Origin: Roseobacter sp. HKCCD6576-2 | Lineage (GTDB): Bacteria; Pseudomonadota; Alphaproteobacteria; Rhodobacterales; Rhodobacteraceae | Assembly (NCBI RefSeq): GCF_013179285.1 | Contig: NZ_WVNW01000011.1 | Location: 1 to 37,808, forward strand | Reading direction: 5' to 3' | DNA: 37,808 nt | Part shown: in pieces, positions 1 to 37,808 of the stretch | How the letters are laid out: each line of letters starts with the position of its first letter | Numbering within the stretch: position 1 is the first letter of the stretch | Made by a program: the position numbers and the translations under genes | Notes under the pieces: generated by a model | What the model was told of the DNA's origin: nothing | What the model saw: only the letters and a program-made list of their open reading frames with translations | Database searches by the model: none

Positions 1-48
1 AACCGATGAACCGATGAACCGATGAACCGATGAACCGATGAACCGATG
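1..48. repeat. six tandem copies of an 8-bp unit
   Basis: Six perfect head-to-tail copies of AACCGATG run from the first base of the window, so the array may begin further left. The unit is 8 bp, so copy number changes would shift a reading frame. No gene overlaps it. It could be a slipped-strand microsatellite or iterons of a replication or partition site; nothing nearby decides between these. Confidence 0.9.
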
Positions 49-454
49 ATACGGCACACCCATCCTGCCCGCAAGTAACAGGCTGGATCTATTGCGGATA
101 TTTCCGGTTATTTCATCGAGCATTCGGGGCCAATCAATGGAGTGCTAACCCATCATTAGAACCTGCACGCTGTCTCCGGAAATACCTCAATCCTATATTT
201 AGATAGGTGCAAGCTATGATGAGGGCCGTGCCTGCCAGGCTTTGATTTTGTCAACACAGCTTAGTTAAGAATGTCCGGTTTGCGCGGTTAAGAACCTTCT
301 GCACGAGCACAACGCAAAGTTCGGTGAAGGTCTGGTCAGGGCTCTTTCAGGCACCATTGCAGCAGAAGACACGAACGGCGGCTTTCGCCTTACCGTAGGA
401 TTCTGCCCCGCCCGGTATTCGACCCTCACTACACTACCAAAGGAGACAGCCCAC
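49..454. other. 406-bp stretch with no recognisable gene
   Basis: I see no credible coding region, RNA gene or element end here. A strong Shine-Dalgarno (AAAGGAGA, 439-446) at the right edge belongs to the following pseudogene. Confidence 0.5.
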
Positions 455-647
455 ATGGCAATTATTCAGTTCGAGGACACAGACATCACAATCGTGGATC
501 AGGACGGGTAACCGTGGTTCCTTGGCTGCGACCTCGGTAGAGCCCTTGGTTTTGAGGATGTCGAGAAGCACCTATCTCTTGGACGATTTTCTGGAAAACG
601 GTAAGGACATCGATGACGGCAAGCCGGACGAAGGGGGCGACGAATAA
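455..647 (+). pseudogene. BRO-N phage antirepressor-like gene, broken
   Basis: An ATG with a good ribosome binding site opens a frame reading MAIIQFEDTDITIVDQDG, then a TAA at 509-511, then PWFLGCDLGRALGF in the same frame. This matches the start of BRO-N domains (G-E-P-W-F-x-x-x-D-x-x-x-A-L-G); the stop sits where a Glu codon is expected, so GAA to TAA explains it. About 60 bases later the frame shifts, and an acidic tail (YLLDDFLENGKDIDDG) runs to a TAA at 645-647. BRO-N proteins are DNA-binding antirepressors of phages and mobile elements. This copy looks dead, and points to former prophage or integrative material. Confidence 0.6.
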
Positions 648-706
648 CCGTCACGCCCTGGTTATGGGCGATGTATCAGCGGGGCAATACAAGCCCCTAA
701 ACAGGG

Positions 707-735
707 CAAGGCTGGCGGTGCTATTGCCAGCCTTG
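707..735. terminator. 10-bp perfect hairpin, possible terminator
   Basis: CAAGGCTGGC (707-716) and GCCAGCCTTG (726-735) form a perfect 10-bp stem with a 9-nt loop. There is no clear T-run on either side, so intrinsic termination is uncertain. It sits between the BRO-N remnant and the C-terminal end of the AAA_14 remnant, where a bidirectional terminator would fit. Confidence 0.4.
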
Positions 736-779
736 TTGACGTTCTAAGAGCCGGATAGCGGCCCAGATCGAGGCACAGA

Positions 780-1357
780 CGCCCATTCTCATATTGAGCG
801 GGACAAAGCAGAAAAGAGACGAAAACCCGCGCGAACATGAAAAATATTCATATTGGACCATTGTAAAATAGCGCGTTCCGGCCAGCCAAAAATAAATGTT
901 CCGGTCCACCGAAGCCAAAGCGTGGGCAAATCGTCAACGCTGACCTCCGACAAAAGGAAGGGCGTCAGTTTGTGATAGCTCACCCGTCCAGCCAAGGACT
1001 CGGCGCTCTGGTGCAGTACCGTGTTTGACGCCGATCCAACAACAGGAATTGCCCGGTCCGGTGTCCTACCCTCCGGCGCCGGTCGATTTGACCGCGCAGA
1101 GCTTTGAACAGATTGGGCAAAAGTTGGATTTCATCGATGACAACAAGCCGGCCTATCTGCTCATCGAGATAAAGATCCGGCTCCCCCAACACCTGACGAT
1201 CCGCCATCCGCTCCATATCGAGATAGACCGCATCGCGGCCTTCTGCGATGTCTTGCGCAAGGGTCGTTTTGCAGACCTGTCTTGGACCAAGCAGGGCGAC
1301 ACCAGCCTGGGCTTCCAGGGCCCCTTTAACCCGTTGTCTGTGACTGCGCTCGATTAT
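780..1357 (-). pseudogene. AAA_14-family ATPase (N-terminal and middle part), frameshifted
   Basis: Reading leftward from about 1357, an open stretch gives ALEAQAGVALLGPRQVCKTT, a Walker A loop in which the usual GKTT glycine is Cys, then VVIDEIQLLPN (Walker B). Near 1040 the frame shifts; the next frame reads GSASNTVLHQSAESLAGR and LTPFLLSEV, hallmarks of the ATPases that carry a C-terminal DUF4143 domain. A second shift occurs near 900 (FGGPEHLFLAG). The expected start codon reads ATA. Such ATPases are common in genomic islands and of unclear role. The altered P-loop and at least two frameshifts make this a pseudogene. Its missing C-terminal part resembles the fragment at 1690-2001 on the opposite strand. 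Confidence 0.65.
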
Positions 1358-1449
1358 ACCTTACATTTATCCAATGCGATGGAAGATTTGCAGGACTTAA
1401 GGCGAGTCCAGCACCGTGACGGCGATGCACGCTACGCCTATCTTTCCTC

Positions 1450-1680
1450 CGTCAAACCAGCATCTCATTTTCCAGCTGCTGCCGGTCCGGCAGCGACTCC
1501 AGATTAAAGGCGACGAGGAACTAATCCGCAGTCACATAGGTACAGGGTGCCCCACGCCGCGGGGATCGCGGCCCTATCCCGATCGGGCCGCGAGCATGCA
1601 GCCTGCCAATCAAGTCACGGCTGATCTCCTTGCTGAAGATCTCCTTCAACGCGTCGCGGATGATAGGCGATGGAGGCCAG
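1450..1680 (-). pseudogene. ScpB C-terminal remnant (copy 1)
   Basis: The minus strand reads FSKEISRDLIGRLHARG, then IGPRSPRRGAPCTYVT, then an in-frame TAG, then FLVAF and LPDRQQLEN. This is the winged-helix C-terminus typical of ScpB-like proteins (SMC-ScpAB segregation complex). The upstream half is absent and a stop interrupts the frame. A second, closely similar remnant lies on the plus strand at 25460-25729. Plasmid-borne ScpB-like genes are frequent in Rhodobacterales, so this may derive from a plasmid copy rather than the chromosomal gene. Confidence 0.6.
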
Positions 1681-1689
1681 CCTGGCACA

Positions 1690-2001
1690 TCACCTGATGT
1701 CGGGCGCGGATTGCGTATTCTGGCCGAGGCACTGCGCCGACTCTGGACCATGCTTACGCACGAACAGGGAGGACTACTCAACGCCGTGAAACTGGCGGGG
1801 AACCTCCGTGTCTCAGGTCAGAGTGTTACGCTGTACCTTGATCTGCTTGTCGACCTAAGGCTGGTGCGGCGGCTTCCGCCATGGCATGCTAACTTGGGGA
1901 AGCGATTGGCGAAATCGCCCAAGGTCTTTATTCGGGACGCAGGGATGACCCATGCGCTCCTTGGCATTGAAAGCTTAGAGGCCCTTCTGGGCATCCTGTA
2001 G
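1690..2001 (+). pseudogene. DUF4143 C-terminal fragment of an AAA_14 ATPase
   Basis: The plus-strand frame reads ALRRLWTMLTHEQGGLLNA, then VTLYLDLLVDLRLVRRLPP, KSPKVFIRDAGMTHALLGI, ending with TAG. This is the winged-helix and nuclease-like DUF4143 tail of the ATPases whose N-terminal part lies inverted at 780-1357. It lacks a start and any ATPase domain. It converges on the LacI-type regulator with only a dozen bases between their stops. The inverted arrangement with ScpB between suggests a local inversion rather than one simple deletion. Confidence 0.65.
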
Positions 2002-2013
2002 TCGGCGTGAGTG

Positions 2014-3015
2014 TCAAGTGGACGCACCAGGGATCAGTTTGAAGCCGATATCGACGATCCGTGCCGTGTCCTGATCGGCGAGACGTGCGAGGATCTGCTT
2101 GGCCGCGGTGGCGCCGATTTCGTTGCGCCGGGATTGTACCGTCGTTAACGGGATCGGGGCGGCCTGACCCAGGTCGAGCCCGTTAAACCCGGCCAAAGCC
2201 AGTGTGTCCGGAATGGATAGGCCATTGGCGAGCGCTTCGAACTGGCCTCCGATCGCCATGTCATCATTGGAATAGTAGATCAGCCGCGGCGTCCCGATCC
2301 CTAGCATGCGTGCGGTAAGCGTCCGGCCCAAAGCAACGGAACTCGGGGCCGCATCCTGCAGCGAGGTTTCGAAATCCAGGCCTGCCTCTTGCAGGGCGGC
2401 GCGGAAACCGTCGCGGCGGGCTGCGGCGCGGCGGTCTCGGATCAAGTCGTGCCCGATATAGCCGAAGCTTTCATAGCCTCGTCCGAGCAGATAGTACGCC
2501 ATCGACTTGCCCGCCTGCACTTGCGACAGGCCCACGGCCATATCGACTGGGTTGGTGTCAATCTCCATGATTTCGACAACGGGGCAAGTTGCACGGCTGA
2601 GGAGCTTGCGGGCTTTGGGGGACGGGTCTGCCGTTGCTATGACAATGCCTGCGGGCTGCCATTCCAGAAGGCTTGCGATCAACCGTTCCTCCCGCGCGGC
2701 ATCGTAGTTCGATACGCCCAGGATCGGGTGATAGCCAGCGGTCTCCAACCGCTCCTCCAGCCCATGGAGCACGTCGGGAAAGACGATGTTCGACAAGGAG
2801 GGCAGGATCACTGCGATTTGGTTCGATGTCCGCCCTGCGAAGGATCCGGCTAGCCTGTTGCGGACATAGCCCGTCTTTTCAAGCGCCTCCTCTACCTTCC
2901 GTACGGTGTCCGCAGACACATTCGCTGCGCCGCGCACGACGCGGGACACGGTTATCTCGCTCACTTGAGCGAGTTTGGCCACTTCGGCCAGTCGAACTCT
3001 AGATGGGGCCATCAT
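2014..3015 (-). CDS. LacI-family transcriptional regulator, GntR (gluconate repressor)-like
   Basis: 333 aa. An N-terminal LacI helix-turn-helix (residues 7-30, VAKLAQVSEITVSRVVRG) and hinge helix precede a periplasmic-binding-protein-like effector domain starting near residue 65 (NQIAVILPSLSNIVFPDVL). The effector domain resembles E. coli GntR, the gluconate repressor, which fits a sugar-acid ligand. Either of two adjacent Met codons could be the start. The gene is divergent from denD with a perfect 14-bp palindrome between them, so it probably represses the erythronate/threonate operon, and possibly itself, until a tetronate binds. The effector is inferred from context, not from residues. 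Confidence 0.9.
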   Translation of the reverse strand: MMAPSRVRLAEVAKLAQVSEITVSRVVRGAANVSADTVRKVEEALEKTGYVRNRLAGSFAGRTSNQIAVILPSLSNIVFPDVLHGLEERLETAGYHPILGVSNYDAAREERLIASLLEWQPAGIVIATADPSPKARKLLSRATCPVVEIMEIDTNPVDMAVGLSQVQAGKSMAYYLLGRGYESFGYIGHDLIRDRRAAARRDGFRAALQEAGLDFETSLQDAAPSSVALGRTLTARMLGIGTPRLIYYSNDDMAIGGQFEALANGLSIPDTLALAGFNGLDLGQAAPIPLTTVQSRRNEIGATAAKQILARLADQDTARIVDIGFKLIPGAST

Positions 3016-3104
3016 GTCGTCCGTTCTTTATGCGAATAGCAATTTCGTGATGATAGCGCCGATCAAATGTGAAAAAAAGACCATATTATAAGGGATAGTA
3101 TGTT

Positions 3105-3118
3105 TGACAGCGCTGTCA
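3105..3118. promoter_or_regulatory. LacI-type operator palindrome
   Basis: TGACAGCGCTGTCA is a perfect 14-bp palindrome in the 138-bp regulator/denD intergenic region, with the central CG-type symmetry usual for LacI-family operators. It ends 35 bp before the denD ATG and contains a TTGACA hexamer (3104-3109). A TATAAT hexamer for the leftward regulator gene lies at 3090-3085 on the minus strand. A bound repressor could therefore block both directions. Confidence 0.7.
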
Positions 3119-3153
3119 TTGCCCTGTAGGGGTGCTGCTGAGGGAGGATTGTC

Positions 3154-4140
3154 ATGCGCATTTTGGTCACTGGAGCGGCCGGTTTTCTGGGGTGCATGCT
3201 GATTGATAGGCTTTCGGCAGCCGGGAGCATCGAACTGGAGGGGGAGCAGCATCAGATCCATGAGATCTTGGCCTGTGATGTGGCTGAGGACTCGCTGGCT
3301 ATGCTGGAGGCGACCTATCCATTCGTTCGTGCGCTGTCAGGTGGCGTTGGTCATCCAGATGTGTTGTGTGCGGTGGTCGCCGCGCAGCCGGATCTGATCG
3401 TGCATCTGGCCGCCGTGGTTTCAAGCGCGGCGGAAGAAGACTTCGGGCTCGGCCTGCGGGTCAATGTCGAAGAGACCATGGCGCTCATTCAGGCGTTGGA
3501 GGCGCTGAGCTCGCCGCCTGTTGTAATCTTCTCTTCGTCGGTGGCTGTCTTTTCCTGTGCGGACAATGAGGTCATTCAAGATACGACACCGCCCGCGCCG
3601 CGCAGCAGCTATGGCGCGCAAAAGATGATCGGAGAAATCCTGATCCGTGACGCGAGCCGTCGTGGGATTCTGCGGGGACGCAGCCTGCGGTTGCCCACGA
3701 TTTCAGTGCGCCCTGGCAAACCGAACCGCGCGGCGTCCTCTTTTGCGAGTGGGATCATTCGGGAGCCGCTGACCGGACAGCAGGCGGTGTTGCCGGTCGG
3801 GCGCGAGGTGCGCCTGCACTTGGCCTCGCCTGACCGAGTAGTTGACCATGTGTTTCATGCGGCCGCCCTGAAACAGAGCGCGCTGAAAGGCGAAACGACC
3901 ATAACCCTGCCGGGCTTGTCAGTATCCGTCGGAGAAATACTGGACGTCATGCGTGCCGAAGAGGGGGATGGAGTTGCGCAACTGGTGCGTCCCGTTCCGG
4001 ACGCAGCTGTGGCGGCTATTGTGAAGAGCTGGCCCGGCGGGATCGAGACGCCCCGGGCAGAGGCTTTGGGATTTCGTAAAGACGGAGGATTTCGCGATCT
4101 GTTGGAGCAATTCCGACAGACGCTTTCGATGCCGGTATGA
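3154..4140 (+). CDS. denD: D-erythronate 2-dehydrogenase (NAD-dependent epimerase/dehydratase family)
   Basis: 328 aa, extended short-chain dehydrogenase. The Rossmann motif GAAGFLG is at residues 7-13 and the catalytic Tyr-x-x-x-Lys pair is Y153/K157 (SSYGAQK). DenD oxidises D-erythronate to 2-oxo-tetronate with NAD+. The family alone would permit other sugar-acid dehydrogenase roles; the specific call rests on sitting first in an operon that also encodes LtnD, OtnK, OtnC and OtnI. A GGAGG ribosome binding site (AGGGAGGA) precedes the ATG. TRAP genes follow after 28 bp. Confidence 0.82.
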   Translation: MRILVTGAAGFLGCMLIDRLSAAGSIELEGEQHQIHEILACDVAEDSLAMLEATYPFVRALSGGVGHPDVLCAVVAAQPDLIVHLAAVVSSAAEEDFGLGLRVNVEETMALIQALEALSSPPVVIFSSSVAVFSCADNEVIQDTTPPAPRSSYGAQKMIGEILIRDASRRGILRGRSLRLPTISVRPGKPNRAASSFASGIIREPLTGQQAVLPVGREVRLHLASPDRVVDHVFHAAALKQSALKGETTITLPGLSVSVGEILDVMRAEEGDGVAQLVRPVPDAAVAAIVKSWPGGIETPRAEALGFRKDGGFRDLLEQFRQTLSMPV

Positions 4141-4168
4141 CCGGCATACAGACCAAGGGAGGAAGACC

Positions 4169-5131
4169 ATGAGACTCATGACATTTGCCGCTGCAACGGC
4201 CGCGATGATCGCTGGCGCAGCGCAGGCGAACCAGATCACTATCGGCCACACCGTGGCTGCCGACAGCCATTACGGCATCGGAGCACAGGCCTTTCTGAAC
4301 ACTCTGGCCGAGGTGTCGGGGGGTGCTTGGTCCGGCACGCAGGCACCTGCCGGGCAGTTGGGAGGCGAGCGGGACATGATCGAAGGATTGCAGATCGGCT
4401 CGGTCGACATGGTGATTACGTCGACCGGCCCGCTTGGAAACTTCGTGCCCGAGGTCTTCGCACTCGATCTGCCGTTTCTGTTTCGTGACTATGACCATGC
4501 GCGCGCCGTACTAGACGGTGAGATCGGGCAAGAACTGCTGGATAGGATGCGCGATGCCGATCTGGTCGGCCTGGCATGGACTGAGAACGGCTTTCGTCAC
4601 GTCACGAACTCCCAACGGCCGATCCGGACGCCAGAAGACCTGGACGGGCTGAAGCTCCGCACGATGGAAAACCGTGTGCATATGGAGGCGTTCCAGAACA
4701 TGGGCGCGGCACCAACGCCGATGGCATTTCCAGAACTCTTTTCCGCTCTACAACAGGGCGTTGTGGATGGCCAAGAAAACCCAATCGTGGTCATCACAGC
4801 ATCGAACTTCTGGGAAGTGCAGAACCATGTCTCAATGACCGGTCATGTCTACTCACCAGCGATCATCTTGGTGTCGCCGATCCTGTGGGACGGGTTGAGC
4901 GAAGAGGAACAAGGCTGGTTCCAAGAAGCCGCAGCGGCGTCGGTGGAGGCCACGCGTAGCGAGGTGCTGAGACTTGAAGAAGAGGGCATCGCCCTGATGG
5001 AAGAGCGGGGGATGGAAGTGATCACCGAGATTGACAGAGCGCCGTTCCAGGCGCTCGCCGAAGCGGCCTACCGCGTCTACACCGACCAGTACGGCACAGA
5101 AATGGTCGAGCGCATTCAGGCGGTTGAATGA
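4169..5131 (+). CDS. dctP: TRAP transporter periplasmic binding protein (DctP family)
   Basis: 320 aa with a Sec signal peptide (cleavage probably after AQA, residue 20). The DctP-family core is clear: the conserved carboxylate-binding Arg is R164 (GLKLRTMEN), followed by the ALQQGVVDGQENP signature. It captures a carboxylated solute in the periplasm and delivers it to the DctQM permease encoded next. By operon context the ligands are probably D-erythronate and/or L-threonate. Strong ribosome binding site GGGAGGAAG. Confidence 0.9.
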   Translation: MRLMTFAAATAAMIAGAAQANQITIGHTVAADSHYGIGAQAFLNTLAEVSGGAWSGTQAPAGQLGGERDMIEGLQIGSVDMVITSTGPLGNFVPEVFALDLPFLFRDYDHARAVLDGEIGQELLDRMRDADLVGLAWTENGFRHVTNSQRPIRTPEDLDGLKLRTMENRVHMEAFQNMGAAPTPMAFPELFSALQQGVVDGQENPIVVITASNFWEVQNHVSMTGHVYSPAIILVSPILWDGLSEEEQGWFQEAAAASVEATRSEVLRLEEEGIALMEERGMEVITEIDRAPFQALAEAAYRVYTDQYGTEMVERIQAVE

Positions 5132-5137
5132 GGTAGT

Positions 5138-5165
5138 CCTGCGGGCCCGATCCTGGGCCTGCAGG
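5138..5165 (+). other. dctP-dctQ intercistronic hairpin
   Basis: CCTGCGGGCCC (5138-5148) and GGGCCTGCAGG (5155-5165) form an 11-bp stem with one G-U pair and a 6-nt loop, starting 7 bp after the dctP stop. No T-run follows. Such hairpins usually stabilise the upstream binding-protein message or partly terminate transcription, so that more binding protein than permease is made. Confidence 0.7.
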
Positions 5166-5196
5166 GTTCTCTTGGGCGGTTGCAGCCTCTGAACGA

Positions 5197-5727
5197 GTGC
5201 AAAAAATGACCCTTTTTCTCAAGTTTGAGCGCTGGAGCACGTGGTTTGCACTCACGCTGGCCATCCTCTTTCTGATTATCGCCGCGGCGCTTGCGATGTG
5301 GCAGGTGACCACTCGCTTTGTGATCGGTGTGCCCTCAACCTGGTCGGAGGTAATCACCCGGTCGGCTATGATATGGTCGGTTTTTCTGGGCGTTGCTGCC
5401 ACATACCGGCACGGGTCGATGATCGCGATGGAGATCGTACAGAGGGCATTGCCCGGGCAGCTAGGGCTATGGCTCTACCTTGGGGCCAACGCGCTGTCCT
5501 TGACGTTCTTTGCAATCCTGTTCTGGCAGGGCTGGGGCATGACGGAGCGTGTCGCACGCCAGACGCTTGCCGCCCTTGAGGTGTCCATTGCTTGGGTCTA
5601 CGCGGCCCTGCCGGTTGGGGCGGTGTTCGCCATCATCGCGATCCTGGGCTGTTCACTGCGCGCTTGGCTGGCGGGCTCCAGCGCGGCTGCAACAGAGCCG
5701 ATCTTGGACCAAGAGGCAGAGCGATGA
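5197..5727 (+). CDS. dctQ: TRAP transporter small permease (DctQ family)
   Basis: About 173-176 aa with four predicted membrane helices and the DctQ pattern of a first helix rich in Ala/Leu/Ile, then VTTRFVIGVPSTWSEV. Either GTG at 5197 or ATG at 5206 could start it; neither has a strong ribosome binding site, and ATG is the conservative choice. DctQ forms the scaffold half of the membrane complex with DctM. Its stop overlaps the dctM start (ATGA), implying translational coupling. Confidence 0.88.
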   Translation: MQKMTLFLKFERWSTWFALTLAILFLIIAAALAMWQVTTRFVIGVPSTWSEVITRSAMIWSVFLGVAATYRHGSMIAMEIVQRALPGQLGLWLYLGANALSLTFFAILFWQGWGMTERVARQTLAALEVSIAWVYAALPVGAVFAIIAILGCSLRAWLAGSSAAATEPILDQEAER

Positions 5728-7004
5728 ATGCTGCCATTGCTATTTCACTGGCAGTCTTCTTCCTGATAGGGGTTCCGATTGCGGTCGCGATTGGTCTGGC
5801 CGCCATTGTGGGCATCGAAGCACATGGAAGTTTGCCTCTGCTTCTGGTCGCTCAACGTATGTTCGCGGGCATCGACAGTTTCCCACTCATGGCGATCCCG
5901 CTGTTTATCCTTGCTGGCAACTTAATGAGCGCAGGTGGCATTTCACGCAGGCTGGTGGATCTGGCAAAGGCGTTGGTGGGCGGCATGCAGGGCGGGCTGG
6001 CCTGTTCCTGCGTGCTGACCTGCATGATGTTCGCCTCCGTTTCGGGCTCGTCAGTCGCCACGACCTTCGCTATTGGTGCGATCCTGATCCCCGCCATGGC
6101 ACGGCATGGGTATCCCAAGCCGTTGGCGGCCTCCGTCCAGGCCAGCTCTGCTGAACTGGGCGTGTTGATCCCGCCATCGATCCCGCTGATCCTTTACGGC
6201 GTGTCGACCAACACCTCGATCGAGCAACTGTTCATTGCGGGCATTGGGCCGGGCCTGCTGGTGGCTGGCGCGCTGATGCTGACGGTGATCCTAATCTGCC
6301 GTTCGCGGGGCCTGGGTCTGGAGGACGGGAAAGACCGCCCCTCGCTGCGCGCCGCGACCATCGCGGCCTTGCCAGCGATGCTGGTGCCGTTTGTCATTAT
6401 CGGAGGGATCTATTCCGGTGTTTTCACACCCACAGAGGCAAGCGCGGCCGCGGTGGCCACGGCCATACTGGTCAGCCTCGTCTTCTATCGCGAATTGCCG
6501 CTGCGCGCGCTGCCAAACATCCTGAAACGGACGGTGGTGTCGTCTACGGCGATCATGCTGATCATCTCGGCCGCGGCGCTCTTTTCCTTTCTGATCACTC
6601 GGTCTGGATTGCCGAACGACATTGCGGTCTGGTTCAACGCGGTATTCGAGACCCGATTTGCCTTCCTGCTGGTCGTCAATCTGCTCCTGTTGCTTGTCGG
6701 CATGTTTATCGAAACCTCTGCCGCGATCCTTGTGCTGGCGCCGATCCTTGCGCCCATTGCCATCGCATATGGCGTAGATCCGGTGCATTTCGGGCTGATC
6801 GTGGTGGTGAACCTAGCCCTGGGGATGATCACTCCGCCACTGGGCGTGAACCTCTTCGCGGCCTGTGCGGTGGCTGGCATCCCGGTGGAGCGGATCATTC
6901 CGCAGCTCATCTGGTTTGTGCTGGTCGTCTTTGTGTGCCTGATGCTGATCACCTACGTGCCGATGATTGCACTTGGGCCGGTCGAACTACTAGTGGAGAG
7001 ATAG
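5724..7004 (+). CDS. dctM: TRAP transporter large permease (DctM family)
   Basis: 426 aa from the ATG overlapping the dctQ stop. Eleven or more hydrophobic helices; family motifs include PLFILAGNLM near the N-terminus and GVLIPPSIPLILYG. DctM forms the sodium-coupled transport pathway. The frame is open further upstream inside dctQ, but that extension is an artefact because the start at 5724 is coupled and aligns with the usual MNxxI N-terminus. Confidence 0.92.
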   Translation: MNAAIAISLAVFFLIGVPIAVAIGLAAIVGIEAHGSLPLLLVAQRMFAGIDSFPLMAIPLFILAGNLMSAGGISRRLVDLAKALVGGMQGGLACSCVLTCMMFASVSGSSVATTFAIGAILIPAMARHGYPKPLAASVQASSAELGVLIPPSIPLILYGVSTNTSIEQLFIAGIGPGLLVAGALMLTVILICRSRGLGLEDGKDRPSLRAATIAALPAMLVPFVIIGGIYSGVFTPTEASAAAVATAILVSLVFYRELPLRALPNILKRTVVSSTAIMLIISAAALFSFLITRSGLPNDIAVWFNAVFETRFAFLLVVNLLLLLVGMFIETSAAILVLAPILAPIAIAYGVDPVHFGLIVVVNLALGMITPPLGVNLFAACAVAGIPVERIIPQLIWFVLVVFVCLMLITYVPMIALGPVELLVER

Positions 7005-7006
7005 AT

Positions 7007-7894
7007 ATGGCGGTGATTGCGGTTCTTGGTCTGGGCTCTATGGGGATGGGCATGGCGCTATCGTGTCTGCGGGCTGGCCATGAGGTGCTGGGCTTTGATC
7101 CGCGACCGGATGCAGTCAGGGCTTTGCGCGCCGCGGGTGGCGTGGCGCTAACGGCAGAAAGTGCGCCGAGGGTGGAGATCCTGGTCAGTGTGGTTCTGAA
7201 CACCGCCCAGACCGAAACGGCGCTCTTTGGGTCTGAGGGATGGGCTGGTAAGTTGGCCGAGGGGGGTGTTGTGATCTCTTCTGCGACGATCCCGGCGGCG
7301 GATGCCAGGCGTTATGCGGCGACCGCAGCGGAGCAGGGTCTTTTCTATCTCGACGCGCCCATCTCGGGCGGAGCGACCAAGGCGGTTGAGGGCCGTCTAT
7401 CGATCATGGCGTCGGGCGATGAGGAGGCCTTTGCCAAGGCCAGACCAGCGCTTGATGCGATGGCGGAGACGGTGCATGCGCTGGGCCCTGAGGCGGGGAC
7501 AGGGTCGGCGATGAAGTCGGTCAATCAGTTGCTGGCGGGCACGCATATCGCGGCAATGGCCGAGGCAATGACCTTCGGCGTCGCACAGGGCTTGAAACCA
7601 GAGGATATCCTGAGAGTCATCTCAGTCTCGGCGGGCAACAGCTGGATGTTCGAGAACCGTGCCCCGCATGTGGTGGAGGGCGATTACACGCCGCTGTCGA
7701 CAGTGGCCATCTGGCCCAAGGATCTGGGCATCGTCACCGAAGCCGCAAGTGCGATGGGGCTGGACCTCCCGGTTGCGCGGCGCGCGCTGGGTCAGTTCCG
7801 GGAGGCCGCAGAGGCGGGTCTCGCCCAGGAGGATGACGCAGCGATTGCCAAGTTCTACGCTGAGAGAGCGGGACTGAAACTACCGGGAGAATGA
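7007..7894 (+). CDS. ltnD: L-threonate 2-dehydrogenase (beta-hydroxyacid dehydrogenase family)
   Basis: 295 aa. The N-terminal NAD(P) motif GLGSMG is at residues 8-13, the substrate loop DAPISGG at 116-122, and the catalytic Lys is K170 in GTGSAMKSVNQ. LtnD oxidises L-threonate to 2-oxo-tetronate, the same product DenD makes from D-erythronate. The ATG at 7007, two bases after the dctM stop, is preferred to in-frame upstream codons inside dctM. The family also contains tartronate semialdehyde reductases and 3-hydroxyisobutyrate dehydrogenases; the neighbours decide the call. Confidence 0.85.
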   Translation: MAVIAVLGLGSMGMGMALSCLRAGHEVLGFDPRPDAVRALRAAGGVALTAESAPRVEILVSVVLNTAQTETALFGSEGWAGKLAEGGVVISSATIPAADARRYAATAAEQGLFYLDAPISGGATKAVEGRLSIMASGDEEAFAKARPALDAMAETVHALGPEAGTGSAMKSVNQLLAGTHIAAMAEAMTFGVAQGLKPEDILRVISVSAGNSWMFENRAPHVVEGDYTPLSTVAIWPKDLGIVTEAASAMGLDLPVARRALGQFREAAEAGLAQEDDAAIAKFYAERAGLKLPGE

Positions 7895-7895
7895 C

Positions 7896-9146
7896 GTGAA
7901 GCTGGGATGTATCGGGGACGATTTCACGGGGTCCTCGGATCTTGCTAATACGCTGATGCGGCAAGGCATGGGTAGCGCTGTTTATGTGGGCGTGCCAGAT
8001 GGTCCCGCGGACGCGGAAATGGAGGCGGGGGTCGTGGCGCTCAAATCCCGGTCAATACCAGTGAAAGAGGCGGTCAGGCGATCGCTCGAGGCGCTGGATT
8101 GGCTGAAAGGGCAGGGGTGCACGCAATTTCTATTCAAGTATTGTTCCACCTTCGACAGTACGGCGGAAGGTAATATCGGCCCAGTGGCAGAGGCGCTTGC
8201 AGAGGCTTTGGACGCGCCGAGGGCGGTGTTTTGCCCGGCTTTTCCCAGCACCGGCAGAATGGTGTTTCAGGGGCATCTTTTCGTGGGGGACCGCTTGCTG
8301 TCGGAAAGTGGGATGCAGAACCATCCCCTGACACCCATGACCGACCCAGATCTACGTCGTATTCTAGCAGCGCAGAGCAAGACAGAGGTTGGCCATGTCC
8401 CGCTGGCCCGCGTCGCGGACGGGGCGGAGGCCGTCCTTGCAGCAATGGAGATGGAGCAAGCGGCGGGGCGGCGGTTTGTCGTCGCGGATGCGATTACGGA
8501 CACCGATCTGATGACGCTGGGTGCCGCGCTGGCCGACGACGTGCTGATTACCGGAGGGTCGGGGATTGCCCTAGGCCTTCCTGCCAATTTCCGCGCACGC
8601 GGCGAGATTGGCGAAGCCGTCAACGCTTGGCGTGGCGAGGAGGGCAAGGCCGCGGTTCTCTCGGGCTCCTGCTCTATCGCGACACGCGCGCAGGTGGCTC
8701 GTCATAAGGCAGAACACCCAGCACGGGAGATCGCGGTCGAGGATGTGCTGGATGGTCGTCTGACGCCGAACGGACTGGCAAGGTGGCTGGCCGTGCAGGA
8801 AGGTCTGCCGCTGGCCTATTCCTCTGCCGATCCGGATATTGTGCGCGCCATGCAGGAACGACACGGGACAGAGCGGGTGGCGCGCGCGCTGGAGGAGTTC
8901 TTTGCCGCTACAGCACGAGAATTGACCGCGCATGGGGTTCGGCGGCTGATCACGGCGGGGGGTGAGACTTCGGGGGCGGTGGTCGAAGGGCTGGGGCTGA
9001 AGGCGTTGTCAATTGGGCCGGAGATCGCGCCCGGTGTGCCGGCCGTGCGTGCGTCGGACAATCTGGTGCTGGCACTGAAATCGGGGAATTTCGGGGGTGA
9101 GGATTTCTTTATCAAAGCTGCCACCGTGCTGGAGGGTACACCATGA
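7896..9146 (+). CDS. otnK: 3-oxo-tetronate 4-kinase (DUF1537 family)
   Basis: 416 aa, a four-carbon acid sugar kinase of the former DUF1537 family. The N-terminal GDDFTG motif is at residues 7-12, and the C-terminal nucleotide-binding half carries TAGGETSGAVVEGLG. OtnK phosphorylates 3-oxo-tetronate at O4 using ATP. The start is GTG at 7896, one base after the ltnD stop, with GGGAGA upstream. The gene overlaps otnC by ATGA. DUF1537 also includes D-threonate kinase (DtnK), but that usually sits with a PdxA2 homologue, absent here. Confidence 0.88.
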   Translation: MKLGCIGDDFTGSSDLANTLMRQGMGSAVYVGVPDGPADAEMEAGVVALKSRSIPVKEAVRRSLEALDWLKGQGCTQFLFKYCSTFDSTAEGNIGPVAEALAEALDAPRAVFCPAFPSTGRMVFQGHLFVGDRLLSESGMQNHPLTPMTDPDLRRILAAQSKTEVGHVPLARVADGAEAVLAAMEMEQAAGRRFVVADAITDTDLMTLGAALADDVLITGGSGIALGLPANFRARGEIGEAVNAWRGEEGKAAVLSGSCSIATRAQVARHKAEHPAREIAVEDVLDGRLTPNGLARWLAVQEGLPLAYSSADPDIVRAMQERHGTERVARALEEFFAATARELTAHGVRRLITAGGETSGAVVEGLGLKALSIGPEIAPGVPAVRASDNLVLALKSGNFGGEDFFIKAATVLEGTP

Positions 9147-9787
9147 GCGAGGCCAAGCTGCGCGAGGATATCTGTTTCTGGGCCAAGTCAATGTTTGACC
9201 GCGGTCTGACGGGTGGTGCGTCGGGCAACATCTCGGTCCGGACCGAGGATGGTGGTCTGCTGGTTACGCCAACAGGGGCGAGTTTCGGACGGCTCGATCC
9301 GGCGCGTCTGTCGCGGTTCGATGCCGAAGGCCGCCATGTGGCCGGTGACAAGCCCACGAAAGAGATGCCGCTTCATACGGCGTTCTACGATACTCGGAAA
9401 AGCGCGGGTGCCGTGGTGCATCTGCATTCCACGCATTCTACCGCCTTGTCGATGCTGCCGGATGTGGACGAAGATAACATGCTGCCTCCGCTCACCGCAT
9501 ATCCAATCATGCAGCTCGGCAAGGTCAAGCGCTTGCCATTCTTCCGCCCGGGCGATCCGGAGATGGGCGAAGCAGTGCGAAGTCTTGCCGGCAAGCGTAG
9601 CGCTGTTGTGCTGGCTAATCACGGCCCGATCGTAGCGGGTAAAGAGCTGGAGGCAACGGTCTATGCGATTGAGGAGCTCGAGGAGGGTGCCAAGCTCGCG
9701 ATGTTATTGCGACACGCAAACCCAAGAGGCATAACCGATGCACAGGTGATGGATCTGGTGCGGTATTATGGGGTGGAGTGGGGCTGA
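9143..9787 (+). CDS. otnC: 3-oxo-tetronate 4-phosphate decarboxylase (class II aldolase/adducin family)
   Basis: 214 aa with the class II aldolase fold: GASGNIS (residues 25-31), acidic residue E74 in KEMPLH, metal-binding H93 and H95 in HLHSTHS, and a later His in LANHGPI. OtnC decarboxylates 3-oxo-tetronate 4-phosphate to dihydroxyacetone phosphate. Both junctions overlap (ATGA with otnK, TGATG with otnI), a tightly coupled block. Confidence 0.88.
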   Translation: MSEAKLREDICFWAKSMFDRGLTGGASGNISVRTEDGGLLVTPTGASFGRLDPARLSRFDAEGRHVAGDKPTKEMPLHTAFYDTRKSAGAVVHLHSTHSTALSMLPDVDEDNMLPPLTAYPIMQLGKVKRLPFFRPGDPEMGEAVRSLAGKRSAVVLANHGPIVAGKELEATVYAIEELEEGAKLAMLLRHANPRGITDAQVMDLVRYYGVEWG

Positions 9788-10554
9788 TGTGGCTATCGGC
9801 TAATCTGGGGTTTCTGTTCACTGACTTGTCTTTGCCGGAGGCAATCCGCACCGCCAAGGCGCAGGGTTTCGACGCTGTGGAATGTCATTTCCCGTTTGAT
9901 CAGCCTGAGGCGGAGGTGTCTGCCGCCCTGAAGGAGACAGGCCTGCCGATGCTGGGCCTGAACACTTGGCTCGGCGACCGCGCGGGCGGGGATTTTGGGT
10001 TGTGCGCCTTGCCGGACAGACGCGAGGAGGCGCGGGCTGCAATAGATCAGGCGATTGCCTATGCGCGCAAGATTGGCTGCGGGGCGGTGCATGTGATGGC
10101 CGGTCGCACGGATGGCGCCGCGGAGGCGGAGGCCTGTTTTCGCGAGGCTCTGTCCTATGCCTGCGCCACCGCGCCGGATCTGACGATCCTGATCGAGCCG
10201 CTGAACTACCGTGACGTCCCGGGCTATCATCTGGTGCATATGGACCATGCGGCGCGGATCATCGACGATCTGGGGCAGGCCAATCTGAGGATCATGTATG
10301 ACCTATATCACACGCAAATCATGCGGGGGGATCTGACCGGTCAGTTCACTGTGCATCGGGACCGGATCGGACATATCCAGATCGCCTCGGCCCCAGACCG
10401 GGGCGAGCCGGGGCAGGGGGAGGTTGACCTCCTCTGGCTTTGCCGCTGGCTGGAGGGCGAGGGTTGGCACAGGCCGATCGGTGCAGAATACAAACCTCGT
10501 CAAGGCGAGACTTTGGCGGGACTAGGCTGGATGACAGCCTTCAAAGACCAGTAA
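9787..10554 (+). CDS. otnI: 2-oxo-tetronate isomerase (hydroxypyruvate isomerase-like)
   Basis: 255 aa from the ATG that overlaps the otnC stop. It has the xylose-isomerase-like TIM barrel of the Hyi family, with the metal-site segment IEPLNYRDVPGYHL, then MYDLYHTQIMRGDL and a C-terminal GAEYKP. OtnI interconverts 2-oxo- and 3-oxo-tetronate, linking the two dehydrogenases to OtnK. It is the last gene of the operon. A GTG three codons upstream is in frame but less likely. Confidence 0.87.
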   Translation: MWLSANLGFLFTDLSLPEAIRTAKAQGFDAVECHFPFDQPEAEVSAALKETGLPMLGLNTWLGDRAGGDFGLCALPDRREEARAAIDQAIAYARKIGCGAVHVMAGRTDGAAEAEACFREALSYACATAPDLTILIEPLNYRDVPGYHLVHMDHAARIIDDLGQANLRIMYDLYHTQIMRGDLTGQFTVHRDRIGHIQIASAPDRGEPGQGEVDLLWLCRWLEGEGWHRPIGAEYKPRQGETLAGLGWMTAFKDQ

Positions 10555-10582
10555 ATGCTGCGACCTCTTTGATGCTAAGATT

Positions 10583-10822
10583 ATGAAGCGCGCCACGCTA
10601 AGCGCCTTCGCGCTATCTGACAGCATGCCAGCGCTTGCGACCCTGATCTGTCTGCCATTTTTTCCGGCACTGGCCGCACGGTTGAACACTGCGGGTGGCA
10701 TGTCGCTTGGATATGTCCTGGTGGGGCTGAGCTTGCTTTTGATGCCGATTCTCCAATTGCCGGAGGCTTGGCTGGTCCTTCGGTTCATTATGGGCGCGGG
10801 TTTGGTCTTGACCTCTGAAACT
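10583..10822 (+). pseudogene. MFS transporter N-terminal remnant
   Basis: The frame reads LICLPFFPALAARLNTAGG, then two hydrophobic segments, then LRFIMGAGLVLTSE, resembling helices 2-4 of a major-facilitator sugar/metabolite transporter. It lacks helix 1 and stops where the IS3-type sequence begins. It may once have been the operon's last gene or belong to unrelated DNA. Confidence 0.5.
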
Positions 10823-10879
10823 GGTCCGAATTCAGAGTGAAATATTGGGTACATTTCTGGCAAGAGAGGGAGTGTACCG

Positions 10880-11146
10880 ATGCCGAAGAAACGATTTAGC
10901 GACGAACAGATTGCTTTTGCGCTGAGGCAGGCAGAGTCTGGAACGACCGTCGGCGAGATTTGTCGCAAGATGGGTGTGGCCGAGGTGACGTTCGATCGTT
11001 GGAAGAAGGTCTATGCAGGGATGGGTGTGTCGGAGATCCGCAGGCTGAAGCCACTCGACGACGAGAACGGCAAGCTAAAACGCCTGGTCGCTCACCTGAC
11101 GTTGGACAAGACGATACTTCAGGATGCTCTGCTAAAAAAGTGGTGA
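10880..11146 (+). mobile_element. IS3-family transposase OrfA
   Basis: 88 aa, full length for this OrfA type. It begins MPKKRFSDEQIAFALRQAES, has a helix-turn-helix (TVGEICRKMGVAEVTFDRWK) and a leucine-zipper-like tail (ENGKLKRLVAHLTLDKTILQ). A clear ribosome binding site (GAGAGGGAG) precedes it. Near its end the A6G run at 11134-11140 is the usual slippery heptamer for the -1 shift that yields OrfAB. OrfB is broken, so this copy cannot transpose on its own. Confidence 0.9.
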
Positions 11147-11195
11147 AGCCTGCCCCGATGTCGTGAGGTTGTCCAGCACTATCAGGATGTGTTCG
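11143..11195 (+). pseudogene. IS3 OrfB N-terminal stub
   Basis: After the slippery site the shifted frame gives KKVVKPAP, then loses register; the adjacent frame gives REVVQHYQD, typical of the first residues of this OrfB type. Similarity stops around 11185-11200 at an IS110-type sequence on the other strand. Confidence 0.55.
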
Positions 11196-11313
11196 TGATG
11201 GTCAATCTGCGGCGGCGCTTCTTGCCCGGAACACCAATCAGTACCTCGTGCCGATATTTGGAAATGTCGATAGCAACCAACAAGGTCGAAGTGTTGGAAT
11301 GGTGGGCGGTCAT
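11195..11313 (-). pseudogene. IS110-family transposase N-terminal fragment
   Basis: From an ATG at 11313 the minus strand reads MTAHHSNTSTLLVAIDISKY, then RHEVLIGVPGKKRRRR. This is the start of an IS110-type DEDD transposase, with the first catalytic Asp in AIDISK. It breaks off after about 40 residues at the IS3 OrfB stub, so the catalytic domain and right end are gone. Confidence 0.75.
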
Positions 11314-11362
11314 AGCCGGTCTCCTCATCAGTGCGGTTCATGCAAAACCACTGTTGAGACCC

Positions 11363-11413
11363 GGTTATGGCCACCCGCTGCGCTAACTTTGGGCTGCGCG
11401 GGTGGCCATAACC
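11363..11413. other. 16-bp perfect hairpin in the IS110 5' non-coding region
   Basis: GGTTATGGCCACCCGC (11363-11378) and GCGGGTGGCCATAACC (11398-11413) are perfect inverted repeats around a 19-nt loop. They lie 50 bp upstream of the IS110 transposase ATG. In IS110 elements this non-coding left end can encode the bridge RNA that guides recombination, which consists of stem-loops. Whether this hairpin belongs to such an RNA cannot be decided here. Confidence 0.6.
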
Positions 11414-11439
11414 TCAAAACACCGCTTGTTCCCGACGTG

Positions 11440-11512
11440 CTATGGCCCTGAGTTCGTTGCACAGGCCGTTCGGGACTGGATCACCGCCGTCGGTGCTAAG
11501 ACTGGTCCGCCG
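11440..11512 (+). pseudogene. IS3 OrfB internal fragment (integrase core)
   Basis: The frame GPEFVAQAVRDWITAVGAKT matches the DDE integrase core of IS3 OrfB around the second catalytic Asp (usual DNGPEF; the DN is replaced at the junction). It breaks off after about 22 codons, next to the stop of the leftward dctM. With the stub at 11143-11195 it brackets the IS110 remnant. Confidence 0.65.
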
Positions 11513-11524
11513 AAGGGCTTCTGC

Positions 11525-12838
11525 TCAGTTTCCTAGGCCGGGAAGCCACAACGCGAGCGGAGGGAAAAGCACCAGGAGAACCACGAGCAAAAGCGAACAT
11601 AGGATGAACGGTATTGCCGCCGAATAAATCTGCCGCATCGTTGTGTCCGAGGGCGCAACGCCCTTCATGACAAACAGAAGCAGCCCAAAGGGCGGAGTGG
11701 TAAAGCTGATTTCCAGTGCCAAAAGCATGATCAGGCCAAACCAGATGGGGTCAAAGCCAAGGGTCAGTGCCAGCGGGAAGAAGATCGGGACAGTCAGCAT
11801 CATCATCGAGATTTGCTCCATGAACATGCCGAGGATCAACAACACACAAAACATGATGGTCAGCATATAGATCGGGTCGAGCTCAAACCCTGTGGCCCAG
11901 CTGATCAGGCCACGGGATGCGCCGGAAAAGGCAAGCAACTGGCTGAAGGTCGCAGAGCCAAATACGATGAGATAGGCCATCAGCGTTACCCGGAGCGCGC
12001 CGCGGATCGACGTCTTTATCGCGGTCCAGGTGAGGCACCGGTAAAAGAGTGCGAGAATTAGGACACCCAGCGCGCCGAAAGCCGCCGCTTCGGACGGGGT
12101 TACAATGCCGTTGATCATCATGACAACGATCACAACCATGAGGCCGATCATCGGTATGACATCGCGCACAAGCAGGCCGATTTTTTTGGAAACGGTCTGG
12201 TGTTCGACCTCATAGGGAGGCGCGGCGGTGGGATCCATACGCGTTTGCAGAAAGATCGTACCGATATAGAAGGCCGCAAGGATCAGTCCGGGGATGACGC
12301 CAGCGATGAGCAAGGCACCCACATCAATCTGGGCAAGTGTCGCCAAGAGCACGGCGAGGGCGGACGGCGGGATGATGATGGCAAGGCCGCCGGTTCCAAG
12401 AATGGGCCCGATGGACATGTGTTTCTTGTAACCTCGCCGGGTCATCTCGGGGACCATCAAGGAGCCCAGAAGAGCAGTCGAGCCCATCGACGACCCCGAC
12501 AGGGTTGAAAAGCCCGTACCGCCGAGGACCGTCACGTAGCTGAGTCGCCCCGGTAGACGGCCCAGAAGCCGGTCGATGGCCGAGAACATGCGACTGCCAA
12601 GGCCTGTGTGAAAGAAGATCTCACCCATCAGCAGGAAGAGCGGAATGGGAACCAGAGCGAATTTTGAGAGCGATCCCCAGCCATTGTTCAAAAGCGCAAC
12701 AATCCCGCGCTCACCCCCCATAAATACCCAAGCCCCAATGATGTTCGCGGCTAAAAAGGCCAGCGCCACCGGCATGCCGAGTGCCATGAGCGCCATGATG
12801 CTGCCGATGAGCAGCGCGAGGGACTCGTACCATTCCAT
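11525..12838 (-). CDS. dctM: TRAP transporter large permease (DctM family), second system
   Basis: 437 aa, many membrane helices, with family signatures PIPLFLLMGE near residue 60 and LAIIIPPSALAVLLA near 150. It is the last gene of the leftward operon regulator-leuC-leuD-dctP-dctQ-dctM. Its start overlaps the dctQ stop (TAATG). IS remnants begin right after its stop, so any further downstream gene has been lost. Confidence 0.92.
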   Translation of the reverse strand: MEWYESLALLIGSIMALMALGMPVALAFLAANIIGAWVFMGGERGIVALLNNGWGSLSKFALVPIPLFLLMGEIFFHTGLGSRMFSAIDRLLGRLPGRLSYVTVLGGTGFSTLSGSSMGSTALLGSLMVPEMTRRGYKKHMSIGPILGTGGLAIIIPPSALAVLLATLAQIDVGALLIAGVIPGLILAAFYIGTIFLQTRMDPTAAPPYEVEHQTVSKKIGLLVRDVIPMIGLMVVIVVMMINGIVTPSEAAAFGALGVLILALFYRCLTWTAIKTSIRGALRVTLMAYLIVFGSATFSQLLAFSGASRGLISWATGFELDPIYMLTIMFCVLLILGMFMEQISMMMLTVPIFFPLALTLGFDPIWFGLIMLLALEISFTTPPFGLLLFVMKGVAPSDTTMRQIYSAAIPFILCSLLLVVLLVLFPPLALWLPGLGN

Positions 12839-13356
12839 TATTCGTGGATCCCTGCTTCGCCCGAATGCATGAACTCGCTTCCAAACACGAAACGGGCGAA
12901 CTCAATGGCCATGAAGCTGAATGCAATGGGGAATGTGATGGTCAGCATCCAGCGTGGATAGAAGTAGGCGCGGACGTCATAGTCGTTGCGCTCGACATTG
13001 GTCACGAAAAGCTCGAGCCCGTACCAGGCGAGGATAAGCGAGACCAAAACACAGGCCGCCGCAACACCCCGGCTTACGATGTGACGCAGGGCCGGGCTCA
13101 GTGCCGAGGTGACCAGTTCGATATGGACATGACCCCGTTCGCGCACCAGCTTCGGCGCACCGAGCATGGTCATGTAAAGAATGCCGTATTCGGCTGAGGT
13201 AAAGAGCCAGGCCCAGGGTTGAATGCCGAGGTTGCGCATGGCGACGGACAGGACAATCGAGACCATCAGCCAAACAAGCATTCCTGCGGCGATCAGGGCC
13301 ATGAAGTTTAGTATGGCGTCATAGATCCGGATCAGCGCTTGCATAGGAACCTTCAA
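12838..13356 (-). CDS. dctQ: TRAP transporter small permease (DctQ family), second system
   Basis: 172 aa with four predicted helices and a DctQ-type middle (PWAWLFTSAEYGILYMTML, then GHVHIELV). It pairs with the DctM encoded immediately downstream. It lies 51 bp after dctP, separated by a strong hairpin. Confidence 0.88.
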   Translation of the reverse strand: MKVPMQALIRIYDAILNFMALIAAGMLVWLMVSIVLSVAMRNLGIQPWAWLFTSAEYGILYMTMLGAPKLVRERGHVHIELVTSALSPALRHIVSRGVAAACVLVSLILAWYGLELFVTNVERNDYDVRAYFYPRWMLTITFPIAFSFMAIEFARFVFGSEFMHSGEAGIHE

Positions 13357-13364
13357 GTACAGTT

Positions 13365-13392
13365 CGGCCCGGAGCCGATGCGCTCCGGGCCG
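13365..13392 (-). other. dctP-dctQ intercistronic hairpin, second system
   Basis: CGGCCCGGAGC (13365-13375) and GCTCCGGGCCG (13382-13392) form a perfect 11-bp GC-rich stem with a 6-nt loop in the dctP-dctQ gap. There is no T-run on the transcribed strand, so message stabilisation or partial attenuation is more likely than full termination. Confidence 0.75.
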
Positions 13393-13407
13393 GTGTGATT
13401 AGCTAGC

Positions 13408-14421
13408 TCACCGGTCGGCGGCAGGATCGTAAAACAATTCAATCAAGCGATCGTAGTTTGCGGTTCCCACGGGGTGTTCTGCCATCAGCTCCTGCATCCG
13501 CTTCCAGGTCTTTTCGCGTGCAGCAAGGAGGTAGGCAGCTCTCGCGTCTCCTTCGAGCGAGACGACGTTCATGCCCTGAGCATCCAGCGCGGCGAAGTCT
13601 TCGTCACGCTTGGTGCGAAGTGCGTTCACGCTGTCGATCTCGTGCTGGATAGCGACATCTTGAACAATCTGACGCGCTTCGTCCGAGAGTTCATTCCAGC
13701 GATCGAGGTTCACGATCACGCCGAGGTCCGTCGAGAAGAAGCAGGGGTCGATCCGGTAGTTCAGGAACTCGTTCCACTTCAGGTCGATTAGGCCGATCTG
13801 GGTCCAGCCGGTAGCGTCAACGACGCCGCGCTGAAGTGCCGCGTAGACTTCGCCGGTTGGCAGGTCAATCACCTGAGCGCCGAGATAGTTGGTGAAGAAG
13901 GCGTTGTAGACCGCGTTACCGCGGAGTTTCAGACCTTCAACTTCGAGGTTGCCGCCAGCGTCGAAGGTCGGTGCTTCGCGGGTCCAGAGGTTGTAACAAA
14001 CGCCGCTGTCGAACCAACCGACATACTTGAGGCCCATCTTTTCCTGATGGATCTCGTCGATCAGCGCGATGCCGCCATTCTCACGTGTTTCAATGGCTGT
14101 CAGATTTGAGGCCACGAGGGCGTCCTTCTCAGGGAGAGCGCCGCCGTAGAATGAGCCCGGCGTATACACCATGTCGACAATACCGTCGCGTACGGCGTCT
14201 GGCTGCTGGAACATTCCGATGGCTTCCGGTCCGCCACGCACCTCGATCTGAACGACGCCTTCACCAGCTTCGTTCACCTTTTCGACAAATGACAGGAAGC
14301 TCTGCGTGTAAATCAGCGTTTCCGGAAACGCATGGACAGCAGTGATCGTCTCTTCCGCCTGTGCCACGGCCCCAATGATCATGGAGTTGGCGACGATACC
14401 AGCAGCGAGTTGCATCTTCAT
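13408..14421 (-). CDS. dctP: TRAP transporter periplasmic binding protein (DctP family), second system
   Basis: 337 aa with a signal peptide ending near AVAQA (residue 22). The conserved carboxylate-binding Arg is R167 (GLKLRGNAV), followed by YAALQRGVVDATGW. A strong ribosome binding site (AGGAGGAA) precedes the ATG. Co-transcription with a LeuCD-type hydro-lyase suggests a di- or tricarboxylate ligand, perhaps an alkyl-substituted maleate or malate; this is inferred. Confidence 0.9.
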   Translation of the reverse strand: MKMQLAAGIVANSMIIGAVAQAEETITAVHAFPETLIYTQSFLSFVEKVNEAGEGVVQIEVRGGPEAIGMFQQPDAVRDGIVDMVYTPGSFYGGALPEKDALVASNLTAIETRENGGIALIDEIHQEKMGLKYVGWFDSGVCYNLWTREAPTFDAGGNLEVEGLKLRGNAVYNAFFTNYLGAQVIDLPTGEVYAALQRGVVDATGWTQIGLIDLKWNEFLNYRIDPCFFSTDLGVIVNLDRWNELSDEARQIVQDVAIQHEIDSVNALRTKRDEDFAALDAQGMNVVSLEGDARAAYLLAAREKTWKRMQELMAEHPVGTANYDRLIELFYDPAADR

Positions 14422-14491
14422 GGGTAGTTCCTCCTATCCTCCGTGCCAGTGCCCTGGCGCCTAACGTGGCGAGCTATGGTGAAGCCCGCAG

Positions 14492-15109
14492 TCATCCAGC
14501 GGTTTCCTCTGCCGGAAACACCCACGGCAACATCCGCGCGCGCCGTGCCCGATATTCCGAGATAGCGGGGCAGTGGTGTTCTGTGAGGTCGATGTCATCC
14601 CACCCGTTCATCAGCTTTTGGGCCCACGCCCCGCTGAGAGTAAAGGGAATGTTCTGGCCACCGACCGTTATTCTTGTTGTTTCGATATTGAGGTTTAGCT
14701 CGACTTGGCCATCGCCGATCAAGGCGATCAGTTGGGCGGCATCTTCTTCGCTGATAAGCGCTGGAAGAAGGCTGTTGTTCACGGAGTTCGAGGCGAAGAT
14801 GTCACCGAAACTGGGGGCAATGACGGCGCGCATGCCGTAATCGACCAAGGCGTAAACGGCGGCTTCGCGGGATGATCCGCTGCCAAAGTTGCGGCGTCCA
14901 ACAAGAATACTGGCTGTCGGATGGCGATTAATCGGGAAGTGCGGATCCGGAGCGCCCTCGTTGTCCGTTCGCAGATCATGAAACAGGTATTTGCCGTAGC
15001 CATCGGCTCGCGTCGTCGACATGAACCGCGCCGGGATCAGCTGGTCCGTGTCGACATTTTCGATGTCGAGCGCAATCGCGGTGCCCTTATGCTCAGTCCA
15101 GCCCTTCAT
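14492..15109 (-). CDS. LeuD-like small subunit of an aconitase-family hydro-lyase
   Basis: 205 aa, the swivel domain of isopropylmalate isomerase type, with VDTDQLIPARFM near residue 20 and NFGSGSSREAAVYAL near 75. It complexes with the LeuC-like subunit whose gene overlaps it (ATGA). In a catabolic operon with a GntR regulator and a TRAP importer it is unlikely to be the biosynthetic LeuD; two-subunit relatives include maleate hydratase and 2,3-dimethylmalate dehydratase. I leave the gene symbol open. Confidence 0.85.
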   Translation of the reverse strand: MKGWTEHKGTAIALDIENVDTDQLIPARFMSTTRADGYGKYLFHDLRTDNEGAPDPHFPINRHPTASILVGRRNFGSGSSREAAVYALVDYGMRAVIAPSFGDIFASNSVNNSLLPALISEEDAAQLIALIGDGQVELNLNIETTRITVGGQNIPFTLSGAWAQKLMNGWDDIDLTEHHCPAISEYRARRARMLPWVFPAEETAG

Positions 15110-16500
15110 GCGGCGTCCCGTCCTTTAAGCATCGGGCGGACATCGGTCAGGTGTCCGGTGACAGCAGCAGCGGCAACCATTGCGGGCGACATCAGATGCG
15201 TTCGAGCTCCGCGACCCTGCCGGCCGCGGAAGTTGCGGTTAGTCGTGGATGCACAGCGCTTTCCCGGCCCAACACTGTCGCCATTCATGGCAACGCACAT
15301 TGAACATCCGGACCGAGCCCATTCAAGGCCGGCGTCGGTGAAGATACGATCCAGTCCTTCAGCTTCGGCCTGAGACTTGATTTGCTGCGAGCCGGGCGAC
15401 ACCAGCCCCGGTACCTTGGCCCGGCGGCCCGCCAGTACAGCGGCGGCGGCGCGGAGGTCTTCGATACGGGCATTCGTGCAGGAGCCAATGAAGACCTGAT
15501 CGATCTGCACCTCGGTCAGCGCCCTGCCTGGTGTCAGTCCCATGTAGTCGATTGCCGCGGTCACACGTTCAGCCTCAGCGTCGGGGACAGCGCTTGGGCT
15601 CGGCACCTTTGCTGTCACTGGCAAGGCGTCCTCGGGCGACGTGCCCCAGGTCACGATTGGCGCGATATCAGTGGCATCTATGCTCACATCACGGTCAAAT
15701 TCGGCGTGGGAATCGCTCTGAAGTGTTTTCCAGTACGAAACCGCCTTGTCGAACGCCGCGCCCTTGGGCGCGTAAGGCCGGTTTTGGATGTAATCAAGGG
15801 TAGTGTCATCCGGCGCGATTATGCCAAACCGCGCGCCGCCTTCGATTGAGAGGTTGCAGAGCGTCATTCGGCCTTCCATCGACAGGGTGCGGACCGCATC
15901 GCCTGCATACTCGACCGCGTGTCCTTGGGCGCCGCCGGTCCCCAGCTTTGCAATCCAGGCAAGCGCGAGATCCTTGGCTCCGACACCCAGAGCCATTTTC
16001 CCAGTTACCGTGATCCGCATCGATTTCGGCTTACTCTGCCAGATCGTCTGGGTCGCAAGGACATGCGCAACCTCAGTTGCGCCGATTCCGAAGGCCAGCG
16101 CACCGAAGGCGCCGTGAGTCGACGTGTGGCTGTCGCCGCAGTTAATCAGGAGACCCGGCAGCGTCAGGCCCTGTTCGGGGCCGACCACATGGACGATGCC
16201 TTGACGCGGATCCTTGAGGCCGAAGCATGTCACGCCATGCGCCGCCGCGTTGTTCTCGAGCGTCTTGATCATCCGCGCAATTGCGGGGCTGGCCGCCGCG
16301 CCTCGCGTAGGCGCATAGTGATCAACGACGCCAAATGTCAGGTTGGGTTCCGCCACGCGCGCTCCGCGCGCGGCAAGCTTGGCGAAGGCGTGATGCGAAC
16401 CCTCATGTACCAGATGCCGATCGACCCACAGAAGAGACCGCCCCTCTTCGCTCCGAAGGATCTCATGGGCGTCCCAAAGCTTATCAAGGAGCGTCGTCAT
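15106..16500 (-). CDS. LeuC-like large subunit of an aconitase-family hydro-lyase
   Basis: 464 aa from the ATG at 16500, which overlaps the regulator stop. All three [4Fe-4S] ligands are present: C341 in GSCTN, and C399 and C402 in SGCSMC. NCGDSHTSTHGAFGALAFG and the C-terminal STTNRNFRGRQG are also intact. Length and motifs are those of bacterial LeuC rather than the ~420-aa archaeal/DmdA type. The enzyme would add or remove water across a dicarboxylate double bond. The operon points to catabolism; candidate substrates are maleate, citraconate or alkylmaleates. True isopropylmalate isomerase remains possible. Confidence 0.87.
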   Translation of the reverse strand: MTTLLDKLWDAHEILRSEEGRSLLWVDRHLVHEGSHHAFAKLAARGARVAEPNLTFGVVDHYAPTRGAAASPAIARMIKTLENNAAAHGVTCFGLKDPRQGIVHVVGPEQGLTLPGLLINCGDSHTSTHGAFGALAFGIGATEVAHVLATQTIWQSKPKSMRITVTGKMALGVGAKDLALAWIAKLGTGGAQGHAVEYAGDAVRTLSMEGRMTLCNLSIEGGARFGIIAPDDTTLDYIQNRPYAPKGAAFDKAVSYWKTLQSDSHAEFDRDVSIDATDIAPIVTWGTSPEDALPVTAKVPSPSAVPDAEAERVTAAIDYMGLTPGRALTEVQIDQVFIGSCTNARIEDLRAAAAVLAGRRAKVPGLVSPGSQQIKSQAEAEGLDRIFTDAGLEWARSGCSMCVAMNGDSVGPGKRCASTTNRNFRGRQGRGARTHLMSPAMVAAAAVTGHLTDVRPMLKGRDAA

Positions 16501-17360
16501 ATGTCGCGCGCTCCGATCACTGGTTCCCAATGGCGGGATTCCCCCGCCCCTATGCGGGTCATACTCATTTCCAACCGGAACCTGTCTGGTCTGTACAAAG
16601 CAGACAGGTGCTCGACCCCACGTCCATTCGAATCACGGACGACTCTCTCGAGCCAAAGCAGCGGCGAGCCGACAGACACCTCAAGCGCCTCGGCCACGTC
16701 AGGCCCGGCGAGCGTTGCCGTCACCGATTGATCTGCACCTTCGACTTCAACCCCGCTCCTCTCCAAGAGCCGGAACAAGGGCTGCGTGGCGAGGTCCATC
16801 TCATCGTAATTCCGGGCGATGTCTTCGGGCACATGCGTCGTCAGGTGCGAGAATGGCTCCCCGTCCGAGAGGCGCACCCGAACGGCGGTCTGAACGCGCC
16901 CGTCCTTGGCAAGCCCAAGCGAAGCGGCGACAACTTTCGATGGAACCCCGTACGAGAATGACAGTAAATGAGCCGTTGTTTTGCGATCAAATTCAACGAG
17001 TTGAGGTATCAAGGTTGCAAAGTTTGCGGCTAGCTTTTCATCTTTGCCGCGCTGTGAAAGAACGACCGACCCGGCACCGGTTTTTTTCTCGATCCACCCG
17101 TCTGCGGCCAGCGCTTCGAGGGCGCGACGCACTGTAATACGGCTGACATTCAGCATCTCTGCCAGGCGGTTCTCGCCGGGTAAGAACTCTCCCTCGGCAT
17201 ATCGTCCATTTGATATATCATCGCGGAGCAACAGGTATACCCGGCGCGCTTTGCCGCCTTCGGGAAGTGATGCCTGGGCGTGAATCGTCACCGCCGCATG
17301 TCTCCTGTTCGATGCCGCAACACTGGATCGGTCAAGGGGCCGGTCAACAGAACCTGACAC
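16497..17360 (-). CDS. GntR-family regulator, HutC/UTRA type
   Basis: 287 aa. An N-terminal winged helix-turn-helix (residues about 38-100, with PGENRLAEMLNVSRITVRRA) is followed by a UTRA effector domain (about 125-280, ending ALYRPDRFRLEMS). The first ~35 residues are an unrelated polar leader, so the true start could be internal. It is the first gene of the leftward operon and divergent from the tautomerase/hyuBA operon, so it probably controls both arms in response to a pathway intermediate. Confidence 0.88.
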   Translation of the reverse strand: MSGSVDRPLDRSSVAASNRRHAAVTIHAQASLPEGGKARRVYLLLRDDISNGRYAEGEFLPGENRLAEMLNVSRITVRRALEALAADGWIEKKTGAGSVVLSQRGKDEKLAANFATLIPQLVEFDRKTTAHLLSFSYGVPSKVVAASLGLAKDGRVQTAVRVRLSDGEPFSHLTTHVPEDIARNYDEMDLATQPLFRLLERSGVEVEGADQSVTATLAGPDVAEALEVSVGSPLLWLERVVRDSNGRGVEHLSALYRPDRFRLEMSMTRIGAGESRHWEPVIGARDI

Positions 17361-17376
17361 CTCTTCGGCAATTATT

Positions 17377-17409
17377 TTGACCTTTTCATAATCTAATATC
17401 TGTTATATT
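17377..17409 (+). promoter_or_regulatory. divergent promoter/operator region for the hyu operon
   Basis: A TTGACC hexamer (17377-17382) and TGTTAT (17401-17406) are 18 bp apart, a plausible rightward promoter. Inverted arms AATAT (17395-17399) and ATATT (17405-17409) overlap the -10. Short AT-rich dyads of this type fit GntR/HutC operators. The region is sharply AT-rich against GC-rich surroundings. Confidence 0.4.
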
Positions 17410-17435
17410 GAAAGTACAGATTTTTGGGAGAACAC

Positions 17436-17990
17436 ATGCCGATTGTCGAGGTGCACGTACGCGAGGGCTATTCAGCAGAGAACAAATCACGGCTGGCCGC
17501 TGCGCTTGAAGACACCGTCCGGTCTGTTGTTTGTCTGGACGATGCAGCCGTGACAGTGGTGGTCCAAGAGGCGCCGCCAGAGTGCTACGCGCGGGTTAAG
17601 CCATCCCACTCTCCGGCGCTTCATGACCCGCTTCAGATCGCGCTCGATTTTCTAGCTGCGATGGAGGCCCGCGACATCAAAACCGCAGAGGCCATGTTGG
17701 CGGCCGGGTTTCGGATGACTTTTCCAGGCACCCAACCGATGGCCAGCATCGCGGAGCTGATCGGCTGGGCGAAGGGCCGGTATCAGTTCGTCAGAAAGAC
17801 GATCACCTCTACCGAGGCATTTCATCAGAACGGTCGCGCCATCGTCTATGTGACTGGCACGCTTTCCGGTGCATGGCCCGACGGAGAGCCGTTCGAAGGC
17901 ATCCGTTTTATTGACAGGTTCGAGATCAAGGGCGCCAAACTGATTTGCCAGGACGTCTGGAACGACATCGCCGAGGAACGACAGCAGTGA
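17436..17990 (+). CDS. tautomerase-like domain fused to a SnoaL/NTF2-like domain
   Basis: 184 aa. The ATG at 17436, 6 nt after a GGGAG site, places Pro directly after Met (MPIVEVHVREGYSAENKSRL), as in 4-oxalocrotonate tautomerases where Pro-1 is the catalytic base. This ~60-residue domain is followed (about 68-180) by a cone-like SnoaL/NTF2 domain (DPLQIALDFLAAMEARD, then FEGIRFIDRFEIKGAKL). 4-OT monomers are usually ~62 aa and free-standing, so this fusion is unusual. It probably isomerises an unsaturated oxo-acid or enol intermediate. It heads the rightward operon and overlaps hyuB. Confidence 0.7.
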   Translation: MPIVEVHVREGYSAENKSRLAAALEDTVRSVVCLDDAAVTVVVQEAPPECYARVKPSHSPALHDPLQIALDFLAAMEARDIKTAEAMLAAGFRMTFPGTQPMASIAELIGWAKGRYQFVRKTITSTEAFHQNGRAIVYVTGTLSGAWPDGEPFEGIRFIDRFEIKGAKLICQDVWNDIAEERQQ

Positions 17991-19681
17991 GCGACACAAT
18001 CGATCCCATCACGTTGGCCGTCTTGGCCGGGCGCATGGAACAGATCGCCGACGAAATGGACGCGACGCTTTTCCGAGCGGCGTTCAATCCGATCATTGCC
18101 GAGGCGCACGACGCATCGCATGGGCTCTATCATGCCGACACCGGCGACACATTGGTGCAAGGGAAGTCGGGGCTGCCGATCTTTGTGGGCGTCATGTCCT
18201 TTGCAGTGAAGGCCGTGATCGACAAGGCAGCCGGCGCGGGTGATTTGGCCGACGGCGACACATATATCTTCAATGACGCGCATATGGGGGGCACACATCT
18301 TTCGGATATGCGTCTGGTGCGACCTTATTTCCGGGATGGAGAGTTGTTCTGCTATCTCGCCAGTGTTGGCCACTGGCACGATGTCGGTGGCGCGGTGCCG
18401 GGGAACTACAACCCATCCGCGACCGAAGCCTTTCAGGAGGCGTTTGTTCTGCCGCCGGTCAAGCTGACCCGCCGTGGCAAGATGCAGCAGGACATCATCG
18501 ACATCCTTTTGCGCAACACCCGCCTCCCACAATCGGCGATGGGGGACCTGAACGGACAGCTTGGCGCGCTGGATCTGGGGCAGAAACGTCTGGACGAGCT
18601 TTTGGACGAATATGGCGCCGAAACCGTCAGAGCGGCTTTGGATGCTCTTGGAGATCGTGCGGAGACTTTGATGCGCAGCGAATTATCGGCGCTGCCCGAT
18701 GGGCGTTGGGAAGCCATGGATCACCTCGACAATGATGGGATCACGGACGAAGCATTGCCAATCAAAGTTGCCCTCGAAATCGAAGGTGACCGCATGCTTC
18801 TGGATTTCGAAGGGACAGCACCCAAGACCGCTGGACCGGTCAATATCGCTCTACCAACGGCTGTGGCGACGGCGTATGTGGCGATCAAACACATCTTTCC
18901 GGACCTTCCGGCCAATGCAGGCGTCATGCGCCCGGTTAAGGTTCGGGTTCCCAATAATTCACTGTTGTCAGCGGAATTCCCGGCTCCGGTGGGTGGGTAT
19001 ACCGAGACTATTCTGCGCATGATCGACGTGATCTTTTCAGCCGCGTCGCAGGCCGCGCCGGATCGGGTTGTCGCGAATGCCTATGGCACCATCAACGCAC
19101 TCTCCATTGCGGGCAAACGTGCCAATGGGCAGCCTTGGGTGATGTTCAGCTTTTACGGTGGTGGACACGGCGGCAGCATCGAGAGCGATGGTCTGAATCA
19201 TGGCAACGCGCCGATCTCCACGGCGACAATCCCGCCAATGGAAATCCTCGAAGCCGCTTATCCAGTGATGTTCCGCCAATGGGCGCTGCGGCCCGACAGT
19301 GCAGGTGCGGGGGCGCATCGCGGCGGGTTGGGTGCCGTCTATGAGATTGAAGCCCTTGAAGAAAAATCTGAAGCCTTCCTCTTTGGTGAGCGTGGGCGGT
19401 TTTCGCCGAATGGCGTTGTCGGCGGCGAAGGTGGTGCGATGAACGTCTTTACTTATGAGCAAGACGAAGGCTGGAAAACGCCGCCACTGACGTCGAAAAT
19501 GCTCGGTATCAAGCTCAAGAAAGGTCAGGCCGTCCGGCTCGAAACCCCAGGCGGTGGTGGCTATGGCCCCGCATCCGAACGCGTGCCAGAGGCGGTCGCG
19601 CGAGACGTGGCGCTTGGCTACCTGACATCTGAGAAAGCGACCGAGCTTTATGGTTCGGACTGGACGGAGGCTGGCCAATGA
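17987..19681 (+). CDS. hyuB: hydantoinase B / oxoprolinase-family subunit
   Basis: 564 aa from GTG at 17987 (GTGA overlap, GAGGA site 10 nt upstream). It has the HyuB core: DPITLAVLAGRMEQIADEMD at the N-terminus, HDASHGLY, then GGHGGSIESDGLNHGN and the C-terminal TPGGGGYG. HyuB works with HyuA in ATP-dependent opening of cyclic amides (hydantoins, 5-oxoproline) or, in related complexes, carboxylation of ketones. A third acetone-carboxylase-type gamma subunit is absent, which favours a hydrolase. An upstream in-frame start inside the previous gene is unlikely. Confidence 0.88.
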   Translation: MSDTIDPITLAVLAGRMEQIADEMDATLFRAAFNPIIAEAHDASHGLYHADTGDTLVQGKSGLPIFVGVMSFAVKAVIDKAAGAGDLADGDTYIFNDAHMGGTHLSDMRLVRPYFRDGELFCYLASVGHWHDVGGAVPGNYNPSATEAFQEAFVLPPVKLTRRGKMQQDIIDILLRNTRLPQSAMGDLNGQLGALDLGQKRLDELLDEYGAETVRAALDALGDRAETLMRSELSALPDGRWEAMDHLDNDGITDEALPIKVALEIEGDRMLLDFEGTAPKTAGPVNIALPTAVATAYVAIKHIFPDLPANAGVMRPVKVRVPNNSLLSAEFPAPVGGYTETILRMIDVIFSAASQAAPDRVVANAYGTINALSIAGKRANGQPWVMFSFYGGGHGGSIESDGLNHGNAPISTATIPPMEILEAAYPVMFRQWALRPDSAGAGAHRGGLGAVYEIEALEEKSEAFLFGERGRFSPNGVVGGEGGAMNVFTYEQDEGWKTPPLTSKMLGIKLKKGQAVRLETPGGGGYGPASERVPEAVARDVALGYLTSEKATELYGSDWTEAGQ

Positions 19682-21735
19682 GCCGGATGATCGGCGTCGA
19701 TGTGGGCGGAACGTTCACGGACGTGTTTGTTTTGGACGAGGCTTCAGGAACGGCGGATGTTTCCAAGGTGCCGACCACGCGGCCTGGCCAGTCCGGTGGC
19801 TTTCTGGACGGGATCGCGCGTCAGGTAGACGACCTGTCGACGGTAAACGTGGTCGTTCACGGGACGACCGCCGGGACCAACGCCTTGCTCGAGCGCAAGG
19901 GCGCGAAGATCGGGATCATCACGACCCGCGGGCTCAGGGATGTGCTCGAGATGCGACGGCGCGACCGGCCCCGGACATGGGGTCTGCGCGGCGCGTTCGA
20001 TCCGGTTGTGCCCCGTGATCTTCGACTTGAAGTCTCGGAACGAACCCTGGCCGATGGAACGGTCCGAACGCCGGTCGATCTTGACGAGGTGCGCGCTGCT
20101 GTGGGGACGTTGTTGGCCGCTGATTGTCTGGCGGTGGCCATCCTCTTCGCAAACTCCTATGCCAATTCCGAGAACGAGCAGAAGGCCGTTGAAGCGGTTC
20201 GCGAAATCTGGCCAAATCCGCATGTGAGCGCATCGGCTGAGATCCTGCCGGAAATTCGTGAGTTCGAACGCTTTTCGACCACTTCGTTGAATGCCTACCT
20301 CCAGCCGGAGGTATCGGGATATCTCGACCAGCTCGATACGGCACTGAAAGGTGGTGGGTTTGGCGGCGAGTTCATGATCGTGCAGTCGAACGGTGGCGTG
20401 ATGGGCACCGATACGGCCTGTCGTTTGCCGGTCCGGACGGCACTGTCGGGGCCAGCAGCGGGCGTGATCGCTGCCGGCTACATCGCCCAGACCGCTGGGT
20501 TCGACAATGTCATCACTGGCGACATTGGCGGCACGAGTTTTGATGTCGCGCTCATTTCTGATGGCAAATCGATGTTGTCACAGCAGACATCCATCGACTT
20601 TGGCATGGTCGTACGCGCCCCGATGATCGAGATCACGACAATTGGTGCCGGTGGCGGCTCCATCGCGTGGGTCGACCCGGGTGGCTTTCTGAACATTGGG
20701 CCAGAAAGTGCGGGTTCGACGCCCGGGCCAGTGGCCTATGGTCAGGGCAACACGCGGCCCACGGTTACCGACGCCAATGTCGTCCTCGGACGGATCGATC
20801 CGGACAGCCCGATTGGGGGCAAGCTCGATCGCCTGGATGTCGAAGCCGCAGCCAGGGCGATTGATGACCATGTGGGCACGAAGCTGAACCTGTCGACCGA
20901 AGCCGCGGCGGAAGCCATCTTGCGGGTGGCAAACTCTCGCATGGCGGGCGCAATCCGGCTGGTAAGCATTGAGCGTGGCTTTGATCCCAAGCGGTTTGCG
21001 TTCATGCCCTTTGGCGGCGGCGGCGCACTTCATGCGGGTGCGATACTTCAGGATGTCGGGATCGCCCGGGCGATCATCCCGCGTTATCCCGGCGTGACGA
21101 GCGCCATGGGCTGTGTCATTGCCGACATGCGGCAGGACTTTGTGCAGACGATCAACTCGCTTACTGCGACCTTGGATGTCGATGTACTTGGCAACTGGCT
21201 CCAGGGCCACGTTGACGCAGGCATGGCCCTTCTGGATGCCGCGCAGTCGCGCTTCGAAGCCCGCGAAATCGAGGTCGAGCTGGACATGGCCTATGTGGGC
21301 CAAACGCATACGGTTGCTGTGCCGCTGAAAGTCGCGGTGAAGGACCGGACAGTCGAACCGGCGACAGTTGCAGCAATCGAAGCCGCCTTTGATGCCGCTT
21401 ATGCGGCGACCTTCGGACGTCTTTTGAAGAACGGCGCGCGGCGGGTGATGAACTTGCGGACGGCCGTGATTGGCAAACGCCCGAGATTTGACCTAGCAAC
21501 GCTGGCACCCGAGGGAGGGAATGTGGAGGCGTCGAAGACCGGCAATCGACAGGTCCATTTCGGCAACGCATGGCACGACACTGCGATCTATGACCGGCTT
21601 TCGCTGCCGGTTGGATCTGAGATCGAAGGGCCAGCTATCTTGGTTCAGCCCGACACGACCATTCTTATCGACCCCGGCCTGACCGGGTGCGTCGATTCCT
21701 TCGGAAACACGATTATCGAACCCAGCGAGGCATGA
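19678..21735 (+). CDS. hyuA: hydantoinase A / oxoprolinase-family ATPase subunit
   Basis: 685 aa. The N-terminal ATPase motif is VDVGGTFTDVFVLD (from residue 8); HGTTAGTNALLER and GDIGGTSFDVALI are the other nucleotide and phosphate segments of this ASKHA-type fold, and a metal-type GGGGALHAG lies near residue 448. With HyuB it would hydrolyse a cyclic amide or imide bond at the cost of ATP. The start overlaps the hyuB stop (ATGA). The substrate is unknown. Confidence 0.9.
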   Translation: MSRMIGVDVGGTFTDVFVLDEASGTADVSKVPTTRPGQSGGFLDGIARQVDDLSTVNVVVHGTTAGTNALLERKGAKIGIITTRGLRDVLEMRRRDRPRTWGLRGAFDPVVPRDLRLEVSERTLADGTVRTPVDLDEVRAAVGTLLAADCLAVAILFANSYANSENEQKAVEAVREIWPNPHVSASAEILPEIREFERFSTTSLNAYLQPEVSGYLDQLDTALKGGGFGGEFMIVQSNGGVMGTDTACRLPVRTALSGPAAGVIAAGYIAQTAGFDNVITGDIGGTSFDVALISDGKSMLSQQTSIDFGMVVRAPMIEITTIGAGGGSIAWVDPGGFLNIGPESAGSTPGPVAYGQGNTRPTVTDANVVLGRIDPDSPIGGKLDRLDVEAAARAIDDHVGTKLNLSTEAAAEAILRVANSRMAGAIRLVSIERGFDPKRFAFMPFGGGGALHAGAILQDVGIARAIIPRYPGVTSAMGCVIADMRQDFVQTINSLTATLDVDVLGNWLQGHVDAGMALLDAAQSRFEAREIEVELDMAYVGQTHTVAVPLKVAVKDRTVEPATVAAIEAAFDAAYAATFGRLLKNGARRVMNLRTAVIGKRPRFDLATLAPEGGNVEASKTGNRQVHFGNAWHDTAIYDRLSLPVGSEIEGPAILVQPDTTILIDPGLTGCVDSFGNTIIEPSEA

Positions 21736-21736
21736 C

Positions 21737-22342
21737 ATGATTCGCGCAATTGACCTCAAACGAACGGCACTTCTGACGATCGACCTGCAGAATGACTTTC
21801 TGCAGGTCGAGGGCGCATATGGGCGCGCGGGCCAGACATCCGAGGCAATCTCGGCCTTGCCCGAGCGAATCAAACCGCTGGCCGATGCGCTGCGCGCCAA
21901 GGGTGGTGTTTACATCAGCGCACAATTCACATTGGTTCCTGGACCGGACGGCGAGCCGCTGATCGCGCCGCACCTGAAAGAACTCCGTCCTTTCCTGGGT
22001 AAGGGTGACTTTGCGCCCGGGGCTTTGGGGCATAGCCTTGTTGACGAACTTGCACCCGCGGATTTCACCATCGAGAAGATCGCCTATTCGGCGTTCTACC
22101 AGACGCGGCTGGAGTACATTCTGCGGTATCTCGACATCGACACGCTGATCGTTGGCGGCATAGTCACCAATGGTGGGGTGGCCAGCACCGTTCGCGATGC
22201 GCATTTGCGCAATGTGCACACGATCCTGCTGTCCGACGGCTGTGCCGCTTTCAAGCAGGAGATGCACGATGCCACGCTGGTCTCGCTCGGGTCGATCACA
22301 CCGATCAAGACCTGCGCCGAGATGCTGGAGAAGCTGGCATGA
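21737..22342 (+). CDS. isochorismatase-fold hydrolase lacking the nucleophilic cysteine
   Basis: 201 aa. Isochorismatase-fold signatures are intact: catalytic Asp D16 (LTIDLQNDF) and Lys K114 (IEKIAYSAFYQTRL). The third residue, normally Cys in TN-x-C-V of amide-hydrolysing members such as RutB or maleamate amidohydrolase, is Gly (G147 in TNGGVAST). Loss of Cys is also seen in true isochorismatases (EntB, PhzD), which cleave a vinyl ether without a covalent intermediate. The context suggests a half-amide or enol-type intermediate, but amide hydrolysis by the usual thioester route looks excluded. It overlaps the lyase gene (ATGA). Confidence 0.82.
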   Translation: MIRAIDLKRTALLTIDLQNDFLQVEGAYGRAGQTSEAISALPERIKPLADALRAKGGVYISAQFTLVPGPDGEPLIAPHLKELRPFLGKGDFAPGALGHSLVDELAPADFTIEKIAYSAFYQTRLEYILRYLDIDTLIVGGIVTNGGVASTVRDAHLRNVHTILLSDGCAAFKQEMHDATLVSLGSITPIKTCAEMLEKLA

Positions 22343-23202
22343 GCCTGCGTGCCCGCCTCAAAGCTTCGGAAATCCTTGTTGTACCGGGGGTTTACGACGG
22401 GCTGACGTCGGCGATTGCGGCCGAAGCCGGGTTCGAGGCGCTCTATCTCTCCGGCGCGGCGGTGGCGTATACCCGGCTTGGCCGGCCCGACATCGGGCTC
22501 ATATCGGTTACCGAGATGACCGAAACCATGTCGCTGATCCGCGACCGTGTCGATTTGCCGGTCATCGTGGACGCCGATACCGGGTTCGGCAACGCGTTGA
22601 ATGCTCAGCGCACCATGCGGTTCTTCGAGCGGGCTGGCGCGAGTGCGTTGCAGGTCGAAGATCAAACCTTTCCCAAGCGCTGTGGCCACTTGTCCGATAA
22701 GTCGCTGATCCCAATGGAAGAGATGACGGGCAAGATTGCGGCCATTGCCGATGCGCGCACCAGTGACGAAACGCTGATTATCGCGCGCACCGACGCGATT
22801 GCTGTTGAGGGCTTTGATGCGGCGCTGGAGCGGGCGAACGCTTACGTCGCCGCCGGTGCCGACGTGCTCTTTATCGAAGCGCCGCGCACCGGCGACGAGT
22901 TACGCAAAGTACCAAAACACTTCAACGGGCGTGTACCTCTTCTTGTGAACATGGTCGAAGGGGGAGCGACGCCCTTACAGGGCGCACCGGGTCTTGAAGA
23001 GATCGGGTATTCGATCGCCATCTTTCCCGGCGGTATTGTCCGGGCTTTGGCCAAGACGGCGGGCGAGTATTACGCCAGCCTGAGGGCCAACGGATCGAAC
23101 CGCCCATTTGCGGATCGAATGTTTGATTTCGATGGCCTGAATGATCGTATCGGCACCAGTGAGATGCTCGCGCTCGGGCAGAACTACGAAGACAAGAAAT
23201 GA
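22339..23202 (+). CDS. isocitrate lyase/PEP mutase-family C-C lyase
   Basis: 287 aa TIM barrel. Metal-binding acids sit in VDADTGFGN (D78, D80), and the lyase-type catalytic loop KRCGH (K113-H117, Cys C115) is intact. The loop Cys marks C-C bond lyases such as methylisocitrate lyase and 2,3-dimethylmalate lyase, as opposed to phosphonomutases. Such an enzyme would cut a 2-substituted malate into pyruvate (or glyoxylate) and a carboxylic acid. It complements the LeuCD-like hydro-lyase on the other arm, which could supply a malate-type substrate. Confidence 0.85.
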   Translation: MSLRARLKASEILVVPGVYDGLTSAIAAEAGFEALYLSGAAVAYTRLGRPDIGLISVTEMTETMSLIRDRVDLPVIVDADTGFGNALNAQRTMRFFERAGASALQVEDQTFPKRCGHLSDKSLIPMEEMTGKIAAIADARTSDETLIIARTDAIAVEGFDAALERANAYVAAGADVLFIEAPRTGDELRKVPKHFNGRVPLLVNMVEGGATPLQGAPGLEEIGYSIAIFPGGIVRALAKTAGEYYASLRANGSNRPFADRMFDFDGLNDRIGTSEMLALGQNYEDKK

Positions 23203-24593
23203 CAGCCGTCCGGCCAACACCGTCCGCAGGTTTCGACCTTGCGGTGCCAGTCCTTGTGATCGGCGCCGGCGCCAGCGGTATGGTTGCGGCGCTGTCGGCA
23301 GCGGACAATGCTGGCGAGGTTCTCGTGCTCGAAGCTGATGCCGTCCCGTCTGGATCAACAGCTTTGTCCGCCGGCCTGATCCCTGCTGCAGGCACTTGCT
23401 TTCAGACAGCGGTGGGCATTGAGGACGCGCCGGGCCTGCTTGCCGAGGATATCCAGCGCAAGGCCAACGGTGAAAACCCCCAGCACCTGGTGGACACGCT
23501 TGCCGGTGACGCGGGGCAGGTGATCGAATGGCTTGCGGAGCGGTTCGATCTGCCGTTCTCGGTCGTGACGGATTTCGACTATCCCGGTCATTCGCGGCGC
23601 CGCATGCATGGGCTTCCGTCGCGCTCGGGTCAGGAGTTGGTGGATCGGTTGCGCACCGCTTGCGAGGCGGAGGGCATCGATATCGTCTGTGGCCGGCGCG
23701 CTGTGACGGTGTTTCAGGATGGCGCGCGGATCACGGGGGTCGAGGTCGAGGGGCCTGAAGGCGCCGAGCGCATCGGATGTCACGCCCTGATCCTTGCCTG
23801 CAACGGGTTCGGCGGCAATCGCGAGATGGTGGCAAAGCATATGCCCCAGATCGAAGGTGCGCTCTGGTTCGGCCATGACGGCAACAAGGGCGATGCCGTG
23901 CATTGGGGTGAGGCGCTTGGAGCCGAGAGCCTACATCTGGGCGCGTATCAAGGTCATGGCAACGTTGCGACTCCGCACGGGGTCTTGATCAGTTGGGCCG
24001 TGATTACGGCGGGTGGCGTGCAGGTGAATACCGAAGGCGAGCGGTTCTGGGACGAAAGCCAAGGCTATTCTGAGGCCGCGCGTGCCGTCCTGTCGCAACC
24101 GGACGGTATTGCCTGGGCCATTTTCGATGCGCGCATCGCCGATATCGCGCGACAGTTTCAGGACTTCAAAGACGCCGAAGCTGTCGTAGCCCTACGCAGC
24201 GCCGGGACCATCGCCGACCTCGCGAAGATTTGCGATCTGCCCAAGGCAGCGCTCGAGCAGACACTGGACGCCATTCCCGAAGACGGAAAAGACCAGTTTG
24301 GCCGGCTCTTCACCGGACCCGGCCTCAAGCCGCCTTATATGGCGGTGAGAGTTACCGGGGCGCTTTTTCATACGCAGGGCGGCTTGAATATCACCTCTGA
24401 CGCCCGGGTGAAACTTAAAAATGGCAAGACATCCCCGAACCTCTTTGCCGCGGGTGGCGCGGCTGTGGGCGTTTCGGGAACCGGAGATCGCGGATACCTG
24501 TCTGGCAACGGACTCTTATCCGCTGTGGTATTGGGACGCATCGCGGGGCAGCACGCCGCCGCACAAACACGAATGGGGTTATCGGATGCTTGA
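23199..24593 (+). CDS. FAD-dependent oxidoreductase, fumarate reductase/ketosteroid dehydrogenase-like
   Basis: 464 aa. The N-terminal FAD motif is GAGASG (residues 22-27), then GSTALSAGLIPAAG; the middle has GGVQVNTEGERFWDE, and the C-terminal FAD loop is SGTGDRGYLSGNGLL. Soluble proteins of this group reduce or desaturate a C-C bond next to a carbonyl or carboxylate (fumarate reductase, tricarballylate dehydrogenase, ketosteroid dehydrogenase). No signal peptide or cytochrome domain is seen. In this operon it may remove or create an alkene in a dicarboxylate intermediate. It overlaps both neighbours. Confidence 0.82.
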   Translation: MTAVRPTPSAGFDLAVPVLVIGAGASGMVAALSAADNAGEVLVLEADAVPSGSTALSAGLIPAAGTCFQTAVGIEDAPGLLAEDIQRKANGENPQHLVDTLAGDAGQVIEWLAERFDLPFSVVTDFDYPGHSRRRMHGLPSRSGQELVDRLRTACEAEGIDIVCGRRAVTVFQDGARITGVEVEGPEGAERIGCHALILACNGFGGNREMVAKHMPQIEGALWFGHDGNKGDAVHWGEALGAESLHLGAYQGHGNVATPHGVLISWAVITAGGVQVNTEGERFWDESQGYSEAARAVLSQPDGIAWAIFDARIADIARQFQDFKDAEAVVALRSAGTIADLAKICDLPKAALEQTLDAIPEDGKDQFGRLFTGPGLKPPYMAVRVTGALFHTQGGLNITSDARVKLKNGKTSPNLFAAGGAAVGVSGTGDRGYLSGNGLLSAVVLGRIAGQHAAAQTRMGLSDA

Positions 24594-24691
24594 TTCAACG
24601 AAATCGGAGCGTGGGCCTTCTTTGGCGCGATGCAACTGGGAAGACCCTTTTGGCCTGACCACGCAGCTCTGCAATGACGAACGGATGATTC
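24586..24691 (+). pseudogene. acyl-CoA dehydrogenase, 5' end only, cut by a transposon terminus
   Basis: An ATG overlapping the stop of the FAD gene by 8 nt opens MLDSTKSERGPSLARCNWED, then PFGLTTQLCNDERMI. The NWEDPF--L--QL--DERMI pattern is the conserved N-terminus of glutaryl-CoA dehydrogenase-type enzymes. After about 35 codons it runs into TGTCGCTTGG, the end of a TniQ-type transposon. The original operon thus had at least one more gene, with CoA chemistry, and this copy of the pathway is probably incomplete. Confidence 0.7.
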
Positions 24692-24786
24692 TGTCGCTTG
24701 GCACTTAATTGTAAGATTGCGGCGGTTCTTGATAGGCTGGGCAGTTAATTTGAGACTATCTGTGTCGCCAGTCCCAAATTAACTGC
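24692..24786. mobile_element. terminus of a TniQ-type transposon (copy 1)
   Basis: The end starts TGTCGCTTGGCACTTAA; the copy at 36302 starts TGTCACTTGGCACTTAA. Within it GCAGTTAATTTGAGACT (24741-24757) and AGTCCCAAATTAACTGC (24770-24786) are inverted repeats matching at 16 of 17 positions around a 12-bp spacer. The right arm also encodes the last residues of the leftward TniQ gene. Repeated TTAATT-centred sites near an end suggest transposase binding sites of a Tn7/Tn5053-like element. Confidence 0.65.
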
Positions 24787-25412
24787 ATCTGGCGAGGGCC
24801 TGGCAGTCCGAACGGCGGGTTGATCAGATGGTCGGTTTCTTCGATGAACCGGTTTCTGTTATGTCCGAAGGTATGCGCCTGAAGCATCTGCAACACTTCC
24901 GGGCCTGCGCGCTCCACGATGGCGACGCCAGCCAGGAGTGCGGGTCGGATATGGAGTGGCACAATTGGATGCTTGGGCGAGGGCGGGAACGATCCCTCTC
25001 TGGCGATGATCTCGTAGAGGTTTGGTATGACGGCACCGAGAACTCTATAGCGCCAGAGTTTGGCGTCGCGCGGGAATGGCCAGGGCACTCTGCGTATTAG
25101 AAGGAGACAGGCGAGTTTCAGAGGTGATGTCCAGGTTTGGATGTCGCGTTCTGCATCATCTTGGAGCAGGTTCTCTCCTCGAAGTGCGGCGGCACGATAT
25201 TGATCGAACGGACGGCCGCGGTCGCATTGACCCAAGTTTTGGAACGGCCGACCGCAATGCGGGCAAGTGATCCGCCATCCTTGCCGATCACAACGCAGGA
25301 TTGGTCCTGGATCGGAATGACCGGAGTTGCAGCCCGAGCATCGTTGTATGGGTTTCTTTGAGATGAACCGATGTGCGGAGCTCTGAACGTTGGCAAAGGT
25401 CATCTGGTGCAC
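24756..25412 (-). pseudogene. TniQ-family transposition protein, C-terminal part
   Basis: Up to 218 aa open. A zinc-finger-like block (RCSGCN, then ITCPHCGRPF) precedes a helical tail (LKLACLLLIRRVPWPFPRD, RPALLAGVAIVERAGPEVL). TniQ helps target selection in Tn5053- and Tn7-like transposons. The N-terminal half and any TniA/TniB are missing; upstream sequence is an ScpB remnant. The last ~43 residues are repeated at 36344-36473. Confidence 0.7.
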
Positions 25413-25459
25413 GGCTTGGCATCAGTCGAGAACATCTCCGCCAGACGGCCAGCCTAGTC

Positions 25460-25729
25460 CCGGCTCAGTGATCGGTCGGCTATCACCAACCGATCACGCG
25501 GGATGGGCTCAAGGACATCTTCGGCAAGGAGATCAGTCGCGACTTGATCGGGCGGTTTCATGCCCGTGGGTTGATCGGGACAGGTCCGCGGTCCCCGCAG
25601 CGCGGGGCGCCTTACACCTACGTTATGACCGAGCGGTTTCTGGTCGCGTTCGATCTTGAGACACTGCACGACTTGCCGGATCGAGAGCAGTTGGAGGATG
25701 CGGCGATTGCGGCTGTCGCGGAGCTTTGA
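25460..25729 (+). pseudogene. ScpB C-terminal remnant (copy 2)
   Basis: The frame VGYHQPITRDGLKDIFGKEI, SRDLIGRFHARGLIGTGPRS, PYTYVMTERFLVAFDLETLH, LPDREQLED is the ScpB winged-helix C-terminus. It is better preserved than the copy at 1450-1680 and ends with TGA. The N-terminal half is absent and no start is evident. It directly adjoins the TniQ remnant. Confidence 0.65.
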
Positions 25730-25784
25730 GAGGGGACAACCTAGCAACAGTTCAGTTGCCACGCATTTTCAATCGGTCGAAGTG

Positions 25785-26702
25785 TCAGTTGAGGAGTTTC
25801 TCCAGCTCCCCCCTCTGCTCAGCGTGTTTTCCCGGATTTTTTTGGATCAACCGTTTCAGATTGAGAAGCTTCCAACGCACGGCGGGAAGCTCAGCAGCCT
25901 GTGGTCGATCTATGGCAGAGAAGTCCGGGGTGCCATCCTGCAGGCTGAGCAGGAATTGTTTGGTGCTTTCGTCGAAACGGGATTGAATGTCCGCGATCAA
26001 CTGCTTGCGTGTCACTAGTAAGTCATCGAGGTGGACGGGTGATTTGGTCATGCCCTCGAACTCACGCGCATAAGGCTGGTCGAGATCGATCAGATTGGGG
26101 CTCAGCAACTCATGCGCAGGACGTGACGAACAGGCGACGTAGATCAAGAAGGTCCGGAATAGATCGTCCGTCAGGCCTTCGTGTTCATAGAGCAGCTTCA
26201 CGTCGTAAAGGTCGCGCGGGTGCTGGCGATCAACTGCAGCATTTAGCTTGCCGCCGAAAAGGTCTTCGAACGAGACAATTTGCATCTCTGCGTATCCAAA
26301 CGCATCTTCCACCGCGTCGGAGACTGAACGGATTTCGGAGTCATGGACAACGCCCCGTGTGACGGGCGAGGTTTCGATCTTGATCTCGGCGCTTTCCAGA
26401 CGTGCTAGCACGCGGGTGGCGCCGCCCCCACCTCCTAGAATTCGTTGAGCCCGCGCGCCCCTAATGCTCTCTTCGATTGAGGCGGCGATGCGATTCATAG
26501 CCTCGTTGATCTCGGCAAGGCTTTCAGCACGCTCTTTGATCGGCAGGTAGGTCAGGTCGATATCAACCGAGAGGCGCGGTAAATCGCGATAGAACAGGTT
26601 GATTGCCGTGCCGCCCTTGAGCGCGAAAATCTCTTCTCTAGCGACATAAGGGAGTACGCGCACCAGAAGGGCGACCTGGGCTTCATAGGTCTTACGCGCC
26701 AT
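25785..26702 (-). CDS. abiEii: AbiEii toxin, nucleotidyltransferase of a type IV toxin-antitoxin system
   Basis: 305 aa. Nucleotidyltransferase motif I is KGGTAINLF (from residue 29), motif II is the D-x-D pair D47/D49 (SVDIDLTY), and motifs III/IV lie in GGKLNAAVDRQHPRDLYDVK. AbiEii enzymes transfer nucleotides to tRNA or other targets, causing growth arrest as phage defence by abortive infection or element stabilisation. The catalytic motifs are all present. The gene overlaps the antitoxin gene by 11 nt, the usual order antitoxin then toxin. Confidence 0.9.
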   Translation of the reverse strand: MARKTYEAQVALLVRVLPYVAREEIFALKGGTAINLFYRDLPRLSVDIDLTYLPIKERAESLAEINEAMNRIAASIEESIRGARAQRILGGGGGATRVLARLESAEIKIETSPVTRGVVHDSEIRSVSDAVEDAFGYAEMQIVSFEDLFGGKLNAAVDRQHPRDLYDVKLLYEHEGLTDDLFRTFLIYVACSSRPAHELLSPNLIDLDQPYAREFEGMTKSPVHLDDLLVTRKQLIADIQSRFDESTKQFLLSLQDGTPDFSAIDRPQAAELPAVRWKLLNLKRLIQKNPGKHAEQRGELEKLLN

Positions 26703-27513
26703 CGTCGACCTTCGTTCTCACAAACTCCTCCGGCACCATGATGCGGTACTGTGGGTGGATCTTTCCGCCCTTAACCAGAGCACGGTCGCCCGTCCCAAAG
26801 TCGAACGCTTTGGCATCGAGGCGTTTGCGCCAGGAGTGATCGTGGCGATCCGCGAAAACAAAAAAGATGCGCCTTACCTTGATCTTCTTGCAACTGTGCA
26901 GGAGTGCGGTGAGTAGTTTTGGTCGCAGCGTTGTCAGGCCTTCGAAAACCACATCGAGGTTATGGAAGCTCTCATGGTCTGGTAGCTCTTCAATGGCTTC
27001 CATGATCGCTCGTTCCGGTGTCGATATCCTCAACTGCCAGTCCCAAGGCGTGCTGTCCACCGACAGTGTCTTATCGCTGGTCACGCCGAGTTTTGGGTCT
27101 GCGAAGAGTGTTCGCTTGCGTTGTATGATGGTTGCGTTCAATGGGAGCTTGCCGAGCCAGGGCGGGTTCTTGTCGCCATAGATCCAGACTGGTGCTGTAT
27201 GTCCTAGGCGCAAATAGTGATCGTAACCTTGTCGGGAGAGAGCGGTCATGCCCCCCACGTGGGCATTATGTCCCATGATATGCTGAAGGGAGAGAATGCA
27301 GGTCTCCCAGTCGAGTGTGTTGCTCTTTGCTCTTATGGGGCCGGGACGACGAAAAACACCGCGGTAGACACGCTCCAGCCAGCCTCGGTTGACGTAGTCT
27401 CGGAAAGACTCGTACGCGATGCCATGCGCCGTGAGCCATTTGGCATCGACGAGATAGCCTGATGGCACAGCGTCAAGCACTTTCTTCAAGTTTTGAGCGC
27501 GTCCAGTAGTCAT
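26692..27513 (-). CDS. abiEi: AbiEi antitoxin and autorepressor
   Basis: 273 aa. An N-terminal winged helix (about residues 5-50, YLVDAKWLTAHGIAYESFRD) with the typical GWLERVYRGVFRRPG turn precedes the AbiEi C-terminal domain, which neutralises the toxin. It has the AbiEi marker STPERAIMEAIEELP. In type IV systems the antitoxin does not bind the toxin directly but opposes its action and represses its own promoter. Repeats just upstream are candidate operators. Confidence 0.88.
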   Translation of the reverse strand: MTTGRAQNLKKVLDAVPSGYLVDAKWLTAHGIAYESFRDYVNRGWLERVYRGVFRRPGPIRAKSNTLDWETCILSLQHIMGHNAHVGGMTALSRQGYDHYLRLGHTAPVWIYGDKNPPWLGKLPLNATIIQRKRTLFADPKLGVTSDKTLSVDSTPWDWQLRISTPERAIMEAIEELPDHESFHNLDVVFEGLTTLRPKLLTALLHSCKKIKVRRIFFVFADRHDHSWRKRLDAKAFDFGTGDRALVKGGKIHPQYRIMVPEEFVRTKVDDGA

Positions 27514-27520
27514 AGCGCTT

Positions 27521-27549
27521 AAATTGGCATACTTTCAAAGAAATTGCCA
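27521..27549. promoter_or_regulatory. candidate AbiEi operator repeats
   Basis: AAATTGGCA (27521-27529) and AAATTGCCA (27541-27549) recur exactly 20 bp apart, two helical turns, ending 8-36 bp upstream of the abiEi start. The same bases contain TGGCA and TGCCA as inverted arms. AbiEi antitoxins bind repeats at their promoter, so this is the likely autoregulation site. Confidence 0.45.
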
Positions 27550-27934
27550 CGGAGCTCTTTATGGATTCTGTGTAAGGAGCGTCTAAAATGCCGCAGAGTG
27601 ACGAAATCCACAGGAGCAGATGGTATAGTTGAAAAGATCAGACTCAGGAGAGCCAGGAGCAGCGACTGTCGCCGATGATAACTTCTCAGAGCAAATTCCT
27701 CACCCCCCCCCCGCATAGGGAGTGGCTGGGATCAGAGCTTTCCTTCCATCTTATCTTTAACTCAGCGAATTCTGGAAGGCAGCCATTCATTGCTCAAAAA
27801 CTAGTACGGTCCATCGGGCCCAAGCGCATTGTGTTATTCTGACCAAGAACTCGCCTTTCAGCTCCTGAATTGATTGCAGCGATTGCCTGAGGTGTCTCTA
27901 TCTTCGATAAGATTGAGGTAGTGTGCTCCCATGT
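27550..27934. other. 385-bp stretch with no supported gene
   Basis: No coding region is convincing here. A run of ten C residues at 27703-27712 is the only marked feature; such runs are prone to slippage or sequencing error. The sequence is less GC-rich than the flanking operons. Confidence 0.5.
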
Positions 27935-28236
27935 CTACTTACAGCGCGGCAGACCCAAGAGGTTATTCGGTTCGGCACATTCGGTTCGGCACCATCCGCT
28001 TCGGTTTTCAGGTACTTTTTTCCGTTCCGGATAGCGATAACGACCCAGACCGACTTGCCATTTGCGCTTGTCCAAAAACGCCACGTGCCATCTTCGATAC
28101 CTTTGATGGCAACGTCGAGCTTAATGCACCAAGGACCGCAACTCTTGGAGCCAGTGGCTCCGCCGATGCTGTCAATACGCCGGTCAGAGTCTGCCCCGTC
28201 TGGGATAATACAGGTGACCTAATGATCCTGTGGCAT
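27935..28236 (-). pseudogene. DUF3892 protein gene with nonsense codon and frameshift
   Basis: From an ATG at 28236 with a strong AAGGAAGG site the minus strand reads MPQDH, TAG, VTCIIPDGADSDRRIDSIGG, then VAIKGIEDGTWRFWTSANGK, YLKTEADGAEPN. This is a small DUF3892 protein, whose function is unknown. An exact 14-bp duplication then throws the frame; skipping one copy restores the usual ending EPNNLLGLPRCK and TAG at 27935. Two separate lesions make a pseudogene likely. Confidence 0.75.
27965..27992. repeat. 14-bp perfect tandem duplication
   Basis: ATTCGGTTCGGCAC occurs twice with no gap (27965-27978 and 27979-27992). Fourteen is not a multiple of three, so the duplication shifts the DUF3892 frame; removing one copy restores it. 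Confidence 0.95.
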
Positions 28237-28338
28237 AGAGAAATATCCTTCCTTTTATGACATCCGACGATGTCGGTTTGACACGGACCCGCAGAGGTGG
28301 GTGCTCTGTGCGAGTCCTAATGTTGCGGGGTCATCGGC

Positions 28339-28602
28339 TTAGCAGTCAGGGAGATTGTCCGAGTTGTTGCTCGAAGACTTGTCGGCGGTTGAGCGGAGGT
28401 ATTTTCCGGTTGTTCCGTTCACCACGGTGCTGTTGACACGAGATGTACCAGCTTGCTGGACGTAGTACGTGTGCGTGCCGTTTTCGATATCGCGGATCGC
28501 ATCAGCCTTCTGCCGCGGAGACCATGCCTCGCCTGATTTGCAAAGTTTGGTAATGTCGCCGTCCTTGTGTGCTGAAAGGCCAGATTTGGTCGGATTGGTC
28601 AC
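28339..28602 (-). CDS. DUF3892 domain protein, possibly 5'-truncated
   Basis: 87 aa from a GTG, but with no clear ribosome binding site. The body GDITKLCKSGEAWSPRQKAD, AIRDIENGTHTYYVQ, VVNGTTGKYLRSTAD and ending NLPDC is a DUF3892 domain of unknown function. A TAG lies directly before the GTG, and the frame is open again upstream of it, so a longer gene with an amber codon is an alternative. It is a diverged paralogue of the broken gene at 27935-28236, same strand. Confidence 0.6.
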   Translation of the reverse strand: MTNPTKSGLSAHKDGDITKLCKSGEAWSPRQKADAIRDIENGTHTYYVQQAGTSRVNSTVVNGTTGKYLRSTADKSSSNNSDNLPDC

Positions 28603-28728
28603 CTAGGCGGTCACTTGTGCAATTTGCGTTGGCAAAGCTTTTACAAACTGATGTCTAAATCAAATGCTTTGAGATCACACAAAGCGTTGGGCTATCTAGG
28701 GAGGGAATCTCATAGGCGACAACGAGTT

Positions 28729-29373
28729 TTAGTGGTCAGTGCCGATGTCGAAGAACTGAAGATACTTGTCGATGGCCCGTGCAATCTCTTCCTGCGGTTT
28801 GGCGGGCTCCGGCATGCGGTAGATATGCTGGCGTATGCCGATGTAAACAATTCCGCCATGCAGGTTCCAAACATCTTCCATCTTTGGCGGGCTGTCCGAG
28901 CGGGCCAGCGCTTCGGTTTCCGCCAAGAGCGGGCTTAGGATGACCTCACCCAAATGCCTGAGGTAGCGGCGGTTGAGAGTTGCGCCTGCCAGCCCCGAGA
29001 ACATGAAAATCCGCATCCACTCCCATTCGAAGATCAAAGCGCTGTATTCACTGTAAAATGCGAGAAGTCGTTGGCGTAACGGCACACTGCGGTCTGTCAG
29101 GCGTTCGGGCCAATCGGGGGACAGCCGACCGATATACACCTTTTCATAAACCGCATCGATCAGTTCATCTTTGGTCGCAAAGTAACTAAAGATCAGCGAT
29201 TGCGTTACCCCAAGGCGCCGGGCCAATTCGCGCGTTTTACCCTCGAGACCGACTTCGGCAAAAAACAACACGGCTTCGTCAACAATCTGTTGGCGGCGCT
29301 CTGCTGGGGGCAGGCGTTTTCGCGTCGCGCTTTCTTCGCCATCACGGGCGGGATTTGTTGTCGGTTCGTTCAT
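28729..29373 (-). CDS. TetR-family transcriptional regulator
   Basis: 214 aa from the ATG at 29373, which has a GGGAG site 6 nt upstream; the frame is open for 29 more codons but those are non-conserved. The helix-turn-helix is at about residues 30-75 (TRELARRLGVTQSLIFSYFA, TKDELIDAVY). The C-terminal ligand domain includes WEWMRIFMFSGLAG. It is divergent from the molybdenum hydroxylase operon and probably regulates it. The ligand is unknown, plausibly the hydroxylase substrate. Confidence 0.88.
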   Translation of the reverse strand: MNEPTTNPARDGEESATRKRLPPAERRQQIVDEAVLFFAEVGLEGKTRELARRLGVTQSLIFSYFATKDELIDAVYEKVYIGRLSPDWPERLTDRSVPLRQRLLAFYSEYSALIFEWEWMRIFMFSGLAGATLNRRYLRHLGEVILSPLLAETEALARSDSPPKMEDVWNLHGGIVYIGIRQHIYRMPEPAKPQEEIARAIDKYLQFFDIGTDH

Positions 29374-29452
29374 CAGGCGCTCCCGCAGTTTGGTAGAGAC
29401 AAAAAATTTTTCTTGCAACGACTCACTTTTAAAGATCATCTGCTCAATATAA

Positions 29453-29466
29453 TTGATCAAGCGCTT
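29453..29466. promoter_or_regulatory. overlapping palindromes in the TetR/hydroxylase intergenic region
   Basis: TTGATCAA (29453-29460) and AAGCGCTT (29459-29466) are perfect 8-bp palindromes sharing two bases, in an AT-rich stretch between the regulator and the FAD-subunit gene. They are plausible TetR-type operator parts. A GGGGGGAGG ribosome binding site follows at 29488-29496. Confidence 0.35.
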
Positions 29467-29501
29467 AATAAGGTGCGGATTGCAAAAGGGGGGAGGACGC
29501 T

Positions 29502-30335
29502 ATGAAGGCATCAGCGGGTGGCTATGCCCGGGCTGAGAGCGTTGGACATGCTCTTGAATTGCTGACGGCGTCGGACGGTCAAGGTCGCGTGTTGGCGGGC
29601 GGTCAAAGTTTGATCGCCGCAATGAATATGCGCCTTTCGAACGGTGATATGCTGGTCGATATCTCAAACATTAGCGACTTGTCTGGCGTCACCCTTGATG
29701 GTGACACCCTTCGGATTGGCGCTCTGACACGCCACGCCCAGGTGGGCAGTGACCCCCATGTAAAAGCGCAAGCACCATTGTTGACGACCGCTGTCGGGCA
29801 CATTGCCCACGCCGCCATCCGCAATCGCGGCACGATTGGCGGGGCACTGGCGCATGCGGACCCTGCGGCGGAATTCCCGGCCTGCGCATTGGCATTGGGC
29901 GCGACGATCCATGTCGAAGGGCCGGATGGGGTGCGCAGCATCCCTGCGGAAGACTTTTTTGAAGAGGTCTTCACAACCGCTTTGAACGAAGACGAGATTT
30001 TGACCTCGATCACAGTGCCGATCACAGAGCCAGACGAGGTACAGGTTCTTGAAGAGGTCGTGCGCCGCTCGGGTGATTATGCGATGGTTGGTCTTTGCCT
30101 TGTCAAACGCGCGGCAGGCCACCGCATCTCGCTGTTTTCGGTTGGACCAAAGCCTATTCTGGCGACCTCTTCGATGGCCGCGCTGGATGGGGGCGATCTG
30201 GACGCGGCGGTTGCGGCTTTGGCGTCCGAGATGGACCCACCGTCTGACACACAGGCAAGTGCTGCGTATCGTCGGCACCTTGCTGGCGTCCTGCTGCGTC
30301 GCGCGTTTGCCCGTTTGGAAGGAGAAGCCGCATGA
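29502..30335 (+). CDS. FAD-binding medium subunit of a molybdenum hydroxylase
   Basis: 277 aa, CoxM/XdhB-like. Two FAD-pyrophosphate motifs are present, AGGQSL (residues 32-37) and TIGGALAHADPAAE (from 111), followed by the C-terminal CO-dehydrogenase flavoprotein domain. It passes electrons from the iron-sulfur subunit to an acceptor. Gene order medium-small-large is that of the CO-dehydrogenase-like branch of the xanthine oxidase family. It overlaps the next gene by ATGA. Confidence 0.9.
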   Translation: MKASAGGYARAESVGHALELLTASDGQGRVLAGGQSLIAAMNMRLSNGDMLVDISNISDLSGVTLDGDTLRIGALTRHAQVGSDPHVKAQAPLLTTAVGHIAHAAIRNRGTIGGALAHADPAAEFPACALALGATIHVEGPDGVRSIPAEDFFEEVFTTALNEDEILTSITVPITEPDEVQVLEEVVRRSGDYAMVGLCLVKRAAGHRISLFSVGPKPILATSSMAALDGGDLDAAVAALASEMDPPSDTQASAAYRRHLAGVLLRRAFARLEGEAA

Positions 30336-30832
30336 CCGAATTGTTTCGTGACAGAGTCGACGTGTCTTTAACCGTCAATGGTGAACCGGTTGAGGCTCGT
30401 GTGCCTGCAGGACAGCACATGATCGACTTTTTGCGCCTCGAATTGGGGCTGACTGGTGCGTATGCGAGTTGTGAACACGGCGTCTGCGGCGCGTGTACGA
30501 TCCGCGTTGATGGCGACGCGGTGCGCGGCTGCCTGATGTTGGCGGCACAGGCGGACGGGGCTGAGGTCTGGACGGTCGAAGGCCTGACAGACACCGCTGT
30601 GATCAGGGATTTGCAGGATGCCTTTGTGGCGCGCAATGCGTTGCAGTGCGGGTTCTGCACACCTGGCATGCTCGTCTCGGCAGAAGAATTACTGTCCAAA
30701 GGCGGGACGCCAAGCCGAGCAGAAATCCGAGAGCATCTGTCAGGCAATTACTGCCGCTGCACTGGTTACGAGGCCATCATTGATGCTGTTGAGCGTGCCG
30801 CGCAGCAGCGCGCCGGGAATGAGCAAGCATGA
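30332..30832 (+). CDS. [2Fe-2S] small subunit of a molybdenum hydroxylase
   Basis: 166 aa. All eight cluster cysteines are present: C47, C52, C55 and C67 (plant ferredoxin-type cluster) and C106, C109, C141 and C143 (proximal cluster, CGFCTPGM and CRCTGYE). It relays electrons between the molybdenum and FAD subunits. Gene overlaps (ATGA) on both sides show coupling. Confidence 0.93.
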   Translation: MTELFRDRVDVSLTVNGEPVEARVPAGQHMIDFLRLELGLTGAYASCEHGVCGACTIRVDGDAVRGCLMLAAQADGAEVWTVEGLTDTAVIRDLQDAFVARNALQCGFCTPGMLVSAEELLSKGGTPSRAEIREHLSGNYCRCTGYEAIIDAVERAAQQRAGNEQA

Positions 30833-33210
30833 CGATCCCCTTCAACAACCCTAACCGTCCGAATTCTTATATCGGCAGGACAGTTCCACGTCCGAATGCG
30901 ACCAAGCTGGTGCAGGGTAGAGGGCGTTATGTTGATGACATCGTGCTGCCAAGGATGCTTCACGTCGCGTTTTCACGGTCGCCCGTTGCGCACGCAAAAA
31001 TTGGTGAGATTGATCTCGACGAAGCCAAAGCAGTCAAAGGCGTTTTGGGCGTCTTTACTGGCACGGATTTGGCCAAGGTGTGTACACCTTGGGTCGCCGT
31101 TCTTGCACATCTTAAAGGGCTGAAATCTCCACCTCAACATCCGCTTGCCATGGACCGCGCCTGTTGGGTTGGAGAGCCGGTCGTTGCTGTTGTCGCAACC
31201 ACGCGCGCAGCGGCGGAAGAGGCGGTTTCGCTGGTCATGGTCGACTACGAGGACCTGCCCGTTGTCACGGACACCATGTCCGCGCTGGATAAGAACACGC
31301 CTGTCATTCATCCGGATTTGGGTGACAATCTCGCGTTTCGTCGACTGCACGAAGAAGGCGATGTCGACGCTGTGTTCGAGACCGCGCAGAAGGTTGTGTC
31401 AGCCAGCTTCAAAACTGCGCGCCACACCGGCGTCACGCTCGAGCCGCGTTCGATCCTTGTCGATTGGAACCCTGCCGAAGGGCAGATGACCGCGTATCAT
31501 GCAACGCAGGCGCCGCACATGATGCAGGCCGTTCTTGCCAAGCATCTGGACATTCCAGAAAGCTGCGTGCGTGTCATTTGCGGTGATGTTGGCGGGTCGT
31601 ATGGCATCAAGGTTCATGTCTATCCCGATGAGGTGGCAACGGCTGCCATTGCCAAAGTGATGGGACGCCCGATCAAATTCATCGCGGATCGTCTCGAAAG
31701 CTACACCACAGACATCCACGCGCGCGATCACGAGATCGAGGCCAAGATTGCCGTTGATGAAAACGGAATAATTCTTGCCATGGACGTTGATGACTGGACT
31801 GGGATCGGGCCGTACTCGGTGTATCCGCGTACTTCTGCGATCGAAGGCAATCAGGTCGTGAACCTGTGTGGGGGCCCTTATGACTTCGCCAATTACCGGG
31901 CACAGACCACGGTTGTGTTTCAGAACAAGGCTCCAACCTGTCAGTATCGCGCGGTGGGGCATCCTATCGCGGTTGCCATCACCGAAGGGTTGGTGGACAT
32001 GGCGGCCGCAGAGATCGGAATGGACCCGGTCGAGATACGGCGGCGCAATATGTACGGGGACGATGCGTATCCGGTAACATCACCTGCCAAGATGAAGTTC
32101 GAGGGCCTGTCGCACCATGCGTCGATGGACAAGCTGATAGAGATGATGGACTATGACGCGTTGCGCGCCGATCAGGCTGAGGCCCGTAAGCAGGGCAAGT
32201 ATCGCGGCATCGGCATAGCGTCTTTCATCGAGCTGACGAACCCGTCGCCTTTCATGTACGGCATCGGCGGCGCGCGGATCTCAGCACAGGACGGCTGCAC
32301 AGTGCGAATGGACCCGGATGGGTCGGTTGTGGCGATGTCCGGCGTGACTGAACAAGGGCAGGGCACCGAAGCGATGTTAAGTCAGGTTGTGGCCGAAGGC
32401 GTCGGCGTGAGCCCGTCCAATGTGCGAGTGATCACAGGCGATACGCAAGTCACGCCCTATGGCGGCGGCACATGGGCCTCGCGCGGCGCGGGCATTGGCG
32501 GAGAGGCGGCCTTGCAAGCGGCAATCGCATTGCGCGGGTCGATCCTTGAGGTTGCTGCGGCGATGCTTCAGGCCGAGGCAGACAAACTCGATATCCGTGA
32601 TGGTCAGGTCGTCGATGGTAGCACCGGTGAGGTGCGTATGCCGCTCGAAGAGCTGGGGCGTATCGTGTATTTTCGAGGAGATACGCTGCCCGAAGACCTC
32701 CCGCGCGAATTGGTCCAGACGAGGCACTTCATTACGACGGAGTACCCCTTCGCCTTCACCAACGGTGTTCAGGCGTCGTACTTGGAGGTTGATACTGATA
32801 CAGGCGTTGTCACCCTACTCAAGCACTGGTGCGTCGAAGACTGTGGTCGCGTAATCAATCCACAGCTGGTGGATGAACAGATCCGGGGAGGGATCGTTCA
32901 GGGCCTTGGCGGCGCGCTTTACGAGGAAATCCATTATGATGAGGACGGTCAGCTTCTGAACGGGTCGATGGCCGATTACCTTGTTCCGATGGCTGCCGAG
33001 ATGCCGGATATGCAGATCGGCCATGTGGAGACGCCCACCCAGGAAAGCGAACTTGGGGCGAAGGGCGCGGGCGAGGCCGGGACCGCCGGAGCCCCCGCGG
33101 CCGTGATGAACGCCATCAACGATGCACTGCGCCCGCTTGGAGCGCAGGTGACTGAAATGCCTTTCACGCCGGAACGTATCCTGCGGGCGGTGCGCAAAAT
33201 CAACGACTGA
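30829..33210 (+). CDS. molybdopterin-binding large subunit, xanthine dehydrogenase family
   Basis: 793 aa. Cofactor-binding segments GDVGGSYGIK, TEQGQGTEAML and GGGTWASRGAGIGG are present, and the catalytic Glu is E749 in KGAGEAG. The loop corresponding to the CO dehydrogenase active site (AYRCSFR) reads QYRAVGHP here (Q372-P379), without the Cys that carries the Cu-Mo bridge. It is therefore a hydroxylase of an organic substrate (aldehyde or N-heterocycle), not a CO dehydrogenase. No maturation gene (XdhC/CoxD-like) lies nearby. The following TRAP system probably imports the substrate. Confidence 0.9.
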   Translation: MTIPFNNPNRPNSYIGRTVPRPNATKLVQGRGRYVDDIVLPRMLHVAFSRSPVAHAKIGEIDLDEAKAVKGVLGVFTGTDLAKVCTPWVAVLAHLKGLKSPPQHPLAMDRACWVGEPVVAVVATTRAAAEEAVSLVMVDYEDLPVVTDTMSALDKNTPVIHPDLGDNLAFRRLHEEGDVDAVFETAQKVVSASFKTARHTGVTLEPRSILVDWNPAEGQMTAYHATQAPHMMQAVLAKHLDIPESCVRVICGDVGGSYGIKVHVYPDEVATAAIAKVMGRPIKFIADRLESYTTDIHARDHEIEAKIAVDENGIILAMDVDDWTGIGPYSVYPRTSAIEGNQVVNLCGGPYDFANYRAQTTVVFQNKAPTCQYRAVGHPIAVAITEGLVDMAAAEIGMDPVEIRRRNMYGDDAYPVTSPAKMKFEGLSHHASMDKLIEMMDYDALRADQAEARKQGKYRGIGIASFIELTNPSPFMYGIGGARISAQDGCTVRMDPDGSVVAMSGVTEQGQGTEAMLSQVVAEGVGVSPSNVRVITGDTQVTPYGGGTWASRGAGIGGEAALQAAIALRGSILEVAAAMLQAEADKLDIRDGQVVDGSTGEVRMPLEELGRIVYFRGDTLPEDLPRELVQTRHFITTEYPFAFTNGVQASYLEVDTDTGVVTLLKHWCVEDCGRVINPQLVDEQIRGGIVQGLGGALYEEIHYDEDGQLLNGSMADYLVPMAAEMPDMQIGHVETPTQESELGAKGAGEAGTAGAPAAVMNAINDALRPLGAQVTEMPFTPERILRAVRKIND

Positions 33211-33255
33211 ACCAAAAGGGCGCCGGGGAGTGCGCCGCTCATAGGGAGGACAATC

Positions 33256-34308
33256 ATGAAACTTGCAACCTTTACCACGGTCACCGCCTTGCTGGTGGGC
33301 AGTGCGGCCTTCGCGCAGCAAAGCATCACTGTGAACATTGGCTCTTCGCATCCAGAGGCCAATATCTGGGTCTATGCGATGAAGAACACGTTCCAGCCCG
33401 AGGTGAATCGGATCCTCGCCGAGAATGGCAATGAGTATCAGGTGAACTGGTCGGAAAACTACGCCGGAATCCTATATAAGTTCACCGACACCCGCGAAGC
33501 TGTGATGGATGGCATTGTTGATATCGGCATGGTCGGTACGGTTTGGGAAGGGGCGAACATGCCGCTTCAGAACGTAACCTACTTTACACCGTTCGCCACC
33601 GAAGATCACCGGATGATCATCGAGATTTTTGACGATCTTTCCGAGAACCTGCCTGAACTAAGAAACAGCTGGTCCGAAAACGGCATGGTTCACCTGTCGT
33701 CCTTGATCACGGACAGCTACGACATTTACGGCACGTTCCCGGTCAATTCTCTGGCTGATCTGCAGAACCGCAAGCTGAACGCGCCGGGCACGTCGGCCAA
33801 CTGGCTGCGCGATACGGGTGCCACGCCCGTCGATGGCGCGTTGACTACGTACTACACCAACATCCAGACCGGTGTAACCGAAGGCACGTTGTCCTTTGCG
33901 TCGGGCATCCTGCCTACACGCGTGTACGAAGTTGCACCGGAACTGACCCGCGTTGGCATCGGATCTATGTATTTCGGCGGTATCGCGGCGAATGAGGATT
34001 TCTTCGGTGGCCTGCCAGAGCCTGTTCAGCGCGCAATGCGCGAAGCAGCGCAAGCCACATCAATCGCACATGGTGATTATGTGGGTGACCTTGCAGAGCG
34101 CGCCTTGGAAGAGATGCAAGCAGCAGGTTTGACGATTCACCAACTGCCCGACGTAGAAAAGGCGGCTTGGGTTAATGGCCTGCCCAATATTATCGAGCCG
34201 TGGCTAGAGCAGACAGGCGATGCCGGTAAAACCGTGCTTAAGGCCTATTTCGATGCGCTGCGCGAAAGAGGTGCCACGCCGCTCCGCAATTGGGACGAAG
34301 ATCTTTAA
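33256..34308 (+). CDS. dctP: TRAP transporter periplasmic binding protein, third system, Arg-less
   Basis: 350 aa with a signal peptide ending AAFAQ (residue 21). DctP-type layout is clear (DTREAVMDGIVDIGMVG; IQTGVTEGTLSF). At the place of the conserved ligand-carboxylate Arg (K-L/I-R-x-P-G) this protein has Asn, N175 in RKLNAPGTS. This suggests the ligand is not held through a classic carboxylate salt bridge. AGGGAGG precedes the ATG. It is likely co-transcribed with the molybdenum hydroxylase 46 bp upstream. Confidence 0.88.
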   Translation: MKLATFTTVTALLVGSAAFAQQSITVNIGSSHPEANIWVYAMKNTFQPEVNRILAENGNEYQVNWSENYAGILYKFTDTREAVMDGIVDIGMVGTVWEGANMPLQNVTYFTPFATEDHRMIIEIFDDLSENLPELRNSWSENGMVHLSSLITDSYDIYGTFPVNSLADLQNRKLNAPGTSANWLRDTGATPVDGALTTYYTNIQTGVTEGTLSFASGILPTRVYEVAPELTRVGIGSMYFGGIAANEDFFGGLPEPVQRAMREAAQATSIAHGDYVGDLAERALEEMQAAGLTIHQLPDVEKAAWVNGLPNIIEPWLEQTGDAGKTVLKAYFDALRERGATPLRNWDEDL

Positions 34309-34327
34309 GATCAAAATCTGAACATCG

Positions 34328-34356
34328 CGCCCGTCCGAACCCATGTGGATCGGGCG
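34328..34356 (+). other. dctP-dctQ intercistronic hairpin, third system
   Basis: CGCCCG (34328-34333) pairs with CGGGCG (34351-34356), with two further inner C-G pairs (CC 34335-34336, GG 34347-34348) around the loop. It starts 20 bp after the dctP stop and is weaker than the hairpins of the other two TRAP operons, but it is in the same place. Confidence 0.55.
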
Positions 34357-34385
34357 GGTGTCACTTTGTCAGCAGGACACCCGGC

Positions 34386-34952
34386 ATGAGCGATGAAGAC
34401 ACATCTGAGCTTCGAAAGGACCGCTTTATTCCGGCCTTTTCCGACGCTCCTTACGGCGCTGTTCTCGGATCTGTTGCTGCTGCAATGTCGGCAGTTGGGA
34501 CGGCGAGCATCGGCGCGCTGATGCTTTTAATCGTCGCCGATGTGGTTGGGCGCAACTTTCTGGATGCGCCGATCACCGGTGTGTCCGAAATCGCGGCCCG
34601 TGCCGTTGTTGCCATCGTCTTTTTGCAAGTTCCAGCGGCGATCCTGCAACTGCGACTGACCCGCGCCGATTTCCTTGTCCGCCGCCTGCAAAAATCGACA
34701 CCCAAGGTGGTGGCCGGGCTTGAATCTGTGTTTTGTCTTGCCGGAGCGATTGTGTTTGCGCTGATCCTTTTGGCGTCTTGGCCCAAGTTTCTGAGTGCTT
34801 GGCAAAGTACTGATTTTTTCGGCGTGCAAGGCGTCTGGACCATCCCAACCTGGCCGTTCCGGGGGATCACCATTTTGGGCTGCACTGTCGCAGCACTTGC
34901 TGCACTTTACCGAGCCCGCGCAGAACTCCGCGGCCTGAGGAGCACCGCATGA
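34386..34952 (+). CDS. dctQ: TRAP transporter small permease (DctQ family), third system
   Basis: 188 aa from the ATG at 34386 (AGGA upstream), giving MSDEDTSELRKDRF and then four predicted helices (TASIGALMLLIVADVVGRNF, then ITGVSEIAARAVVAIVFLQV). The ~20-residue polar leader is longer than usual. The stop overlaps dctM (ATGA). Confidence 0.87.
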   Translation: MSDEDTSELRKDRFIPAFSDAPYGAVLGSVAAAMSAVGTASIGALMLLIVADVVGRNFLDAPITGVSEIAARAVVAIVFLQVPAAILQLRLTRADFLVRRLQKSTPKVVAGLESVFCLAGAIVFALILLASWPKFLSAWQSTDFFGVQGVWTIPTWPFRGITILGCTVAALAALYRARAELRGLRSTA

Positions 34953-36277
34953 CCACTCTGACTATTGGTTTCATCCTGATCGCGGTGCTGATCGCCTTGG
35001 TGCTGCTCGGGATGCAGATCTCCTATGCGCTCTTTGGCGTGGCGTTTGTGGGGATCTGGATCATTCGCGGCAATATCGACTTGTCGTTCCGGATGCTTGA
35101 ACTGACGGCCTATTCGGGTATCGCAGATTACCTGTTTGCCACCATTCCATTGTTTGTTCTGATGGGGCTTCTGGTCAGTGTGTCCGATGTCGGGCGCGAC
35201 ACGTTCGAAGTGGCGGAAGAACTGTTGCGCCGCATGATTTGCGGGCTCGGTGTCGCTACAGTTGCCGCGAATACCATTTTTGCTGCGGTCACGGGCGTGT
35301 CCATCGCATCGGCAGCCGTCTTTACCCGCGTCGCACTGCCAGAGATGACGCGCCACGGTTATCGCCCCGCCTTTTCCGCAGGCACCGTTGCCGGATCCTC
35401 TGTTCTGGGCATGCTGATCCCGCCGTCACTTTTGCTGATCATCTATGGCGTGCTGGCCGAGGTTTCGATCGGTGGTATGTTCATTGCCGGGATCATTCCA
35501 GGGCTGATGCTGGCGCTGGGGTTTGTGGTGATGTTGATCGGGATCACGATTGTCTATCCGAAATTCGTGCTGAACGATCCCGACGCAGTGCGTGAGCGGC
35601 GGCTGAACCGGGATTTTACCCCAATGCCACTGCGGCAACTGGTGCTTAAACTCATTCCGATCCTTCTGTTGGTTTTGCTGGTGCTCGGTGGTCTTTACAC
35701 TGGGTTCTTTACCCCGACGGAAGCGGGCGGGATCGGTGCATTTGGTGCGTTGATCGTGGCGGTGTCGCGCCGCAGTCTGGATCGGCACAAGCTCTGGCAA
35801 GTGATGAAGCAAACCGGGGTGATCTCGGTGTCGATCCTGCTGTTGCTGATCGCCGCATCCTTTTATTCCCGGATGCTGGCCATCGCCGGGCTGCCAAATG
35901 CTATCGCGGGATTGGTTACCGATTCAGGCTTTGGCTCGCTTGGGTTTCTGTTCTTTTATGCGGTGATTATCCTGTTGATGGGGATGATCCTCGACAGCAC
36001 GTCAATCCTGCTAATCATGGTGCCTATCGCGACCCCAATCGCGCAAGGCCTTGGCATTGACCTTATGCATTTCGGTATTGTCACGGTGCTCGCGGTTGAG
36101 ATCGGGCTGTTGACACCACCTTTCGGGATTTCGGTTTTTACGGTGCATAACACTCTTAACGATCCGGATGTTTCGGTTGAACAAATCTTTGCGGCGACCC
36201 TGCCCTTCATCGCTGTGGTGATGCTCGTTCTGGTGATCGTGGCGCTCGTTCCGGCAACTGTGACCTTGTTTTTGTAA
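34949..36277 (+). CDS. dctM: TRAP transporter large permease (DctM family), third system
   Basis: 442 aa with the DctM helical pattern, PLFVLMGLLVS near residue 70 and GMLIPPSLLLIIYG near 155. It would form the transport channel with the preceding DctQ. Its TAA overlaps an ATG that opens the next gene, which is cut after eight codons by a transposon end. Confidence 0.92.
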   Translation: MTTLTIGFILIAVLIALVLLGMQISYALFGVAFVGIWIIRGNIDLSFRMLELTAYSGIADYLFATIPLFVLMGLLVSVSDVGRDTFEVAEELLRRMICGLGVATVAANTIFAAVTGVSIASAAVFTRVALPEMTRHGYRPAFSAGTVAGSSVLGMLIPPSLLLIIYGVLAEVSIGGMFIAGIIPGLMLALGFVVMLIGITIVYPKFVLNDPDAVRERRLNRDFTPMPLRQLVLKLIPILLLVLLVLGGLYTGFFTPTEAGGIGAFGALIVAVSRRSLDRHKLWQVMKQTGVISVSILLLLIAASFYSRMLAIAGLPNAIAGLVTDSGFGSLGFLFFYAVIILLMGMILDSTSILLIMVPIATPIAQGLGIDLMHFGIVTVLAVEIGLLTPPFGISVFTVHNTLNDPDVSVEQIFAATLPFIAVVMLVLVIVALVPATVTLFL

Positions 36278-36301
36278 TGAAACTGCTCGGGGCATCGTTT
36301 T
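36277..36301 (+). pseudogene. start of a further operon gene, cut by a transposon end
   Basis: TAATG overlap with dctM opens MKLLGASF, after which the sequence becomes TGTCACTTGGCAC, the same terminus as at 24692. Coupled overlaps throughout this operon make a lost downstream gene likely. Eight codons are too few to identify it. Confidence 0.35.
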
Positions 36302-36473
36302 TGTCACTTGGCACTTAACTTGACACTCCGCGGGCCTCCAGTTTCAAATCAACTGCATCTGGCGGGGACCTGGTAGCCCGAACGCCGGGCTGATCAGATG
36401 GTCGGTTTCTTCGACGAACCGGGTTCTGTTGTGTCCGAAGGTATGCGCCTGAAGCATCTGCAGCATCTCCGGG
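36302..36473 (-). mobile_element. TniQ-type transposon end and TniQ C-terminal remnant (copy 2)
   Basis: The terminus TGTCACTTGGCACTTAA matches copy 1 at 24692 except for one base. The leftward TniQ tail reads MLQAHTFGHNRTRFVEETDH, FGLPGPRQMQLI and stops early at TGA (36344-36346), about five residues short of copy 1. Similarity ends abruptly near 36473. It has the same orientation as copy 1, so the two form a direct repeat around 11.6 kb. Confidence 0.65.
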
Positions 36474-36535
36474 TGTCCCTGTACGTTAGTTTATCAGCAT
36501 TCATCCGGAAATTATCCTTAAATATCAACGAGGGT

Positions 36536-36705
36536 TTGTACCGTTAATTGCAGTATTGGACCCTTAATTTCCAGACGGTCGAAACTGTGGAAAACTCTGC
36601 TCTCTCCTGATCGTGCGCTTACGGATATGGCCTTTATAATAAATATCGGGCGTTGAGTGTCGGGCTGCAGCGCAGCCTGTGGGCATATTGCAATTAAGGG
36701 TACAA
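36536..36705. repeat. inverted TTAATT-type repeats, probable transposon-end sites
   Basis: TTGTACCGTTAATTGCAGTAT (36536-36556) is inverted at 36685-36705, where the reverse complement is TTGTACCCTTAATTGCAATAT (19 of 21 match). A third, direct copy, TTGGACCCTTAATTTCC, starts at 36555. The core resembles the CTTGGCACTTAATT of the TniQ-element ends, so these may be transposase sites of a related element. Confidence 0.65.
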
Positions 36706-36981
36706 GTTTGCCAGAAAAGGCGTCCAATCCGCATAATCTGGTTAATTATGGTTCTCTGATTACGGCCTTGTCAAGTGGTTGAGCGATGTGTCCGTTCAGG
36801 GTCATGGTTCTCTCCGAGGTCGCGGGTTTCGCACCTCACGATAGTGTTCGGTGGCGGATCGTCTCCAATGTACGGTGCGGGCTCTTTCGGCCCATACCCG
36901 GAAATGCGTGCGGCTGTCTCAGAGCAGGCTGCATAAGTTCGAGCCGCAGTCGACGTAGACGCAGTCCTCGCGGAAATCGAA
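36706..36981. other. no recognised gene
   Basis: Nothing here is recognisable with confidence. A short leftward ATG frame near 36803 encodes only about 19 residues with no family resemblance. The last ~50 bases are in frame with the HEPN gene that follows, back to a TAA at 36931-36933. Confidence 0.4.
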
Positions 36982-37540
36982 ATGCACGCTTGGCAATTGG
37001 GGCAGGGAGAAGAGCGCATTTATCGAGAGCGAATGTTAGACATGGGCCTATTCCTGAACCCTTTGGTTGTGATTGGTCCATATCCAATTGCTGCGTTAGA
37101 TCCGCTTCATTTGCCGTCGCACACTTACGGACTTGACGAGCCGCCGCATTACGTAAGTTGGTACAATCAGCTCAAGCAGGAGTTTGTTGCCGCGCGCTTA
37201 CTCTTCCACGAAGCTATCGAGGGTTCGCCATTTGAGGATCGGGGAAGGCGCTTTGCCGATGACGGAACTCAATTAATCGATACGTTGGACTACCCGGAGT
37301 TCTCCATAGGCGTTGAAAAACTGCGGTTTTCCTTTCGAGCAGCTTATGGGCTGCTCGATAAGCTAGCGGGATTCTTGAACACATATTTCAAGTTGGAGAG
37401 GCGACCGAACCAAGTCGGCCTTAGAGGCATATGGTACACTGACACAAGATGTAGAGATACACTTGCTTCGCCATTTGAGAACCGTCCCAACCTTGCGCTG
37501 CGTGGTCTTTACTGGCTCTCCTTCGACATCCTGGGGCATA
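36982..37540 (+). pseudogene. LA2681-like HEPN protein, truncated at both ends
   Basis: The frame carries the LA2681-type HEPN pattern: MGLFLNPLVVIGPYPIAALD, then YNQLKQEFVAARLLFHEAI, TLDYPEFSIGVEKLRFSFRA, AYGLLDKLAGFLNTYF, GLRGIWYTD and LRGLYWLSFDIL. Such HEPN proteins are thought to be defence-linked, some with an N-terminal repeat domain that is missing here. The 3' end runs into an ISL3 transposase near 37535-37563. It is probably inactive. Confidence 0.65.
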
Positions 37541-37808
37541 AAGGCCGCAGCGATCTCTGCTGACAACCTCGATCGTCGGGCGCTTTTGCAGCCCTGTCTT
37601 GACGCTCTCGACGCTGCGATCATCCAGGATATCAACGGCTGATCTCTTCTCGAGATCGACCATGATCGTTCCGTAGTGTGACGAACGCCGCCAGCTCCAG
37701 TCATCAATGCCGAGAACACGAACGTCATCAGGCTGCGCTGCGCTTGGCACATTCCGCTTCAACTGGCGCAGAACCGTATTGTCGCTGATGGGCATTCCCG
37801 ACCGATGC
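37540..37808 (-). mobile_element. ISL3-family transposase fragment, continues past the window
   Basis: The leftward frame MPISDNTVLRQLKR, VRVLGIDDWSWRRSSHYGTI, MVDLEKRSAVDILDDRS and VVSRDRCGLYA is the start of the ISL3 DDE catalytic domain, with the first Asp in GIDDWSW. The N-terminal zinc and helix-turn-helix part would lie beyond 37808. Similarity stops near 37540, inside the HEPN gene, so the 3' half of the transposase is missing. Confidence 0.85.

Follow-up and report, generated by a model that had tools for sequence, protein, structure and literature searches.

The nicotinate fermentation of Eubacterium barkeri employs a dimethylmaleate hydratase (DmdAB) and a 2,3-dimethylmalate lyase, and PrpB acts in the 2-methylcitrate cycle. 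ATP-dependent HyuAB enzymes are described as hydantoinases, caprolactamases and 5-oxoprolinases. Within the isochorismatase fold, true isochorismatases, which cleave an enol ether by hydrolysis, have Gly where cysteine hydrolases have Cys. We compared these systems with a locus in a 37,808-nucleotide stretch of Roseobacter sp. HKCCD6576-2 (the window), and know of no described HyuAB pathway that matches the partners of HyuAB found here.

Two divergent operons at 11525-24708 flank a shared region of 75 bp (17361-17435; 30.7% GC versus 58.4% for the window, Table 1). A sequence-only reading of this DNA had described two such operons, with named genes, on a common AT-rich 75-bp region; Pfam and coordinates confirmed all of the genes, and the region has the length and composition claimed. 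On the plus strand, neighbouring genes overlap by 4-8 nt at five of the six junctions and lie 1 nt apart at the other, while 4-nt overlaps join GntR to LeuC and LeuC to LeuD on the minus strand. The window also holds a Mo-hydroxylase set 5 kb from the cassette, with an AbiE pair and a remnant lying between the two.

Table 1 Features of the cassette and the basis of their assignment.
Feature	Position	Strand	Basis
DctM, TRAP large permease	11525..12838	-	Pfam DctM 2.4e-78; TIGR00786 over cut-off
DctQ, TRAP small permease	12838..13356	-	Pfam DctQ 2.2e-18
DctP, TRAP solute-binding protein	13408..14421	-	Pfam DctP; best solved relative 4mnc/4mni
LeuD-like small hydratase subunit	14492..15109	-	Pfam Aconitase_C
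LeuC-like large hydratase subunit	15106..16500, ATG at 16500	-	Pfam Aconitase
GntR/UTRA regulator	16497..17360	-	Pfam UTRA and GntR
Operator-like inverted repeat ATCTGTTATATTGAAAGTACAGAT	17398..17421	.	Palindromic, conserved, in shared intergenic region
Tautomerase-SnoaL fusion	17436..17990, ATG at 17436	+	Pfam Tautomerase 6-56, SnoaL_2 75-172
HyuB	17987..19681, probable GTG start at 17987	+	Pfam Hydantoinase_B 1.7e-168
HyuA	19678..21735	+	Pfam Hydantoinase_A 1.2e-87
Isochorismatase-fold protein	21737..22342	+	Pfam Isochorismatase; structure model and fold matches
PEP mutase/isocitrate lyase family C-C lyase, KRCGH loop	22339..23202	+	Pfam PEP_mutase 2.4e-44
Flavocytochrome-c/urocanate-reductase-like flavoprotein without heme domain	23199..24593	+	
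Glutaryl-CoA dehydrogenase-type gene, broken after about 37 codons	24586..24708, ATG at 24586	+	

The gene arrangement is far beyond chance: the same twelve genes occur in the same order in 10 of 20 regions from other genomes, and HyuA, HyuB, the isochorismatase-fold protein and the LeuC-type hydratase occur together at 50 of 54 lyase loci, the remaining four having LeuC without Hyu. These 54 loci are from named genomes in which the lyase is flanked on either side by at least 9.9 kb. This count and those out of 80 below cover the named set only (80 lyase relatives, the best of at least 578), which is biased towards the cassette because it was chosen with an alignment partly from cassette lyases. 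Locus counts contain some duplicates, since L035/L058, L037/L078, L041/L088 and L036/L065 look like identical contigs by length. The sequence-only reading had taken HyuAB, the Cys-less isochorismatase fold, the LeuCD-type hydratase, the ICL/PrpB-type lyase and the TRAP transporter as one catabolic unit, which the 50 loci bear out, and the two arms are not independent of each other in most genomes of this set. When distances were compared pairwise between seven cassette genes, all 21 pairs showed a correlation (rho 0.66-0.89, with 0 of 200 permutations as high), in part raised by the shared descent of the organisms. The cassette occurs in numerous marine and soil bacteria (Rhodobacterales, Azospirillum, Methylobacterium, rhizobia, Stappia and others, with the culturable Sulfitobacter pontiacus and Azospirillum oryzae among them), where it lies on the chromosome or on plasmids. 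In some relatives the lyase occurs in the absence of Hyu (L108, L124, L130 and L133; L045, L047 and L050-L052), and L053 has Hyu and the lyase without LeuC. The orphan lyase of L045 shares 71% identity and has no cassette genes in its 20-kb region.

LeuC and LeuD of the window exceed the NCBI isopropylmalate dehydratase cut-offs (NF009116, TIGR00170, NF002458 and TIGR00171), with LeuC scoring 723.8 bits for NF009116 and 644.5 bits for TIGR00170, and LeuD 161.8 bits for TIGR00171 against a cut-off of 116.25. The Fe-S cysteines of LeuC (C351, C409 and C412) are kept in at least 98% of 78 loci. The scores would suit a spare isopropylmalate isomerase that, together with a methylisocitrate lyase, is grouped with unrelated HyuAB genes, and prpB is indeed the best family model for the lyase. 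We consider this highly improbable, since the lyase reaches only 290.5 bits of the prpB cut-off of 354.4, the Hyu association is constant, and neither leuA nor leuB was recognised among the annotated loci. The same genome has two further LeuC/LeuD pairs, one with an ordinary LeuD sequence, which also argue against it; with the operon context, they indicate that the cassette pair is probably catabolic and probably does not serve leucine synthesis. A smaller TTT-LeuC-LeuD-lyase set elsewhere in the genome, and unrelated hydratases (35-40% LeuC identity) adjoining the lyase in 8 of 80 loci, point to hydratase and lyase as a recurring pair.

The lyase has the KxCGH catalytic loop of its superfamily, with K113, C115, G116 and H117 each kept in at least 98% of 111 loci. 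Phe178 and Pro230, the putative methyl pocket of PrpB, are kept to the same degree; our literature search found no paper on this pocket. Val206 and Gly208 (at least 98% conserved) replace the Thr and Phe of the aligned methylisocitrate lyases. The C3 substituent of the substrate could not be told from sequence comparison of the pocket.

On the import side, Arg167 of DctP is present in 43 of 43 orthologs (at least 60% identity), and the retention of this carboxylate-binding Arg suggests that the imported compound should bear a carboxylate. HyuA has an ATPase-type motif in its N-terminal part (DVGGTFTDVF). The caprolactamase beta model gives HyuAB 315 of 1000 bits, far under its cut-off, and since HyuAB is a broad family, ring opening is uncertain. 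The third subunit expected for an acetone-carboxylase-like role of HyuAB was not seen. The tautomerase-SnoaL fusion has Pro after its start Met, and this Met-Pro is found in at least 95% of 58 loci.

The isochorismatase-fold protein keeps Asp16 and Lys114 but has Gly147 in place of the catalytic Cys in all 88 relatives read, and so lacks the Asp-Lys-Cys triad. Its fold matches include the VibB isochorismatase, N-carbamoylsarcosine amidase and biuret hydrolase. The last two would speak for a hydantoin route, in which a racemase where present, an ATP-dependent hydantoinase and an isochorismatase-family carbamoylase act in turn, and some variants do carry Asp/Glu/hydantoin racemase-family genes. 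There is very little chance of this being correct: these racemase genes occur in only 6 of 80 loci, the hydratase and lyase would have no role and, the main reason for setting it aside, carbamoylases use the Cys that is missing.

The flavoprotein has Tyr290 (81 of 81 sequences) and Tyr433 (80 of 80 sequences covering the site) in place of the two substrate and proton-donor arginines of fumarate reductases (Arg402 and Arg544 in their numbering). It falls below the cut-off of the flavocytochrome c fumarate reductase model. In a fold search the nearest structures were urocanate and fumarate reductases, with ketosteroid dehydrogenases appearing only from rank 24.

The GntR/UTRA regulator scores under the cut-off of the HutC model. 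Ahead of the tautomerase gene lies a palindrome conserved among relatives, and 37 of 49 sequences score at least 14 of 20 for its consensus compared with 0.8% of shuffles, a partly circular test as the consensus derives from the same sequences. Scanning the genome with up to 2 mismatches gave one match, at the expected site; a reversed control pattern also gave one match, so that the scan shows only the absence of a second good site.

The sequence-only reading had noted the start of an acyl-CoA dehydrogenase at the end of the plus-strand operon; the gene is present, and we correct it to a glutaryl-CoA dehydrogenase-type gene that is broken in the window. Intact copies end the operon in seven relatives (L054, L055, L071, L072, L076, L082 and L084), all with the 8-nt overlap with the flavoprotein gene that is also seen at the broken copy, and a class III CoA-transferase gene follows in six, the seventh contig ending 425 nt on. 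By similarity and motifs the relatives' copy resembles proven glutaryl-CoA dehydrogenases, with 598 bits to the Burkholderia enzyme (3gnc), 529 bits to the human enzyme (1siq) and the DSGYRS and YEGTH motifs common to 3gnc and 3eom. Its best solved match is 4w9u (688 bits), named only 'acyl-CoA dehydrogenase', and it scores 226.9 of 470 with the glutaryl-CoA dehydrogenase NCBIfam model, no NCBIfam model being over its cut-off. The CoA-transferase scores 290 bits to SUGCT and 511 bits to 4ed9, which has no known substrate.

The dehydrogenase is present in only 7 of the 65 named loci carrying the flavoprotein, and a glutaryl-CoA dehydrogenase-type gene is in any case present in 76 of the family's 80 genomes. 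In its gene tree the operon copies need two changes, a single change occurring in 0% of bootstrap trees. Three distant dehydrogenases with other surroundings (L163, L164 and L175) group among the operon copies, which weakens the case for one ancient member of the operon. The dehydrogenase pair could be unrelated cargo, and the same HyuAB, LeuCD and lyase logic could turn a smaller compound, such as an alkylmaleimide (dimethyl- or methylmaleimide, for instance), a lactam or a heterocycle fragment, into pyruvate and a short monocarboxylic acid. That most loci are without the dehydrogenase is consistent with this, as is the named dimethylmalate lyase 3fa3 among the solved relatives of the lyase. 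We regard it as doubtful, though a serious contender: the identical 8-nt overlap in seven relatives and the window is hard to explain as cargo, and simple alkylmaleimides have no carboxylate for the Arg of DctP.

The same dehydrogenase would also fit a pyridine-type route, in which ring opening of a six-membered lactam (tetrahydro-6-oxonicotinate, for instance) by HyuAB yields an enamine for hydrolysis by the isochorismatase-fold protein, and carbon exits via glutaryl-CoA. Gly for Cys, as in true isochorismatases, and the VibB match are in keeping with it, as are the Mo-hydroxylase set nearby and, in Sulfitobacter sp. S190, a gene for 6-hydroxynicotinate reductase close to the cassette. Such a route nevertheless appears improbable, as the hydratase and lyase, the most constant part of the cassette (54 of 54 loci, the lyase by selection), would have nothing to do in it, and hydroxylase neighbours were not recurrent in the annotated neighbourhoods examined. 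An isonicotinate/citrazinate route (cis-aconitate, isocitrate) was also considered and gained no support from our literature search.

The reading that we prefer, with slightly more doubt than confidence, is a catabolic cassette, inherited together and controlled by one GntR-type regulator, that converts a nitrogen-ring carboxylate to pyruvate and probably glutarate. Gene content, conservation, gene order, frame overlaps and residue changes are as observed above, and from them we infer the reactions, their order and the substrate. The TRAP transporter would import a carboxylate bearing a nitrogen ring, the flavoenzyme may set a C=C bond beside the ring carbonyl and HyuAB, by the chemistry of its family, would open the cyclic amide or imide with ATP. 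The Cys-less isochorismatase-fold protein may aid the release of ammonia, possibly with the neighbouring carboxylate of the substrate as nucleophile. Ring opening and ammonia loss would give a 2,3-disubstituted maleate. Its hydration by the LeuCD paralogue would be expected to yield a substituted malate, and the PrpB-type lyase would cleave this to pyruvate and a dicarboxylate, most likely glutarate. The class III CoA-transferase would then form glutaryl-CoA, and the dehydrogenase crotonyl-CoA; in the window's genome the glutaryl-CoA step would have to rely on intact copies elsewhere. Of the earlier proposal of cleavage to pyruvate plus a short acid, pyruvate and an acid remain plausible, while the acid is probably glutarate, as the dehydrogenase-type gene and the CoA-transferase end the operon in relatives. 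The sequence-only reading was largely right, and the glutarate link and a candidate substrate are new here.

With pyruvate and glutarate as products, the lyase substrate would be 2-methyl-3-(2-carboxyethyl)malate, and the matching cyclic imide is hematinic acid (3-(2-carboxyethyl)-4-methylmaleimide), an oxidation product of heme and chlorophyll. We therefore offer, as a speculative candidate that is unlikely on its own, that the compound degraded is hematinic acid, its dihydro form or a similar pyrrolic fragment from heme, chlorophyll or bilins. Imide opening, ammonia loss and hydration would be followed by cleavage to pyruvate and glutarate, and glutaryl-CoA would proceed to crotonyl-CoA. Our literature search, with most subscription journals outside it, found no paper on the cassette or on bacterial hematinic acid catabolism, and no published assay of a cassette enzyme. 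If correct, this would be a dedicated set for finishing off tetrapyrroles, providing the genes that complete the mineralisation of heme and chlorophyll, with a Cys-free amide hydrolase using substrate-assisted catalysis. Defined products, as predicted here, make the substrate testable. New questions in enzymology arise from the isochorismatase-fold proteins with Gly for Cys and from the flavoenzymes with two Tyr, and annotations of the parts as leucine synthesis, hydantoinase or isocitrate lyase mislead pathway predictions.

Comparison with the described systems indicates what the cassette shares with each. It resembles the gcdH-caiB glutarate pair in placing a dehydrogenase beside a class III CoA-transferase, as in the genome's own C20 copy, but in relatives this pair sits at the end of the cassette operon. 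HyuAB has both subunits and the N-terminal ATPase motif of the hydantoinase, caprolactamase and 5-oxoprolinase systems, whereas its caprolactamase beta score sets it apart. The isochorismatase-fold protein shares its fold, Asp16 and Lys114 with maleamate amidohydrolase NicF and the biuret and triuret hydrolases, but has Gly in place of their catalytic Cys. With PrpB the lyase shares the family, the KRCGH loop, Phe178 and Pro230 and the expected pyruvate product; it differs in its sub-cut-off score, in Val206 and Gly208, and in an operon without prpC or prpD of the cycle, although MmgE/PrpD relatives occur in some variants. As in the E. barkeri pathway, an aconitase-family hydratase, here encoded next to the lyase, would be followed by an ICL/PEP-mutase family lyase yielding pyruvate and an acid. 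However, the cassette has no recognised enamidase, methyleneglutarate mutase or methylitaconate isomerase, and instead brings HyuAB, the Cys-less isochorismatase fold, the tautomerase fusion and a TRAP transporter together in aerobic hosts, with glutarate rather than propionate as the probable product.

The window is the whole of contig C3 (37,808 bases) of a 4.4 Mb genome. All twelve genes that the sequence-only reading assigned to the two divergent operons of the cassette were found, closely packed, and a thirteenth, broken gene follows them. To the left of the cassette lies a separate sugar-acid locus, which looks like one for four-carbon sugar acids, and to the right an AbiE toxin-antitoxin pair and then a Mo-hydroxylase/TRAP set, which did not recur beside the cassette among the annotated relatives viewed. 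The junction of the AbiEii/AbiEi pair and the broken dehydrogenase looks like a past insertion.

Features of contig C3 in and around the cassette
Positions	Feature	Remark
2014-10554	Sugar-acid locus: LacI, epimerase, TRAP, 3-hydroxyisobutyrate dehydrogenase-like, SBD/NBD kinase, class II aldolase and TIM-barrel genes	
17398-17421	Inverted repeat ATCTGTTATATTGAAAGTACAGAT	Directly before tautomerase gene
24586-24708	Glutaryl-CoA dehydrogenase-type fragment	Matches start of 404-406 residue dehydrogenase
24756-25421	Reading frame	Without Pfam match
25785-27513	AbiEii/AbiEi type IV toxin-antitoxin pair	Adjoins broken dehydrogenase and reading frame 24756-25421
29502-36277	Mo-hydroxylase (XdhABC type), TetR-controlled, with its own TRAP system	

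Lyase orthologs were sought in 147 genomes, of which 36 matched at E 1e-60 or better. In 21 other genomes the best lyase copy was at least 53% identical, and regions from 20 of them were compared. Ten of the 20 regions (L034, L035, L037-L042, L044 and L046) carry the twelve genes in identical order. L043 has both arms with a different downstream TRAP set and L036 is cut at the contig start, while others hold Hyu, the isochorismatase fold and the lyase with a LeuC of 38-39% identity (L048, L049), Hyu and lyase without LeuC (L053), lyase and a 38% LeuC without Hyu (L051, L052), or neither Hyu nor LeuC (L045, L047, L050). The L045 lyase (L045:6979-7824) is 71% identical to that of the window, and the cassette genes are absent from its 20-kb region.

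For named genomes, we fetched the best 80 of at least 578 lyase loci, a set biased towards the cassette, and 54 of these had flanks of 9.9 kb or more in both directions. Among the well-flanked loci, a LeuC-type gene is present in all 54, HyuA, HyuB and the isochorismatase-fold gene in 50 (all but L108, L124, L130 and L133), the flavoprotein in 48, and LeuD and GntR in 47 each. Thirteen have neither tautomerase nor MmgE/PrpD, which are thus accessory. Genetic distances covary from gene to gene in 21/21 pairs (DctM excluded, rho 0.66 to 0.89). The cassette is a genuine catabolic unit, widespread and undescribed, built from known enzyme families; no description of this combination was found in the literature searched.

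The importer is exchanged between loci while the enzymes are retained, since TRAP DctM (at least 60% identity, 32 loci) and a branched-chain-type ABC binding protein (25 loci) never occur together among the 80 best named loci of at least 578. This pattern also holds for annotated plasmids from Sulfitobacter, Roseomonas, Azospirillum and Neorhizobium. Arg167 of the TRAP binding protein is retained in 43/43 sequences, in line with a carboxylate ligand. Variant cassettes were also observed. Tistrella has a form with racemase-family genes and without Hyu. In six regions (L102, L104, L115, L125, L129, L131; at about 8.2-10 kb) the LeuC/LeuD pair gives way to a hydratase with no more than 35-40% identity to LeuC, encoded directly 5' of the lyase gene. 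Two extra Asp/Glu/hydantoin racemase-family genes are found in L105, L109, L143 and L147, the last two additionally having a tautomerase-type gene, a second flavoprotein and an old-yellow-enzyme gene, with MmgE/PrpD genes. On a plasmid of Sulfitobacter sp. S190 (L148, L212), a Mo-hydroxylase, 6-hydroxynicotinate reductase, UPF0280 and two 'amino acid synthesis' genes adjoin the cassette, with bacteriochlorophyll genes further out.

A palindrome similar to the inverted repeat is found at the equivalent site in relatives: of 49 regions, 37 fit the consensus at no fewer than 14 of its 20 positions, as do 0.8% of shuffled regions, the consensus having been derived from these same 49 regions. The GntR protein therefore probably controls both arms through this putative site. 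A genome-wide search allowing two mismatches gave one match, as did a reversed control pattern.

The predicted pathway follows the general logic proposed earlier, namely uptake of a carboxylated cyclic amide or imide, ring opening by HyuAB, hydration by LeuCD and lyase cleavage to pyruvate and a short acid; in place of the short acid, glutarate is the likelier product. LeuC and LeuD score above the NCBI isopropylmalate dehydratase cut-offs, and the genome has two additional LeuC/LeuD pairs. The pair on contig C34 has a LeuD of ordinary sequence; that on C6 has as neighbours a tricarboxylate transporter and a lyase paralogue of 39% identity. A GntR-TctCBA-LeuC-LeuD-lyase set of the same genome (L159:7608-14532, LeuC 59%, lyase 39%) is predicted to encode a minimal route, made up of hydratase and lyase, that acts on a different substituted maleate or malate.

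The broken gene provides a new clue to the pathway, a glutarate outlet predicted from gene content. Seven relatives (L054, L055, L071, L072, L076, L082, L084) have an intact dehydrogenase gene at the same place, sharing 8 nt with the flavoprotein gene in every case, and in six a class III CoA-transferase is next; the seventh contig stops 425 nt on. The dehydrogenase scores 688 bits against 4w9u, 598 against Burkholderia glutaryl-CoA dehydrogenase and 529 against the human enzyme; the transferase scores 511 bits against 4ed9 and 290 against human glutarate CoA-transferase SUGCT. Their make-up is that of the ordinary gcdH-caiB pair, also found on contig C20 of this genome. The dehydrogenase occurs in 7 of 65 flavoprotein-bearing loci within the best 80 of at least 578, four of the seven being near-copies. 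The pair joined the operon at least once, perhaps twice, because the operon label needs two changes on the dehydrogenase tree: six operon copies form one supported clade, into which three non-operon copies fall, and L084 is separate.

If the lyase yields pyruvate and glutarate (C3H4O3 + C5H8O4), its substrate would be C8H12O7, 2-methyl-3-(2-carboxyethyl)malate. The methyl group is our assumption, from the PrpB-like pocket; a substrate lacking it would give glyoxylate plus glutarate. Traced backwards, this malate would derive from a substituted maleate, and that from the corresponding cyclic imide, which is hematinic acid. Of the substrates that the outlet permits, this is the boldest, and an unlikely one. 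A reference title in PMC6018153 credits an E. coli heme-degrading protein with hematinic acid release, and two variant cassettes (L143, L147) carry an old-yellow-enzyme gene; both are hints in its favour. The L147 enzyme resembles NamA, at a score under the cut-off; the models for N-ethylmaleimide reductase and bilirubin reductase match it less well.

Comparison with known enzymes indicates where the cassette proteins differ. The lyase, a member of the PEP mutase/isocitrate lyase family, scores under the prpB cut-off and has VEGG, conserved in at least 98% of 111 loci, where aligned methylisocitrate lyases have TEFG. The flavoprotein has Tyr290 and Tyr433, whereas aligned flavocytochromes have Arg at both sites. 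Ketosteroid dehydrogenases use tyrosines, and among the fold matches they appear only from rank 24, urocanate and fumarate reductases leading. The isochorismatase-fold protein (predicted model, mean pLDDT 91.8) most resembles biuret, triuret and ureidoacrylate hydrolases, followed by isochorismatase VibB and maleamate amidohydrolase. It retains Asp16 and Lys114, and the catalytic Cys is replaced by Gly147 in all 88 loci covering the site. In classic physical-organic work, disubstituted maleamates lose their amine through attack of the neighbouring carboxylate alone, so the Cys would be dispensable if such a maleamate were the substrate. True isochorismatases likewise have Gly at this position.
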